This document shows, one piece after another, positions 1 through 53,166 of a stretch of 53,166 bases of DNA (its first letter is position 1; each line of letters begins with the position of its first letter). The notes under the pieces are model-generated. The model had not been told where the DNA came from. It saw only the letters and a list, made by a program, of their open reading frames with translations, and searched no databases. The DNA is from Candidatus Parvarchaeota archaeon. Its GTDB lineage: Archaea; Nanobdellota; Nanobdellia; JAFCGN01. Position numbers and translations under genes: made by a program. Location: assembly GCA_017608045.1 (NCBI GenBank), contig JAFCGN010000007.1, positions 1 through 53,166 on the forward strand. The letters are read 5' to 3'.

Positions 1-366
1 ATTATTAGGAAACCTGGTAGGGCGTGGCACTTACCCGGAGGGCATCCCGAGGACGGAGAGTCCTTGATACAAACTATTAAGAGAGAAGTGATGGAAGAAG
101 CGAGCGTTGAATTAAGCGATTGTCACTTAATTGGTTACTCAGAAGTCTTCTACCCTGAAAATCCTGACGAGATTGAAGGAGAGCATTATTATCAAGCGCG
201 CTTAGCCTGCAAGATCAAGAAGATTAATAAATTAAGAACAGATCCAGCAACAGGAATTCTTTTTGAACGAAAACTCGTAACACCACAAGAATTCCTTGAA
301 CTAATTAAATGGCCTGACGCTAAATTTTTACTAGAGAAAAGCCTTAAGAAAATAAAGGAAAATTAA
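1..366 (+). CDS. Nudix hydrolase, 5' truncated by window edge
   Basis: The reading frame is open from base 1 and ends with TAA at 364-366, so the N-terminus lies outside the window. The 121 visible residues begin just before the Nudix box: G14, E20, R28-E29, E32-E33 follow the G-x5-E-x7-REUxEExGU pattern, with Ser35 where Gly is usual. Nudix enzymes hydrolyse nucleoside diphosphates linked to another group using divalent metal bound by the REUxEE glutamates. An internal ATG at 64 lies inside the box and cannot be the true start. The substrate cannot be told from this sequence. Confidence 0.85.
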   Translation: MIRKPGRAWHLPGGHPEDGESLIQTIKREVMEEASVELSDCHLIGYSEVFYPENPDEIEGEHYYQARLACKIKKINKLRTDPATGILFERKLVTPQEFLELIKWPDAKFLLEKSLKKIKEN

Positions 367-470
367 AGCGAAGTTCATTAAAATCAGACTAAAATAGTAT
401 TGAAATATTGGATTGTGTGTTGTTTGCCTTCATTACTTCAAGGATTAAACTTAGATTAATTTAGTGTTTG

Positions 471-642
471 AATTTTTTTTTTGAGAGAGTTAAGGATGGG
501 GTTGCTTTTGAAAGATTAAAAAAGTTAATAAACATGATTTTATTAAAGTATAATTAAATTTTTTTTTTGAGAGAGTTAAGGATGGGGTTGCTTTTGAAAG
601 ATTAAAAAAGTTAATAAACATGATTTTATTAAAGTATAATTA
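471..642. repeat. Perfect 86-bp tandem duplication upstream of a secreted-protein gene
   Basis: Bases 471-556 and 557-642 are identical over 86 bp. Each copy runs from AA plus ten T, through GAGAGAGTTAAGG, to GTATAATTA. Each carries a TATA-like TTAATAAA (525-532 and 611-618) and an ATG (534 and 620). In copy 1 the ATG is followed by a stop after seven codons; in copy 2 the frame runs into the downstream gene. The second TATA-like box lies 26-33 nt before ATG 644, suiting a leaderless transcript. The upstream stretch 367-470 shows nothing recognisable. Perfect identity implies a recent event, or an assembly artefact. Confidence 0.95.
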
Positions 643-643
643 T

Positions 644-3304
644 ATGAATAAGGGTTTAATGTTTTTTTTCATTGCCTTGTTTTTAGTTTTCTCTCTTTCA
701 ACGAGTTTAGCTCAAGAAACAAATGAGACTCTGTCAAATACTTCAACAAACAATTCAAATACTGTTTCAGATAACACTAATGCGAGCACTCATCAAAAGA
801 GTTTAATCACGAGTAATCAACAAGTAAATGAAGGAGAGAATATGATTCTTGAGAATGCTTCAACAAGAACACGAGAAAACATTCAAGCAAATAATAATGT
901 TTTTGAAAAAAAATTTGAAGAAAGGTTTTCGTGTGAAATTCTTTCAGGCAGTGAAAGGGATTCTTGTTATTTCGGGGAAGCAATGAATAAAGGTGATGTG
1001 AGTTATTGTGATGAGATTAAGAATGTTGCGGAAAAAGAGAATTGCGTAAAAGCGTTAATACGGTTTAAAGAAAAAAATAAAGCAGAAGTGAAAGGGATTG
1101 TGAAATCCGGAGAAGAGTACTTAAAAGATGAGGACAAGGATGGTGTTCCTGACATAAAAGATGAATGCTCGCACACTCCTGAAGGAGTGAGTGTTGATGA
1201 AAGAGGGTGTAAGATTATAAATCCAGAAACACTTGAAGGTTGTTTAGAAGTTTCTCAAAGAGATGATTGTTATTTAAGGTTTGCTTTAAAGAATAAGGAT
1301 AAAGAGCTTTGTGATAAAATTGAGGATGGCATTAAAAAAGATTCTTGCTTAGCAACTGTTGGAGGTGGCTTTGAAAAAACACTTCAAGAGAGGTACGAGG
1401 AAGGAGGAACAGAGTGCGAAGTAAGTGGTTCACCAAGAACTCCCGATGATTGCAAGAAACTCGCTAAGTGCAAAGGAGTTGATGGAACACCCATTCTTGA
1501 TACTCAAACAAAAATTGATGAATGCATTTTTCACATAGCATGGGAGAATAATAATATTAGTTTTTGTGATGAGATTTCTAATCCCTCAAAAAAAGAGGAT
1601 TGTAAGAAAGCATTAAGCAATGATTTTGAAGGAAGACATCCTAAAGCAAGAATGCCAACAAGCATTCCAGCACCAATACTTGAAGCAGGAGCAGAACAAG
1701 AATTCATACAATTTTTTTGCAAGAGTGTTAGGTCAGAGATTGAAGGGCAAATGATGACAGCTGTTTCTGCAATGATTGATTATTATAAAGAAATGAATGA
1801 GGATCCTGACTTAAACCTGGGTTTTGATTATTCTGAAATTGAGAAAAAAAGAGAGGATATTGAGAACGCTGTTAACAAGGTTTGTGCGAGTAATAAGGAT
1901 ACTTTTTCTATTGCTGCTGAAGAATTAAGCAATCTCATTGAAGGAGAGAATGGCATGGAAGAATTAATGGATGAAACAATGCGTTCCTTCCAGAATAAGA
2001 TAAGAGAAAGAATTAATTCCTTAAAAGAAGTAGCGTACGCTGAATCACAAAATAATTTTTTAGGACCTGAAAAGAGTTCTTCTAATGAGAAGGACTTCCA
2101 TGAATTAATTGAGGAAGTTAAGCAAGAGTACTTAAGCAAATTCACTATTAACGGACAAAATGTTGCTGGAATACCACTTGATGAATTAAATAATTGGCTT
2201 ACTCCTAACATGCAATTAGAAGGAGGAACGAGGGAAGAACTTGAACAAGCAATACAACAAGTAATGAATTACGAGCAACAATTAAGGAATGAAGAAAAAC
2301 AAAAAGCGAGTCAAGATTTCAAGCAAGCAGAAAAGAAAGGCGCTGAATTAGAGAGGTTCACAACAAAATTAGATACTATGATGACTGATTTAAGAAATAA
2401 GATGATGGCTCTTGAGAGAAAACAGAAGTCCACGCTTATTACATACTCAATAGAAAGATTTGAAGGGATGAGGAATCTTATTCAAAAAGTTGTTGATTAT
2501 AAAATAAGTAAAGCAGAAGAAAAGAAAGAAGAATTAAAAGCAGAAGGCATTAACACGCAATTATTTGAGGATGCTATAAAGGATATTAAAGATAAGATGA
2601 ATGAACTTGATAAAAAAATAGAGGATTACAAAAAAGAAGTGAGAAAAGCAGGAGACGAGCAAGAAGTTTGGGTTTTAGAAGGTAATATGACGAAAGAGAT
2701 AAACAATTTCATGAATGAATTAAATGATGTTTGGAAGGAAAAACAAGAAGAATTAAATGCTCGACTTAAGAAGGACTTGCAGAAAAAACAAGCAGAGAAG
2801 TTTTTTGAGAAATTGCAGGAATTCAAAGAGAATTACGAAAATCAAGTTAATTCAACAGGAATTAATACAACAAGAATGCAAGCAATTTACAATGACTTGT
2901 TAGTAGCGGAAGATAATGCAAAAAACGCTTATGAAGCAGGCAATTATGATGCTTGCATGATTTTCCTTGCTACAATAAAAGGCAAGTACGAATTATTAGA
3001 TGAAGCATGGAATGAAGCAAAAAAACAAGAAACAATAACCATGTTTTTAGATAAGGTAATGTCATTTCAAGAAAAAATAAGTCAAGGAATTAAGAAAGCG
3101 CAGAAACTAGGACTTAATACTACAACTTTAGAAGGATTAAATAATGAACTCAATACTCAAGTAAATAATGCGAGGGATAATTTTAACTCAGGAAGTGTTG
3201 AGGAAGCGTATGAATACGTTAAACAAGCAAGAGAGACTCTTAAACAAATCAAACTCGAATGGGATGCTTTAAATAAACTTGCTGTAAGCGGTGAATCAAA
3301 ATGA
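644..3304 (+). CDS. Large secreted coiled-coil protein with Cys-rich repeats and a TSP3-like calcium motif
   Basis: I prefer ATG 644 (886 aa): it opens directly with Met-Asn-Lys-Gly and a hydrophobic signal peptide ending near SLAQE. The in-frame ATG at 620 lies in duplicated upstream DNA and would put eight polar residues in front. After a Ser/Thr/Asn-rich linker come three degenerate ~43-residue modules with the pattern C...DxCY...A...C(D)xI...C. Between the first two is an aspartate-rich DEDKDGVPDIKDEC segment resembling thrombospondin type 3 calcium-binding repeats. About 500 residues of Lys/Glu-rich coiled coil follow. The C-terminus has two similar helical repeats (FFEKLQEF.. and FLDKVMSF..). 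Its stop overlaps the next ATG (ATGA). Likely an extracellular structural or adhesive protein; no enzyme domain is visible. Confidence 0.8.
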   Translation: MNKGLMFFFIALFLVFSLSTSLAQETNETLSNTSTNNSNTVSDNTNASTHQKSLITSNQQVNEGENMILENASTRTRENIQANNNVFEKKFEERFSCEILSGSERDSCYFGEAMNKGDVSYCDEIKNVAEKENCVKALIRFKEKNKAEVKGIVKSGEEYLKDEDKDGVPDIKDECSHTPEGVSVDERGCKIINPETLEGCLEVSQRDDCYLRFALKNKDKELCDKIEDGIKKDSCLATVGGGFEKTLQERYEEGGTECEVSGSPRTPDDCKKLAKCKGVDGTPILDTQTKIDECIFHIAWENNNISFCDEISNPSKKEDCKKALSNDFEGRHPKARMPTSIPAPILEAGAEQEFIQFFCKSVRSEIEGQMMTAVSAMIDYYKEMNEDPDLNLGFDYSEIEKKREDIENAVNKVCASNKDTFSIAAEELSNLIEGENGMEELMDETMRSFQNKIRERINSLKEVAYAESQNNFLGPEKSSSNEKDFHELIEEVKQEYLSKFTINGQNVAGIPLDELNNWLTPNMQLEGGTREELEQAIQQVMNYEQQLRNEEKQKASQDFKQAEKKGAELERFTTKLDTMMTDLRNKMMALERKQKSTLITYSIERFEGMRNLIQKVVDYKISKAEEKKEELKAEGINTQLFEDAIKDIKDKMNELDKKIEDYKKEVRKAGDEQEVWVLEGNMTKEINNFMNELNDVWKEKQEELNARLKKDLQKKQAEKFFEKLQEFKENYENQVNSTGINTTRMQAIYNDLLVAEDNAKNAYEAGNYDACMIFLATIKGKYELLDEAWNEAKKQETITMFLDKVMSFQEKISQGIKKAQKLGLNTTTLEGLNNELNTQVNNARDNFNSGSVEEAYEYVKQARETLKQIKLEWDALNKLAVSGESK

Positions 3305-3657
3305 AGAAAATAATAATGTTGTTTTTAATCGGGGTTTGTTTATTTTCAATGGCTTGCGTATCCACTAATTCATTGAACAAAACGTTAAAGCCTTCGAGTT
3401 ATACAACAGAAGAAGATTGCGTTAACGCTGGTTTTTATTGGTGCGATGATGATAATGATGATGTTTATGCTTGTCAAAAAAATGAGTGCATTGGTTTAGG
3501 AAGTTTAAGTGATTTGCCTGACACTGAAGAAGAATTAACGAGTGATGAGGCATTAAGTGATTTAGATACGAGTGTTAATGATATTGGTTTAGGGGAGTTA
3601 GGGGATTTAGGCTTAAACATTTTTAACGGAACAGATGTTACTGGTGGATTAATTTAA
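3301..3657 (+). CDS. Small secreted lipoprotein-like protein, 118 aa
   Basis: The ATG overlaps the stop of the upstream coiled-coil gene by 4 nt (ATGA), so the two are co-translated. The first ~20 residues form a signal peptide ending in LFSMAC, which resembles a lipobox with Cys19 as the acylation site. A Cys-rich acidic stretch follows (CVNAGFYWCDDDNDD...C...C), then an Asp/Gly/Leu-rich tail. No known domain is recognised. Coupling suggests it is exported with, and possibly binds, the upstream protein. Confidence 0.7.
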   Translation: MKKIIMLFLIGVCLFSMACVSTNSLNKTLKPSSYTTEEDCVNAGFYWCDDDNDDVYACQKNECIGLGSLSDLPDTEEELTSDEALSDLDTSVNDIGLGELGDLGLNIFNGTDVTGGLI

Positions 3658-3762
3658 GAAAAGGATTAAGCGTTTTTTTATCTTACTCATTTTTTTTAGG
3701 ATTTGCATGATAAAATCGTTTTTTCAAAAGTTTTAAAAGATGTTATTAACTCAATATATTCT

Positions 3763-5250
3763 ATGAATAAGGAAGTTGAATTACAATCCTTTATTTTGAA
3801 GAACGGGTTTATATGGGGTCCTGAGCCAGAAATTTATGGAGGTGTTTCAGGATTCTATACTTACGGTCCTTTAGGAAAACTTCTTAAAAATAATGTTGAA
3901 AACGAATTAAGAAAGCATTTAATCTTAAACAAGTTTTATGAAGTTGAGTGCCCAACAATTCTTCCAAAAATTGTGTGGGAAGCAAGCGGGCATTACAATG
4001 GGTTTAATGATTTAATAATAAAATGCAGTAAGTGCAAAAAAGTTTTCAGGCCTGACAAATTAATTGAAGAAAATAAAGGAAAACCTGAAGGAATGACTAA
4101 GAAAGAAATGCTTGAATTCATTCAAGAACACAAGATTACTTGTCCTTCTTGCAAAGGAAGGTTTCAACAAAGAATTGAAGAAGCAACACTCATGATGAAA
4201 ACAATAATTGGTGTGGATGAAGAAGCTTACTGCAGGCCTGAAACAGCAACCACGACTTACTTACCCTTCCAAAGGTATTATGATTTCTTCAGAAAAAAAA
4301 CACCCATGCGTGTTTTTCAAATAGGAAAAGCATACAGGAATGAAATAAGTCCAAGACAAAATGTTCTAAGAGGAAGGGAATTCACTCAAGCAGAAGCTCA
4401 AATATTCTTAACTCAAGAAGAAAAAATTGATTTCAAAGAATACGAAGAAGTAAAGGATTTAAAACTCCCATTATGGCCTTATAAACAACAGAAAAAAGGA
4501 AAGCCAAAGAAAATGAGTTTAAAAAACGCTTTAAACAAGGAATACTTACGAAATAAAGCATACGCTTGGTGTCTTGGAATCACTTATACTTCTTTAATAA
4601 ATCTTGGGATTCCTGAAAACAAGATAAGGTTCAGGCAGCACTATCCAAAAGAAAGAGCGCATTACGCTCTTGATGCATGGGATGTGGAGGTTCTAACACC
4701 AACTTATGGTTGGATTGAAGTTTGCGGGGTTCATGACAGAGGGGATTATGACTTAACGCAGCATTCAAAAATGTCAGGAAAAAAACTTGTTTTTGAAGGC
4801 AAGAAAAAACCTCATGTTCTTGAAATCGCTTACGGTTCTGATAGAATCGTGCTCTCATTAATTGATATTTTCTTGGAAAAAGAAGAAGAAAGAATTGTTT
4901 TAAGACTGCCATCACATATCTCACCCATTAAGGTTAGCATAATGCCTTTAGTAAGAAAAGACGGGCTTCCTATTATTGCTAAAAACATATACAATGATTT
5001 AAGAAAAGAGTTTATTATTAATTATGATGAAACGGGTAGTGTAGGAAGAATGTATCGTAGGATGGATGAGAAAGGAACGCCTTACTGCATAACAATAGAT
5101 TATGATACAAAAAAAGATAATAGCGTGACAATTCGAGAAAGAGATTCAATGAAACAAGTGAGGATTAAAATAAAAGATTTAAAAGAAACATTAAAGAAAT
5201 TAATAAATCAAGAAATTGAATTCAAGAAAGCAGGAAAGAAATTCAATTAA
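3763..5250 (+). CDS. glyS: Glycine--tRNA ligase (archaeal/eukaryotic class II type)
   Basis: This enzyme charges tRNA-Gly. The frame is open from ATG 3703, but ATG 3763 places the conserved opening (F-I-W-G-P-x-x-E-I-Y-G-G-V-x-G-F) at residues 16-31, as in archaeal homologues, giving 495 aa. A zinc ribbon is visible at C88/C91 and C127/C130. Class II motif 2 is RNEISPRQNVLRGREF at 182-197. Motif 3-like AYGSDRIVLSLIDIF precedes a C-terminal anticodon-binding domain (SVGRMYRRMDEKGTPYCITID). The protein is shorter than the ~560-570 aa common in archaea, mainly through reduced inserts. It is followed by a HIT gene after a 55-bp gap. Confidence 0.95.
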   Translation: MNKEVELQSFILKNGFIWGPEPEIYGGVSGFYTYGPLGKLLKNNVENELRKHLILNKFYEVECPTILPKIVWEASGHYNGFNDLIIKCSKCKKVFRPDKLIEENKGKPEGMTKKEMLEFIQEHKITCPSCKGRFQQRIEEATLMMKTIIGVDEEAYCRPETATTTYLPFQRYYDFFRKKTPMRVFQIGKAYRNEISPRQNVLRGREFTQAEAQIFLTQEEKIDFKEYEEVKDLKLPLWPYKQQKKGKPKKMSLKNALNKEYLRNKAYAWCLGITYTSLINLGIPENKIRFRQHYPKERAHYALDAWDVEVLTPTYGWIEVCGVHDRGDYDLTQHSKMSGKKLVFEGKKKPHVLEIAYGSDRIVLSLIDIFLEKEEERIVLRLPSHISPIKVSIMPLVRKDGLPIIAKNIYNDLRKEFIINYDETGSVGRMYRRMDEKGTPYCITIDYDTKKDNSVTIRERDSMKQVRIKIKDLKETLKKLINQEIEFKKAGKKFN

Positions 5251-5305
5251 CATTAAGCACGAGAATAGAAATTATTTAATAATAAAAAAGAATTAATTCA
5301 TTCTT

Positions 5306-5701
5306 ATGAAGGACTGCATTTTTTGTAAGATTGTTAAAGGAGAAATTCCTTGTCATAAAGTGTATGAAGATGATTATGTTTTAAGTTTCCTTGATATAAC
5401 ACCAAGAACAGAAGGCCACACTCTTGTTATTCCAAAAAAACATTATGAAAATATTTACGAACTCCCTGATGAAGAAATAGGAAATTATTTCAAAGGATTA
5501 AAGAAAACAGCAATGATTCTTAAAAAAAAATTGAATGCGAAAGGCATGAATATTTTAAACAATAATGGTGAAGTAGCAGGACAATTCGTTTTTCACCTTC
5601 ATTTTCACTTACTGCCTAAATACGAAAAAGGAAAAGAATTATGGCCTGAAGAAGGATTTAAAGGAAGTTTAGAAGAGACCATGAAGAAATTGAAATCCTA
5701 A
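5306..5701 (+). CDS. HIT (histidine triad) family nucleotide hydrolase
   Basis: The 131-residue protein has the complete HIT fold signature: N-terminal CIFCKIVKGEIPCHKVYEDD, a GHTLVIPKKH segment, and the HxHxH triad at H97-H99-H101 followed by LLP. The Cys4/Cys7 pair is the zinc site often seen in the Hint branch. HIT proteins hydrolyse nucleoside phosphoramidates or dinucleoside polyphosphates, including adenylated by-products of aminoacyl-tRNA synthetases. That would fit its place 55 bp after GlyRS on the same strand, though the link is only inferred. Length is normal. Confidence 0.93.
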   Translation: MKDCIFCKIVKGEIPCHKVYEDDYVLSFLDITPRTEGHTLVIPKKHYENIYELPDEEIGNYFKGLKKTAMILKKKLNAKGMNILNNNGEVAGQFVFHLHFHLLPKYEKGKELWPEEGFKGSLEETMKKLKS

Positions 5702-5710
5702 GATTAATAA

Positions 5711-6180
5711 ACTTCTAAAAAGATTATACTTGATTCTGTTATTGTTTCAGGATTTGTTAGCATTCTTTTCGGGAGGAATAGGAGTTCAGAAGACATTGAT
5801 CTTCTTTTAAAAAAATTAGATTATGCCTCATTTCAAAAGTTATGGAAGAAAATAAATAAGAAATTTGTTTGCATAAACGTGCAAGATGTGAAAAGCGCTT
5901 TTCACGATTATTTAGCAAAAAACATTGCTTTGCGTTTTTCAAAAAAAAATTCTTTTATCCCAAACATGGAATTAAGGTTTGTTAAATCAGATTTAGAAGA
6001 ATGAGTGCTTAATCAATTGAATTACAGATTTCATTTAAATTATTGCTTGGAAGCAAAAAAGATATTGAAGATGCAAAATTTTTGTATGACTTATTTAGGG
6101 AAAATTTGGACATGAATTTATTAAAAGAATTTAATAAAAAACTTAAAGTAGAGAAAAAGTTTAAGAAGTATGTGATGTGA
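5711..6180 (+). pseudogene. Broken nucleotidyltransferase (MNT/AbiEii-like)
   Basis: No intact frame spans this stretch, but two frames carry consecutive parts of one archaeal nucleotidyltransferase. The first (5711-6003) reads ..ILDSVIVSGFVSILFGRNRSSEDIDLLL.., the usual G-x-x-[SA]-I-L-x-G-R-x-R-x-T-E-D-I-D core. It has no start codon and meets TGA at 6001-6003. The second, in another frame from about 6030, reads SFKLLLGSKKDIEDAKFLYDLF.. and ends at TGA 6178-6180; this is the family's C-terminal half. So the gene lost its start and suffered at least one frameshift. Such proteins act as toxins or AMP/NMP-transferring enzymes in two-gene modules. Confidence 0.75.
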
Positions 6181-6350
6181 GTCAAAGAAAAAAGGTTAAA
6201 CTCCCGAGAATAAATCTTGATGAAATAAAAAAGGATATTGAAAGGAATTTTAAGCAGAGATTAGAATTCATCGAGGAGTATGTTGAATGGCTTAAGAAAA
6301 CAAATAATGTTGTGTGGAGCGAGCAACAAAAAAAGATAATAAAAAAATAA
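6177..6350 (+). CDS. Small partner protein of the nucleotidyltransferase module, 57 aa
   Basis: GTG at 6177 opens a 57-codon frame that overlaps the last codons of the broken nucleotidyltransferase and ends at TAA 6348-6350. The product is basic with the pattern RLEFIEEYVEWLKKTNNVVWSEQQKKII. From memory this matches the short proteins (R-L-x-F-I-x-x-W-x-x-Y-V-K..VWSxQQ) that accompany archaeal nucleotidyltransferase genes. The coupling and conserved pattern argue for a real gene that has outlived its partner. Its role (antitoxin-like or subunit) is not established. Confidence 0.6.
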   Translation: MSQRKKVKLPRINLDEIKKDIERNFKQRLEFIEEYVEWLKKTNNVVWSEQQKKIIKK

Positions 6351-7040
6351 TTATTTCTTTTTGAATCTCGTGAGACTAAGCAAAGCATAAGCAATCATGC
6401 TTATTAATCTATAAGCCCCCCATAATCCACTGAGCATGAAAGCATATCTTAAACTCAACATTGAATACGCGAGAGCGCGCAAATTCACTCCCTCACTAAT
6501 CACTTCAACACGCCCAGTAAGATTGAACTTCTCGCACAACCTCCTTGCTTTCAAAAGATTACCCCTGCATAAAACAATGATCTTATTATTCTTCACTCCA
6601 AGAGCATTAATGAATCTCTTAATCTCAGTGTGATTCAAAGGGTGAAGCACGACAACCTCAAAGAACACACTCAATTCCTCAGTGATGACTTCTCCAGCAA
6701 CGACAAGAGTGTTGTTCTTCAATAAGTCCACCAAGAAATTAATCCTATTCCTACTCAAATTACTTGCATTATCAATAAGGATTACGAACTCACCCATAAC
6801 TAATTTCCTTAATAATTCCTTCTTCCTGCCATCACCAAAATATTTTTGCAAATCACTCAAACAAAAATTAAAACTATCAAAAAATAAAGCATTAGGGAAT
6901 TCCTCGCGAACTCTTTCAAGCAAAACAGTTTTACCACTACCCAAATCACCCTTAACAAAAACACTCACATTATTCCTCACAAAGAAAACAATCCTCTCAA
7001 ACTCCTCCCTCCTAACCCAAGAAAAAAAATTAGTTCTCAT
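6351..7040 (-). CDS. Small AAA-type ATPase with hydrophobic C-terminus
   Basis: The 229-residue protein has a Walker A (KGDLGSGKT, about residues 30-38), a Walker B-like stretch (EFVILIDNAS) and a late LCRGNLLKARRL segment like that of archaeal ATPase_2 family proteins. The last ~45 residues are hydrophobic and may anchor it to the membrane. Its stop abuts the stop of the convergent 57-aa gene. It diverges from a winged-helix regulator across 47 bp containing a perfect palindrome, so the two may be co-regulated. Its codon usage (many CTC/TCC on the written strand) is richer in G+C than its neighbours. The partner is unknown. Confidence 0.7.
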   Translation of the reverse strand: MRTNFFSWVRREEFERIVFFVRNNVSVFVKGDLGSGKTVLLERVREEFPNALFFDSFNFCLSDLQKYFGDGRKKELLRKLVMGEFVILIDNASNLSRNRINFLVDLLKNNTLVVAGEVITEELSVFFEVVVLHPLNHTEIKRFINALGVKNNKIIVLCRGNLLKARRLCEKFNLTGRVEVISEGVNLRALAYSMLSLRYAFMLSGLWGAYRLISMIAYALLSLTRFKKK

Positions 7041-7054
7041 ACTAAAACAAACTA

Positions 7055-7062
7055 TTTAAATA
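7055..7062 (+). promoter_or_regulatory. TATA box for the AbiEi-like winged-helix gene
   Basis: TTTAAATA lies 26-33 nt upstream of ATG 7088, the spacing expected for a leaderless archaeal transcript. The sequence is nearly symmetric and could also serve the divergent ATPase gene (start 7040), although the distance there is shorter. Confidence 0.45.
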
Positions 7063-7063
7063 A

Positions 7064-7083
7064 AATCTACTAATTAGTAGATT
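7064..7083. promoter_or_regulatory. Perfect 20-bp palindromic operator candidate
   Basis: AATCTACTAATTAGTAGATT reads the same on both strands. It fills the space between the TATA box and ATG 7088 of a winged-helix gene. A dimeric regulator bound here would block transcription initiation, so autoregulation by the adjacent protein is the simplest reading (inference). Confidence 0.6.
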
Positions 7084-7087
7084 AATA

Positions 7088-7651
7088 ATGAAAAATGAAA
7101 AAACAATAAGAATTTATCAATATGTTTTAGGTAATTCAGGGAGTAATTTTAATCAAAAAGAGATAAGCAAGAAATTAGGAGTAAGTCCTCAACTTGTGAA
7201 TAAAGTCTTTAAAAAATTAAAAGAAGAAAAAATTTTGAATAAAGAATCAAAAAATTCTCATATTCTCGTGGATAAAATCAGGCTTTTAACAAAATATGTT
7301 TTAGCAAGGAGTTTTAAAGAAATAAATTATTTTGTTTTTGGTTCAAATTTTTATGATATAAGAGATTATTTTGAAAATCAAAAAATTTCTTATGCTTTTA
7401 CGCTTGATTCTGTCATTGAATTAAATCCTTCTAAAATTTATGCTTATGTTTTGCATAAGGATTTAAAAAAACTTGATTTAATCAAAACAAATTTTTCAAA
7501 AGCAAATCTTGTTTTATTCCCTGTTAAAGTGCTTCCTTTCAGAGAATTTACAGGAGAGTTTTGGAGAGTTAAGGATTTCGAACTACTTGCAGACATGTTT
7601 TATTTTAAAGAATACAAAAATATTTTGAAATTTTTTTTGCAAATTATTTAA
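7088..7651 (+). CDS. Winged-helix protein with AbiEi-like C-terminal domain
   Basis: The 187-residue protein starts with a winged helix-turn-helix (Q-K-E-I-S-K-K-L-G-V-S-P-Q-L-V-N-K-V-F-K-K-L, about residues 24-45). A domain follows whose pattern (ISYAFTLDSVIEL..., KIYAYVL..., ELLADMFYF) resembles AbiEi-family antitoxins. AbiEi proteins repress their own operon and neutralise an AbiEii nucleotidyltransferase. Here the nearest nucleotidyltransferase is the broken gene 900 bp upstream, separated by a divergent ATPase. Its 3' end overlaps the next, convergent gene by 4 nt. The AbiEi assignment is by pattern only. Confidence 0.6.
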   Translation: MKNEKTIRIYQYVLGNSGSNFNQKEISKKLGVSPQLVNKVFKKLKEEKILNKESKNSHILVDKIRLLTKYVLARSFKEINYFVFGSNFYDIRDYFENQKISYAFTLDSVIELNPSKIYAYVLHKDLKKLDLIKTNFSKANLVLFPVKVLPFREFTGEFWRVKDFELLADMFYFKEYKNILKFFLQII

Positions 7652-8430
7652 AATATGTTTTTGTTTTTTCTACTTGCACCAAATAAGAATACTATCAAAA
7701 ATATAAAAAATAAAGGGTATTTAAAGGGTTCAAGCATTTGTCTTATTTTTGTTTTCCTTTTTTGGTTTAATTCTTCTGCAAGAATATCATCTAAACTTTT
7801 GTTTGAATAAAAATAATGGTTTTGAAACTCTTTGTTTAAAAAAAGAGTTCTTATTTCAACATTAGACACATTTTCACATATAATATAAGCATTTCCTTCT
7901 TCAAAATATTTTGTGCAATTATTATCATAGGGTTTTATCCAAAAAAGGCTTTTATTTAATTCATAATCACTATCTATTTTTGCATTTAATTCTTTTATTT
8001 TTGTGTTCTTGTCATAGTCTTGTTTTATAATGTTGATTTCAGTAATTGTTATATTATTTCCTTTAATTACTCCTGGAATTAAAAAATAATTATATGTTAT
8101 GTTAATGCTTTTATTGCATACAGGGTTTTGGAAGTAATATGATAAGGTTTTATGATTTTCAAAATCATTGCTTTCAAAAGTTCCATTTTCTCCGATTGCA
8201 CTTAAACCCCACAAGGTTATGTTTTCTTTTTTTGGAATTTTAATCTCTGTTTTGTTAAAACAAGTTTTGGAAGAATACATTATTGTTTTTGAATAATGCA
8301 CAATCCCGCTTTGACTTATGAAAATATTTTCCCAAACATATGGTGTTTCTTTATTTTTTTCAATACTTGATGCTTGTGCAATAGGTATGATGAGAAGGAT
8401 AATCATGATTGAAAAAAATTTGTATTTCAT
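7648..8430 (-). CDS. Secreted membrane-anchored protein of unknown function
   Basis: The 260-residue product has an N-terminal signal peptide (residues ~1-20, ending IAQASS) and an ectodomain rich in N-x-S/T sequons. A single transmembrane segment near residues 233-250 (PLFFIFLIVFLFG) is followed by a short basic tail. This is a type I surface protein. Paired Cys in the ectodomain suggest disulphides. No family is recognised. It follows the UDG gene on the same strand with a 19-bp gap and probably shares its transcript. Confidence 0.75.
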   Translation of the reverse strand: MKYKFFSIMIILLIIPIAQASSIEKNKETPYVWENIFISQSGIVHYSKTIMYSSKTCFNKTEIKIPKKENITLWGLSAIGENGTFESNDFENHKTLSYYFQNPVCNKSINITYNYFLIPGVIKGNNITITEINIIKQDYDKNTKIKELNAKIDSDYELNKSLFWIKPYDNNCTKYFEEGNAYIICENVSNVEIRTLFLNKEFQNHYFYSNKSLDDILAEELNQKRKTKIRQMLEPFKYPLFFIFLIVFLFGASRKNKNIF

Positions 8431-8449
8431 GATTTCTTAAACTTTTTTT

Positions 8450-9031
8450 TTACTTATTTAGTTTTTTAATTACTTCAAAATCTTTCATTAAAATTGTTTT
8501 CTTATCAGGGTAATAAACAGCAAAAGCAGGGTGGAATAATGGGATTATTTTTAAGATTCCATTCAAAGTTGGTATTCTAAAAACTCTGCCATGCACTTCG
8601 CTTATTTTTTTTGAATCCAACCCATATTTTTTAAAAATGAAATTCATTGCATAACTCCCAAGAGGGCAAATAATTTTTGGATTAATTAAAGAGATTTGTT
8701 TATTCAAGAATTCACTGCAATATTTAATTTCCTGTGGTAAGGGTTTTCTATTGTTTGGAGGCCTGCATTTCAATAAACTCGTGATATAAACATTTTCTCT
8801 TTTAAGATTTATGTGTTTTAATAATTCATTAAGAACGCGTCCTGCTTTTCCAACAAAAGGTTTTCCTTGCATGTCTTCATTAAATCCTGGTGCTTCTCCA
8901 ATAAACATTATTTTTGCATTTAAATTACCTTCTCCAACAACAACATTGTTTCTTGTTTTGAATAACGCACACTTTCTGCAGTTTTCAATTTCTTTGCTCA
9001 AAATTTTCATTTTTTCTTCTTTTTCTTTCAT
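8450..9031 (-). CDS. udg: Uracil-DNA glycosylase, family 4 (Fe-S)
   Basis: The enzyme removes uracil from DNA to start base excision repair. The 193-residue protein has the family 4 hallmarks: four cysteines for a 4Fe-4S cluster (C18, C21, C89, C105), motif 1 GEAPGFNED at 45-53, the PFVGKAG loop at 58-64, and motif 2 HPA at 167-169. Met8 is an alternative start. Family members are close to 190-200 aa, so it is full length. The 183-bp gap to the divergent PheS gene contains a T-rich stretch and no further gene. Confidence 0.95.
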   Translation of the reverse strand: MKEKEEKMKILSKEIENCRKCALFKTRNNVVVGEGNLNAKIMFIGEAPGFNEDMQGKPFVGKAGRVLNELLKHINLKRENVYITSLLKCRPPNNRKPLPQEIKYCSEFLNKQISLINPKIICPLGSYAMNFIFKKYGLDSKKISEVHGRVFRIPTLNGILKIIPLFHPAFAVYYPDKKTILMKDFEVIKKLNK

Positions 9032-9214
9032 TTTTCTTGCTATTTAATATATTCATTTGTTTTTTTAAACAATTGCTCGCAATTAACCAAACATTTTTAA
9101 ATTATTTTTTTCTTTTTTTACACATGTTGGTGTTGCCGTTCCGGTTCAAATAATCATGTGGTTTAGAAATTCTTTTAGTTATGACAAGATTAAAAAAAGA
9201 TTAACTTGTAAGAG

Positions 9215-10732
9215 ATGAATAATATGGAAACAGAATTAAGCGCAATTGAAAGAAAGACACTTTCTTTAATCAAGAATTTGAAGAGCTTTCAATCTGTTGA
9301 AGTTCTTGCTGAAAAAACAGGAATGAAAAAGGATTCTTTAATTAAAGCATTAAGTATTCTTGAAGAGAAGGGCTTTGTTGATAAAAAAGAGAAGGTTTTG
9401 GAGGAGGTATCTTTAACAAAAACAGGAATAAGTGTTGTGAAAAAAGGGTTTCCTGAAAAAATATTTTTGAATGGTCTTAAAAAACCTGTAGGCATTAAGG
9501 ATTACAAAAAAAAGAGTAAATTGAAAGAACAAGAATTTAACATAAGCATGGGTTTGTTAAAAAGAAATGATTGTATAAAAATTGAGAAAGGATTAATATG
9601 CAAAAAAAATAATGAAAAATTTTTGAAAGAATTAAATCAAAAAGAGGAACTCATAAACAAAATCAATAAGAAAAAACCCTTTTATTTAAAGAAAGAAGAT
9701 GAAAAATATGTGGAGGAGTTTTTGAAAAGAGGGCTTGTTGTCAAGAAAATAAGAGTTGTTAGGCAATATAGGATTAATGAAAATGGTAAAAAAATTTTGA
9801 AAAATTTAAAAGAAGATTTAATAGAAAAACTCACACCAAAAATGATTTTAGATGGAACTTGGAAGAATAAAAAGTTTCGCTCTTATAATCTTAGAACAAA
9901 GTATCCAAGTTCTTTTGGGAAAAAGCATTTTCTTAAAGAAATGACAGGATTAATTAAACAAATTTTTATTGAGATGGGCTTTAAAGAAATGAAGAGTGAT
10001 TATGTTGAAACTTGTTTTTGGAATTTTGACAATTGTTTTATGAGGCAGGATCATCCTAATAGGGAGATAATGGACACTTATTTTTTAAAATACCCTTCTA
10101 AAGGAAGGATTCCTGAGGATTTAAGCAAAATAATTAAGAGTGTTCATGAGGACGGGTGGAAAACAGGTAGTAAGGGGTGGGGTGGTGAATGGAGTAAAAA
10201 AGAAGCAGAAAAACTTATTTTGAGAACTCATACAACAGCAACAACTTTTAGAATGCTTTCAAAATGTTTTAAACCACCGTATAAATTTTTTAGTGTTGAT
10301 AGAATTTTCAGAAATGAAACGCTTGATTTTAAACATCTTCACGAGTTTCATCAAGTAGAAGGAGTTATTGTAGCAGATAAACCTTTAAGTCTTGCAAATC
10401 TAATAGCAGTACTTAAAGAATTTTATAAGAAGATGGGTGTGAAAAAATTAAGATTTAAACCAACATATAATCCTTATACAGAACCAAGTATGGAGATTTT
10501 TGCTTATTTACCTAAACTAAAAAAATGGGTTGAACTCGGAAATTCCGGTGTTTTTAGACCAGAAGTATTGCTTCCTCATGGAATAACAAAACCTGTAATC
10601 GCATGGGGGCTTGGGCTTGAAAGATTAGCAATGCTTTGTTATGGTATTGATGACATAAGACAAGTTTATGGGCATTTTGTTGATGTTGAAAATATAAAGA
10701 AAACAAAACCAATATTTAAGGTGAGTGAATAA
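9215..10732 (+). CDS. pheS: Phenylalanine--tRNA ligase alpha subunit
   Basis: PheS is the catalytic subunit of the (alpha-beta)2 enzyme charging tRNA-Phe. The 505-residue protein has the archaeal N-terminal winged-helix region (residues ~1-190) and the class II catalytic core. That core includes motif 2 (FRNETLDFKHLHEFHQVEG) and motif 3 (GLGLERLAML). Length is typical for archaea. A second ATG at 9224 would shorten it by three residues. Its TAA overlaps the ATG of pheT by one base (TAATG), so the subunits are translationally coupled. A tRNA-Phe gene is also present at 38983-39054. Confidence 0.97.
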   Translation: MNNMETELSAIERKTLSLIKNLKSFQSVEVLAEKTGMKKDSLIKALSILEEKGFVDKKEKVLEEVSLTKTGISVVKKGFPEKIFLNGLKKPVGIKDYKKKSKLKEQEFNISMGLLKRNDCIKIEKGLICKKNNEKFLKELNQKEELINKINKKKPFYLKKEDEKYVEEFLKRGLVVKKIRVVRQYRINENGKKILKNLKEDLIEKLTPKMILDGTWKNKKFRSYNLRTKYPSSFGKKHFLKEMTGLIKQIFIEMGFKEMKSDYVETCFWNFDNCFMRQDHPNREIMDTYFLKYPSKGRIPEDLSKIIKSVHEDGWKTGSKGWGGEWSKKEAEKLILRTHTTATTFRMLSKCFKPPYKFFSVDRIFRNETLDFKHLHEFHQVEGVIVADKPLSLANLIAVLKEFYKKMGVKKLRFKPTYNPYTEPSMEIFAYLPKLKKWVELGNSGVFRPEVLLPHGITKPVIAWGLGLERLAMLCYGIDDIRQVYGHFVDVENIKKTKPIFKVSE

Positions 10733-12387
10733 TGGTAACATTAAATACTTCTTTTAAAAGATTAAAAAAATTGTTAGGAGCAAGAATAACTCTTGAAGAG
10801 CTTGAAGAAAAATTATTTCAATATGGAATGGAACTTGATGGCGTTAATGGGGATGAATTAATTATTGACATTACTCCTGATAGAGCAGATATGGTGTCCC
10901 CGCAAGGATTAGCAAGAGCATTAAAACCATTTCTTGGTTTGGACTCAATAAAATATAAAGTGAAGGAAACAAAAAACAAGTTCATAATTGCAAAAGAGCT
11001 TGCATCAATACGTCCTTTTGCTGTTGGTGCAATTGTTAAGAATGTTAATTTTACAGATGACTTAATAAAAGAAATTATTTGGGTGCAGGAAAAACTTCAT
11101 GCAACTTATTGCAGGAATAGAAGGAAAGCAGCAATAGGCATTTACCCATTAGATAACATTAAATTTCCTGTTTATTTTAAGGCGAAATCTCCAAAAGAAA
11201 TAAAGTTCATTCCTCTTGATTTCAATGAAGAGCTTACTGGAGATGAAATTTTGAAAAAGCATCCTACTGGGATAAAATACGCTCACCTTATTAATAAATT
11301 CAGTAAATATCCAGTGCTTGAAGATAGTGAAGGAAAAATTTTGTCCATGCCTCCAATAATAAATTCAGAAATAATGGGCAAGGTGACAAAAAATACAAAA
11401 GATGTTTTTATTGAAGTTACAGGAACAAATCTTGAAACAGTAAATCAAATACTTACTTTAATGGCAACAGTTATTGCACATGAAACAGGAATAATTGAGA
11501 AATTAATTACTGTGCTACCAAATAAAGAAATTAAAACCCCTCTTCTTGAAGGAGAAAAAATGAGTGTTGTTTTTAATAATGTTAAGGAATTAATTGGAGT
11601 AGAACTCACGAGCGGTCAAATTAAGAGATTACTTAAAATGATGGATTATGAAATTTTAAGCGAAACAGAAAATGATATTATTGTAAAAACTCCTTTTTAT
11701 AGAACAGATATCCTTCATGAAGTGGATGTGATTGATGATATTGCAAGAGCATATGGATTTGAAAACATTGTTCCTAAAATGCCTTCTGTAAGCACAACAG
11801 GTGGTCTGCGAGACGAAACTCTTTTTATTGAAAAATTAAGGGATTTTATGATAGGAAATGGTTATCTTGAGGAATATACTTTTGCATTAACAACAGAAGA
11901 AGAACAGTATAAAAAAATGAATGTAAGAATACAACCTCCTCATGCAACAGTAATTGAAGCAAAAAGTCCTTACTATTCGCTTAGAACATGGGTTTTACCT
12001 GAATTGCTTAAATGCGTTGAACAAAACTTGCATAGAGATTTCCCCATGAAATTATTTGATATTGGGGATGTAATAATTCCTCATGAAAAATATGAAGTAA
12101 AAGCAAAGAATGAACTGCATTTAGGAGTAATTAATGTTTCTGATAAAGCAGGGTATGAAAGTATTAAAAAAGTTTTTGACGCTTTAGTTGAAACATTTGA
12201 TTTCAAGTTTGAATTAAAAAAGAGTAATCATGATTCTTTTATTCAAGGAAGATCAGCAGACATTTATTACAAGAATAAAAGGATAGGCGTGATGGGGGAG
12301 TTGCACCCGAAAGTTATCACGAATTTTGGTATTAAACTGCCTGTAGTAGCAATGGAAATAAGTTTTGAAGATTTAAATATTTATTAA
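10732..12387 (+). CDS. pheT: Phenylalanine--tRNA ligase beta subunit
   Basis: PheT is the tRNA-binding and editing subunit that pairs with PheS. The 551-residue length matches the archaeal form, which lacks the N-terminal OB fold of bacterial PheT. Visible segments are the N-terminal domain with DITPDRADMVSPQGLARAL, a B3/B4 editing region, and a B5 domain (VKTPFYRTDILHEVDVIDDIARAYG). The C-terminus is a degenerate class II core (FDIGDV..., GELHPKV). It is coupled to pheS by a 1-nt overlap. Confidence 0.97.
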   Translation: MVTLNTSFKRLKKLLGARITLEELEEKLFQYGMELDGVNGDELIIDITPDRADMVSPQGLARALKPFLGLDSIKYKVKETKNKFIIAKELASIRPFAVGAIVKNVNFTDDLIKEIIWVQEKLHATYCRNRRKAAIGIYPLDNIKFPVYFKAKSPKEIKFIPLDFNEELTGDEILKKHPTGIKYAHLINKFSKYPVLEDSEGKILSMPPIINSEIMGKVTKNTKDVFIEVTGTNLETVNQILTLMATVIAHETGIIEKLITVLPNKEIKTPLLEGEKMSVVFNNVKELIGVELTSGQIKRLLKMMDYEILSETENDIIVKTPFYRTDILHEVDVIDDIARAYGFENIVPKMPSVSTTGGLRDETLFIEKLRDFMIGNGYLEEYTFALTTEEEQYKKMNVRIQPPHATVIEAKSPYYSLRTWVLPELLKCVEQNLHRDFPMKLFDIGDVIIPHEKYEVKAKNELHLGVINVSDKAGYESIKKVFDALVETFDFKFELKKSNHDSFIQGRSADIYYKNKRIGVMGELHPKVITNFGIKLPVVAMEISFEDLNIY

Positions 12388-12390
12388 ATA

Positions 12391-12398
12391 TTTATAAA
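12391..12398 (+). promoter_or_regulatory. TATA box upstream of GNAT gene
   Basis: TTTATAAA lies just after the pheT stop. Initiation would be expected near 12420, giving a short leader that retains the Shine-Dalgarno motif at 12425-12431. Confidence 0.5.
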
Positions 12399-12424
12399 GT
12401 ATAATTTATTATAAGCAGATTATT

Positions 12425-12431
12425 AGGTGAT
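12425..12431 (+). promoter_or_regulatory. Ribosome binding site that fixes the GNAT start
   Basis: AGGTGAT matches the complement of the archaeal 16S rRNA 3' end. It stands 7 nt before ATG 12439 but overlaps the alternative GTG at 12427, so ATG 12439 is the start. Confidence 0.65.
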
Positions 12432-12438
12432 TAAAAAA

Positions 12439-13002
12439 ATGTTCAGCACTAAAAGATTAAGGTTTAGGGAAGTAAGAACAGAGGATGTTCAAGAAATAAT
12501 GAAGAATTGGAATAATTACAATATAAGAAGAAATCTTGGCCAAGTTTTGTTCCCAACATCAAAAGAACAAGAAGAGGAGTGGGTGAAGGAAACTTGGAGT
12601 GATGCTAAAAAAGGAAGTGCTTTCACTTTCGCAATTGAGATAAAAAAAACAAAAGAATTAATCGGCACAATCTCTCTTTTTAAAATAAACAAGGTTTCAA
12701 GACATGCTGAACTCGGGATTGCGATTTATTCAAGCAAGCATCATGGGAAGGGTTATGGCACTGAAGCAATGAAATTCATTTTACAATACGGTTTTCAAGT
12801 ATTAAATCTTGAAACAATTCATTTAGGAGTTTGTGAGTTTAATAAACCAGCAAGACATGTTTATGAAAAAGTTGGGTTCAAAAAACAAGGAAGAAAAAGG
12901 AATTTTGTTTTCAGAGAAGGGAAATCATATGATTTACTCTTATATGACATAACAAAAAAAGAATGGAGTGAATTAAATCAAGAAGTTATTTCAGAATTCT
13001 AA
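12439..13002 (+). CDS. GNAT acetyltransferase, RimJ/RimL-like
   Basis: The 187-residue protein has the RimJ/RimL layout: an N-terminal ...TKRLRFREVRTEDV opening, a central beta-rich part (LIGTISLFKIN...HAELGIAI), and the acetyl-CoA loop HHGKGYGTEA. It ends with the NKPARHVYEKVGFKKQGRKRNFV segment. Such enzymes N-acetylate ribosomal proteins or small amines; the substrate is unknown. ATG 12439 is preferred over GTG 12427 because of the upstream AGGTGAT. It stands alone between pheT and a convergent Dph6 gene. Confidence 0.88.
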   Translation: MFSTKRLRFREVRTEDVQEIMKNWNNYNIRRNLGQVLFPTSKEQEEEWVKETWSDAKKGSAFTFAIEIKKTKELIGTISLFKINKVSRHAELGIAIYSSKHHGKGYGTEAMKFILQYGFQVLNLETIHLGVCEFNKPARHVYEKVGFKKQGRKRNFVFREGKSYDLLLYDITKKEWSELNQEVISEF

Positions 13003-13035
13003 GCAGAAAACAATGATTCAAAAAATGAGTTCTAA

Positions 13036-13719
13036 TTATTTCTTAACTAACACTGCTTTATTTATGACAACATTTCCTGAGTATTCATTCTCCATTCTTA
13101 TTTCATATTCTAATATCTTAACTTTTTTTTTGAAAAAAGGAGCATCAAAAACAAAGGTTTCTAATTCACCACCCTCCCCTGCTAAACTAAAATAACATTT
13201 TTTTTGAAGCTCTTTCAATTTTTTTAATAGTTCAAAATCATATTCCCTCCCGAGAAACCTTTTTTCCAAAGGATAACTTGCAATCCTGCTTATAATAAAC
13301 TTAATCCCGGATTTAATTGCATAATTAACTTCCTCTTCTTCATTCATCTGCCACAAAGGATTAAAACATTTTAATTTTAATTTATCGCAAATTTTTTGAA
13401 TTCTTGAAGATTGATAAACAGATTTTATTGCTCCTGTTATTATTCCCTTTATTTTATACTCACTCTTTGCTTCCCTTATTGCTTCCTCAAGTTCTTTTAA
13501 CTCTTTTTCCTTTTCCCCTCTTGTTGTTTTTTGAATTAATGGCAATTCCATTGCTCTTGCTTGCAATTCAACTAAATTAATGTTTGGAGTGTGAAACATG
13601 AAACTATCAGGATTCTTGCTTATAATACTGATTAAGCATACAACATCATGCTTTTTTAACACTTCATTCATTGCTAAACAAGAATCCTTACCGCCACTAA
13701 ATAAGACGCCAACACGCAT
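13036..13719 (-). CDS. dph6: Diphthine--ammonia ligase (Dph6-type PP-loop ATPase)
   Basis: The protein catalyses the last step of diphthamide synthesis on EF-2, amidating diphthine with ATP and ammonium. The family opening MRVGVLFSGGKDSCLA (PP-loop SGGKDS) coincides with ATG 13719, giving 227 aa. An in-frame ATG at 13758 would add 13 residues. Further family motifs are TRGEKEKELKELEEAI, IKGIITGAIKSVYQSSRI, LKCFNPLWQMNEEEEV and SLAGEGGELETFVFDAPFF. Length fits the short archaeal form without a C-terminal RidA fusion. The partner Dph2 and Dph5 genes are not in the window. Confidence 0.92.
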   Translation of the reverse strand: MRVGVLFSGGKDSCLAMNEVLKKHDVVCLISIISKNPDSFMFHTPNINLVELQARAMELPLIQKTTRGEKEKELKELEEAIREAKSEYKIKGIITGAIKSVYQSSRIQKICDKLKLKCFNPLWQMNEEEEVNYAIKSGIKFIISRIASYPLEKRFLGREYDFELLKKLKELQKKCYFSLAGEGGELETFVFDAPFFKKKVKILEYEIRMENEYSGNVVINKAVLVKK

Positions 13720-13848
13720 ATTTCTTTTTCCAATTACTTTTATTAAAAATGTTTTCATTTCTTGTTAATCACAGATTTTTTAAGAAATTTTAACAACAAC
13801 TTGCGTGGTTGCATATAATTATATATAATAAATTTAATACTACTTCTT

Positions 13849-13854
13849 GGTGAT
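13849..13854 (+). promoter_or_regulatory. Ribosome binding site GGTGAT
   Basis: GGTGAT is 7 nt before ATG 13862 and argues for that start over the in-frame TTG 13847 and GTG 13850. A TATA-like ATTATATATAATAAA lies about 20-30 nt further upstream. Confidence 0.55.
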
Positions 13855-13861
13855 AATAAAA

Positions 13862-14209
13862 ATGTCTTTGGATGAAGTTGTTGATTTGCCATCAGTTAAA
13901 ATGAGGGAAATGAATCAAGAGAAGGGTTTGATTAGAACTCTTTTAGAAGATAAAAGAGGTTATTTTCCACCACCAATTAGAAAACCAAAGAAAAAAGTCT
14001 CATATCTTGACAAAATTATAGGTCTTGTGAATGGTATTGGCCTTGGTCTTACATCCGCTGCTATTGCTAAATGTGCAGTAGATCTTGGAGAACCTGCAAG
14101 TCATGTGCTTTATCCTCTTTCAGCAATGTTTGCAGGTCTTGCTTTTATGGTTCCAATTGCTTACCTAACTGGTGCAGTGGGAAGAACATATAGAACAGAT
14201 GAGGAGTAA
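13862..14209 (+). CDS. Small two-helix membrane protein, unknown
   Basis: The 115-residue product has an acidic/basic cytosolic N-terminus (~50 residues, containing YFPPPIRKPKKK). Two hydrophobic helices follow (about IIGLVNGIGLGLTSAAIA and LSAMFAGLAFMVPIAYLTGAV), rich in Gly and Ala, and then a short TDEE tail. No family is recognised. It has its own TATA box and ribosome binding site, so it is probably expressed alone. It is convergent with a TrmB-like regulator. Confidence 0.7.
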   Translation: MSLDEVVDLPSVKMREMNQEKGLIRTLLEDKRGYFPPPIRKPKKKVSYLDKIIGLVNGIGLGLTSAAIAKCAVDLGEPASHVLYPLSAMFAGLAFMVPIAYLTGAVGRTYRTDEE

Positions 14210-14232
14210 GGATGTAACAAACTTATTTAAAT

Positions 14233-14249
14233 CTTTTTTATTTTTTTTT
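14233..14249 (+). terminator. Poly-T terminator between convergent genes
   Basis: Two T runs (TTTTTT and TTTTTTTTT) lie just after the stop of the membrane-protein gene and just before the 3' end of the convergent TrmB-like gene. Oligo-T tracts are the usual archaeal termination signal. Confidence 0.45.
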
Positions 14250-14250
14250 A

Positions 14251-14943
14251 TTATTTCCATGCTAATTCAAATAATTTTCTCATTAATTTTGCAAAATTTT
14301 TATCACGAATAATAATTGTTTCATTTGATTCAATTAATGCTATCCAAACTAATTTGTCATCAATTATTGAACCTGCAATATTATCAAATTCAAATTTTTT
14401 TATTTTCAATTCTGGGAAATTTTTTTTCCATTTTTTTATATTTTCTTTAGTGTTCTCATCGTATTTTGCAAGTATTTTTAGTTTTACGCCTCTTTCAATA
14501 TTCTCTTTTGTTTTTTTGACAAAAAAAGGATTCCATTCTGAAGAAAATTTAAAAGAATATTGATATTTTTTTGCTGCAGGAATTCCTTTTATTATTTTGT
14601 AAAAGTTTCTTTGCCCTTTCACAATTTCAACAGGTTCTGTTAAGGTTTCACTATAAATTTTTTTTGCTTTTTCTAACTCTTTTTTTATTTCTTGAAGTTC
14701 TTTTTCTTTTTTTTTCAAAGATTCAAGAAGCACATCAGGTGTTGCAGGCACGAATTTTTTAATTTTTTCTGGAATTATTTTAATTAAGTTTTTGCTTACT
14801 AAACTATTTAATACATCATAAATTCTCCCATATGGAACACCAGAGCTTTCACTTATCTTATATGCAGTTGCTTTGCCAAGTTTAACAAGAGTTTCATAAC
14901 AATCTGACTCATACTTATTAAGGCCTAAAATTTTTAAATCCAT
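14251..14943 (-). CDS. TrmB-family transcriptional regulator
   Basis: The 230-residue protein has the TrmB N-terminal winged helix (LGLNKYESDCYETLVKLGKATAYKISESSGVPYGRIYDVLNSLVSKNLI, residues ~5-60). A coiled-coil linker (~75-100) and a C-terminal regulatory domain (~105-225) follow. TrmB proteins sense sugars or other small ligands and repress or activate transport and metabolism genes. An inverted repeat next to its start codon suggests autoregulation. No sugar transporter is adjacent, so the regulon is unknown. Confidence 0.88.
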   Translation of the reverse strand: MDLKILGLNKYESDCYETLVKLGKATAYKISESSGVPYGRIYDVLNSLVSKNLIKIIPEKIKKFVPATPDVLLESLKKKEKELQEIKKELEKAKKIYSETLTEPVEIVKGQRNFYKIIKGIPAAKKYQYSFKFSSEWNPFFVKKTKENIERGVKLKILAKYDENTKENIKKWKKNFPELKIKKFEFDNIAGSIIDDKLVWIALIESNETIIIRDKNFAKLMRKLFELAWK

Positions 14944-14945
14944 AC

Positions 14946-14961
14946 AACAACTATGGTTGTT
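14946..14961. promoter_or_regulatory. Inverted repeat at the TrmB-like gene start
   Basis: AACAAC-TATG-GTTGTT is a 6-4-6 inverted repeat beginning 3 bp upstream of the TrmB-like start codon (14943, minus strand). A repressor bound here would cover the initiation region, which fits autoregulation. Confidence 0.4.
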
Positions 14962-15080
14962 ATTAAATATTAATTTTGTTATTTAATAAATTGAAAAATT
15001 TTTTAAAAATATTTTGTGGTTAATTATTATTTTAAATAAAGTTTATTTAAGTTTAAATTTCATTAATTTAGGCGATAACC

Positions 15081-16004
15081 ATGATAACAATTTATAAGAA
15101 AGTTAAGGGTGGAGAATTAAGACAGCAGAAGAGATTAAGTAAGGGTTGTTGGATTGATGTGGTTGAGCCAACAGAAAGTGAAGTGGAAGATTTTGTAAAT
15201 TTTCTTAAAATACCTCCTGATTTTATAACAAGTGCTCTTGATGAAGAGGAAAGACCAAGGTATGAAGTTGAGGGAGGGAATAAACTTTTTATTTTTAGTG
15301 TTCCATTTGAAGAAAATAATAATTTGCGCACATTTCCTCTTGCTATTATCATAACAAAAAATTATTTTCTTACAATTCATAAAAAACAATTTAATTTTTT
15401 AAAAGATTTTATTGAAGATAAGGTGAAATCTTTTTCAACAACAATGAAGATAAGGTTTTTACTTCAAATATTGTTAAGAATTAACAATCAATTTATGAAA
15501 TACATTCATGAATTGGAAAAATCAATAAACAAAATTGAAGCAAAACTCGTGACTTCTTTAAACAACAAAGAAATTGTTAGACTCTTAACAATTCAGAAAA
15601 CCTTAACTTATTTTCATAATGCGGGCATATCTAATCACAGGGTTTTTAATACAATCTTGAATAGTAATATTGTAAAATTATTTGAAGAAGATGTTGATGT
15701 GCTTGAGGATGTAATAATTGAAAACAAGCAGTATATAGAAATGATTTCAAATTATAATAATATTGTTTCTGGAATGTTAGATGCTTATGCTTCCATTGTT
15801 TCAAACAATTTGAATATTGTAATGAAGGTTCTTGCAGTTATAACAATTATTTTATCAATTCCAACAATAATAACCAGTTTTTATGGCATGAATGTAGTTC
15901 TTCCATTGCAAAATAATTCAAACGCTTACTTGTTTGTAATACTCTTGTCCTTTTTTTCAATGTTTTTGCTTACTTTTATTTTTAAGAAGATGAATTGGTT
16001 ATAG
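15081..16004 (+). CDS. corA: CorA-family divalent metal (Mg2+) channel
   Basis: CorA forms a homopentameric Mg2+/Co2+ channel. The 307-residue protein has the large N-terminal cytosolic domain and long helix. The signature YGMN lies at 268-271 at the end of TM1 (~249-267), and TM2 is at ~281-303. The loop after GMN lacks the usual MPE motif (VVLPLQNNSNAY instead), as in divergent members. Length is typical (~310-320 aa). The gene stands alone and is convergent with the methyltransferase gene 17 bp further on. Confidence 0.93.
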   Translation: MITIYKKVKGGELRQQKRLSKGCWIDVVEPTESEVEDFVNFLKIPPDFITSALDEEERPRYEVEGGNKLFIFSVPFEENNNLRTFPLAIIITKNYFLTIHKKQFNFLKDFIEDKVKSFSTTMKIRFLLQILLRINNQFMKYIHELEKSINKIEAKLVTSLNNKEIVRLLTIQKTLTYFHNAGISNHRVFNTILNSNIVKLFEEDVDVLEDVIIENKQYIEMISNYNNIVSGMLDAYASIVSNNLNIVMKVLAVITIILSIPTIITSFYGMNVVLPLQNNSNAYLFVILLSFFSMFLLTFIFKKMNWL

Positions 16005-16021
16005 ATGTATTAACTAATTTT

Positions 16022-16633
16022 TTAATTTTTTTTTGAAATAAATCTTATCATTGATTCGCAATTGTTTTTTTCAATAATTTTGAAGCCAACGCTTTCAAAT
16101 AATTGGAAAATTTCTTTTTCTTCAAACAAATAATAGTATCTTTTTCCTTTATTTTTCCAACCAATTAATTTTTCTTTTTCTTTTTCTCTTTTGAATCTTT
16201 TATTATTTTTGTTCCAGACCATTACAAGAAGTTCAGCATTTGGTTTTAAAACCCGGAACATTTCTTTAATTGCTTTTAAATGCTTTTCTTTTTTCAAGCA
16301 ATGCAATGCTGAAATGCAGATTCCGCCATCAAAGAAATTATCTTTATATGGAAGACAAGTCATGTCAGCAACACAGAATTCTGCTTTAATTTTTTTCTTT
16401 TCAGCATTTTTTTTAGCAAGTTCAATCATTTTTTCTGAAAAATCAACTAAATACATTTTACCATTTTTGATTTTTTTTAAATGCCTTCCAGAACCTGCAC
16501 CAATATCTATTATTTTTCCTGATTGTTTTGAAAGGAATTTCTCTGATAATTTTGAACTCTTTTTTTTGAATTCATTCCATTCAGGAGCAATGGTGTTCCA
16601 AACTTTTTTTTGTTCTTTAATTAAGTTTTTCAT
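16022..16633 (-). CDS. Trm9/ALKBH8-like SAM-dependent methyltransferase
   Basis: The 203-residue class I methyltransferase has the SAM motif IIDIGAGSG (41-49), VDFS (63-66) and the Trm9-type opening VWNTIAPEWN (11-20). Later elements are also Trm9-like: SALHCLKKEKH, EMFRVLKPNAELLVMVWNKNN and RYYYLFEEKEI (165-175). Trm9/ALKBH8 methylate carboxymethyl groups on wobble uridine of tRNAs. This assignment rests on the order of these segments and is stronger than a generic methyltransferase call. The Trm112 partner is not in the window. Confidence 0.8.
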   Translation of the reverse strand: MKNLIKEQKKVWNTIAPEWNEFKKKSSKLSEKFLSKQSGKIIDIGAGSGRHLKKIKNGKMYLVDFSEKMIELAKKNAEKKKIKAEFCVADMTCLPYKDNFFDGGICISALHCLKKEKHLKAIKEMFRVLKPNAELLVMVWNKNNKRFKREKEKEKLIGWKNKGKRYYYLFEEKEIFQLFESVGFKIIEKNNCESMIRFISKKN

Positions 16634-16746
16634 TAATAAATAACAAGAAAAAGGAATTATTAAAAACTTAACTTATAAAGAATAATATTTTAAATTTTTT
16701 AAAAAATTAACAAAGTAAATAAAGGTAATGTGCATAATATTTTCTT

Positions 16747-17064
16747 ATGGTAAGGAAAACAAAGCAAAACAAGACAATGAAAGCAAAAGTAATTAAGAGT
16801 GAAGTAGAGGATTACAAGGATAAAGTGATCTTGATTTCAGGGATTTTCGTTTTTTCTATGATGTTCTTATCGTTTGTCGTTGAATCAAGCATTCTAACAA
16901 TATTAATAACTCTTTTAATAGTTGGGTCAGATATTTATTGCGTAGTAGCAGGCATTAAACTTTTGAAACTCAAATACAGGTTAGCACCTTATATATTAAC
17001 AGTTTACGGCATTTACCTTTTATACTTTATACTTTCATTCCTGTATTTATCAACTATTGGTTAA
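16747..17064 (+). CDS. Small membrane protein, three helices, unknown
   Basis: The 105-residue protein has a basic N-terminus (~30 residues). Three hydrophobic segments follow: about VILISGIFVFSMMFLSFVV, ILTILITLLIVGSDIYCVV and APYILTVYGIYLLYFILSFLY. No family is recognised. It lies between the Trm9-like gene and hjc with its own upstream region. Confidence 0.65.
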   Translation: MVRKTKQNKTMKAKVIKSEVEDYKDKVILISGIFVFSMMFLSFVVESSILTILITLLIVGSDIYCVVAGIKLLKLKYRLAPYILTVYGIYLLYFILSFLYLSTIG

Positions 17065-17140
17065 ATTCTTATTCTTATTTTTTTTTAATTAATAATCTTT
17101 AACACTAAATTTATTATTGTAATTTGATTTTCAAAAAAAT

Positions 17141-17494
17141 ATGAAGAGAAAAGGCACGAATGCTGAAAGAGAATTAATGCATAAATTATGGAATCAAGGA
17201 TTTGCAGTTGTAAGAGCAGCAGGAAGCGGTTCAACAACTCTTCCAAACCCTGATTTGTTTGCTTCTTTTGAAGGTAAGAATTATGCTATTGAATGCAAGT
17301 GCACTAAAAATAAATTTATAAGAATAAGGAGGGAACAGCTTGAAAACTTGAAGATTTTTTCAAGAAGAGCAGGTGCAAAGCCAATTATTGCTGTGAAATT
17401 TATAAATAATGGATGGAGGTTCTATGAAGCAAATAAATTGGTTTTGAAATATGAAGAAGGTGTTAGGAGTTTTTATCAAAAGAAACTTTTTTAG
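17141..17494 (+). CDS. hjc: Holliday junction resolvase Hjc
   Basis: Hjc cuts four-way DNA junctions during recombination. The 117-residue protein shows the archaeal Hjc pattern: KRKGTNAEREL with catalytic E9, FAVVRAAGSGS, NPDLFA with D38, and the nuclease E-x-K in AIECKC (E51, K53). Length (~120 aa) is right. It is a soluble endonuclease active as a dimer. The gene stands alone between unrelated small genes. Confidence 0.95.
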   Translation: MKRKGTNAERELMHKLWNQGFAVVRAAGSGSTTLPNPDLFASFEGKNYAIECKCTKNKFIRIRREQLENLKIFSRRAGAKPIIAVKFINNGWRFYEANKLVLKYEEGVRSFYQKKLF

Positions 17495-17619
17495 AAGTCT
17501 TTTTAATAAAATATTTTTTATTGATTATACTCATTCAAGGTTTTTTTAATGAATTAAAAAAATTGAATGAAGAATTATGCTTAAATCTTCTGTAAATAAA
17601 AGAAGTATGTTTGTTTTTA

Positions 17620-17769
17620 GTGAAGAGAGAATTTGACAAAGAAAGAGTAAAAATGATGGGTGGGGATGAGAAATTAGTGAAAAAAGAAAAAAATCTTTTG
17701 AATTTGCTTGTTGATTATGCGTTAGATGAATTTATTTTGAATATTGTAAAGAATATAATAAATATTTAA
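17620..17769 (+). CDS. Possible small protein, 38-49 aa
   Basis: In the 300-bp gap after hjc, a frame runs from GTG 17620 (49 aa) or ATG 17653 (38 aa) to TAA 17767-17769. The product is Lys/Glu-rich, then LLNLLVDYALDEFILNIVKNIINI, an amphipathic helix. There is no ribosome binding site of note and no recognised family. The rest of the gap (17495-17619) shows nothing. It may be chance or a remnant. Confidence 0.25.
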   Translation: MKREFDKERVKMMGGDEKLVKKEKNLLNLLVDYALDEFILNIVKNIINI

Positions 17770-17794
17770 AAAAAGCAATTTTTGTGAATATTTT

Positions 17795-18154
17795 ATGAGA
17801 TTATACAGGGTTAAAAACGAGGAATTAATGAGTCATGCAATTGATTGGCAGAATGAAATTTTTAATTTAGTGTCTCTTTTAAGGGAAGTTGATGAAAATG
17901 ACAAACAAGTGAATTCTTTTTTAATAAACTTATTGGATGGTTTTAATGCCTTTCTTTATTGGAAATGGCCAAACAAGCATTCAGAGGAGGAATTAAAAAT
18001 TATTGAAGAAAAAGGAAATTTTGTAAAAGAGTATTTTCAAAAAAAAGCAAAAGAAAGCGAATTGCCTGGGAATTCAAAATACTATAAGAAGATGGCGAGC
18101 ATAACAAAAGAAACCATAAATTATATTTTGAATTCTCAATATAAATTGCAGTAA
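17795..18154 (+). CDS. Small soluble helical protein, unknown
   Basis: The 119-residue product is charged and predicted all-helical, with no membrane segment (MRLYRVKNEELMSHAIDWQNEIFNL...). No domain is recognised. Its stop codon TAA (18152-18154) shares its last base with the 3' end of the antisense tRNA-Thr gene, so the two transcription units collide. Confidence 0.6.
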   Translation: MRLYRVKNEELMSHAIDWQNEIFNLVSLLREVDENDKQVNSFLINLLDGFNAFLYWKWPNKHSEEELKIIEEKGNFVKEYFQKKAKESELPGNSKYYKKMASITKETINYILNSQYKLQ

Positions 18155-18237
18155 GCCCTTGGTGAGATTCGAACTCACGACCCCTGCCTTTCTTGTAGGA
18201 TTACGAGGGCAGTGCTCTACCACTGAGCTACAAGGGC
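18154..18237 (-). tRNA. tRNA-Thr (CGT) with a 12-nt intron
   Basis: The minus strand folds into a complete cloverleaf. Acceptor GCCCTTG/CAAGGGC has T73. The D arm is GCTC..GAGC, the anticodon stem CTGCC/GGCAG, and the T arm GTGAG-TTCGAAT-CTCAC. The 19 nt between the anticodon-stem strands must hold a 7-nt loop plus a 12-nt intron. With the canonical site after position 37 the loop is CTCGTA|A, giving anticodon CGT (18205-18203), which reads ACG Thr. The intron (18201-18190) can pair GTA/TAC with the anticodon side, a minimal bulge-helix-bulge-like structure. CCA is not encoded. Confidence 0.88.
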
Positions 18238-18284
18238 GCTTGTTTGACTATCTTTATTAATTAAATTTGTTTATTAATTTGCAT

Positions 18285-18839
18285 ATGTTTGATATAAATT
18301 TATTGTTTAATTTTGATTTAGAAGCAATTAAGTTTTTTTTAGTAACTGTTTTAATTAATGCAAAAGATATATTTTTAGCGCCTTTAGGTGATTTTGATGT
18401 TTTTTGGACGCTTCTTCCTGTTTATGTTTCATGGATACAAGCAGAATTTTTTGTTGAAAGAGAAAAAACAAGTTATGCAAACGCATTTACTAATGGTTTT
18501 GCTATGATTTGGGCAAGTGCTAATTGGCTTAAATATTTAATAGATACTCCCTCGCAAGCAAATGATTTTAAACTCTTTGTTTCTGTTTTATTCATAATTT
18601 ATGGGATTTCTGTATGGATTAATGCATATCTTGGTAAAAAAATTGCAGTTTTAATTGGAAAACAAGTTTTGATAAGTTTCTTCATTATTGTTTTCTCACC
18701 ATATATTTTTGGAATTGTTGATTTGAATTTAAGTAATTTCACAAGCATGTTGCTTGTTTTTTTCTTTATATGGTTTGTTTTTTCTATTCTTAAGAGGGTT
18801 CTTCCAGAACCTAAGGGGATTGTAGAAGATGGGAATTAA
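18285..18839 (+). CDS. Multi-pass membrane protein, unknown
   Basis: ATG 18285 (184 aa) is preferred over the in-frame TTG 18267. The protein has about five hydrophobic segments, including FFLVTVLINAKDIFLAPL, WTLLPVYVSWIQAEFFV, LFVSVLFIIYGISVWINAYLG, VLISFFIIVFSPYIFGIV and MLLVFFFIWFVFSIL. No family is recognised. It is followed by another membrane protein 42 bp downstream, likely in the same operon. Confidence 0.7.
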   Translation: MFDINLLFNFDLEAIKFFLVTVLINAKDIFLAPLGDFDVFWTLLPVYVSWIQAEFFVEREKTSYANAFTNGFAMIWASANWLKYLIDTPSQANDFKLFVSVLFIIYGISVWINAYLGKKIAVLIGKQVLISFFIIVFSPYIFGIVDLNLSNFTSMLLVFFFIWFVFSILKRVLPEPKGIVEDGN

Positions 18840-18881
18840 AAATAATAAAATAATAAATAATTGTGTAGAATAAAATATATT

Positions 18882-19352
18882 ATGCCTTATAAAGAATTTA
18901 AACCAAAAAAAAGAGTTATTCTGGTTTGGTTTTATGAAAAAGCAATGTTTTTTAGCTTGCTCATGCTTTTTATTTTCACATTTCTTTTAACACTTGTTGC
19001 ATTTTCAAACGTTAATGTTGTTGAATTTTACAGACCGTTTCTCTTTGCTTTTTTTGTTGCATTCAATTTCACGCTTTTTCTTGTTTTAATTTATGAATGG
19101 TTGCAGAAAAAATATTTTGTTCTTCCAATAAATGTTTATGTTAGGCAAGGTAAAAAAATAAAGAAAATCTCTATTGTTGATATAAAAGAAATAAAAATAA
19201 CACAAAATAAATTAGAGAGATTATTGAAAATTGGAAAAGTGAGAATTAAAACACAAGAAGGAGAAATAATTTTAGAAGGAGTGCATTATCCTGAGAAATT
19301 AGAAATTGATTTGCTTAAAAAAGCGCACGCATTGAGAAAAGAAAGAATTTAA
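18882..19352 (+). CDS. Two-helix membrane protein with PH-like soluble domain
   Basis: ATG 18882 (156 aa) is chosen; the open frame extends upstream only to a TTG at 18861. Two transmembrane helices (~22-45 and ~55-77) are followed by about 75 residues with alternating hydrophobic strands (FVLPINVYVRQGKKIKKISIVDIKEIKI...KVRIKTQEGEIILEGV) and a final helix. This layout resembles bacterial PH (bPH2/YdbS-like) membrane proteins. The assignment is by shape, not by clear motif. Its stop overlaps the stop of the convergent PUA-like gene. Confidence 0.6.
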   Translation: MPYKEFKPKKRVILVWFYEKAMFFSLLMLFIFTFLLTLVAFSNVNVVEFYRPFLFAFFVAFNFTLFLVLIYEWLQKKYFVLPINVYVRQGKKIKKISIVDIKEIKITQNKLERLLKIGKVRIKTQEGEIILEGVHYPEKLEIDLLKKAHALRKERI

Positions 19353-19804
19353 TCTTTAATTCTTCTATTTTTTGCAAGCATATTTAATATGATGTTTCCT
19401 GTAAATTTTCCGCTTCCATAGAAATCTTTTTTGTTTTTTATTAATACATACCCTTTTGTTAGGTTTATTGAATTAAACTCTAATATGTTTTTCCCGTGAA
19501 TCCATTTGTTCAAATTTTCTTCATCTAATTCAACAAAATTCTTTTTTGCAAAAGGCCCGATTAATTGACATGCTTCAACGCTTAATCTAAAATATTTATC
19601 ATCATAGCTTCCGAAATAGGAGCCGACAAACTCGATTCGCATCTTGTCAAGATTTATTTTATTAAATTCAGGAGGGATTATCCATACTTTTTCTTTTCCG
19701 CTCCGCAAGAAATCAAAATTAAATTTAAAGTCTTCAAGAGAGTATCTTTCTTTTAAATAATTTATTAATTCTTTTTTTTCATTTCTGGATATGATTATTG
19801 CCAT
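19349..19804 (-). CDS. PUA-like RNA-binding protein paired with m5C methyltransferase
   Basis: The 151-residue protein ends with KGYVLIKNKKDFYGSGKFTGNIILNMLAKNRRI, the beta-rich pattern typical of PUA-like domains found with archaeal NOL1/NOP2 (RsmF-like) methyltransferases. It is encoded 1 bp after the methyltransferase gene on the same strand. In many organisms this domain is fused to the enzyme. The likely role is RNA binding or substrate recognition for that enzyme (inference). Confidence 0.72.
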   Translation of the reverse strand: MAIIISRNEKKELINYLKERYSLEDFKFNFDFLRSGKEKVWIIPPEFNKINLDKMRIEFVGSYFGSYDDKYFRLSVEACQLIGPFAKKNFVELDEENLNKWIHGKNILEFNSINLTKGYVLIKNKKDFYGSGKFTGNIILNMLAKNRRIKD

Positions 19805-19805
19805 T

Positions 19806-20741
19806 TTATTCCACTCTTTTTATTTTACATACAAAAAAACCTTCACTATCATTATCTTGCGGGAGTATTCTTAATGCGTTTTTAATGCTTTTATGAAATT
19901 CGTTTTCTTTCCATTCAAGTATTGGTTCATGTTTTTTTAATTTTAGATTTATTTTTTCAATTTTTGCAGTTCCCCTTTTTTCTAATAAGAAATCAATCAC
20001 TTCTTCGTTTTCTTCAACAGTAACAGAACAAGTGCTGTATACAAGAGTTCCGTTCTGTTCCAAACTATCAAAACTGCTTAGAATTAATTGTTTTTGAAGC
20101 TTGCTTAGTTTTTCAACTGCTTTTAAACTCCACATTTTAGGTATATGCAAGTTTCTTCTTACAGTTCCGCTTGCACTGCAAGGAGCATCTAAAAGAACAT
20201 AGTTAAATTTTTGAGGTATTTTGCGAAAACTCCTTCCATCCATTCGGGTTATGATAGTATTAATAACTCCCATTCTTTGGATATTGCTTCTTAATACTCT
20301 AAGTCTGTTCATTTCAGGTTCATTAGCAACAATGATTCCAGTGTTTTTCATTATTTGAGCGATAGAGGTTGTTTTGCTCCCTGGTGCTGCTGCAATATCA
20401 AGAACAATTGAGTGTTTTTCAGGATTTAAAACAATAGGAGGTATCATGCTTGCGCTTTCCTGCACATAAAAGTATCCTAAAAGGTGTTCAAGCGATTTCC
20501 CTATGGGATTCGGTTTTTCTATTACTTTATAACCATTCGGAACAAAACTAATTTTATTGAATACCCATCCTTTTTTTTCTAATCTTTCAATAATTTCTTT
20601 TTCATTTATTTTTAATGTGTTAATCCTTATACATGAGTTTAATGGTTTTAAACTCCATTCAAAGAATTCTTTCGCTTCTTTTTGAAGTAATTCTTTGAAA
20701 TAATCCTTGAATTGTTTTGATAAAATATTTTTTTTATTCAT
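19806..20741 (-). CDS. RNA (cytosine-5) methyltransferase, NSUN/Nop2-Trm4 family
   Basis: The 311-residue enzyme methylates C5 of cytosine in tRNA or rRNA. The SAM motif LDIAAAPGSKT is at ~114-124. Motif IV is DAPCSASG (185-192, releasing Cys188) and motif VI is YSTCSVT (235-241, catalytic Cys238). A short N-terminal domain (NSCIRINTLKI) precedes the core. It forms a tight pair with the downstream PUA-like gene and follows a PAP2 gene by 9 bp, so the three probably form one operon. Which RNA is modified cannot be decided here. Confidence 0.93.
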   Translation of the reverse strand: MNKKNILSKQFKDYFKELLQKEAKEFFEWSLKPLNSCIRINTLKINEKEIIERLEKKGWVFNKISFVPNGYKVIEKPNPIGKSLEHLLGYFYVQESASMIPPIVLNPEKHSIVLDIAAAPGSKTTSIAQIMKNTGIIVANEPEMNRLRVLRSNIQRMGVINTIITRMDGRSFRKIPQKFNYVLLDAPCSASGTVRRNLHIPKMWSLKAVEKLSKLQKQLILSSFDSLEQNGTLVYSTCSVTVEENEEVIDFLLEKRGTAKIEKINLKLKKHEPILEWKENEFHKSIKNALRILPQDNDSEGFFVCKIKRVE

Positions 20742-20750
20742 TTTTTTCCC

Positions 20751-21182
20751 TCAGAAAATCTTTAACATGCAAATTCCAACTAAAATCCCGTAGATTGCTC
20801 CACCAACAACATCAATTAAATCATGAACACCTAACTTAATTCTTGAATATGCTATGAAAAAAGCAAATGGTAAGATAAAAAAGCCAAGAAGCGGGGTCCA
20901 ATAACCCATAATTATTGTTAATAGAAAAATGCTGCTTGTATGACTGCTTGGGAACGCGTAATCTTTTGAATGTTTTGTTTTAATTTTTCTCTTTTTTTTT
21001 ACAATTTTTTTAATCAATTTTATGCTAAGAATACTGAATAATTCTCCAATAATTATTTGCAAGCTGATTTTTTTTATATCAAGATTTAAACTCCAAAAAA
21101 CAAGTAGGATTAATAAAACCATGATGAATAGTCCTAACTTTGCTTTTGAATCAATTAAATCAAAAATTTTTTTTGTTTTCAA
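20751..21182 (-). CDS. PAP2-family membrane phosphatase
   Basis: The 143-residue integral membrane protein has the second and third PAP2 signatures: PSSHTSS (His81, general acid) and SRIKLGVHDLIDVVGG (Arg114, His120 nucleophile, Asp124). The first signature is reduced to KHSKDYAF and lacks the usual RP. There are about four to five membrane helices. PAP2 enzymes dephosphorylate lipid phosphates such as polyprenyl diphosphate, relevant to N-glycosylation and lipid synthesis. It leads the operon containing the RNA methyltransferase. Confidence 0.85.
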   Translation of the reverse strand: MKTKKIFDLIDSKAKLGLFIMVLLILLVFWSLNLDIKKISLQIIIGELFSILSIKLIKKIVKKKRKIKTKHSKDYAFPSSHTSSIFLLTIIMGYWTPLLGFFILPFAFFIAYSRIKLGVHDLIDVVGGAIYGILVGICMLKIF

Positions 21183-21284
21183 TAAAAGACACCTTAATAC
21201 TCATAAATTTTTTATTTTTTAAGTATTTTGAGGCTCTCAATAAAAATAATTATTTATTTATAATAAAAAATACTATGAACGAAT

Positions 21285-21812
21285 ATGTCTGTGAGAGTAT
21301 ATGAAGGAATAACTTTAGTAATTATTCCTGTTGAACAATATTTTAAAAAAAATATTTCTTTAATAAGTAATTTTTCAAAAAAAGGTTATGAAATTATTTA
21401 TGTAACTTCTAACAAGCCTTTTAAAATATTGAATGAAGTTTTTAAGAAAAAAAAGATAGAGAACGTGTTTGTTATAGATATGATAACTAAAACAGCTGTT
21501 AATGCTCCTAAAAAAGAAAAAAATGTTTTATTTACAAATTCTCCAACATCTTTAACAGAAGTTTCAATAAGCATTAACCAATTGCTTAATAAGTTGAAAA
21601 ACAAAAAAAGAATGTTATTCTTTGATTCTTTGACTGCATTAAGAATTTATAATGATGAATCTCGCGTTGAAAAATTCACGCATTTTTTAACAAATAAGCT
21701 GCGCTTTGCAGAAGTAAAAGCAATTTTTATTAGTGTGGAAGAGGAAACTGACAAACTTTTAATACAAAAACTTTCTTTATTAGTTGATAATGTGGTGAAA
21801 TTAAATGATTAA
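21285..21812 (+). CDS. KaiC-like protein lacking a P-loop (signalling island, copy 1)
   Basis: The 175-residue protein follows the KaiC/RecA strand order. An initial strand (TLVIIPVEQYF) stands where Walker A would be, then IIYVTSNKP, VFVIDMITK, and a Walker B-like MLFFDSLTALRIYNDE. It ends with KAIFISVEEE and VDNVVKLND. No GxxGxGKT is present, so it should not hydrolyse ATP in the usual way. It is clearly related to the protein at 26203-26736: both share SPxxLTE, FDSL[TS]xLxIYxD and a following R..F. The gene opens the island, and its stop overlaps the next start. Confidence 0.65.
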   Translation: MSVRVYEGITLVIIPVEQYFKKNISLISNFSKKGYEIIYVTSNKPFKILNEVFKKKKIENVFVIDMITKTAVNAPKKEKNVLFTNSPTSLTEVSISINQLLNKLKNKKRMLFFDSLTALRIYNDESRVEKFTHFLTNKLRFAEVKAIFISVEEETDKLLIQKLSLLVDNVVKLND

Positions 21813-22587
21813 TATGCTTTTCATTTTGCAATTAATTGATTTTTTGGTTGTAGGAGGATTAATAATTAATTTTTTTCTTATGATGTTAGCATATTTTGGG
21901 TTTGAAAAAGGAGAAACAAAAAATCTTATGAAAAGCAATATTTCTTTACAATTCTTTGTTTCATTGCTTATTATTTCTTTAGTTATTTCTCAAGTAAGAA
22001 GTGGGTATGCTGGTTTGGAAGATATTAACTATTATATTCAAAGAGTTTTATTCTTGATTGTGCTTATTGTAGAAAGCAGGTTTGTTCTTAAATTGAATGT
22101 TTTTTCAGCAAATTTTGGATTTAAAACAAGTTATGAAGGCATCTTATCATTATTTAATTTAAAACCTGAAAAAGAGATTACAAACAGTCAAAGAAGAGAA
22201 CATTTATCATTTTTAATCCTTGTTTCAGTAATGTTTTTTGCAACAATTTTTTTAATAAAAAGTTATCTTCCTCAAAACGACCTTGAAGTTTTTTCTGACG
22301 GCATAATAGGTCTTTTATACATTATTGCTTTTGGATTTAATTTTATTGCCTTTAAATTCACTAATAATAAGAAGGTATTTTGTATTTCAGCAAGTTTTTT
22401 CGGACTTGCTATAATTCGTCTTTTTGAAATTGGTTTTCAAGGATTAGATTATATTGCGCCTGCAAGCACTCATTATTTTGCAAAAATGCTTATTGAATTG
22501 TTTAGGATGTTATTTATTATTTTCCTCTTATATTTTATGTTTGGATTAATAAAAAATAACAAAAAAACAGGTGATGTTCTTGATTAA
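21805..22587 (+). CDS. Multi-pass membrane protein of the signalling island
   Basis: The 260-residue protein has about seven to eight hydrophobic helices (LQLIDFLVVGGLIINFFLMMLAYFGF near the start, LFRMLFIIFLLYFMFGLI at the end) and a short cytosolic loop around LKPEKEITNSQRRE. ATG 21805 overlaps the preceding gene by 8 nt, and its own 3' end overlaps the next by 14-17 nt, so translation is coupled. No family is recognised. It resembles the membrane sensor part of a histidine kinase separated from its kinase, and may be the signal input (inference). Confidence 0.7.
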   Translation: MINMLFILQLIDFLVVGGLIINFFLMMLAYFGFEKGETKNLMKSNISLQFFVSLLIISLVISQVRSGYAGLEDINYYIQRVLFLIVLIVESRFVLKLNVFSANFGFKTSYEGILSLFNLKPEKEITNSQRREHLSFLILVSVMFFATIFLIKSYLPQNDLEVFSDGIIGLLYIIAFGFNFIAFKFTNNKKVFCISASFFGLAIIRLFEIGFQGLDYIAPASTHYFAKMLIELFRMLFIIFLLYFMFGLIKNNKKTGDVLD

Positions 22588-22846
22588 TGTATATGCAATT
22601 TTGTCTATTGTAATTAATTTTATTTTATCAATTATATTTGGTTTTTCTTGTCTTATTTTGTTGGAAAATTTTAGGAAAAAAAATTACTCTTATTTAATAA
22701 TTGGTTTAGCCATTTTTAGTATTGTTTATTTGTTGAAAGGTGTTTTTAGTTTTTTAGTATTGTTTAATACTCCTTATTGGATTTTTGTTAATCTTCTTGA
22801 ATCCTTGGGCATGATTTTTGTTATATTGTCAATAATTGCTTATTGA
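22574..22846 (+). CDS. Small three-helix membrane protein of the signalling island
   Basis: The 90-residue protein is three hydrophobic helices with almost no loops (INVYAILSIVINFILSIIFGFSCLILLENF, YLIIGLAIFSIVYLLKGVFSFLVLF, WIFVNLLESLGMIFVILSIIAY). It overlaps the upstream membrane-protein gene and precedes the histidine kinase by 57 bp. GTG 22571 is an alternative start. Possibly a second membrane subunit of the sensor; no family is recognised. Confidence 0.65.
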   Translation: MFLINVYAILSIVINFILSIIFGFSCLILLENFRKKNYSYLIIGLAIFSIVYLLKGVFSFLVLFNTPYWIFVNLLESLGMIFVILSIIAY

Positions 22847-22903
22847 GAATGTTCAAATTTTAATGAATAATTTAAAATAGTTAGTTTTTGTATATTCATA
22901 TAT

Positions 22904-25333
22904 ATGAAAAATGATAATAAGGAACTTTTTTCTAAAAAAGATTTTAATAACTTAATAAGATTGTTTGGAAAAGCCATAATAAAACTTGATTTAAAAACTG
23001 GTAAGTATGATTTCGTTTTAGGGAATATAGAGAAGTATGGATATTCAAAAGAGAATTTTCAGAAAAAATTTTTTATTAAGGACATAATGCATCCAGAAGA
23101 TGTTAAAAACATACTGTTGAGAGACATAAAATTAATGAATGAAGGTAAAACACCTCCATTGAGGGAAAATTTTAGAATAAAAAACCCAAAAGGAGGGTAT
23201 TATTTTGTTGAACAAAGAAATCATTGGATAAAAGATAAGGAAGGAAATTTTACACACTTAATGGCTGTTTTAGAGGATAAAACTAAAGAAAAAACGCTTG
23301 AAGAAAAGTTAAAAAAAAATGAGGAACTTTATGAAACACTTGTTGAAAGGGCTAATGATGGAATCTTATTAATACATAATAAAAAAATAATTTTTGTAAA
23401 TAAAAAGATTACAAAAATGTTTGGTTATTCAAAAAACGAGATTTTAAATACTGATTTTACAAAATATGTAAGCAAAAAAGAGATTCCTAAATTGCTTAAA
23501 CTTTATGTTAATCGTTTTCTCGGAAAAAAAGTGCCGACAATTTATGAAACAATTCTGATTAATAAAAATGGAGAAGAAGTTATTGTGGAAGTGAATGGTG
23601 GTTTAGTGGATTATGAGGGTAAAAAATGTGATTTAGTGTTTATTAGGGATATAACTGAGAGAAAAAAGACAGCTGAAAAAATAATTGAAAGTGAAGAAAA
23701 ATTCAGAACTTTGTTTGATAACCTGAATGATGGTGTAGTAATTTATGATTATGTTGAGAATCAAAATGATTTTGTTTTTGTTGACTTAAATAAAGCAGTA
23801 GAGAAAATGGAGGGTGTAAGAAGAAAACATGTAATTGGGAAAAGAGTTACAAAAGTTTTTCCTATTGTAAAAAAAACAGGTTTATTTGATGTTTTTCAAA
23901 GGGTTTTTAAAACAGGAACACCAGAATTCAAAACAATTGTTTTTCGTGATAAAAAAAATAAAATTTATGCTTATAGAAAAAATTATGTTTTTAAACTTCC
24001 TGATAATCATTTAGTAGTAATTTATAAAGATTTAACAAAAGAAAAAGTAGCTGAACAAAAAATAATTGAAAGTGAAGAAAAATTCAGAACACTTTTTGAA
24101 ACAGCAAACATTGGTATTTCTTTGATGAAAAAAGAGGTTTTTACTGATTGTAATCAAAAATTTCTCGAATTATTTGGGCTTAATTCAAAAAAACAAATAA
24201 TTGGTAAAACAATATATGATTTTTTTCCGCAAAAACAAACACATGGAAAGGATTCAAAAACAAAAGCAAAACAATTATTTAATAAAACATTAAAAGGGCA
24301 AGCGCAATTCCTTGAATGGAAATTTAAAAAACTTAATAACACTGTGTTTGATGCAGAAGTAACATTGTCAAGATTAATAATTAAAAACGAGCCATATATT
24401 CTTATTTTTGTCAAAGACATTACAGAAAGAAAAAAAATAGAGCAAAAATTGGTGATTGCACAAAAGAAATTGAAAGAATACTCCTTAAATCTTGAAAAGA
24501 AAGTTAAGGAAAGAACAAAAGAGTTGAAGAAAACAATAAAGGCACTTAAACTAAAAGAAAAAAGATTAATTAATTCAAAAAAAGCTTTAATAAATCTTAC
24601 AGGAGAACTTAATAGTGCTTTAAAAGAATTGAAAAAATTAGATGAGATGAAAACGCGTTTTTTAAGCACAATAAGCCATGAATTAAGAACACCCATGACT
24701 CCTATGAAAGCACAATTGCAAATGCTTTTAAAAAAATATTTTGGAGAGTTGAATGATGAACAAGAAGAAAGTCTTAGAATTGTGCTTAATAATACTGAAA
24801 GACTTGATTCCCTTATAGCTGATTTACTTGATGTTTCAAGAATACAAGCAAAAGCACTTAAACTCTTTCTTAAAAAAAATAGTTTAAATGAGGTGATAAA
24901 AGAAACTCTTAAATTGCTTGAACCAAAAATAAAGAAAAAAGGTCTTGACATAAGCATAAGATTAACACCGCTTCCTAAATTTTATTTTGACAAGAACAGG
25001 ATAACGCAGGTGATGATTAATTTATTAGATAATGCAGTTAAATTTACTCCAAAAGGAAAAATAAGCGTGTTTTCCAAAAAATCTAGAAAAAAAGCAATCG
25101 TGGTTATAAAAGACACGGGAGTTGGAATTTCAAAAGAAATTCAATCAAAATTGTTTCACCCATTTATTCAAGAGGATACTTCTAAAACAAGAAATTTTGG
25201 AGGTACAGGTCTTGGATTAAGCATTTGTAAAGGAATAATAGATGCACATAATGGGAGAATATGGTTTGAAAGTAAGAAAAACAAAGGAAGCACGTTTTAT
25301 TTTGAGTTGCCAATTAAAGAAAGTTTGAAATAG
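22904..25333 (+). CDS. Soluble sensor histidine kinase with four PAS domains
   Basis: The 809-residue protein has no membrane segment. Four PAS domains lie at about 12-130, 140-250, 265-380 and 390-505, the last three followed by DITERKK-type or DLTKEK-type PAC ends. A long coiled coil (~510-585) leads to HisKA with the H-box SHELRTP (His592 phosphorylated). The HATPase has N-box QVMINLLDNAVKFTP, G1 DTGVGIS and G2 GGTGLGLSI. It should phosphorylate the two receivers encoded just downstream. PAS3 and PAS4 linkers are nearly identical in DNA, showing recent internal duplication. No output domain is attached. Confidence 0.93.
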   Translation: MKNDNKELFSKKDFNNLIRLFGKAIIKLDLKTGKYDFVLGNIEKYGYSKENFQKKFFIKDIMHPEDVKNILLRDIKLMNEGKTPPLRENFRIKNPKGGYYFVEQRNHWIKDKEGNFTHLMAVLEDKTKEKTLEEKLKKNEELYETLVERANDGILLIHNKKIIFVNKKITKMFGYSKNEILNTDFTKYVSKKEIPKLLKLYVNRFLGKKVPTIYETILINKNGEEVIVEVNGGLVDYEGKKCDLVFIRDITERKKTAEKIIESEEKFRTLFDNLNDGVVIYDYVENQNDFVFVDLNKAVEKMEGVRRKHVIGKRVTKVFPIVKKTGLFDVFQRVFKTGTPEFKTIVFRDKKNKIYAYRKNYVFKLPDNHLVVIYKDLTKEKVAEQKIIESEEKFRTLFETANIGISLMKKEVFTDCNQKFLELFGLNSKKQIIGKTIYDFFPQKQTHGKDSKTKAKQLFNKTLKGQAQFLEWKFKKLNNTVFDAEVTLSRLIIKNEPYILIFVKDITERKKIEQKLVIAQKKLKEYSLNLEKKVKERTKELKKTIKALKLKEKRLINSKKALINLTGELNSALKELKKLDEMKTRFLSTISHELRTPMTPMKAQLQMLLKKYFGELNDEQEESLRIVLNNTERLDSLIADLLDVSRIQAKALKLFLKKNSLNEVIKETLKLLEPKIKKKGLDISIRLTPLPKFYFDKNRITQVMINLLDNAVKFTPKGKISVFSKKSRKKAIVVIKDTGVGISKEIQSKLFHPFIQEDTSKTRNFGGTGLGLSICKGIIDAHNGRIWFESKKNKGSTFYFELPIKESLK

Positions 25334-25392
25334 TAATATTGCGTTCTAATATATAGTTTTGTGTATTCATTAAAAAAGGAGTTTTAATGAAT

Positions 25393-25398
25393 GGAGGT
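25393..25398 (+). promoter_or_regulatory. Strong ribosome binding site GGAGGT
   Basis: GGAGGT lies 5 nt before ATG 25404 of the first receiver gene. It is among the best matches to the 16S rRNA 3' end in the window, suggesting strong translation of this receiver. Confidence 0.6.
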
Positions 25399-25403
25399 AT
25401 TTA

Positions 25404-25769
25404 ATGAAAAAGAAGATTCTTGTTATAGATGATGACAAAGATACATTAGAAACCATAAAAAAAATCTTGGTAAAAAATAACTATGAAGTTAAGATTCTTG
25501 AAGAACCAAAAAAATGCATAGAATTTATAAAAAAAACAAGACCAGATCTTGTGCTCTTAGATATTTTAATGCCTGAAATTTTAGGCACGGATTTGTCTGA
25601 GATAATAAAAACAGAATTTTGTAATTTACCTGTTGTTTTTTTGACAATAGTTCCAAAAGAAGAAATTGATGTTAAAAGAGTAGATGGTTATATAAGAAAA
25701 CCCTTTTACATAAAAGATCTTTTGAAACTTGTGAAAAAAGTGCTTAACAAAAAATCAGCAAACAGATAA
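25404..25769 (+). CDS. Stand-alone response-regulator receiver 1
   Basis: The 121-residue protein is a single receiver domain: acidic D9-D10, phospho-acceptor D53 (LLDILMPE), Thr81 and Lys99 (YIRKPF). There is no DNA-binding or enzymatic output. It follows the kinase by 70 bp and has a GGAGGT site. As a single-domain receiver it must act by binding another protein; the KaiC-like proteins of this island are obvious candidates (inference). Confidence 0.92.
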   Translation: MKKKILVIDDDKDTLETIKKILVKNNYEVKILEEPKKCIEFIKKTRPDLVLLDILMPEILGTDLSEIIKTEFCNLPVVFLTIVPKEEIDVKRVDGYIRKPFYIKDLLKLVKKVLNKKSANR

Positions 25770-25816
25770 CAAAATATTAATTTAATCATGGATTATTAAA
25801 AAAAAGAGGTGTGTTA

Positions 25817-26188
25817 ATGAAAAAAAAGATAATTATTGTTGATGATGAAAGAGATATAAGAAGAACTGTGAAACAAATTCTTGAAAAAGAAAATTATGAA
25901 ATTTTTACAGCAGTGAATGGTGAAGACCTTTTTAAAAAACTTGAAAGAATAACTCCAGATTTGATTCTTCTTGATATAATGATGCCTGGAATGACCACTT
26001 CTCAGATAATAGAAAAATTAAGAGACAATAAAAAAACGAGAAATATTCGGATTATTTATTTAACTGTTGTGCAAGTAAGTGAAATGGAAAAAATAAAAAT
26101 ATTGAAATCAAAAAATATTGAGGATTACATTCAAAAACCGTTTGATATTAATGATTTAAAGAAAAGAATTAGAAAAGCACTAAGATAA
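25817..26188 (+). CDS. Stand-alone response-regulator receiver 2
   Basis: This second single receiver is 123 aa from ATG 25817; GTG 25811 is an alternative. The GAGGTG motif at 25806-25811 overlaps that GTG and favours the ATG. Conserved residues are D9-D10, D53 (LLDIMMPG), Thr83 and Lys107 (YIQKPF). It is 14 bp upstream of the second P-loop-less KaiC-like gene, so those two are probably co-translated. The two receivers are distinct in sequence, not recent duplicates. Confidence 0.92.
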   Translation: MKKKIIIVDDERDIRRTVKQILEKENYEIFTAVNGEDLFKKLERITPDLILLDIMMPGMTTSQIIEKLRDNKKTRNIRIIYLTVVQVSEMEKIKILKSKNIEDYIQKPFDINDLKKRIRKALR

Positions 26189-26202
26189 GAGAGGCGAATT
26201 AA

Positions 26203-26736
26203 TTGGAAAATTTAGGAGAAGTATTAGAAGTTAATGATGTAATTTTAGTAAAAATAAAATCCGATGTTTATACAAAAAATATAAAAGAAATAGCAAAAAT
26301 ATTGAGCAGTAAAAATAAATTATTGTTCATAACATTGAATAAGAGTTCTGATTCTTTAATTTCTTCTTTTAAAAAATACAAAATAAATGTTGGTAATATT
26401 TATTTTTTAGATGCTATAACAAGAACATTTACTAAACCAAGAAGAATAAAGAATTCTACTTTTGTGAGATCACCGCAAGCATTGACAGAAATTGGGATTG
26501 AATTTACAAAAATTATCAAAAAATTTAAACCAGATTGCATAGTCTTTGACTCTTTAAGCACTTTAATAATTTATGAAGATGATATAAGAACTGGTTTGAA
26601 CAGGTTTATTACATCAATAATTAATAAAGCATTAAGAAATAATTTGAAAATAATTTTTTTCTGCTTAAAAAGCGATGAAAACAGCAGATTAATTAAGAAC
26701 ATAAGCATTGTTGCTGAAAAAATAATTAATATTTAA
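26203..26736 (+). CDS. KaiC-like protein lacking a P-loop (signalling island, copy 2)
   Basis: TTG 26203 is the only in-frame start at the right distance from the AGAGGCG motif just upstream. The 177-residue protein has the same strand order as the 21285 protein: DVILVKIKSDVY in the Walker A position without GKT, LLFITLNKS, IYFLDAITR, SPQALTEIGI, and the Walker B-like CIVFDSLSTLIIYEDDIRT. It ends KIIFFCLKSDE...AEKIINI. Its stop touches the stop of the convergent KaiC-like ATPase. Likely a protein-binding, non-hydrolysing RecA fold. Confidence 0.65.
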   Translation: MENLGEVLEVNDVILVKIKSDVYTKNIKEIAKILSSKNKLLFITLNKSSDSLISSFKKYKINVGNIYFLDAITRTFTKPRRIKNSTFVRSPQALTEIGIEFTKIIKKFKPDCIVFDSLSTLIIYEDDIRTGLNRFITSIINKALRNNLKIIFFCLKSDENSRLIKNISIVAEKIINI

Positions 26737-27600
26737 TTAAACTTCTGTAAAGACTTCTTCTTCTGAATAAATTGTTATTCCACCTTTTTCAATATGGAAA
26801 GGCATTATTCTTTCTGTATGTGTTGTTCCCCTCATTTTTAAAATAGCGAGCATTCTTTCATACACATTTCCTGTTTTTACGTGGTATAATAAAATAACTC
26901 CATCTGCTGCGTATTCTTCAAGACTGAAAGTATTTTCACTTTCTAAATTAAAATCACTTGTAATGATGCTTGTAATTTTTAATCTTTTAAGCAGGTTTGC
27001 CATATCAATTAATGCTTTTCTAACTTCTATTTTTGTCTCAAAAAATAAACTTATTAAAGACCCTGGGTCAATGACAATTCGTTTGGCATTAATTAATTCA
27101 ATGGAATCCGTAATATTTTGCATTAAGGCGTCCATCTTATACAATGTATTCTTTACAATAAGAAGTTTTTTATTTTTGATTAATGGTTTAACTTTAAAAC
27201 CCATTTTTTCATAGTTCTCAATTATTCTTTCAGGTTCTTCTTCGAGAGAGATAAAAACACCGGGTTCCCCAAATTTTTTTGCACCCTCATACAAATATTG
27301 AAAGCCTAATGTAGTTTTTCCGCTGCCAGGACCGCCTGCAACAATAACAAAATTCCCTTTTGGGATTCCGCCATTCAAGGATTCATCAAGACCTGAAATC
27401 CCTGTTTTGCTTCTGATGTCTTTTTGGTTTGTTGTTTTTATTTTTTTAATAGCTTTAATATGTTTATCATATTGTTTTTTCTTTTTTGGAATTTTAGAAA
27501 TATTTTTTCGTAATTCCCCAATTTTTTTTTCAAAAACAACTTTTTCAGGCACAATATTTTTTCGTAATTCCTTAATTTTTTTATTAAATGACTTATTCAT
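26737..27600 (-). CDS. KaiC-like RecA-fold ATPase, single domain
   Basis: The 287-residue protein has a KaiC core: KTGISGLDESLNGGIPKGNFVIVAGGPGSGKTT with Walker A at 89-96. Catalytic glutamates lie in SLEEEPE (~119-125), Walker B RIVIDP is at 174-179, and the C-terminal ILKMRGTTHTERIMPFHIEKGGITI is typical. The 60-residue N-terminus is basic and holds an 18-codon duplication (KKIKELRKNI / KKIGELRKNI). Archaeal single-domain KaiC-like ATPases, such as ArlH, act with filament motors. It is convergent with the signalling island and followed by the pilin operon. Confidence 0.88.
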   Translation of the reverse strand: MNKSFNKKIKELRKNIVPEKVVFEKKIGELRKNISKIPKKKKQYDKHIKAIKKIKTTNQKDIRSKTGISGLDESLNGGIPKGNFVIVAGGPGSGKTTLGFQYLYEGAKKFGEPGVFISLEEEPERIIENYEKMGFKVKPLIKNKKLLIVKNTLYKMDALMQNITDSIELINAKRIVIDPGSLISLFFETKIEVRKALIDMANLLKRLKITSIITSDFNLESENTFSLEEYAADGVILLYHVKTGNVYERMLAILKMRGTTHTERIMPFHIEKGGITIYSEEEVFTEV

Positions 27601-27700
27601 TATTTTATATAAAATAACAAATGATTATAAAGGTTTTTTCATAAACCCTTTAATGCTTTAATACCAAATACTTAATAATTTGCGGTTCATACTTATTCTT

Positions 27701-29917
27701 ATGCATAAAGCACAAGCTGCACTTGAATACTTAATGTTAATAAGCTTCATTATCTTGATTATAGTGCCATTAGCGTATTATGCAAAATCAAAAACTATTG
27801 AAACATCTACATTAAAAGAAACAGAAACTGCATTAAATAAAATAAAAACAACTATTGACACTGTTTATGCAATGGGTTATCCAGCAAGAAAAAGCATTTT
27901 GATTTACTTACCTGAAAATATTGCAAATAGCAGTATAATCAATAATACAATTATATACTATATGGCTTCAGGAACTTCTGTTTGGGAAAGCATAAGCACT
28001 TGTATTGAAGGAGAAGGGCTTCCTACAAAACAAGGATATCATTTTTTAAATATTAATGCAAGGCCAAATGGTTGTGTAATGTTAAAACAAAAAAGCCTTT
28101 ACTACGTTCCTGATGAAATAAGCACGTACGTTCCGCACGATTTTTCAAAAACATTTTATTTGAACATTACTAATTTATTAAGCACAAGCGTAAATCTTAA
28201 TTTGACTTCTTATGGAAGCATGAATTCGTATATTGATTTGGATTTATCAACTCCTGGAAGGCAGACTTATTATGATTTAGGGTCTTTCAATGCTGGAGAG
28301 ACAAAAAATATCTTAATAGAATTGTTTGGTGATTCAATAGGTTCTTATAGTGGAAACATAACCATACAAGGTTTAAGTGAGGAAGCAGTTTTAGTGGATT
28401 TCACAACAACTATTGGTGTTTTGGATTTAGAGCCTGAATACCAAAAAGTTGATGTTGCTTATGGAGCTTATAAAGATGTTAGTTTAACAATAAATAACAG
28501 TGGTTTAACTGATTTATTGTTTGTAAATTTAAGTGTTGATACTGGTTTTGAAGATTTTGTTGATTTAATTCCTGGTGGTTCCAAAGATGCTTTTAGGGAT
28601 ATTGGGAATCTTAGTAGTGGAGAGCATTATTTTACAATAAGGGTTTTTGGAAATCAAACAGGGAATATTACAGGAAAAATAATTGCAAAAGCATATGATA
28701 ATTCTGATGATAACATTACAATTGAACTGAATTCCACAACAGATACAATACCTCCTGAAATAGTTTTTGTAAGCCCTACGCCAAATAATAATCAAGTAAT
28801 AACAGATGCTTTTGTTTATGTAAATATAACTGGAAATGAAGAATTAAATTCAGCACAGCTTGAATGGCAAGGAGTTAATGAGAGCATGACTTGTTCAAGC
28901 AATAATTGTTATATTAATAAAACAGGTTTAACAAAAGGAGATTATACTTATAGGGTGTGGGCAGAGGATTTAAGCAATAATGGTAATTGGACAGAAACGA
29001 TGGTTGTTAAAATATGCAAACCTCCAAGAAGATACGTTGTTACTCTTGGAAATGAAAATATTAATGAAGGCTTGAGTGTAAGCGGGGATTACAATAGCAC
29101 TAATAATAATGATGGTGTTTACAGGATTGTAAATGAAACATCAACACAAGTAATTCAAACATTTTTTTATGATGATTTTGAAAGCAATAGTTTAATTAAT
29201 TGGACTGAAACAGGAGGAGGTGATTGGAGAACAAGTTCAGCAAATCCAGCAAATGGGACGTATTCAGCAATAGCAGACAATAGTGATCCTCCGCAAGGCT
29301 CTCAAATGTACACAACACAATATGTTGATTTAACAACAAAGAATTGTGATAATGTTTTGTTAAGTTATTATTGGTGGATTGATAGGGGTCTTGATAGTGG
29401 CGAATATTTAGCACTTGATTTGTATGATGGTTCTTGGCATTATGATGTTTTAAGATTAAATGGGAATGTTGATGCTGAAAACACATGGCATGGTGTTGAT
29501 TATAATGTAAGTGAAAATCTTAATACAAATACAAATTCTTTTAGAATACAATATGATACATTAGAAAATTTGGCTAACGAAGACGTTTATGTTGATACAA
29601 TATCCTTAATAAGTGATTGCCAAAGCATTCCATTAAATATTACTTATTTAATAAATGATATTGATACTACTTATGATTATTATAATTTAAGTGTGAAAGC
29701 AAGCAGTTCTAATGAAAACTTTACAGTAGATGCTGATGGTGTAACCATTGATTATGTGGATTCAAGTGTAGATGAATTGGTTATTTACAATGCAACAAGC
29801 ATAGCAAAAGACGGACAAGTTTTGATTACTTTTTATGACACAGATAAGTTTAATGACACGAGTATTGATTCACTTAATATAGATTTCTTGGAGGTTTATG
29901 CATGGGATGTGGAGTAA
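27701..29917 (+). CDS. Large pilin-like adhesin with class III signal peptide
   Basis: ATG 27701 (738 aa) is preferred over the upstream in-frame start at 27680. It gives the short basic leader MHKAQAALEYLMLISFIIL, matching archaeal class III signal peptides cut by a prepilin peptidase before the hydrophobic helix. The ectodomain is rich in Asn and Thr with many sequons. It has two CARDB-like repeats (~150-345), an Ig-like segment starting TIPPEIVFVSPTPN, and a jelly-roll-like segment (FFYDDFESNSLINWTE..., about 480-640). It leads a five-gene overlapping operon. Probably a tip adhesin of a type IV-like pilus. Confidence 0.8.
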   Translation: MHKAQAALEYLMLISFIILIIVPLAYYAKSKTIETSTLKETETALNKIKTTIDTVYAMGYPARKSILIYLPENIANSSIINNTIIYYMASGTSVWESISTCIEGEGLPTKQGYHFLNINARPNGCVMLKQKSLYYVPDEISTYVPHDFSKTFYLNITNLLSTSVNLNLTSYGSMNSYIDLDLSTPGRQTYYDLGSFNAGETKNILIELFGDSIGSYSGNITIQGLSEEAVLVDFTTTIGVLDLEPEYQKVDVAYGAYKDVSLTINNSGLTDLLFVNLSVDTGFEDFVDLIPGGSKDAFRDIGNLSSGEHYFTIRVFGNQTGNITGKIIAKAYDNSDDNITIELNSTTDTIPPEIVFVSPTPNNNQVITDAFVYVNITGNEELNSAQLEWQGVNESMTCSSNNCYINKTGLTKGDYTYRVWAEDLSNNGNWTETMVVKICKPPRRYVVTLGNENINEGLSVSGDYNSTNNNDGVYRIVNETSTQVIQTFFYDDFESNSLINWTETGGGDWRTSSANPANGTYSAIADNSDPPQGSQMYTTQYVDLTTKNCDNVLLSYYWWIDRGLDSGEYLALDLYDGSWHYDVLRLNGNVDAENTWHGVDYNVSENLNTNTNSFRIQYDTLENLANEDVYVDTISLISDCQSIPLNITYLINDIDTTYDYYNLSVKASSSNENFTVDADGVTIDYVDSSVDELVIYNATSIAKDGQVLITFYDTDKFNDTSIDSLNIDFLEVYAWDVE
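29890..29895 (+). promoter_or_regulatory. Ribosome binding site GGAGGT inside the adhesin gene
   Basis: GGAGGT lies within the end of the adhesin gene, 6 nt before ATG 29902 of the overlapping pilin-like gene, and fixes that start. Confidence 0.6.
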
Positions 29918-30327
29918 AAGCACAAATAAGTGTTGAAGCAATATTTGTTATTAGTTTTTTGTTGCTTGTTTTCGGTTTTTTAATGGTTGATTACAATTTC
30001 AGGTTAAAAGTGTTAAATAATGAGGAAATAATTGTTTCAGAGGAGAATCTTTGCAAAGGATTAGCACAAAGGATAGCAAATGTGTTATTGAGTAATAACA
30101 CTAAAACAACAATTATTTTGCCAAAAAAAATAAATGGTGTTAATTATGCAATAAATATTAATGGTTCTGAAAAAGTAATAATTCTTAGTGATGATAAAAA
30201 CAATAATATTTTTTGTGGAATAATTACAACAGAAGTTTATGATTCAACAAATAATAATGGGTTTCTTATTCCAAAAACTACTATTAATTTAATAAATATT
30301 GATTCAAAGGTGGTTTTTTTATGGTAA
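29902..30327 (+). CDS. Pilin-like protein with class III signal peptide
   Basis: The 141-residue protein starts MGCGVKAQISVEAIFVISFLLL, a class III signal peptide (KAQISVE, then a helix). A ~110-residue beta-rich domain with sequons follows. It overlaps the adhesin gene by 16 nt and the next gene by 7 nt. Likely a minor pilin or a subunit of the same filament. Confidence 0.78.
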   Translation: MGCGVKAQISVEAIFVISFLLLVFGFLMVDYNFRLKVLNNEEIIVSEENLCKGLAQRIANVLLSNNTKTTIILPKKINGVNYAININGSEKVIILSDDKNNNIFCGIITTEVYDSTNNNGFLIPKTTINLINIDSKVVFLW

Positions 30328-30827
30328 AAAAGGCACAAATATTTTCTGCAGATTTAACTATATCTTTTGTGATTTTTCTTGCGTTTATGCTTATAGGGAT
30401 TAATAAATGGAATGCAAAGCTGAATGAGTTGGATGAATTAAGAAACACTGAAAAACTATGGTTTGAAGGAGGAATACTGATGGAAACCTTATTTACTCAA
30501 GGCAATCCAGAAAATTGGACTTTAAATGCAATAAAAACAATTGGTTTAACAAACAAACCAAACTATCTTGATAAACACAAGTTAGAATTATTCATAAATT
30601 ATTCAAAAACAAATTATGATACAATAAAAAAAGAAATTGGCATTAATGAATATGAATATAATCTTAAAGTAGCATATCTTAATGGAACACTTATTTATGA
30701 CCAAGAGAACAATTTTAATCAAGGCAGTGAAGTTATTAGATTAACAAGAACCGCATTTCTTGACAAACATGAATTTAAGCCAAATTATGAAGAAGTTATT
30801 GTTGAGTTAATAGTTTGGAGGGTATAA
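30321..30827 (+). CDS. Pilin-like minor subunit
   Basis: The 168-residue protein begins MVKKAQIFSADLTISFVIFLAFMLIG, a short basic leader and hydrophobic helix like class III signal peptides. The rest is a soluble domain ending in VELIVWRV. The terminal ...WR is shared with the next gene product (LRLWRKNNE). It overlaps the upstream pilin gene by 7 nt and is followed 3 bp later by the next member. Confidence 0.72.
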   Translation: MVKKAQIFSADLTISFVIFLAFMLIGINKWNAKLNELDELRNTEKLWFEGGILMETLFTQGNPENWTLNAIKTIGLTNKPNYLDKHKLELFINYSKTNYDTIKKEIGINEYEYNLKVAYLNGTLIYDQENNFNQGSEVIRLTRTAFLDKHEFKPNYEEVIVELIVWRV

Positions 30828-30830
30828 CAG

Positions 30831-31250
30831 ATGCTAAATAAAAGAGGGGTTGTTTTATCAATAGATATAGTTCTTGCATCACTACTTTTAGTTTATTTTT
30901 TAACAAGTTTTTCTAAAATTTCTCATAATTTTGATTTTAATAGAAAAGTAATAAATGATGAGGCAAGAAATATTGTTGTTGTTTTAGAAGATGAGCTTAA
31001 AACCATGAATCTCACATTAATCAATGATACCATAAATGAATTAAAAAAAGAAGATTATGATTATTCTTTGAACATAACTTATTATGACAAGAATTTAAAT
31101 ACAATAAGTTCTACAACACTTGGAACTTCATTTAATGACCTTTCAAATGATTTTAGCGTATATAATAGTAAAGGAGTAATAATTGATAGAGGTAATATAA
31201 CAACGTATTATTTTGTTCAGCTAAGATTGTGGAGGAAAAACAATGAATAG
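30831..31250 (+). CDS. Pilin-like minor subunit
   Basis: The 139-residue protein opens MLNKRGVVLSIDIVLASLLLVYFLTSF, a short basic leader with one hydrophobic helix, then a ~110-residue ectodomain with sequons (NLTL, NITY). It has the same size and layout as its upstream neighbour and overlaps the next gene by 8 nt. The family is not recognised beyond pilin-like architecture. Confidence 0.68.
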   Translation: MLNKRGVVLSIDIVLASLLLVYFLTSFSKISHNFDFNRKVINDEARNIVVVLEDELKTMNLTLINDTINELKKEDYDYSLNITYYDKNLNTISSTTLGTSFNDLSNDFSVYNSKGVIIDRGNITTYYFVQLRLWRKNNE

Positions 31251-32061
31251 AAATGCTGTTATTTATACAATATATCTTTATTTTTTATTTTCCTTAATTG
31301 CTTCTTTAGTAACATTGGTTTTTATTAAATCAACAAACTTTTGGGACATGATGAACGACAATTCTTTTGCAGAAAACCTTGTTAATGAAAAAAACAATAT
31401 TTATTCTCTTTTAGAGGATAGTCTTAATTCAATAACGCATATTCAAACTGATAATCAGAATGTTAATATAACAATTCAATCGAGTTTAAATCCTAATATT
31501 AACATAAGTGAAAACTTGATGCAAACTGAAAAATTTATTAATATGTATAAGGACTTTTATGGAGCAAACATAAATATAAATTTTTCATTGTTAAAAAATG
31601 AGTTAAATAATGTTACAAGGATTATTGAACCTCAAAAGGTTTTTATTATACATGATTATGATAACAAAATAATTTATTTGAACAATACTTCTCAATTAAA
31701 AGGCACATATATTTTCATAGACCATAATGTAACAACATTTTCAACGCAGTGGATACCCACGCCATCTGGAGATTATCCTGTTGTTATAAAAACACCAGAT
31801 TCTGAAACAAGTGTTAATTTAACAAGGACTTCTTCTTATGTTTATACAATTAGGTTGAGGCAAGGTTTTGTTTCTGAGAGGATACGTATTTTTTTTAATT
31901 TAGATGTTGGTGAAATTCTTGTTGATTACTCAGATCTTAGTGTTATAACAAATGTGACAATTTATTTCAAGAATGAATTAAGTGCGGGCCAAACACTTAT
32001 TGATTTTAATCAAAAAAATATTGTTAATCTTAGTTTAGGAAATTATGAGACAAGCATTTAA
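31243..32061 (+). CDS. Surface protein, last gene of the pilin operon
   Basis: The 272-residue protein has one N-terminal helix (AVIYTIYLYFLFSLIASLVTLVFI) and a ~240-residue ectodomain with many N-x-S/T sequons (NVTR, NVTTF, NLTR, NVTIYF). The ATG overlaps the previous gene. Its stop overlaps the 3' end of the convergent broken GTPase gene. Probably a membrane-anchored component of the same surface structure. Confidence 0.7.
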   Translation: MNRNAVIYTIYLYFLFSLIASLVTLVFIKSTNFWDMMNDNSFAENLVNEKNNIYSLLEDSLNSITHIQTDNQNVNITIQSSLNPNINISENLMQTEKFINMYKDFYGANININFSLLKNELNNVTRIIEPQKVFIIHDYDNKIIYLNNTSQLKGTYIFIDHNVTTFSTQWIPTPSGDYPVVIKTPDSETSVNLTRTSSYVYTIRLRQGFVSERIRIFFNLDVGEILVDYSDLSVITNVTIYFKNELSAGQTLIDFNQKNIVNLSLGNYETSI

Positions 32062-32677
32062 ACATTATGTATTAAATGTGAGTATAATTCTTCTAAGTTT
32101 TCTCCTGTTTTAGCGCTTAAAGGAATAATTTTTTGTTCAGGAAAAACACTTTTTATTAAATCAACATTTGATTGAACGGAATTTTTTGAACTTCAAGATT
32201 TGTGATTAATGGAACATTTAAATCTTTAGACGGATTTTTAGTGCTGTCAATAATTACAATAACTGCATTCATTTTTTTTAATTCTGTTATGCTTTCAATA
32301 ATTCCTTCAATGGCTTCATAGCTTCTAATTTTTGCTTTTGTTCCTCTTATACCATATTTCCTGAAAATTTTGTAATCAACATCAGAAGCTAATCCAGGAG
32401 TATCAATTAAATCAAAATACATCCTCCCATATTTGCTTTTTAAACAAATACTTTTTAATTCCTGTATTTTGCGAGTTTCATGAGGTATTTTACTTACTTT
32501 GCCAAATGTTCTGTTTGCCAAGTCTTTTGAAATTAGATTGGCAAGAGTTGTTTTTCCTGCATTTGGGCTTCCGTAAATTGCAATTTTTAATTTTTTTCTT
32601 AAAATAAAATTTCTGAAAAAAAATTTTAATCTTAAGCTAAAATCTTTACTAAATTTTTTTGAGCTACTCTCATCCAT
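32058..32677 (-). pseudogene. Era/Der-like small GTPase with a single-base frameshift
   Basis: The first frame (32156-32677) encodes 173 residues with G1 GSPNAGKTT (36-44), G3 DTPG (92-95) and VIVIIDSTKNP, then stops. A second frame resumes at the A6 run (T run at 32182-32187 on the written strand) and reads ..SNVDLIKSVFPEQKIIPLSAKTGENLEELYSHLI to TAA at 32058-32060, giving the G5 SAK motif. One extra A would join both. In the expected G4 position (NKxD) there is only TNLE, so nucleotide specificity is already lost. A decaying gene, a sequencing error or slippage are all possible. Confidence 0.75.
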
Positions 32678-32794
32678 ATTAATATTTTAAAAATCAATAC
32701 TATTAAATGATTTTGTTAAACATTATTTTTAAAATATTAGTTAATTAATCTTTTTTTGAAAGAATTTAAATATATTCTATGAATAAAAAAGAAT

Positions 32795-33517
32795 ATGGTT
32801 ATGAGTAGGGCAAAAAAGATTTTTAGTTCAAAAAAAAAGCATTCAAGAAAAAAACTGAAAACAAAAAAGAAACAAAACAATAATGTAAAAGCATTGCAGG
32901 AAAAAATAAAAAAGACGTTTAAAAAAATTGATAATAAAGAAATAAAGCCTTCAAATGCGCAAAAAGTTTTGTTGAAACTTGCTTTAGAAACTCAGAACTT
33001 GATTAATAAAGATTCAAAAAAGACAAATATTCTTACAAAAGCGTGGACAGATTCTTTGGATGAGACTTTTAAGAATTATTCAGAAAATGAAAAACTTGAA
33101 TGGTTGTTAAGTCCTGATTTTTGGAAGAAAATTTATGAAGTAGCACCTTTTTTGAAAATGGAAAAAAATCCAGAAAGAACAAAAAAAATAATGAAACAAG
33201 CAGTAAAAGAGTTTTCTAAAGTAAAAAAAAGAAAGCCTTTTAGTAAGAAATTAAAAGAATTTTTTGGATTAAAAAAAAGGAAACCAGATATAATTATCTG
33301 GACTCCTGGAAAATTTGATACAAAAATTGACCTTTTACTAAAAATTTTGGAAAAAAAGAAAAAATTAAGGCTTGGAAAATTAAGCGAGTTGCTTAAACAA
33401 GATTACGAACTTGTTGAAGAATGGGCAACAATACTTGATGAAAAAGGCGTAATTCAATTGAAGTATCCTCTCATAGGAGATGCTTATGTAGTGAAGAGGG
33501 ATAAAAAACATGGTTAA
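32795..33517 (+). CDS. Basic protein upstream of the secretion ATPase, unknown
   Basis: The 240-residue protein is strongly basic at the N-terminus (KKKHSRKKLKTKKKQ) and mostly helical. It ends in a winged-helix-like segment (KIDLLLKILEKKKKLRLGKLSELLKQDYELVEEWATILDEKGVIQLKYPLIGDAYVV). ATG 32801 is an alternative start. It overlaps the ATPase gene by 8 nt, so it is part of the secretion operon. A TATA-like TTTAAATATATT lies at ~32764-32775. Possibly a cytosolic adaptor or regulator of the motor (inference). Confidence 0.68.
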   Translation: MVMSRAKKIFSSKKKHSRKKLKTKKKQNNNVKALQEKIKKTFKKIDNKEIKPSNAQKVLLKLALETQNLINKDSKKTNILTKAWTDSLDETFKNYSENEKLEWLLSPDFWKKIYEVAPFLKMEKNPERTKKIMKQAVKEFSKVKKRKPFSKKLKEFFGLKKRKPDIIIWTPGKFDTKIDLLLKILEKKKKLRLGKLSELLKQDYELVEEWATILDEKGVIQLKYPLIGDAYVVKRDKKHG

Positions 33518-35018
33518 GGAAAAAATATTGAAAGAGTATAAATTTAAATCAAATGGGTTGCCTATAAAAGTAAGGATATTGATGAAAAAAGGAAACATTT
33601 CTCCAGTGTATGACATTAAGTTACCTGCATTAAAGTCTGGGACAAAAATTATGCTTAACCATGTTATAGAAGAAATAGTTGAAGAATTGAAATTGAATTC
33701 TAAAGAATTAACAAATCAAAAAGAAACTTCTAAAATTAAAGAATCAATAGAACAAGAAATAAAACGGAAATTAAGAATTTTGTTTCCTCAAGAAACCGAA
33801 GAAAAAATAAATTTTTTGACAGGTGCAATAATGCCAAAGACCATGGGTCTTGGACCTATTGAACATTTAATAAATGATAATCTTTTGGAAGAAATTGTTA
33901 TCCGAAGCAATAAACCTTTGTGGGTATATCATAGAGAGTTTGGTTGGTTAAGAACTAACATAATTATTTCAGAACAAAAGATTTATGATTATGCTGCATT
34001 AATTGCAAGACAGGTTGGAAGACAAATAAGCACTCTTGACCCTTTGCTTGACGCTCACATGTTAAATGGAGATAGAATAAATGCTGTGTTGAGTCCTGTA
34101 AGTTCTTTTGGCAATACAATAACAATTCGCAAGTTCAGGCGCACTCCTTGGACAATAACTGAATTAATAAGCAATAATACTATACCAATTAATCTTGCAG
34201 CACAATTATGGTTGTTAATTCAATATGAAATGAGTATAATTGTAAGTGGGGGGACTGCAAGTGGTAAAACAACAATGTTAAACACACTGCTTTCTTTTGC
34301 ACCGCCAAACCAAAGAATACTTAGCATAGAAGAAACAAGAGAGTTGCAATTACCAGAGTATTTGTTTTGGGATTCTTTGGTTGTAAAGGAGCCAAACCCT
34401 GAGGGAAAAGGAGAAGTGAGTATGCAAGACCTTTTAGTTAATTCTTTGCGTATGAGGCCTGACAGGATTGTTGTAGGCGAAGTAAGACGAAGCGAAGAAG
34501 CAAGAACTCTGTTTGAGGCATTGCATACAGGACATAGCGTTTATTCTACAATACACGCAGACACGAGCGAACAAACATTAAATAGATTAATGAGTGAGCC
34601 AATTAACATTCCTGAAAGCATGGTTTCAGGAGTGCCTATAATTTTGGTAATGATAAGGGATAGGAGAAAAGGTATAAGAAGGGTTTTTGAATTCAGTGAG
34701 GTTGTGCCAACAGCAATTGGTGGAAAAAGTGGTGTGAGATCAAATATATTGTGGCGTTGGAGACCAAGAAAAGACATTTTTAAGGAAGAAGGCATCAGTC
34801 AAAGAGTATACGATGATTTAAAATTACATACTGGTTTAAGTGATGAAGAAATAAAAAAGGATTTGCAAGAGAAAGAAGTAATTCTTGAATGGATGGTTCG
34901 CAATAAAATTTTTGATAATAGAAGGGTTGGAAACATTTTTAAGGAATATTATGAAAATAAAGAAGAATTATTGGTGCAAATTAAAAACAATTCTAAAAAG
35001 TTATTAAAGGGGTTTTAA
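33510..35018 (+). CDS. Type II/IV secretion-family ATPase (TadA/GspE/PilB-like)
   Basis: The 502-residue ATPase powers pilus assembly or secretion. An N-terminal domain (~1-200) precedes the motor core: Walker A GGTASGKT at 247-254, Asp/Glu box around ILSIEETRELQLPE, Walker B RIVVGEV at 319-325, and the His box GHSVYSTIHADTSEQTLNRL. It acts as a hexamer at the membrane with the platform proteins encoded directly downstream (1-nt overlap). Length and motifs are complete. It likely drives export of the pilins encoded at 27701-32061. Confidence 0.95.
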   Translation: MVKEKILKEYKFKSNGLPIKVRILMKKGNISPVYDIKLPALKSGTKIMLNHVIEEIVEELKLNSKELTNQKETSKIKESIEQEIKRKLRILFPQETEEKINFLTGAIMPKTMGLGPIEHLINDNLLEEIVIRSNKPLWVYHREFGWLRTNIIISEQKIYDYAALIARQVGRQISTLDPLLDAHMLNGDRINAVLSPVSSFGNTITIRKFRRTPWTITELISNNTIPINLAAQLWLLIQYEMSIIVSGGTASGKTTMLNTLLSFAPPNQRILSIEETRELQLPEYLFWDSLVVKEPNPEGKGEVSMQDLLVNSLRMRPDRIVVGEVRRSEEARTLFEALHTGHSVYSTIHADTSEQTLNRLMSEPINIPESMVSGVPIILVMIRDRRKGIRRVFEFSEVVPTAIGGKSGVRSNILWRWRPRKDIFKEEGISQRVYDDLKLHTGLSDEEIKKDLQEKEVILEWMVRNKIFDNRRVGNIFKEYYENKEELLVQIKNNSKKLLKGF

Positions 35019-35878
35019 TGAAAAAATTTTCAAGATTTTCAAAAAAGTTTAAAAGCATATCAAAGATAATTGTGAAATTTTATCCGAGTTTAAAAAATGA
35101 TTTGGAACTTATTCAAAACAACAAAACACCTGAAGAGTTTTTAAGCAGTAATTTGGTAATTTCATTAATTGTTAGCTTGTTCTTCTTTTTTTTCATTTCA
35201 GTTTATTTTTATTTACATGAAGGTGTTTTGTTTTTTGAAAAAATATTCTTGTTGTTATTTTATTCTATTGCAATTCAAATTTTTTTATTTTTTATTTTAA
35301 ACTTAAGACCAAGAATTGAATCTAATAAAAAAATGAAACTTTTTGAGAGGAATCTTCCAGTTTTCATAAGGCAATTATATGTGAGAGTTACTGCAGGGAT
35401 GTCTTTGTATGCAAGCATAGAGAACATAAGTGAAAAAGATTATGGAGGAGCAAGTTCATTAGCAAGAAGAATTGTTGCTCATGTTAGAGGTGGTTTGAAT
35501 GAAGTTGAGGCATTGGAAGCTGTTTCTAAAGAAATACCATTAGAGAAATTGAATAAACTTTTTTGGCAGATAATTAATTCAGTTAAGTCCGGGGCAAATA
35601 TATCTGAGACACTTAATTCAATGGTTATTGATTTAGAAAAAGAACAAGGGATAATGATTGAAGAATTTGGTTCTAAACTAACTCCACTAACAATGATGTA
35701 TTTATTGTTAACTATTATCTTTCCTTCTTTAGGAACTGCATTTGTTATAATTATTTCTTCATTATTTGGTACAATAATGAATGAAAAAATTTTGTGGATG
35801 TTTCCTATTTATATCATAATTATTAATTTCATATTTTTTAATTTAGTAAAAAGGATTAAGCCAAATGTTGAAATGTGA
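35018..35878 (+). CDS. Type II secretion F-domain platform protein (TadB/TadC-like), first copy
   Basis: The 286-residue integral membrane protein has a T2SF domain with the conserved LPVFIRQLYVRVTAGMSLYASIENIS segment. Two N-terminal helices (LVISLIVSLFFFFFISVYFYL and a second) and two C-terminal helices flank it. Its ATG overlaps the ATPase stop (TAATG). Platform proteins anchor the motor ATPase and convert its movement to filament growth. The next gene is a second platform subunit, as in Tad systems. Confidence 0.9.
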   Translation: MKKFSRFSKKFKSISKIIVKFYPSLKNDLELIQNNKTPEEFLSSNLVISLIVSLFFFFFISVYFYLHEGVLFFEKIFLLLFYSIAIQIFLFFILNLRPRIESNKKMKLFERNLPVFIRQLYVRVTAGMSLYASIENISEKDYGGASSLARRIVAHVRGGLNEVEALEAVSKEIPLEKLNKLFWQIINSVKSGANISETLNSMVIDLEKEQGIMIEEFGSKLTPLTMMYLLLTIIFPSLGTAFVIIISSLFGTIMNEKILWMFPIYIIIINFIFFNLVKRIKPNVEM

Positions 35879-35884
35879 TTAAAA

Positions 35885-36880
35885 GTGAAAAATAGAATTT
35901 ACAAAAAAGTAACAGCTTTAATGCCTAAAAGATATGTTAATAAAGTAAAAGAAAGACTTTATTTTGCAGGAATAAAAGTAAAAACAGAAGAGTGGATAGG
36001 TTTTTTGACACTATTTCCAACAACATTAGGTTTGCTTTCAATATTTTTGCTTTATTTTTTTTACGGTGTTAGGAATCCTCTTTCTTTTATAGGAAGTTTC
36101 GTGTTAATAACCTTAATAGTCTTCTTTACAATAAATGCTATTTTGGTTTTAATTAAAGACAGGCGCGCTATTTTTGTAAATAAAATACTGCCTGATGTGT
36201 TAATGCTCATATCAAGTAATCTTCGTTCTGGCATGACAGTTGAACAAGCAATACTTAATGCGAGCAGGCCGGAGTTTAAATCATTTGCAATTGAATTAGG
36301 AAATGCAAGCAAAAAAACTTTAATGGGAGAAAATTTTGTTAAAGCATCAGAAAGTATTACAAAGCATATTGATAGCAAGGATTTAAAATATGTTGTTGAG
36401 TTAATAAACGAGGGCCAAAAAAGTGGGGGTAACTTGGCAAATTTATTAAGTACAGTAAGTTATGATTTAAGAGCTAAACAAAGACTTTTGCAAAAAACAA
36501 ACGCAAGCACTATAACTTATGTTATCATGTTTTTTATTGCAACAATTTTAGGCGCTCCTTTATTGTTTTCCCTAAGCACTTTTTTGGTTAGCACAATGGA
36601 GGGTTTAATAACTGTGAATGTTCCTTTAAGTTTTGAATCCCAAGTTAGTAGAACATTAAGGATTAAAGCCCCAATAATAACTGAAAATTATTTAAATTAT
36701 TTATCAATCAGCATGATTTTGCTTAATGCATTGTTTGTTTCATTCATGTTAGGATATATTCAAAAAGGAAGAGCAAATAATGGAATAAAATGGATTCCAA
36801 TATTAATGCCATTAAGCGTCTTTTTTTTCTTTTTATTTAAAAATATAATAAACAGTGTTTTTACAGGATTCTTCTTTTAA
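35885..36880 (+). CDS. Type II secretion F-domain platform protein, second copy
   Basis: The 331-residue protein has the same T2SF pattern (LPDVLMLISSNLRSGMTVEQAILNAS and GQKSGGNLANLLSTVSYDLR) with flanking membrane helices. GTG 35885 or ATG 35921 could start it; GTG keeps the full N-terminus and follows the first copy by 6 bp. Together they make the two-subunit platform expected with one ATPase. It is convergent with the UMP kinase gene. Confidence 0.9.
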   Translation: MKNRIYKKVTALMPKRYVNKVKERLYFAGIKVKTEEWIGFLTLFPTTLGLLSIFLLYFFYGVRNPLSFIGSFVLITLIVFFTINAILVLIKDRRAIFVNKILPDVLMLISSNLRSGMTVEQAILNASRPEFKSFAIELGNASKKTLMGENFVKASESITKHIDSKDLKYVVELINEGQKSGGNLANLLSTVSYDLRAKQRLLQKTNASTITYVIMFFIATILGAPLLFSLSTFLVSTMEGLITVNVPLSFESQVSRTLRIKAPIITENYLNYLSISMILLNALFVSFMLGYIQKGRANNGIKWIPILMPLSVFFFFLFKNIINSVFTGFFF

Positions 36881-36886
36881 TTTTTT

Positions 36887-37561
36887 TTAATATATTCTTG
36901 TGCCTCTAAAATCTTTTCCATTTAAATATTTTTGAAGTTCATTTAATTTTTTCCCATTTATTATTATTACTTCTATTCTATTTTTCTGTGCAAAAATGCT
37001 TGCTCTTGGGTCAAAAGGCAAATTTAAGCCAGGCTTCCATTTAAATTTAGAAATAATCTTAAGCATATCATCCCACATCATATTTTTTATAGGTTTTGCA
37101 TTTTGATATTTATTCGGGTCCTTATCATATACGTAGTCTATATTTGTCAAATTAATTACTCTATGCACATTCTGTTTTTTTGCAGCAATAACAGCATCAT
37201 AATCAGTGCTCCACCCAGGTTTCCAACCAGAACATATTATTATTTTTTTAGAAGTTATTATTTTTTCAGGATTTGAAACAACTTTTGGAAAAGCATGTTT
37301 TCCTAAAGAAGTTCTTATTAATTCTGCATTTAATTGCGTGACTTTTATTCCTATTATATCTAATTTTTTATTTTCTTTTACGCCAATTTTTTTTGCTGAT
37401 TTAATGTATTCTCTTGCTAAACTCCCTCCGCCAACAAAAGCAATTATGTCATAATTTTTTTTTAGTTCAACAAGTTTTTTAACAAGAGATTTGACAAAAG
37501 CATGGTCTATTCCATCTTTTTTACTTATTAAGGACCCTCCAACAGAAAGAATTAATTTCAT
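36887..37561 (-). CDS. pyrH: UMP kinase, archaeal PyrH type
   Basis: The enzyme phosphorylates UMP to UDP. The 224-residue amino acid kinase-fold protein has SVGGSLISKKDG near the N-terminus, FVGGGSLAREYI, the archaeal signature SGWKPGWSTDYDAVIAAKK, NLTNIDYVYDKDP, and the GTRI C-terminus. ATG 37561 is chosen because it forms an ATGA overlap with the upstream minD-like stop; an in-frame start at 37573 adds four residues. Co-translation with a MinD-like ATPase is unusual but may only reflect gene packing. Confidence 0.94.
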   Translation of the reverse strand: MKLILSVGGSLISKKDGIDHAFVKSLVKKLVELKKNYDIIAFVGGGSLAREYIKSAKKIGVKENKKLDIIGIKVTQLNAELIRTSLGKHAFPKVVSNPEKIITSKKIIICSGWKPGWSTDYDAVIAAKKQNVHRVINLTNIDYVYDKDPNKYQNAKPIKNMMWDDMLKIISKFKWKPGLNLPFDPRASIFAQKNRIEVIIINGKKLNELQKYLNGKDFRGTRIY

Positions 37562-38328
37562 GATTTGAACCAATCTAAAATTTTTTTAAAAATGCTTTTG
37601 CGTTCTTTAAACCTTTCATACTTTTCTCCAATAATCTCAGCTGCAATTTTTTTGTATTGCGTGCTTGCCTCGCATTCAGGATACTTAAAAACAACAGGTT
37701 CATGCTCTCTTAAACTTTTTTTTACAAAACGCGATTCCGGAACAATACCAATAAGTTCCATTCCAAGAAATTCTCTTATATTCTCAATAGGAAGTTCCTC
37801 TTCTGTTCCTTCGTATCTTGTTATAATAAAACCTATTACTCTAACGCCATATTCTTTTGCAAGCAAACTTGCTTTAAGAGCATCAGTAACACTTGGAAGA
37901 TTTGGGTTAACAACAATAAGCACTTCTGTTGCAGCAGCAATCGCGCTCTCAGCATTATTATCCAAACCTGCTGGACTATCAATTAAAATTATGTCTGCTT
38001 CTCCAACTAAATCAATAATCTCATCTCTCAAACTTTTTTTAAACTTCTTTTTTAATTCGCTGAAACTTATTCCAGAAGGAAGAACTTTAATCCCGCTTTC
38101 ATCAGTATATAATGCTTCTTTAATTGATATTTTACCGCGCAGAACATCATTCAGAGAGTATTTTGTTTTCGGCAGTCCAAGATGAATATTTAAATTAGGA
38201 GTTGTTATATTTCCATCTACTAATATTACTTTTCTACCAAAATCTGTTAAAGCAGCGCCAATATTGCTTACACTTGTTGTTTTACCAACCCCTCCTTTTC
38301 CGCTTATTACAGCAATAATTCGCGTCAT
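37558..38328 (-). CDS. MinD/ParA-like ATPase
   Basis: The 256-residue protein has the deviant Walker A KGGVGKTT (10-17), Switch I VDGNITTPNLNIHLG, and Switch II ILIDSPAGLDNNAESAIAAATE. It ends in an amphipathic KSIFKKILDWFKS helix like the membrane-targeting sequence of MinD. Such ATPases position proteins or membrane machines; in archaea MinD4 places archaella and pili. It lies 0.7 kb from the secretion operon, so a role in positioning it is possible but unproven. It is coupled to pyrH by a 4-nt overlap. Confidence 0.9.
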   Translation of the reverse strand: MTRIIAVISGKGGVGKTTSVSNIGAALTDFGRKVILVDGNITTPNLNIHLGLPKTKYSLNDVLRGKISIKEALYTDESGIKVLPSGISFSELKKKFKKSLRDEIIDLVGEADIILIDSPAGLDNNAESAIAAATEVLIVVNPNLPSVTDALKASLLAKEYGVRVIGFIITRYEGTEEELPIENIREFLGMELIGIVPESRFVKKSLREHEPVVFKYPECEASTQYKKIAAEIIGEKYERFKERKSIFKKILDWFKS

Positions 38329-38442
38329 AACTATATTATATGAATATCTTATTTAATTAACTTATGATTTTTTAAAAATTCATAAGAATTTCAAGAAACT
38401 ATTTTAACTAAAAATTGTAATTACTTTTTAGAGATAAAAAAA

Positions 38443-38450
38443 TTTATAAG
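38443..38450 (+). promoter_or_regulatory. TATA box for the NlpC/P60-like gene
   Basis: TTTATAAG lies 24-31 nt before ATG 38474, the spacing of a leaderless archaeal gene. Confidence 0.5.
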
Positions 38451-38473
38451 ATAAAATTTGTGCTTTTAATTTT

Positions 38474-38977
38474 ATGAAAACAAAACTTTTGCAATCTAAA
38501 AACAAAACTGATATCATTATTTCAGATTTTGTTAAAGATGTTCTTGGCAGTAATTGTCTTGAAATCTTATTAAATGATAATCCTTTGCTTAAAGAAAAAG
38601 TAGATATTTCATGTAGGAAAAATATGCGTGATTTTAATTGTTATGGGTTTGTGCTTTTTTATCTTGGATTATCTGAAAAGCTTTTTTATATGGATGAAAC
38701 AAATTTTATGGAAGAAATAAAAATTTTAGAAAAAACAAATGATTTTGAACAAGGAAACATTTTTTTAATAAGCACTAAATACATGGGGTTTTTTAATCCT
38801 ATTCATGCAGGCGTGTGCGTGGATGAAAAAAATAGAATTGTTTTTTCCAAAAGAGGATTAAATAATTTTTTTGTTGAATCCTTAAAAAGAGAAGAGCTTC
38901 ATTACCTATATCTTATGAATTCTGTTTATAGATTGGATAATGATTCAAAAATTGAATTTTATAAATTAAAAAAATGA
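38474..38977 (+). CDS. Candidate NlpC/P60-like cysteine peptidase fold protein
   Basis: The 167-residue protein lacks a signal peptide and membrane segments. The order of DFNCYGFVLFYLGL, then EQGNIFLISTKYMG and PIHAGVCVDEKNRIVFSKRG, mirrors the NlpC/P60 fold. There Cys in D-C-x-G-F is the nucleophile and His in H-x-G the base. Asn stands where Asp is usual before Cys. No bacterial wall exists to cut, so a cytosolic amidase, transglutaminase-like or effector role is possible. The resemblance is by eye and needs structure comparison. A tRNA-Phe gene on the other strand follows by 5 bp. Confidence 0.5.
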   Translation: MKTKLLQSKNKTDIIISDFVKDVLGSNCLEILLNDNPLLKEKVDISCRKNMRDFNCYGFVLFYLGLSEKLFYMDETNFMEEIKILEKTNDFEQGNIFLISTKYMGFFNPIHAGVCVDEKNRIVFSKRGLNNFFVESLKREELHYLYLMNSVYRLDNDSKIEFYKLKK

Positions 38978-38982
38978 TTAAA

Positions 38983-39054
38983 TGGGGTTGCTGGGACTCG
39001 AACCCAGGACATCACGGTCTTCAGCCGTGCACTCTCCCACTGAGTTACAACCCC
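38983..39054 (-). tRNA. tRNA-Phe (GAA)
   Basis: The minus strand gives a full cloverleaf of 72 nt. Acceptor GGGGTTG/CAACCCC has A73. The D arm is ACTC..GAGT, the anticodon stem CACGG/CCGTG with loop CTGAAGA (anticodon GAA), and the T arm CTGGG-TTCGAGT-CCCAG. No intron and no encoded CCA. PheS and PheT, which charge it, are also in this window. Confidence 0.95.
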
Positions 39055-39127
39055 TTTGATAAAATTCAAGGAATAATCACTTTTAAAATTTATGCATAAT
39101 TTGTTGATTTAACATTTTTCCAAAAAA

Positions 39128-39583
39128 TTATTCAAAAGCAAGCAATTTTGATTGTTTTTTTTCTGGGTAAATTATTCTAAAAGAGTGTTTACGAATTAAT
39201 GAATTAATTCTGTCTATGTACGCGTCTATTAATTTTTCATCAACGCCTTTTTCAAATAAGATTTTTTTTGCTGCTTTTTCTCCTTCTGCATAATTATTAT
39301 ATGAATAATAACTCCAATTAAAGTCTTTTAAGAGCTCACCTATTTTTTTGTTATAAGGGAGTATTCCTTTTTTCATTAAAAAGCATAAACCTTCAGAACC
39401 AATATACCCTTTTCTAATGCTTTCCTCGTCTTCAATGCATATGCCGTTTTGCTCTCTATTAAAAAAAACATTTACTCCATTTATTATGGCACTATCAGAT
39501 GTAAGTGTTTTTACATGATTTCTGCTTTGAAGTGATAGTGCTTCAAGAATTTTAATTCTTGGTGGTTGATTCCATACTCTCAT
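39128..39583 (-). CDS. Conserved-looking soluble protein, unknown, 151 aa
   Basis: The product is soluble and mixed alpha/beta (MRVWNQPPRIKILEALS..., NGVNVFFNREQNGICIEDEE, KGYIGSEGLCFLMKKGILPYN, FRIIYPEKKQSKLLAF). No domain or catalytic motif is recognised. Coding bias and length support a real gene. It follows the orphan secretion ATPase on the same strand by 85 bp but has a gap large enough for its own promoter. Confidence 0.6.
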   Translation of the reverse strand: MRVWNQPPRIKILEALSLQSRNHVKTLTSDSAIINGVNVFFNREQNGICIEDEESIRKGYIGSEGLCFLMKKGILPYNKKIGELLKDFNWSYYSYNNYAEGEKAAKKILFEKGVDEKLIDAYIDRINSLIRKHSFRIIYPEKKQSKLLAFE

Positions 39584-39668
39584 TGCTTTTGTTGATTATA
39601 TCTTGGATTTAAATATGCATTATTGCTTCCTGTAATAGAAAAGGATATTAAAAACAATTGTGTATGTA

Positions 39669-41603
39669 TTATGCTTTTCTCAAGGTTTTTTTTGATTTAA
39701 GCATTTTTTTGAACTCTAATAAGGCTTTTGAATAATTAAATTTATTATTTTCAAGACATTTATCAAATTCTTTTTTTAAAGAAATAATTTCTTTTAATTC
39801 ATCTTTATCTTTCAAAGCATTATTGATTATTTTCTTTTTTTTACTTAATATTTTTATTATATTCCTTATTTCTGAAATGCTTTTTCCTTGAAGAAGAGAT
39901 TGCCTGTTTATTATATTTGAATTCTTTAATTCTTGTGTAAAAACAAGCTCATCTTTAATTGGGTCGTATTTCATTAATTCTATTAATCCTTTTTCTTTAA
40001 AAGGATCATTTTGCCATTCTTTTCTTATTTCTGTTATACTAATTACTCTTCTTATTTTTTTTCCATTCCTATTAAGGTTTGCGCAGGAAATAACAATATC
40101 TGCTGCTTTAAAGCTTGTGCTTGGCACGCCTAAATCATTTACAATTCTATCCCATGTGTCATAAGCAGTATTTCCATGGATTGTTCCTAAAACAACATTG
40201 CCAGTGGCTCCTACACGCATTGCCTCAAAAAGTGTTTTTGCTTCTTTACCTCTTACTTCTCCTATTACTAATACACTCTCTCCTAATCTTAAAGCAGTTC
40301 TTAGTGCTTGTTCTGGACTGAATTCATAGCCTTTTTCAGGATTTGTTTTTATGTGCTGTATTCTAAACCCATTTTCTCTTAATTTATCTACTAAAATTTC
40401 ATTTGTATCTTCTATTATTATGAATCTATTATTATTCTTAATTTCTGTTAACAAAGCACCGAGCAAGCTTGTTTTTCCACTTCCTCTTGGCCCTGTTATT
40501 AAAATTGATGAATTAGAATTGAGTAAGAATTCTAATAAGCCTGCGGCATCATAATTAATCATGCGATTGTCTATAAATTTTATTAGGTTCCAGGGGTTTG
40601 TTCTATGTTTTCTAAATGCAAAACCAATCCCATTAAATGTTAAAGGGTCTTTAATACCGCAAACCCTTAAATCATATTCTTCTATTGTTGTGTCAATAAC
40701 AGGATGTGCTTCATCAAAAGGTCTTCCGCTCAAACTTCTTAATTTTGTTGAAATTTTTTCTAAATCTTTCTTGCTTAAAATTATGTTTGTTGTTATAATC
40801 CCATACTTTGCGTGATTAACATAAATTTCTTTATTAGAAGGAGAATCAATAAAAATATCTTCAAGATTTGGGTCTTTAAATAAATGTTCTATAACACCAT
40901 ACCCTATGCTATACATGAGCAAAATATTGATTAATTTTTCATCAATATTTTTGAATTCTTTTTTAATCATATTTTTTATTTTAGACATTGTTCTCTTTCT
41001 TTCATTCTTGTATTCCATGTCAAATTCTTTTTTACTTATTATGTCAAAAGCTTTAACTAATGTTTTTACTTCATCAACATGCAAGGAATATTCTTCAGGA
41101 TAAATTGTGTAAAAATAGCCATCACTGTTTTTAAGAATCTCAATTTTCACATTGTCTATGTAATAAGATTCAATTCTTTCGCCTTTAAATGTTTTAAGTT
41201 TAGAATGAACAAAATCTGGCAGGACTTTTGGAACAAAGAGTGTATTATATATATCTACTTCTTTTACTTTTTTTTCTTTTCTTTTTATTTTTTCTATTTC
41301 TTTGAAAAGCGCAGTTTTTTTAACAATTTCATCATCTTGTCTTATAATGCAATAACGCACAGGATTTTCAAAAGCATTTTTATTGTCAATTTTGCTTACA
41401 AAATCATTAAGCAGGTCTACATTTTTTTCAAAAATTAAATTGAATTCTGTTTCAATTATTATTTCATTAACTTTTTCTTCAGAAAGTCTTTCACATACTT
41501 CTGTTAATATCATTGGATTGTTTAAGTTTTTGTTTAGAATACTTTTAGCATTAATAACTAATCGTTTGCTTCCCACGTCGTTTTCAAAGAAGCTTTTTAT
41601 CAT
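39669..41603 (-). CDS. Second secretion-family ATPase (VirB11/TadA-like), orphan
   Basis: The 644-residue protein has a ~230-residue N-terminal extension, a core N-domain (GYGVIEHLFKDPNLEDIFIDSP), Walker A SILITGPRGSGKTS, the Asp box IIIEDTNEI, Walker B SVLVIGEVRGKEAKTLFEAMRVG, and His box NVVLGTIHGNTAYDTWDRI. A 90-residue charged coiled-coil tail follows. It is longer than the ATPase at 33510 and diverged from it, and no platform protein is adjacent. A separate secretion or DNA-transfer motor is likely. The divergent gene at 41646 encodes a surface protein that may be its client. Confidence 0.92.
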   Translation of the reverse strand: MIKSFFENDVGSKRLVINAKSILNKNLNNPMILTEVCERLSEEKVNEIIIETEFNLIFEKNVDLLNDFVSKIDNKNAFENPVRYCIIRQDDEIVKKTALFKEIEKIKRKEKKVKEVDIYNTLFVPKVLPDFVHSKLKTFKGERIESYYIDNVKIEILKNSDGYFYTIYPEEYSLHVDEVKTLVKAFDIISKKEFDMEYKNERKRTMSKIKNMIKKEFKNIDEKLINILLMYSIGYGVIEHLFKDPNLEDIFIDSPSNKEIYVNHAKYGIITTNIILSKKDLEKISTKLRSLSGRPFDEAHPVIDTTIEEYDLRVCGIKDPLTFNGIGFAFRKHRTNPWNLIKFIDNRMINYDAAGLLEFLLNSNSSILITGPRGSGKTSLLGALLTEIKNNNRFIIIEDTNEILVDKLRENGFRIQHIKTNPEKGYEFSPEQALRTALRLGESVLVIGEVRGKEAKTLFEAMRVGATGNVVLGTIHGNTAYDTWDRIVNDLGVPSTSFKAADIVISCANLNRNGKKIRRVISITEIRKEWQNDPFKEKGLIELMKYDPIKDELVFTQELKNSNIINRQSLLQGKSISEIRNIIKILSKKKKIINNALKDKDELKEIISLKKEFDKCLENNKFNYSKALLEFKKMLKSKKTLRKA

Positions 41604-41645
41604 TTGATAAACCTTATAACATTTGCATATTTAATAATTAACTAT

Positions 41646-42335
41646 ATGCTTAACAAAAAATCTTACATTATAACTCCTTTGTTAATCTTAGCTTTTGTTA
41701 TCATAACTGTGAGTTTCTCTTTTTTTATTAATAAAGATGTTAATAATAATAAAATTTCTCTTGAACTTTTAATTAATAGATTGAGGTTTGAAAACGAGAT
41801 TGAACAGCAAGTTTTTCTTGGAAATCTAACAGGAATAATATTGAATTTATCTCAAAGTTCCTTTAATACCTCTAATTTAAAACAAAGAACTACTGAAGTT
41901 CTGCTCTTGAAGTATGGGAATGACTTCGGAATTAGTTTGGATGAAATAAACGGAACTATTTTATTAAAAGCAAATTTTACTCAAAAAAATAATAAATGGA
42001 AAAGTGTGAATATTCCTGAACAAACTCGTTATATCTCAAAATCCTTGTTTTTTCCATTTTCAAGCCTTGTAAATGCATCTAATAGTTTTGATTTAAATTT
42101 TTTTAAAAATTGCCTAAAACCGTGTAATATCAGCAATTATGAAGATAAAATAAATTATTGTTTAACGGAACTTGAAACGGAAAAAATACTTTACAAGTAT
42201 TCTTTTTCAGACAAACCTTTTGATTCAGGTATTATTAATTTAAGTATTGCTGTTTATTTTAAGGATGATAATTTAACAAGGTTGTTCCCTCATCAAATTC
42301 AAGAGGACAAATGGACTCTTATTAATTGCAGTTAA
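41646..42335 (+). CDS. Membrane-anchored surface protein, unknown
   Basis: ATG 41646 (229 aa) places a hydrophobic helix right after MLNKKSYI (TPLLILAFVIITVSFSFFI); upstream in-frame starts would add residues overlapping the promoter. The ectodomain has sequons (NLTG, NLSQ, NFTQ, NASN, NLSI) and four Cys. It is divergent from the orphan ATPase across 42 bp with a CATATTTAATAA TATA-like box. It resembles the pilin-operon surface proteins in layout only. Confidence 0.68.
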   Translation: MLNKKSYIITPLLILAFVIITVSFSFFINKDVNNNKISLELLINRLRFENEIEQQVFLGNLTGIILNLSQSSFNTSNLKQRTTEVLLLKYGNDFGISLDEINGTILLKANFTQKNNKWKSVNIPEQTRYISKSLFFPFSSLVNASNSFDLNFFKNCLKPCNISNYEDKINYCLTELETEKILYKYSFSDKPFDSGIINLSIAVYFKDDNLTRLFPHQIQEDKWTLINCS

Positions 42336-42367
42336 TCTTCTGATTCTGTGAAACAAGGAAAAATCCT

Positions 42368-42375
42368 TATATATT
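42368..42375 (+). promoter_or_regulatory. TATA box for the coiled-coil winged-helix gene
   Basis: TTATATAT lies 22-29 nt before ATG 42397, consistent with a leaderless transcript. Confidence 0.45.
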
Positions 42376-42396
42376 TGAAATTTATCTTATTCTTAT

Positions 42397-42975
42397 ATGT
42401 TAAAGAGATTTTTAGGAATTAGAAATTTAGAAAAAAAAATTTTGGAATTAAACAAAGCATTGTCAAACAATTGGTCGCATACAACAAACCTTTATAACTT
42501 AAATGCTGTTTCTTTTGAAAAAATAAAAGAAATTGAGAAAAAATTAGATGAGAGAACTAAACACATAATGTATGTTCTTGATAAAGTTGTGAAGCAAATA
42601 GATGAATCAAACAAAAAGCTTTTATCAAAAGATGTTGAAAAAACTGTAAATAATTCGTACAAGGAAGTTAGACAACCTGTTTCTCAACGTACTTCTCAAG
42701 CTGTTTTTCAATTATCTAAGAACGATGATTTAATTTTAAAAATTCTTCATGAAAATGCTGCTTTGAGTGAGGATTTTGCTATTCCAACAAAAACAATTTA
42801 TGGAAATTTACCTTTTTCAATAACAGAAAGAGGTTTAAGGAAAAAACTTTCAAGTTTGCAAAACATGGGTCTTGTTGATTCAATCAAAAAAGGGAATGAA
42901 AGAAATTGGTTTATTAGAACAGGCAGCATAATGAAAGTGAAAGAAATAATAAAAAAAAGAAATAAAATTCTTTAA
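42397..42975 (+). CDS. Coiled-coil plus C-terminal winged-helix protein
   Basis: The 192-residue protein has a helical N-terminal part (RNLEKKILELNKALSN..., about 1-85), a Ser/Gln linker, and a winged helix (DDLILKILHENAALSEDFAIPTKTIYGNLPFSITERGLRKKLSSLQNMGLVDSI, about 110-170). The layout resembles the protein at 46287. It may be a DNA-binding regulator with an N-terminal oligomerisation domain. The target is unknown. It is convergent with a membrane-protein gene (4-nt overlap). Confidence 0.68.
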   Translation: MLKRFLGIRNLEKKILELNKALSNNWSHTTNLYNLNAVSFEKIKEIEKKLDERTKHIMYVLDKVVKQIDESNKKLLSKDVEKTVNNSYKEVRQPVSQRTSQAVFQLSKNDDLILKILHENAALSEDFAIPTKTIYGNLPFSITERGLRKKLSSLQNMGLVDSIKKGNERNWFIRTGSIMKVKEIIKKRNKIL

Positions 42976-43430
42976 TTTTTTTTAACATTCTTTAAACTTG
43001 ATTTATTGTAGAGTTTTTCAATTTTTTTGGAACTAAATCCAGCATTTACAAGAATATTAATTATTTCTTTTTTTCTTAATCCTTCTTTTTTTAAACTATT
43101 TATGATTGAAATAAGAACTATTTCTTCCTTTTTTGTTCCAAAAATAACTTCTTTCTTTTTTGCTTTAATTCCAAATATTGTTGTTATTCCTCTAACAATG
43201 ATTACTAAAAGAAAACTTATGAGAAAATAAAGGAAACTGAAAAAAAATGATGAAATTCCTTTATAAATTATAATATGGTCTAAAATGATTACATATGATG
43301 TAAAAAACAAGAGCCAATCAATTATGTACTGAAATCTTGATTCCATAATCCCAAAAATAGAATTTGAAAAATATTCACCAATGTAAATTCCAATAATAAG
43401 AGAAATAAAAGCTATTAATTGAAATAACAT
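42972..43430 (-). CDS. Membrane protein with short cytosolic tail, unknown
   Basis: The 152-residue protein has three to four hydrophobic helices in the first 90 residues (LIAFISLIIGIYIGEYF, YIIDWLLFFTSYVIILDHIIIY, FFFSFLYFLISFLLVIIVRGITTIFG). A charged ~60-residue tail follows (KKEGLRKKEIINILVNAGFSSKKIEKLYN) that resembles a UBA-like or small helical bundle. No family is recognised. It is 15 bp downstream of the DtdA gene on the same strand and probably in its operon. Confidence 0.65.
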   Translation of the reverse strand: MLFQLIAFISLIIGIYIGEYFSNSIFGIMESRFQYIIDWLLFFTSYVIILDHIIIYKGISSFFFSFLYFLISFLLVIIVRGITTIFGIKAKKKEVIFGTKKEEIVLISIINSLKKEGLRKKEIINILVNAGFSSKKIEKLYNKSSLKNVKKN

Positions 43431-43445
43431 ATTTATTAAACAACT

Positions 43446-44183
43446 TTACACTTTTATGTAATTTTTGTTTAAGGATTCAAGCAATTCTTTTATCTTCCTA
43501 TATTGTTCTCCTTTCAACCCTTTTTTGTAAATAATTGCGCCTGTTGGTTTTGGAACTGTTTTTTGAAACATTTGCTCAATCATTTTAGAAGTTAAATTAT
43601 CAGCATTATATTTTGGACAAATATGTCCTATAAGTAAGTCATCATTTAAAACTAATTTCGTAAATTTTTCTGCATGATGCATTCCGCCAAACCCAACGTA
43701 GCATTCTTGTTTGAATTTTTTTTGCTTTAAAACATGCTTAATGCTTTTTGCTACTAATTCACACGCCTTTAAATCCTCCCATTCTTCTTTAGTTGAACCA
43801 ACTTCTGCATAAACTAACGGAACTTTAAAATGAGTTGGTCCATGATGCGTTACCTCCATTTTAATATCATAAGGTAGTTCTTTTATATTTTCTGAAAGGA
43901 AAATTAAACCATTTTTTATCATGTTTGCATCAATTATCCCAAGTTCAAAAGCATTTCCTCCAACGGAACAATCGGAACTAAAGTTCCCTGTTCCATGGAA
44001 CGTTAGGAACTTTTTCTTAGATTTTGAACTATGTCTGCTTGCACAGATGTACGCATTTGATTTTGGCAATGATTTAACAAAAACACTTTCTATTTCAATT
44101 TTATGCGTTGGTGTTTTCATTTTGTTAAGGAAATAACTTATATTTTTTCCAGCAATATCTTTGGTTGAATAATATATTAACAT
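43446..44183 (-). CDS. dtdA: D-aminoacyl-tRNA deacylase (DtdA/GEK1 family)
   Basis: DtdA removes D-amino acids from tRNA. ATG 44183 gives the family start MLIYYSTKDIAGKNI (245 aa); the frame stays open to 44246 but that would run into the tRNA-Gln gene. Motifs are SRHSSKS, LTFHGTGNFSSD, GGNAFELGIIDA, MEVTHHGPTHF, YAEVGSTKEEWED, CYVGFGGMHHAEKF and IGHICPKYN. Length is slightly short of the ~270 aa norm but all core motifs are present. Confidence 0.93.
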   Translation of the reverse strand: MLIYYSTKDIAGKNISYFLNKMKTPTHKIEIESVFVKSLPKSNAYICASRHSSKSKKKFLTFHGTGNFSSDCSVGGNAFELGIIDANMIKNGLIFLSENIKELPYDIKMEVTHHGPTHFKVPLVYAEVGSTKEEWEDLKACELVAKSIKHVLKQKKFKQECYVGFGGMHHAEKFTKLVLNDDLLIGHICPKYNADNLTSKMIEQMFQKTVPKPTGAIIYKKGLKGEQYRKIKELLESLNKNYIKV

Positions 44184-44224
44184 AATAAATTTTATAATTG
44201 GATGTAATATAAAAACTTGTGTGT

Positions 44225-44297
44225 AGCCTCGTGGTGTAGTGGTCAAGCATAAGAGGTTCTGGCCCTCTTGACCCAGGTTCGAATCCTGGCGAGGCTA
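44225..44297 (+). tRNA. tRNA-Gln (CTG)
   Basis: The plus strand folds as a 73-nt cloverleaf. Acceptor AGCCTCG/CGAGGCT has A73. The anticodon stem AGAGG/CCTCT has loop TTCTGGC, giving anticodon CTG. The T arm is CCAGG-TTCGAAT-CCTGG. No intron and no encoded CCA. It is divergent from dtdA. Confidence 0.93.
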
Positions 44298-44343
44298 ATC
44301 TTTAATAAATAAGTTTAAATAAATAAATTAATAAAAATTAAAT

Positions 44344-44349
44344 GAGGTG
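44344..44349 (+). promoter_or_regulatory. Ribosome binding site GAGGTG
   Basis: GAGGTG lies 5 nt before ATG 44355 and fixes the start of the SecB-like gene. Confidence 0.6.
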
Positions 44350-44354
44350 TTGTT

Positions 44355-44816
44355 ATGCCAATCATTGGAACAAACTTTTTAAAAATGCAATATGAGAGGA
44401 AACCTGTAGATTTAACTAAGGTTAAATTAGGAAAGATAGAAAGGAATTTTAGGATTGTTGATGTAACAGAGAGAAAAATAAATCTTAAAACATCTGAAAA
44501 AGCAATTGTATTTAAGTTTAATTTCAAAGTAAATTATTTTTTAGCAGAACCAAAAGATGGAGAATTAGGCACAATTGATCTGCTGAGTGAAATAATCTTT
44601 CTTCCATCAGATGATAAAGAAAGAAAAGACATAATAAAATCATGGGATAAAAAGAAAGACATACCTACAAATATTTTAAAAATGATTTTAGCAGCAGGAA
44701 TGGATATGACACAAACAGAAGCAATGTACAATGCTCGAAAAATCATGTTGCCACCACCAATTCCTTTACCACAAATAAAAATTGAGGGAATAGGTTCAGA
44801 GAAAAACAAAAAATAA
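44355..44816 (+). CDS. Conserved archaeal protein, possibly SecB-like fold
   Basis: The 153-residue soluble protein begins MPIIGTNFLKMQYERK, has alternating strands (FRIVDVTERKINL..., IVFKFNFKVNYFLAE, GTIDLLSEIIFL) and then two helices. It ends in LPPPIPLPQIKIE. From memory, similar proteins with the PPPIPLP tail occur across DPANN archaea. The strand pattern recalls SecB-type chaperones, but I cannot confirm the fold. It starts 58 bp after tRNA-Gln and is convergent with the UPF0282 gene. Confidence 0.6.
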   Translation: MPIIGTNFLKMQYERKPVDLTKVKLGKIERNFRIVDVTERKINLKTSEKAIVFKFNFKVNYFLAEPKDGELGTIDLLSEIIFLPSDDKERKDIIKSWDKKKDIPTNILKMILAAGMDMTQTEAMYNARKIMLPPPIPLPQIKIEGIGSEKNKK

Positions 44817-44824
44817 GAAAATTG

Positions 44825-45709
44825 TTAAAATTCTTTTTCTTTTTCCCATAATAACTTTCTTTTAGCTTCTAATAGAACATTCGGTCTTCCAACAAATTCT
44901 GCTGCAGTCAACACTTTTTTTCCAAGACTATCAGCAATTTTGTAAATGTTGCTTAATTTATCTTTAAAATCTAAACTTCTAACAGAACTATGATCTAAAA
45001 TTATTGTTTTGACTTTACTCTCTTTTAAAATTCGTATAACATTTTGTTCTGCTTTTTCAAATTTTATAGTAGAATAATTAACGCTTTTTTCTTCAACTAT
45101 TGGGCCGTCAAGAATAAGAAAATCAGGGTCAAACTTAATTATGTATTCTGTATTTGTTTCATCAAGCGGACCTCTTGTGTCAGGACAATGAAGGAACTTT
45201 TTATTGTTCCATTTAATTCCTGTAAAAAGAACATAACCTTCAAGGGAACCCGAAGTTCCGTGCCACATTGGAGGTGAAAAACGGAACTTTATTCCGTTCC
45301 GTTCCATTTCTTTACCATCGCAGAATATTAGTTCTTTTGCTAATTGACGAACATCTAATTCAAATTTTTTACCACGTTTTCTTTGGTCAAAATTACATTT
45401 TGAACGCCTATCTTTACATAAAATTATTTTATTTCTGTATATCTTTGAATAATCCTGTTCAAATGAAGGATAATAATGATCATAATGGTAATGAGAAACT
45501 ACAATAAAATCAATTTCTTTTGAAACACTCACTATTTTATTTTTTAAAACATCCAAAACTCTTAATTCTGTTCCTGATGGAGGGAGATTTTCTCTTCTTG
45601 GAGTTACCATTATTCCAGGGTCTATTAATATGTTTTTATCTCCAACACTCACTAATGTGCACATACTTCTAACTCCAAATGAGTCAAATGCTAATGGTAA
45701 AATCTTCAT
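44825..45709 (-). CDS. UPF0282-type metallo-beta-lactamase-fold protein
   Basis: The 294-residue protein has MBL-fold metal motifs: SHYHYDHYYP (HxHxDH), MWHGTSGSLEG, FLHCPDTRGP and ILDHSSVRS. The opening LAFDSFGVRSMCTLVSVGDKNILIDPGIMVTPRRENLPPS is characteristic of the archaeal UPF0282 family. Members are about 300 aa, so it is complete. Its substrate is unknown; nuclease or hydrolase activity on RNA or small phosphoesters is typical of the fold. The upstream region contains repeated CTCACTTTTT elements. Confidence 0.9.
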   Translation of the reverse strand: MKILPLAFDSFGVRSMCTLVSVGDKNILIDPGIMVTPRRENLPPSGTELRVLDVLKNKIVSVSKEIDFIVVSHYHYDHYYPSFEQDYSKIYRNKIILCKDRRSKCNFDQRKRGKKFELDVRQLAKELIFCDGKEMERNGIKFRFSPPMWHGTSGSLEGYVLFTGIKWNNKKFLHCPDTRGPLDETNTEYIIKFDPDFLILDGPIVEEKSVNYSTIKFEKAEQNVIRILKESKVKTIILDHSSVRSLDFKDKLSNIYKIADSLGKKVLTAAEFVGRPNVLLEAKRKLLWEKEKEF

Positions 45710-45784
45710 AAATAATGAATGTTGTTCATCCTATATAAGCTATTCTATTCATTTGAATTGCGTTTTAAGGCAATTTACTCAATT

Positions 45785-46068
45785 CTCACTTTTTAGTTTC
45801 TTCTTTTTATTTTTTTGAAATTTCTCATTTTTTTCTTTATTTGTTTTTCTCACTTTTTTATTACATTTTTTTTAATTATAAACTCCCACATATTTCTCAT
45901 TCATTCATAGAATTTATTTAGAATCTACAACTCTCACTTTTTTTTAAAATTCAATTTTTTTCTATTATTTTAATCCAAGAATATATATTCTTTCACTAAT
46001 AATTATTATTTACTTTTAAATGGCTTTGTTTTGCTATTTTTAATCATTTTTAACAACTCTCACTTTTT
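45785..46068. repeat. Four dispersed CTCACTTTTT elements upstream of divergent genes
   Basis: CTCACTTTTT occurs at 45785, 45849, 45933 and 46059. The last two share a longer ACAACTCTCACTTTTT. They lie in the 577-bp AT-rich region (45710-46286) between the UPF0282 gene and the coiled-coil winged-helix gene. The region also holds a perfect 14-bp palindrome AGAATATATATTCT at 45978-45991. No protein-coding frame of interest is seen in 45710-46120. They may be protein-binding sites or minus-strand promoter parts. Confidence 0.6.
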
Positions 46069-46161
46069 CTTATTTGGAAAATTTTTGTTAAAATATATTC
46101 TTTAAAATATATTATGGATAACCATATTTGATTATTTACTATAGTAAAAAATTGGAAAGTT

Positions 46162-46271
46162 ATGTGTTGGAACAAGTGTTGGAACTGTTGGAACAAGTGT
46201 TGAATGTGTTGGAACAAGTGTTGGAACTGTTGGAACACAACTCTTTTAAGTGTTGGATGTGTTGGAACACA
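46162..46271. repeat. 42-bp tandem repeat with seven GTTGGAAC units
   Basis: A 42-bp unit (46162-46203) is repeated exactly for 34 bp (46204-46237), followed by a partial unit (46249-46271). GTTGGAAC occurs seven times. The unit is 14 codons long, and one plus-strand frame reads VLEQVLELLEQVLN, a leucine-zipper pattern. GTGTTGGAAC also occurs once at 46551 inside the next gene, encoding VLEQ in its coiled coil, so the array may derive from that gene. Confidence 0.9.
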
Positions 46272-46274
46272 TAG
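46164..46274 (+). CDS. Possible leucine-zipper micropeptide encoded by the repeat
   Basis: GTG 46164 opens a 36-codon frame to TAG 46272-46274, with heptads VLEQVLELLEQVLNVLEQ and then a Cys/Trp-rich tail. It ends 12 bp before ATG 46287. There is no clear ribosome binding site, and the start could lie further upstream (TTG 46128). It is either a small dimerisation peptide, a leader affecting the next gene, or a chance reading of repeat DNA. Confidence 0.25.
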   Translation: MLEQVLELLEQVLNVLEQVLELLEHNSFKCWMCWNT

Positions 46275-46286
46275 AAAGTGCTTAAA

Positions 46287-46889
46287 ATGGCAATTTGGGA
46301 TGTTTTTAAGAGAAAAAAACAAAAAACAAAAACAGGGCAAAGAGCTAAGTCTCGCTCTAAAACCCAACACAAGAAAAAAAGAAACTTAACACAAAAAAGT
46401 AAAAAAATATTTGAAAAAAAGCCTTTTTCAGATTTGAAGTTTACTGAAAATGAAATTGAGAATTGGAAACAAATTGTTAAAGTTGTGCAAGATCATCCTT
46501 TAAGTCAGGCAAGAGTAATTAATGATCAACTGTTGGGACAATTGTCTAAAGTGTTGGAACAAATGAATTCTAAACTTGATACATTAGTAAAATTAGACTA
46601 CATAATTTCCCTTTTAGAACAATCAAAAAAAGACATGGAAGGTAGGGGTGTTGAAACAAAAAGCATTGATTTGGCAATAAAAGAATTAAAGGCACTTTCA
46701 CTTAAAGACCAGGAAGCATATGAGGTGTTAAAGAAAGAGGGGGCATTAACAACTGAAGAGTTTGCGCAAAAAATAGGCATATCAAGAAGTACCGCAAGTA
46801 CAAGATTGAATAAAATGTATCAGTTGGGGTTGCTTGATAAGAAAACAATTGATAAAAAAGTGTTATTTGAAGTAAAAAAACACGATTAA
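46287..46889 (+). CDS. Coiled-coil plus winged-helix regulator-like protein
   Basis: ATG 46287 (200 aa) is chosen; a GTG at 46278 is in frame. The N-terminus is very basic (KRKKQKTKTGQRAKSRSKTQHKKKR). A coiled coil follows (LLGQLSKVLEQMNSKLDTLVKLDYIISLLEQSKK, about 85-125), then a winged helix (KDQEAYEVLKKEGALTTEEFAQKIGISRSTASTRLNKMYQLGLLDKK, about 140-190). It has the same layout as the protein at 42397. Repeats lie on both sides of the gene, so it may bind them. The function is unknown. Confidence 0.68.
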   Translation: MAIWDVFKRKKQKTKTGQRAKSRSKTQHKKKRNLTQKSKKIFEKKPFSDLKFTENEIENWKQIVKVVQDHPLSQARVINDQLLGQLSKVLEQMNSKLDTLVKLDYIISLLEQSKKDMEGRGVETKSIDLAIKELKALSLKDQEAYEVLKKEGALTTEEFAQKIGISRSTASTRLNKMYQLGLLDKKTIDKKVLFEVKKHD

Positions 46890-47329
46890 AACATTTAATT
46901 TTTAATTAAAACTTTTATTACTAAATTTATGCGATTTAAAGAGCCTTTTTTGATTAAAAATTTGCTAAAAATGTGTTCTAAAAAAGTATATATTCTTAGG
47001 TGAAAACAGGACAAGTTAGAAGCAAAACTAAACTACTCAACGTTATAAAATTAACTCAGGTTTTATTTGTTTGTATCCAATAATAGGGATTATGTTGCGC
47101 AAAAGCCCAAATACACTCAACGTTGTGAAACAGGTTTTCTTTGTTTTTTTGGTTAAAAATCTCATTTATTTACTACGTTGTGATTTTGTTTCTTTTTGTT
47201 TGTAATCATGATGTGGTTGGAAAAAAGTGTTCGTAATCCTGTTTTTTACGCGTTAAAATCGCGTTCTGCGGAATATATATTCTGAGCTGAAAATACGCTT
47301 ATTTAGAAGCATTATTTTTTGGCATTTTT

Positions 47330-47381
47330 GATTAAAACTTTTAATCGAAAACAACAATAAAAAAGATTAAAACTTTTAATC
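47330..47381. repeat. Two copies of an odd palindrome GATTAAAACTTTTAATC
   Basis: The 17-bp sequence is an 8-bp inverted repeat around a central C, at 47330-47346 and 47365-47381, start to start 35 bp. Exact identity of the two copies suggests paired protein-binding sites. Confidence 0.75.
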
Positions 47382-47755
47382 GGTTTTTTGTGTTTTTTAT
47401 TAAAAACTAAAAGCAAATTTTTTGTTCTTAAGGTGATTTAAGGAGTTTTTAATATTTTGTTTTGCAGGGGTTTGAGGTAATAAGAAAGAACAAATTGTTG
47501 TGATCAATATTTCAAAATTATTTTTCTTAATCAAAAACACTTGCAAGCACTACTAAAATAATTACTTCTAAAAGAGTTAAACCAACAAAAATTAGAGAAG
47601 TTGTTTTTCATAGGCATCCTATTAAAAGTAGAACGCTCCCTCTAAAATATACCTTTGCAATGCTGTTTCTTTTCAGGAGCATTGACATTAGCTAATTTAA
47701 CCATAAATTTGATGATTAAATTTGTTCAATACAGATTCATAATTTTTTCGGTAGA

Positions 47756-47764
47756 TTTATATAT
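47756..47764 (+). promoter_or_regulatory. TATA box for the winged-helix gene
   Basis: TTTATATAT lies 22-30 nt before ATG 47786, as in a leaderless gene. Confidence 0.5.
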
Positions 47765-47785
47765 ATCTTAATTATTTTAAGTAAT

Positions 47786-48853
47786 ATGGACAAGAGGACA
47801 AAAAAAGACAAAATTCTTCAGGATATTTCTTCTGCACTTAAGAAAAAACCCATGACTATAAATGAACTTGCAGAAACAATAGATCTTAATTGGACAACTG
47901 TAAGAGACAACTTGAAGATTTTGGAGAATTTAGGTCTTGTAAATTTCGAACATGAAAAAAGTAAAAAAATTTACTTTGTAAAGGAAGACCTTACTATTAA
48001 AGTAAAGAGAAGTAACACTTTTTTTGGATTACCTATATCTTCTGAACAAGAAAAAATTTTCAATACACTATTTAGTAAAACAAGAGAATTATGGGTTAAA
48101 GTAACTGGAAAAGAACCTGGAAAAACAAAGGTTTATAAAACAGCAGTTGAAGCAATCAAAGAATTAGGTTTAGAAGTACCTTATGGTTGGTATAAATTTG
48201 GAGAAGTATGTTTAATGACTTATGAACCAGAAAAAGAATACGTGCCTGAAATACAAATACCAAAAATTGATAGTGTAATAGAAAGAATTATAGAAAAATT
48301 TAAGACAATGAACACACTCGAGTTAGAAATTTATTGTTATTCAAAAAATTCTCTATATAAATCAAGTTTAGAAATAAGAAAAAAGTTAATAGAATGTGGG
48401 GGAAATATTAAAAATCTGGAAGGGTTACAAAAAGATCTTTATACTTTTCTCTTTTCAATGAAAAAAGGGGTATATGATGAAGAAACATTTGACTTAGTAA
48501 GAGATTTTGTGATTATTACTTCATTTTTAGTAAATAGCAAAAAAAATGCTCTGCCTCAAATAATACTTGCTTTTGAAACGATTTGGTCATTAATTGCAAT
48601 TTTTAATTTTATGTATTCTCTTGAAAAAGAATTTGGTTACAGTAGAAAAATGTTAGAAGAATATATGAAAGATAAAATACTTTCAGCTAAAGAAGAATGT
48701 AATTGTATATTATCGGATTTAAGTGAATTAATGAAAGAGAGTTTGTCTTCGAATGAAAAAGGATTTTCTCAAGGAAAATTAAAAGGTAAACTAAAAGAAA
48801 TTGATAGAGAAGAAGTGTTTGAAGAGTTTGCAGAAAAAATTTCTAAACATTAA
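47786..48853 (+). CDS. Winged-helix protein with large uncharacterised C-terminal domain
   Basis: The 355-residue protein starts with a winged helix (KDKILQDISSALKKKPMTINELAETIDLNWTTVRDNLKILENLGLVNFE, about 7-55). Next is a segment with the recognisable pattern LWVKVTGKEPGKTKVYKTAVEAIKELGLEVPYGWYKFGEVCLMTYEP, seen in other archaeal regulators but of unknown role. A ~190-residue helical domain completes it. It is convergent with a PIN nuclease gene and overlaps it by 11 nt. It may repress a module including that toxin-like gene, though the orientation is unusual for a toxin-antitoxin pair. Confidence 0.7.
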   Translation: MDKRTKKDKILQDISSALKKKPMTINELAETIDLNWTTVRDNLKILENLGLVNFEHEKSKKIYFVKEDLTIKVKRSNTFFGLPISSEQEKIFNTLFSKTRELWVKVTGKEPGKTKVYKTAVEAIKELGLEVPYGWYKFGEVCLMTYEPEKEYVPEIQIPKIDSVIERIIEKFKTMNTLELEIYCYSKNSLYKSSLEIRKKLIECGGNIKNLEGLQKDLYTFLFSMKKGVYDEETFDLVRDFVIITSFLVNSKKNALPQIILAFETIWSLIAIFNFMYSLEKEFGYSRKMLEEYMKDKILSAKEECNCILSDLSELMKESLSSNEKGFSQGKLKGKLKEIDREEVFEEFAEKISKH

Positions 48854-49283
48854 GGAAATCAGATGGAAATAAGATTTCAATTTTATCTATGAAAATACTA
48901 AAGTGTTCTATGTTCCCTGTAACTAAAAAATCTGTCTTGGCTTTTATGGCTAAGACTGCATGTAGGGCATCTGCATAATGCGTTTCATTAGTGCTTCTGC
49001 ATATTTTTCTAGTTTTTTCTATGTCTTCTTTACTGGTCTTTACTTCTTCTGTTTTTAGGTTAAATTCATGAATAATTTTCTCAAAATTTTCCGAAGAAAT
49101 ACCTATTTTTTTACATTCTTCTTTTAACCAATCTGAAACAATAAGGATGAATTGTTCATCTCTAATTTTTTTGAATGTTTCAAATGCAAAGTATGAATGA
49201 GGGATAATTGTGTTCTCCCCTGATAAATAGTTCTTGAAGACATTAGTATCTAAATAAACTCTTTTTTGTTTGTTATTACCCAT
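48843..49283 (-). CDS. PIN-domain ribonuclease (VapC-like)
   Basis: The 146-residue protein has the PIN acidic residues: D12 in YLDTNVF, E55/E56 in DWLKEE, D105 in HYADALHAVLA, and the C-terminal FLVTGNIEHF (Asn124 where Asp or Asn is usual). VapC toxins cut tRNA or rRNA; some archaeal PIN proteins are RNA-processing enzymes. No VapB-like antitoxin gene is seen within 300 bp upstream on its strand. The convergent winged-helix gene is the only close neighbour. It is possibly an orphan toxin. Confidence 0.85.
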   Translation of the reverse strand: MGNNKQKRVYLDTNVFKNYLSGENTIIPHSYFAFETFKKIRDEQFILIVSDWLKEECKKIGISSENFEKIIHEFNLKTEEVKTSKEDIEKTRKICRSTNETHYADALHAVLAIKAKTDFLVTGNIEHFSIFIDKIEILFPSDFLNV

Positions 49284-49490
49284 AAAATCAATACTTGAAC
49301 ATATTTTGTAAATAAATAATTTATTTTTAGTTTATGATAGTAATCTTAAGGAAAACAAGATGTATGCTTTATAATCATAAAAACTTTATAATTAAATAAT
49401 CCTAACAATACTTAGTAATTCATAAACATTAACAAGATTTATGAGTAATGAAGATGATAAGTATTAATTAATTATTTCTCTTACACTTTG

Positions 49491-49528
49491 CTCTCGCCTG
49501 TTCTTTCAGAGAAAAGAACGGGCGGGAG
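49491..49528. other. GC-rich hairpin, 16-bp stem with 6-nt loop
   Basis: CTCTCGCCTGTTCTTT (49491-49506) pairs with AAAGAACGGGCGGGAG (49513-49528) over 16 bp, including two G-U pairs, around the loop CAGAGA. It stands out in very AT-rich DNA. It lies in the 311-bp gap between the divergent PIN and RHH genes; the rest of the gap (49284-49490) shows nothing. Neither neighbouring gene points into it, so it is not a simple terminator. It may be part of an RNA, a recombination site or a mobile-element end. Confidence 0.7.
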
Positions 49529-49558
49529 TTTAGTATTTAGTAGCGGAAAAAAGTAATA

Positions 49559-49566
49559 TTTATAAG
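49559..49566 (+). promoter_or_regulatory. TATA box for the RHH-DUF262 operon
   Basis: TTTATAAG lies 29-36 nt before ATG 49595, with a purine-rich BRE-like stretch upstream. Transcription would start close to the first ATG. Confidence 0.5.
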
Positions 49567-49594
49567 TATGTGTAACTATTTGCTTATTTGAGGA

Positions 49595-49753
49595 ATGAAA
49601 ATGACATCAAAGAACATAACACTCAAAGTAAATGCTAAGCTTTATAATAAATTTAGAAAACTCTGTAAGGAGGAAGGATGGATAGTATCTCGTCAATTTG
49701 AGAAATGTATGGAAGCAGAGTTAAAAAAGAGAGGACAAGAAAATGGAAGTTGA
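49595..49753 (+). CDS. Ribbon-helix-helix-like small DNA-binding protein, 52 aa
   Basis: ATG 49595 (or ATG 49601, which has GAGGA 7 nt upstream) opens a frame to TGA 49751-49753. The product KNITLKVNAKLYNKFRKLCKEEGWIVSRQFEKCMEAELKKRG has the pattern of RHH proteins: an N-terminal beta strand (ITLKV) and two helices. RHH dimers bind operator DNA and often act as antitoxins. The gene overlaps the following large gene by 11 nt, so they are translated together; it probably regulates or restrains that protein. Confidence 0.72.
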   Translation: MKMTSKNITLKVNAKLYNKFRKLCKEEGWIVSRQFEKCMEAELKKRGQENGS

Positions 49754-51830
49754 AACATTATTACGCGATATAGAAAACAAGGATTTAGTTCTGCCTGAAT
49801 TTCAGAGAGAGTTTGTATGGAAAGAACAGGATGTAAAGACATTTATTCAATCTTTGTATAAAGGATACCCTACAGGTTCTTTACTTATTTGGAAAACTCT
49901 TAACCCACCAAAAATAAGGGGAGAAAAAAAAGATGCTGAGGGGGTTTATACTCGTGTTCTTCTTGACGGACAGCAAAGATTAACTACACTTTACTTATTC
50001 ATTAAAGGTAGATCCCCTCCATATTACCCCGATATGAAGAAGCGATTTAATCTTTATTTTAATGTAGAAACTGAAGAGTTCAGATATTTTCAAAAAACTT
50101 TAATGGAAGGTAAGAAAGAATGGATTTCTCTTTTAGATTTTTTTAAAGCTGGAAGTGCTGCTACATTTATAAATAACAGCGAAGACAAGGAGTTTTATTT
50201 TAAACATTTAGATCAATTAACAAAACTTGAAAATATAAAGACATATGATTATTTTGTTGATGAAGAAAAGCTTGGAAAATTAACTGAAATAAAAGAAGTT
50301 GTAAGAATATTTAACTTAGTTAATAAACAAGGACGAACATTATTAGAGGAAGATTTGGCGTTGGCTCATGTTTGTGTTTTTTGGCCTGAAATTAAAGAGA
50401 TTTTTAGAAAAGAATTGGAATTATTAGAAAAAAGCGGTTTTGAATTTGATTTTAATTTTTTGATTTTATGTTTAAACTGTGTTGCAACAGGTCATGCTAA
50501 ATTTGATAGTTTTTATAATGTTTCTGAAGATAAAATAAGAGATGCATGGACAAAAGTAAAGAGAAGTTTGGAATATTTGATTAATATACTTCACGACAAA
50601 GCTTATGTTAGTTCGACTAAATCTTATGAATTAAAATCTAATGCTTTGTTAGTACCGATGATTGTTTACTTATCCAATAACAGGTTTGAATTTAAAGATG
50701 AGAAAACATTAAACAAATTCTTATATTGGTTTTATAATGCAATGATGTGGGGAAGATATACAAGAAGAGGAAAATCATCGCCATTAGAACAAGATGTTGT
50801 AACAATCACAAGAGAAAATTCACCAGAATCATTAATCCATAATTTTAAAAGAGAAGTTCCATATTTTGAAGTCAAGCCTGAAAATATTAAAGGTGCTCCT
50901 GTTACAAGCCCGTTTTTTAATATGATGTTTATTATAGCTAAATCAGAAGGTGCAGTGGATTGGTTTAATGGTCAAGTTTTACATTCAAAATTGATTGGAA
51001 GTTCTTATAGGTTGCACAAACATCATATCTTTCCAAGGAGTATATTAAAGAAATATGGTTATTATAATGAAATTGAAAAGAAAAAAATGGTCAATGAAAT
51101 TGCTAATAGAGCATTCCTAACAGAGAGAGCTAATATTCAAATAAGAAATTCAAAACCTGAGAAGTATTTACCTAAAGTATTGAAAAAATACCCTAGTGCA
51201 TTAAAGTCTCAATTTGTTTCTGAGAAAGAAGATCTTTGGAAAATTGAAAATTTTGAAGACTTTTTAAGAGATAGAAGAAAAAGGATTGCAGAACAAATTA
51301 ACAAATTTATGAAAAATTTAGTGGATAGTGATTTGCCTAAACTAGATATTCGTGAATTAATTAAACAGGAAGAAAGCTACAATCTTGAATTTAAATCAAC
51401 ATTCTCTTGGAATCTAAAAGAAGAAAAAGTAGATAAAGATATAAAATATTCAGTTTTGAAAACAATTGTTGGGTTTATGAATGCAAACGGTGGGACTCTT
51501 CTTATTGGGGTTAGCGATGACAAAAAGATAATTGGCTTGGAATATGACTATAAAGCAAATTGGAAAGGAAACAAAGACGGTTTCTTGCTAGATTTTAGAA
51601 ATTTTATTGAAAAACAGATAGGTATAACAAATTATAATCGTTATATCACCCTAAATTTTATGGAAATTAATAATAAAGAGATTTTAATGGTTCAAGTTGA
51701 AAAAAGTTTAGATCCAATCTTTGTCAAAGCGAACGGTAAGAAAATTATGTATGTTAGATTAGATAACAAAACTGAACCTATAGATGACCCAGAAGAAATA
51801 AATAAGTATATTGAAGATAATTGGAAATGA
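49743..51830 (+). CDS. DUF262 (GmrSD-like) - HNH - Schlafen/AlbA_2 fusion protein
   Basis: The 695-residue protein starts with a DUF262 domain (LVLPEFQREFVWKEQDVKTFIQSLYKGYPTGSLLIW and the DGQQR motif at 75-79), the ParB-like NTPase part of GmrSD type IV restriction systems. An HNH-like region around KHHIFPRS (His427-His428) corresponds to the DUF1524 nuclease. Residues ~540-695 form an AlbA_2/Schlafen domain (YNLEFKSTF..., VGFMNANGGTLLIGVSDDKKIIGL..., DPIFVKANGKKIMYVRLDNKTEPI). It probably senses and cuts foreign DNA or RNA. It is coupled to an RHH protein, and followed by decayed genes typical of a defence-rich variable region. Confidence 0.85.
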   Translation: MEVETLLRDIENKDLVLPEFQREFVWKEQDVKTFIQSLYKGYPTGSLLIWKTLNPPKIRGEKKDAEGVYTRVLLDGQQRLTTLYLFIKGRSPPYYPDMKKRFNLYFNVETEEFRYFQKTLMEGKKEWISLLDFFKAGSAATFINNSEDKEFYFKHLDQLTKLENIKTYDYFVDEEKLGKLTEIKEVVRIFNLVNKQGRTLLEEDLALAHVCVFWPEIKEIFRKELELLEKSGFEFDFNFLILCLNCVATGHAKFDSFYNVSEDKIRDAWTKVKRSLEYLINILHDKAYVSSTKSYELKSNALLVPMIVYLSNNRFEFKDEKTLNKFLYWFYNAMMWGRYTRRGKSSPLEQDVVTITRENSPESLIHNFKREVPYFEVKPENIKGAPVTSPFFNMMFIIAKSEGAVDWFNGQVLHSKLIGSSYRLHKHHIFPRSILKKYGYYNEIEKKKMVNEIANRAFLTERANIQIRNSKPEKYLPKVLKKYPSALKSQFVSEKEDLWKIENFEDFLRDRRKRIAEQINKFMKNLVDSDLPKLDIRELIKQEESYNLEFKSTFSWNLKEEKVDKDIKYSVLKTIVGFMNANGGTLLIGVSDDKKIIGLEYDYKANWKGNKDGFLLDFRNFIEKQIGITNYNRYITLNFMEINNKEILMVQVEKSLDPIFVKANGKKIMYVRLDNKTEPIDDPEEINKYIEDNWK

Positions 51831-51835
51831 TAGCA

Positions 51836-52551
51836 ATGAGCAATAAAAAAGTAGAGATTACAAAAGGGTTGAAGTGAGCATAAAACTTTCATTAAAACAT
51901 ACTCCTGCAAAAGATATATCTTGAGTGTTATTAAAGTTAGTCTTTTAGCCGTACTTGTTATTGGTGGGTCAATTTCCTCATTAATTGAAGATTATATTCC
52001 AAGAAAGAAAGAGGAGCGTCTTCTTAGTTTCATAAAAGGATTAACTATCAAACTTGAAGAATATGTCCAGATTGATGTAAAATATATCAAAACAGAAGAT
52101 TTTGCATACTTATTTGAAGAATGTATGAAAGGAGTTTTATCAAACTACCAAGAACAAAAATTATTTTATTTTAAAGGCATTATTATTATAAATTCTTTAA
52201 GGCGAGATATAAAGAACAAAAAGATATTATTTACATCTTGTTAATAGTCTAACAGATTTACATTTAAGAATTTTAGTAACCTCTAATAATCCAAAAGCTT
52301 ATTTTGATAGTTATAATTTAGATGCAAATTTAATTCAGGGAATGTCATTTGGAAAGGTTTTTGAAGTTGCTTTAATAGGAATAGAATCTGAAATGATTAG
52401 GTCAGCATATGGAGACTTATTCTAGATATATTTATTGAATACTGATAAAAGCATTTTTGGAACATTGATAACAGGAACAGGTTTTAATATTGTAAAAGGA
52501 AGAGTTATTAATTTTGGAAGATCTTTTATTGACTTCTGTACAAATTATTGA
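51836..52551 (+). pseudogene. Decayed gene of a small accessory protein family
   Basis: At least three frames carry consecutive parts of one protein. 51921-52244 reads VLVIGGSISSLIEDYIPRKKEERLLSFIKGL...EDFAYLFEECMKGVLSNYQEQKLFYFKGII. Another frame from ~52240 to the TAG near 52422-52424 reads NSLTDLHLRILVTSNNPKAYF...EMIRSAYGDLF. A third runs to TGA 52549-52551 and reads LLNTDKSIFGTLITGTGFNIVKGRVINFGRSF. An N-terminal piece (ATG 51836, MSNKKVEITKGLK) is also out of frame. Similar proteins, as I recall, occur next to defence genes. Several independent breaks show it is dead. Confidence 0.72.
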
Positions 52552-52620
52552 TTAAATTTTCTTGTCTCCCCTCTAATAAATTTCTTTTACGCAGTAGAAG
52601 ATTATCTGTCCGAGGACTGA

Positions 52621-52857
52621 ACTTCACTCTTTTGTCTTAATGAACGTATTGTCTGCTTCGCAGTTATTGATATCAAAGTAAGTAAAAACTACGGCACCTA
52701 TCCGATTTTCGGCAGTAAGGAAACTCTCTCCGTTCCTTTTATTCCGAGCCACGCTGCTTTCTCATCCTTCAGGTTTAATTATAATAACAGATTTAACTGG
52801 AAATTCCTTGCAAGAAGTGTAGAAAATTTGGGAAAATCGCTTTGGAAACTTCATTAA
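52621..52857 (+). pseudogene. Coding-like remnant without start codon, foreign composition
   Basis: Between the decayed gene and the last gene (52552-52955) the DNA is richer in C and G than its surroundings. A frame without a usable start reads ..VIDIKVSKNYGTYPIFGSKETLSVPFIPSHAAFSSFRF.. and ends at TAA 52855-52857. The YGTYPIFGS piece faintly recalls HsdS-type proteins, but this is too weak to name. The rest of the gap shows nothing. Most likely debris from transferred DNA. Confidence 0.35.
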
Positions 52858-52955
52858 ATCACATATGTTAATTGTAATTATTTTTAAGGACTAAAAGTAA
52901 AAGAAACAGTTCATGAAAAGAAAGATTTATTAATTAATGGGTATATCTCGGTAAT

Positions 52956-53166
52956 ATGGAAGATCCAATCATTTCTTTTAAAGGACGAAACGGAAAAATT
53001 GAGTTGTATAAAGATTTTGTAAGATTGGATAGAAGAACAGTGATGGGAGTTTTAATGCAAGGATTAAAAGGTAAAAAGGATATTTTTTTTCACAATATAA
53101 CTTCCATTCAAATAAAAAAGCCTGGATTGACCGTAGGTTATCTTCAATTTTCAATTCCAGGGGGTA
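52956..53166 (+). CDS. DUF4429/bPH-type protein, cut by window end
   Basis: ATG 52956 opens a frame that runs off the window after 70 codons. The visible part (ISFKGRNGKIELYKDFVRLDRRTVMGVLMQGLKGKKDIFFHNITSIQIKKPGLTVGYLQFSIPGG) matches the N-terminal DUF4429 pattern (G-x-N-G-x-I-E-V-Y..., LxGLKGxKxIPxxxITSIQxKKxGLTxGYxQFSxxGG). These PH-like proteins often carry a C-terminal SHOCT segment. The function is unknown; they are common in mobile and accessory regions. It has a TATA-like TTTATTAATTAA about 20-30 nt upstream. Confidence 0.75.
   Translation, partial: MEDPIISFKGRNGKIELYKDFVRLDRRTVMGVLMQGLKGKKDIFFHNITSIQIKKPGLTVGYLQFSIPGG

What the first reader, a model, noticed from the sequence alone, without database searches (positions are those of the whole stretch)
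21285..27600. Signalling island pairing P-loop-less KaiC-like proteins with a split sensor, a four-PAS kinase and two lone receivers
Two paralogous RecA/KaiC-fold proteins without Walker A (21285-21812 and 26203-26736) bracket two multi-pass membrane proteins, a soluble PAS histidine kinase and two single-domain receivers. An ATP-binding KaiC-like protein lies convergent at 26737-27600. No DNA-binding output is encoded. The arrangement suggests receivers acting on a KaiC-type switch: the P-loop-less proteins could cap or inhibit the active ATPase. The adjacent pilin operon suggests the output is filament assembly. I know of no described system with this exact composition, but I cannot search.
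Basis: partly seen in the sequence, partly recalled or inferred. Interest (0 to 1): 0.75.

Follow-up and report, generated by a model that had tools for sequence, protein, structure and literature searches.

The report
Two-component switch wired to pseudo-KaiC proteins
In a tiny archaeal genome, the only sensor kinase, the only two receiver proteins, the only clock-type KaiC ATPase and two 'dead' KaiC look-alikes sit together beside the pilus genes, a linkage that recurs in distant archaea and suggests that the sensor controls surface filaments through dead and live KaiC proteins.

Summary
21285-26736 is a tight seven-gene run: iKaiC1, two membrane proteins, a four-PAS histidine kinase, two lone receivers, iKaiC2. 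A single-domain KaiC ATPase converges on it, and a type IV pilus operon follows. Both 175/177-aa proteins are predicted with high confidence as RecA/KaiC folds. They lack Walker A, the catalytic glutamates and the C-terminal KMRG arm. They belong to the known 'inactivated KaiC' (iKaiC) group. No other histidine kinase, receiver, KaiC or iKaiC was found in the 92.5%-complete genome (RadA aside), so the receivers have no other visible output. In 280 genomes of the class, a kinase lies within 4 kb of an iKaiC in 18 (0.5 expected). A second iKaiC lineage, paired with a small membrane protein, is linked to pilus genes (14 of 30; p about 1e-10). A Thermoplasmata locus has the same composition. The island joins both modules; a same-genus genome keeps only kinase-receivers-iKaiC2/KaiC-pilin, so iKaiC1 and its membrane partners are an add-on and 'split sensor' is not supported. 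iKaiC proteins and KaiC-pilus links were already published, so this is a new variant of a known kind. Signalling order and pilus output are inferred.

The parts
21285..21812 (+). iKaiC1: 175-aa inactivated KaiC-fold protein (DUF7504), pilus/membrane-protein-linked lineage
   Evidence: Pfam DUF7504 40.9 bits; AlphaFold2 pLDDT 91.8 and PDB matches PH0284/KaiC; no Walker A, no catalytic Glu, no KMRG arm; tree position
21805..22587 (+). 260-aa multi-pass membrane protein; N-terminal half is probably the conserved iKaiC-partner 4-TM family, overlapping iKaiC1 by 8 bp
   Evidence: No Pfam hit; alignment to L038 partner protein, score 79 against 43 +/- 6.7 in class-preserving shuffles, 0 of 300; weak HMM score, 13.7 bits
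22571..22846 (+). 91-aa membrane protein, about 3 TM, role unknown
   Evidence: no homologue identified beyond weak BLAST matches
22904..25333 (+). Soluble histidine kinase, four PAS + HisKA + HATPase; the only HisKA protein found in the genome
25404..25769 (+). Stand-alone receiver 1 (REC1)
   Evidence: Pfam Response_reg 70.8 bits; conserved at the same place in G001
25811..26188 (+). Stand-alone receiver 2 (REC2), 14 bp upstream of iKaiC2
   Evidence: Pfam Response_reg 86.6 bits; only two receivers found in the genome
26203..26736 (+). iKaiC2: 177-aa inactivated KaiC-fold protein, TCS-linked lineage
   Evidence: AlphaFold2 pLDDT 92.7, PDB matches KaiC/PH0284/ArlH; clade whose members mostly neighbour HK or REC genes
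26737..27600 (-). Single-domain KaiC ATPase with Walker A; CI-like, without the Ser/Thr phosphosite pair of CII
   Evidence: Pfam KaiC 202 bits; alignment to CI and CII domains; the only KaiC found in the genome besides RadA
27680..32061 (+). Pilin-like operon (five genes; the first two carry class III signal peptides of KAQAALEYL/KAQISVEAI type)
   Evidence: sequence; first gene's relative sits beside KaiC in G001
33510..36880 (+). Type IV pilus motor: FlaI/TadA-type ATPase (33510-35018) and two TadC-like platform proteins (35018-35878, 35885-36880)
   Evidence: Pfam T2SSE 123 bits, T2SSF 56.8 and 42.6 bits

Best explanation
This is a complete, single-copy signalling system. The four-PAS kinase phosphorylates the two lone receivers. 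Phospho-receivers bind the inactivated KaiC proteins, first of all iKaiC2. The iKaiC proteins then dock on, or leave, the KaiC ATPase ring, where they act as non-catalytic subunits or adaptors. KaiC in turn sets the activity of the neighbouring type IV pilus motor, as the KaiC-like ArlH does for ArlI in the archaellum. iKaiC1 with its membrane partner probably ties the switch to the membrane at the pilus base. Shown: gene content, predicted fold, loss of catalytic motifs, absence of a second copy of each part in the genome, conserved linkage. Inferred: phosphotransfer pairs, receiver-iKaiC contact, iKaiC-KaiC contact, pilus output, sign of the effect.
For: (1) No second HisKA, receiver pair, KaiC or iKaiC set was found in the genome, so the receivers have no other candidate output. 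(2) HK genes are rare in the class (49 of 280 genomes), yet in 18 genomes one lies within 4 kb of an iKaiC against 0.48 expected (max 5 in 20,000 random placements); receivers peak at position -1 of iKaiC (10% against 0-4% at positions -3 to -9). (3) The same genus keeps HK-REC1-REC2-iKaiC2 with convergent KaiC and a pilin. (4) A Thermoplasmata locus has PAS-HK, REC, two iKaiC, KaiC, then pilin, TadC and FlaI. (5) iKaiC genes followed by a small membrane protein lie within 8 kb of FlaI in 14 of 30 cases, p about 1e-10. (6) REC-iKaiC fusions are published in Methanosarcinaceae, and REC-DUF835 elsewhere (PMC5847659), which supports physical contact. (7) The closest solved relative by sequence profile is ArlH (4YDS, E 0.004), which modulates ArlI (PMC8978795). 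(8) KaiC is CI-like with acidic residues where CII has the phosphosite, so input is more likely by partner binding than by autophosphorylation.
Against: No interaction or phosphotransfer was tested. Among 33 iKaiC with HK/REC within 3 kb only 6 also have pilus genes that near, so the pilus output of the TCS-linked type is less well supported than that of the other type. iKaiC1 and both membrane proteins are missing from the same-genus genome, so they are not essential to the core. In the window KaiC is convergent, not in the operon.
Confidence: 0.5

Rival explanations
1. The TCS-iKaiC-KaiC switch is real, but its output is not the pilus: KaiC acts on transcription, cell shape or another target, and pilus genes are merely next door.
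For: Only 6 of 33 TCS-linked iKaiC have pilus genes within 3 kb. Archaeal KaiC homologues have other roles, such as gas vesicles (PMC4858521) and CirA-linked control of motility and cell shape (PMC13286277).
Against: Pilin adjacency is kept in G001 and in the distant Thermoplasmata locus; the sister iKaiC lineage is strongly pilus-linked; the genome shows only one KaiC.
Confidence: 0.27
2. Two independent modules lie side by side: iKaiC1-membrane protein(s) belonging to the pilus, and HK-REC-REC-iKaiC2 with KaiC; they share no pathway.
For: The two iKaiC proteins fall in different clades; the same-genus genome has only the second module; each module occurs alone in many genomes.
Against: One tight run of seven genes; both would need a KaiC partner and only one was found; a distant locus also pairs two iKaiC behind one HK-REC.
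Confidence: 0.13
3. The P-loop-less proteins are not KaiC partners but general ligand- or protein-binding scaffolds; receivers signal through them to unknown targets and KaiC is incidental.
For: 79 of 172 iKaiC genes surveyed have no KaiC within 3 kb, counting contigs that end nearby; Methanosarcinaceae copies are isolated.
Against: KaiC is the commonest identified soluble neighbour (25% at -1, 17% at -2); in the window no other KaiC or receiver target was found.
Confidence: 0.1

Closest known systems
Inactivated KaiC (iKaiC) proteins and KaiC 'signal transduction hubs' in archaea (Makarova 2017, known here only from citations; Galperin 2018, PMC5847659)
   Same: KaiC-fold proteins with a dead ATPase, tied to receivers and kinases; DUF835, MEDS and iKaiC-REC fusions are described as response-regulator outputs
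   Different: Here iKaiC is a separate gene between lone receivers and a live KaiC, in DPANN archaea, in which that survey found almost no TCS, and next to pilus genes; the 2017 paper could not be read here
KaiC-family ATPases at archaeal type IV pilus loci (Makarova 2016, PMC4858521)
   Same: KaiC near TadC/VirB11-type pilus genes, proposed as regulators
   Different: That survey saw, in most cases, no second component; here iKaiC, a 4-TM partner and a full TCS are candidate second components
ArlH-ArlI of the archaellum motor
   Same: KaiC-fold regulator of a FlaI-type ATPase; ArlH is the nearest solved relative of the iKaiC profile
   Different: ArlH binds ATP and autophosphorylates (PMC8978795); iKaiC has no P-loop, and the live KaiC here is CI-like
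Cyanobacterial KaiABC clock
   Same: KaiC fold and CI-type ATPase
   Different: No KaiA or KaiB seen in the cluster; single KaiC domain; no CII phosphosites; input from a TCS

Membership tests
iKaiC (inactivated KaiC superfamily; DUF7504/DUF835/DUF7090) | RecA/KaiC fold and profile similarity to KaiC or these DUFs | tested here: met
   iK1 DUF7504 40.9 bits; iK2 KaiC and DUF7504 just below cut-off (E 1e-5 and 3e-4); 58 of 65 relatives match KaiC and DUF7504; fold matches
iKaiC (inactivated KaiC superfamily; DUF7504/DUF835/DUF7090) | Loss of Walker A and catalytic glutamate | tested here: met
   Alignment with live KaiC and 35-member alignment; Walker B Asp is kept
iKaiC (inactivated KaiC superfamily; DUF7504/DUF835/DUF7090) | No ATP hydrolysis | not testable with these tools
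   needs purified protein
Two-component system with CheY-like lone receivers | Kinase with HisKA/HATPase and receivers with phospho-acceptor Asp | tested here: met
Two-component system with CheY-like lone receivers | Phosphotransfer between these partners | not testable with these tools
   needs biochemistry
KaiABC circadian clock | Double-domain KaiC with CII Ser/Thr phosphosites | tested here: not met
   single domain, CI-like, acidic stretch at the site
KaiABC circadian clock | KaiA and KaiB present | not tested
   no such gene in the cluster; genome not searched for them
ArlH | ATP-binding KaiC-fold regulator of an archaellum operon | tested here: not met
   iKaiC proteins have no P-loop; the 287-aa KaiC scores 59 bits to the ArlH model against a cut-off of 215
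Type IV pilus system of archaea | Pilins, secretion ATPase and TadC platform in one locus | tested here: met

The most novel reading that the evidence does not exclude
A recurrent archaeal output route for lone receivers: kinase to receiver to pseudo-KaiC to KaiC ring to type IV pilus motor, with the pseudo-KaiC as regulatory subunit of a mixed KaiC ring and a dedicated 4-TM anchor. It would make up the whole two-component and KaiC apparatus of this genome.
Probability: 0.35. Interest if true: 0.78.

Novelty: new variant of a known kind. Interest (0 to 1): 0.55.

Why it matters
Many archaeal response regulators are lone receivers without a known output, and the main survey found no conserved neighbourhood for most of them (PMC5847659). 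Here a receiver output is narrowed to one candidate by counting: no second kinase, KaiC, iKaiC set or receiver pair was found in the genome. It also offers a 'second component' for pilus-linked KaiC, which an earlier survey missed in most cases (PMC4858521). It shows that this class of small-genome archaea, whose finished Nanoarchaeota genomes were once listed without two-component systems, does have them in about one genome in six, often tied to iKaiC. The whole chain is small enough to express and test in vitro.

Tried and rejected
Split sensor: rejected as stated; the membrane pair is absent from the same-genus genome, whose kinase has its own SBP_bac_3 sensor. Chance adjacency: rejected by neighbourhood statistics. 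KaiABC clock: rejected on domain number and phosphosites. Extra KaiC at G000:C2:25555: it is RadA (HhH plus RecA core, read by eye). Homology of the 260-aa protein to the 4-TM partner family by HMM alone is weak (13.7 bits, near background); only the pairwise shuffle test supports it. First genome scan with a broad alignment failed for lack of conserved stretches. The 2017 mBio paper is not held. No receiver-iKaiC fusion was found in the fetched loci. Complex prediction was not possible with the tools.
Full report
What is there. The window belongs to a 0.77-Mb archaeal genome in 20 contigs, 92.5% complete. Named relatives found with the iKaiC profile are mostly Woesearchaeota/Nanoarchaeota, so the class is Nanoarchaeia or equivalent (inference from the relatives). 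The finding's genes are all present: 21285-26736 holds seven genes on the plus strand with gaps of at most 70 bp and two overlaps, then KaiC on the minus strand at 26737-27600, then pilin-like genes 27680-32061, and a T2SSE ATPase and two T2SSF platform proteins at 33510-36880.

The P-loop-less proteins. iKaiC1 (175 aa) and iKaiC2 (177 aa) are paralogues (32% identity, E 3e-16). iKaiC1 passes Pfam's cut-off for DUF7504; iKaiC2 comes close to KaiC and DUF7504. Of 65 aligned relatives, 58 match KaiC and 58 match DUF7504, 20 match DUF835 and 16 DUF7090. AlphaFold2 gives pLDDT 91.8 and 92.7; the best solved structures for both are the RecA-superfamily ATPase PH0284 and KaiC (TM-score about 0.74-0.77 to PH0284 by query length), with ArlH in the list for iKaiC2. 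By sequence profile ArlH (4YDS) is the only PDB hit below E 0.01. Alignment with the live KaiC shows that the GGPGSGKTT loop is replaced by unrelated residues, the SLEEEPE catalytic stretch by TSNKP or TLNKS, the Walker B aspartate is kept, and the chain ends before the KMRG arm that reaches into the neighbouring subunit in KaiC rings (the role of that arm is from general knowledge). So these proteins should neither hydrolyse ATP nor complete a neighbour's site. This is what the literature calls iKaiC (PMC5847659).

Single-copy system. Searches of the whole genome find one HisKA protein, two receivers, one KaiC besides RadA, and two iKaiC, all inside this cluster. The same-genus genome likewise has one HisKA and two receivers, in the same order with iKaiC2, convergent KaiC and a pilin relative. 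The third genome of the order has one HisKA and one of its two receivers beside KaiC, two membrane genes and an iKaiC. About 7% of the genome may be missing, so 'only copy' is a strong but not absolute statement.

Conservation beyond close kin. In 280 genomes of the class 96 have an iKaiC hit and 49 a kinase. A kinase lies within 4 kb of an iKaiC in 18 genomes, against 0.48 expected when genes are placed at random (maximum 5 in 20,000 trials; positions were copied by hand). Genome-level co-occurrence is also enriched (odds ratio 3.9, p 2.5e-5; not corrected for phylogeny). Receivers sit directly upstream of iKaiC in 10% of cases against 0-4% at positions -3 to -9. On a tree of 152 iKaiC proteins the 'TCS nearby' label changes 11 times against 30 in shuffles, 'pilus nearby' 19 against 47, and 'membrane gene downstream' 14 against 50. 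iKaiC2 falls in a mostly TCS-linked clade, iKaiC1 in the large clade that is mostly pilus- and membrane-gene-linked (quick tree, several long branches).

Two modules. The common form in Woesearchaeota is KaiC (often two) next to iKaiC followed by a 4-TM protein of about 140 aa and then pilins, or TadC-TadC-FlaI in convergent order. Of 30 iKaiC plus membrane-protein pairs in the class, 14 have FlaI within 8 kb (about 1.4 expected, p about 1e-10). The 4-TM family has no Pfam match. The window's 260-aa protein overlaps iKaiC1 and aligns from its first residue with the partner protein of another genome of the order (score 79 against 43 +/- 6.7 in shuffles), though the family HMM gives it only 13.7 bits. 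It is therefore more likely a partner of iKaiC1 than a sensor for the kinase. The other form is HK and REC with iKaiC, at times with KaiC, for example L072, L073, L075, L096, L103 and L110. The window joins both forms. The same-genus genome lacks the first, so the junction is recent or was lost there.

Independent recurrence. In Thermoplasmata (L159) a PAS kinase, a receiver, two iKaiC, and a KaiC are followed by an archaeal pilin, a TadC-type and a FlaI-type gene. L165 and L138 are close relatives of L159 and count as the same lineage. The iKaiC pair there is not orthologous one-to-one to the window's pair, so the composition was probably assembled more than once.

How it probably works. Kinase to receivers is standard chemistry (motifs intact). 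Receiver to iKaiC is supported by adjacency and by published REC-iKaiC and REC-DUF835 fusions. iKaiC to KaiC is supported by shared fold and linkage: KaiC is the commonest identified soluble neighbour. KaiC to pilus motor rests on adjacency, on published links of KaiC with archaeal pili (PMC4858521) and on the ArlH-ArlI precedent (PMC8978795). The window's KaiC aligns best with CI, with a LEEYAADGV stretch where CII has the phosphosites, so it is more likely a ring ATPase read out by partner binding than an autokinase clock. The sign of the effect (capping, inhibition or activation) is open.

Limits. Neighbourhood classes come from simple ORF calling and HMMs built from the window's genes; transmembrane counts come from a hydropathy rule. 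Many contigs are short, so absence of a neighbour is weak evidence. The paper most likely to anticipate part of this (Makarova 2017) could not be read here. No complex prediction or experiment was possible.

Noticed in passing
L040-L063, L117-L191 (gene directly downstream of iKaiC): A family of about 140-aa, 4-TM proteins with a conserved GKEFGF-type tail follows iKaiC in about 78 loci and has no Pfam match in the members tested; it looks like a dedicated membrane partner of iKaiC at pilus loci.
   Followed up: partly
L037:3671-7607 (same-genus genome): The kinase counterpart has an SBP_bac_3 sensor and a TM segment, with the PAS domains on a separate 721-aa protein without kinase: the sensor part was swapped while the output (REC1, REC2, iKaiC2, KaiC) stayed.
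   Followed up: partly
L072 and L110: Receiver arrays around iKaiC: KaiC-REC-REC-REC-REC-iKaiC-HK in L072 (TadC genes upstream) and HK-REC-iKaiC-REC-iKaiC-REC in L110.
   Followed up: no
L078, L086, L091, L108, L113, L114: KaiC of about 320-900 aa near a 1,200-2,200-aa secreted or membrane protein that matches the window's 745-aa pilin-like protein, with an iKaiC nearby: a possible third type of iKaiC module.
   Followed up: no
window 18154-18237 (-): tRNA found by Rfam but missed by ARAGORN.
   Followed up: no
window 39669-41603 (-): A second VirB11/FlaI-like ATPase (644 aa) near the first pilus operon; the genome has at least five such ATPases.
   Followed up: no
L192-L194: Archaeoglobaceae carry KaiC, iKaiC, a 244-251-aa protein and a second KaiC in one run.
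   Followed up: no
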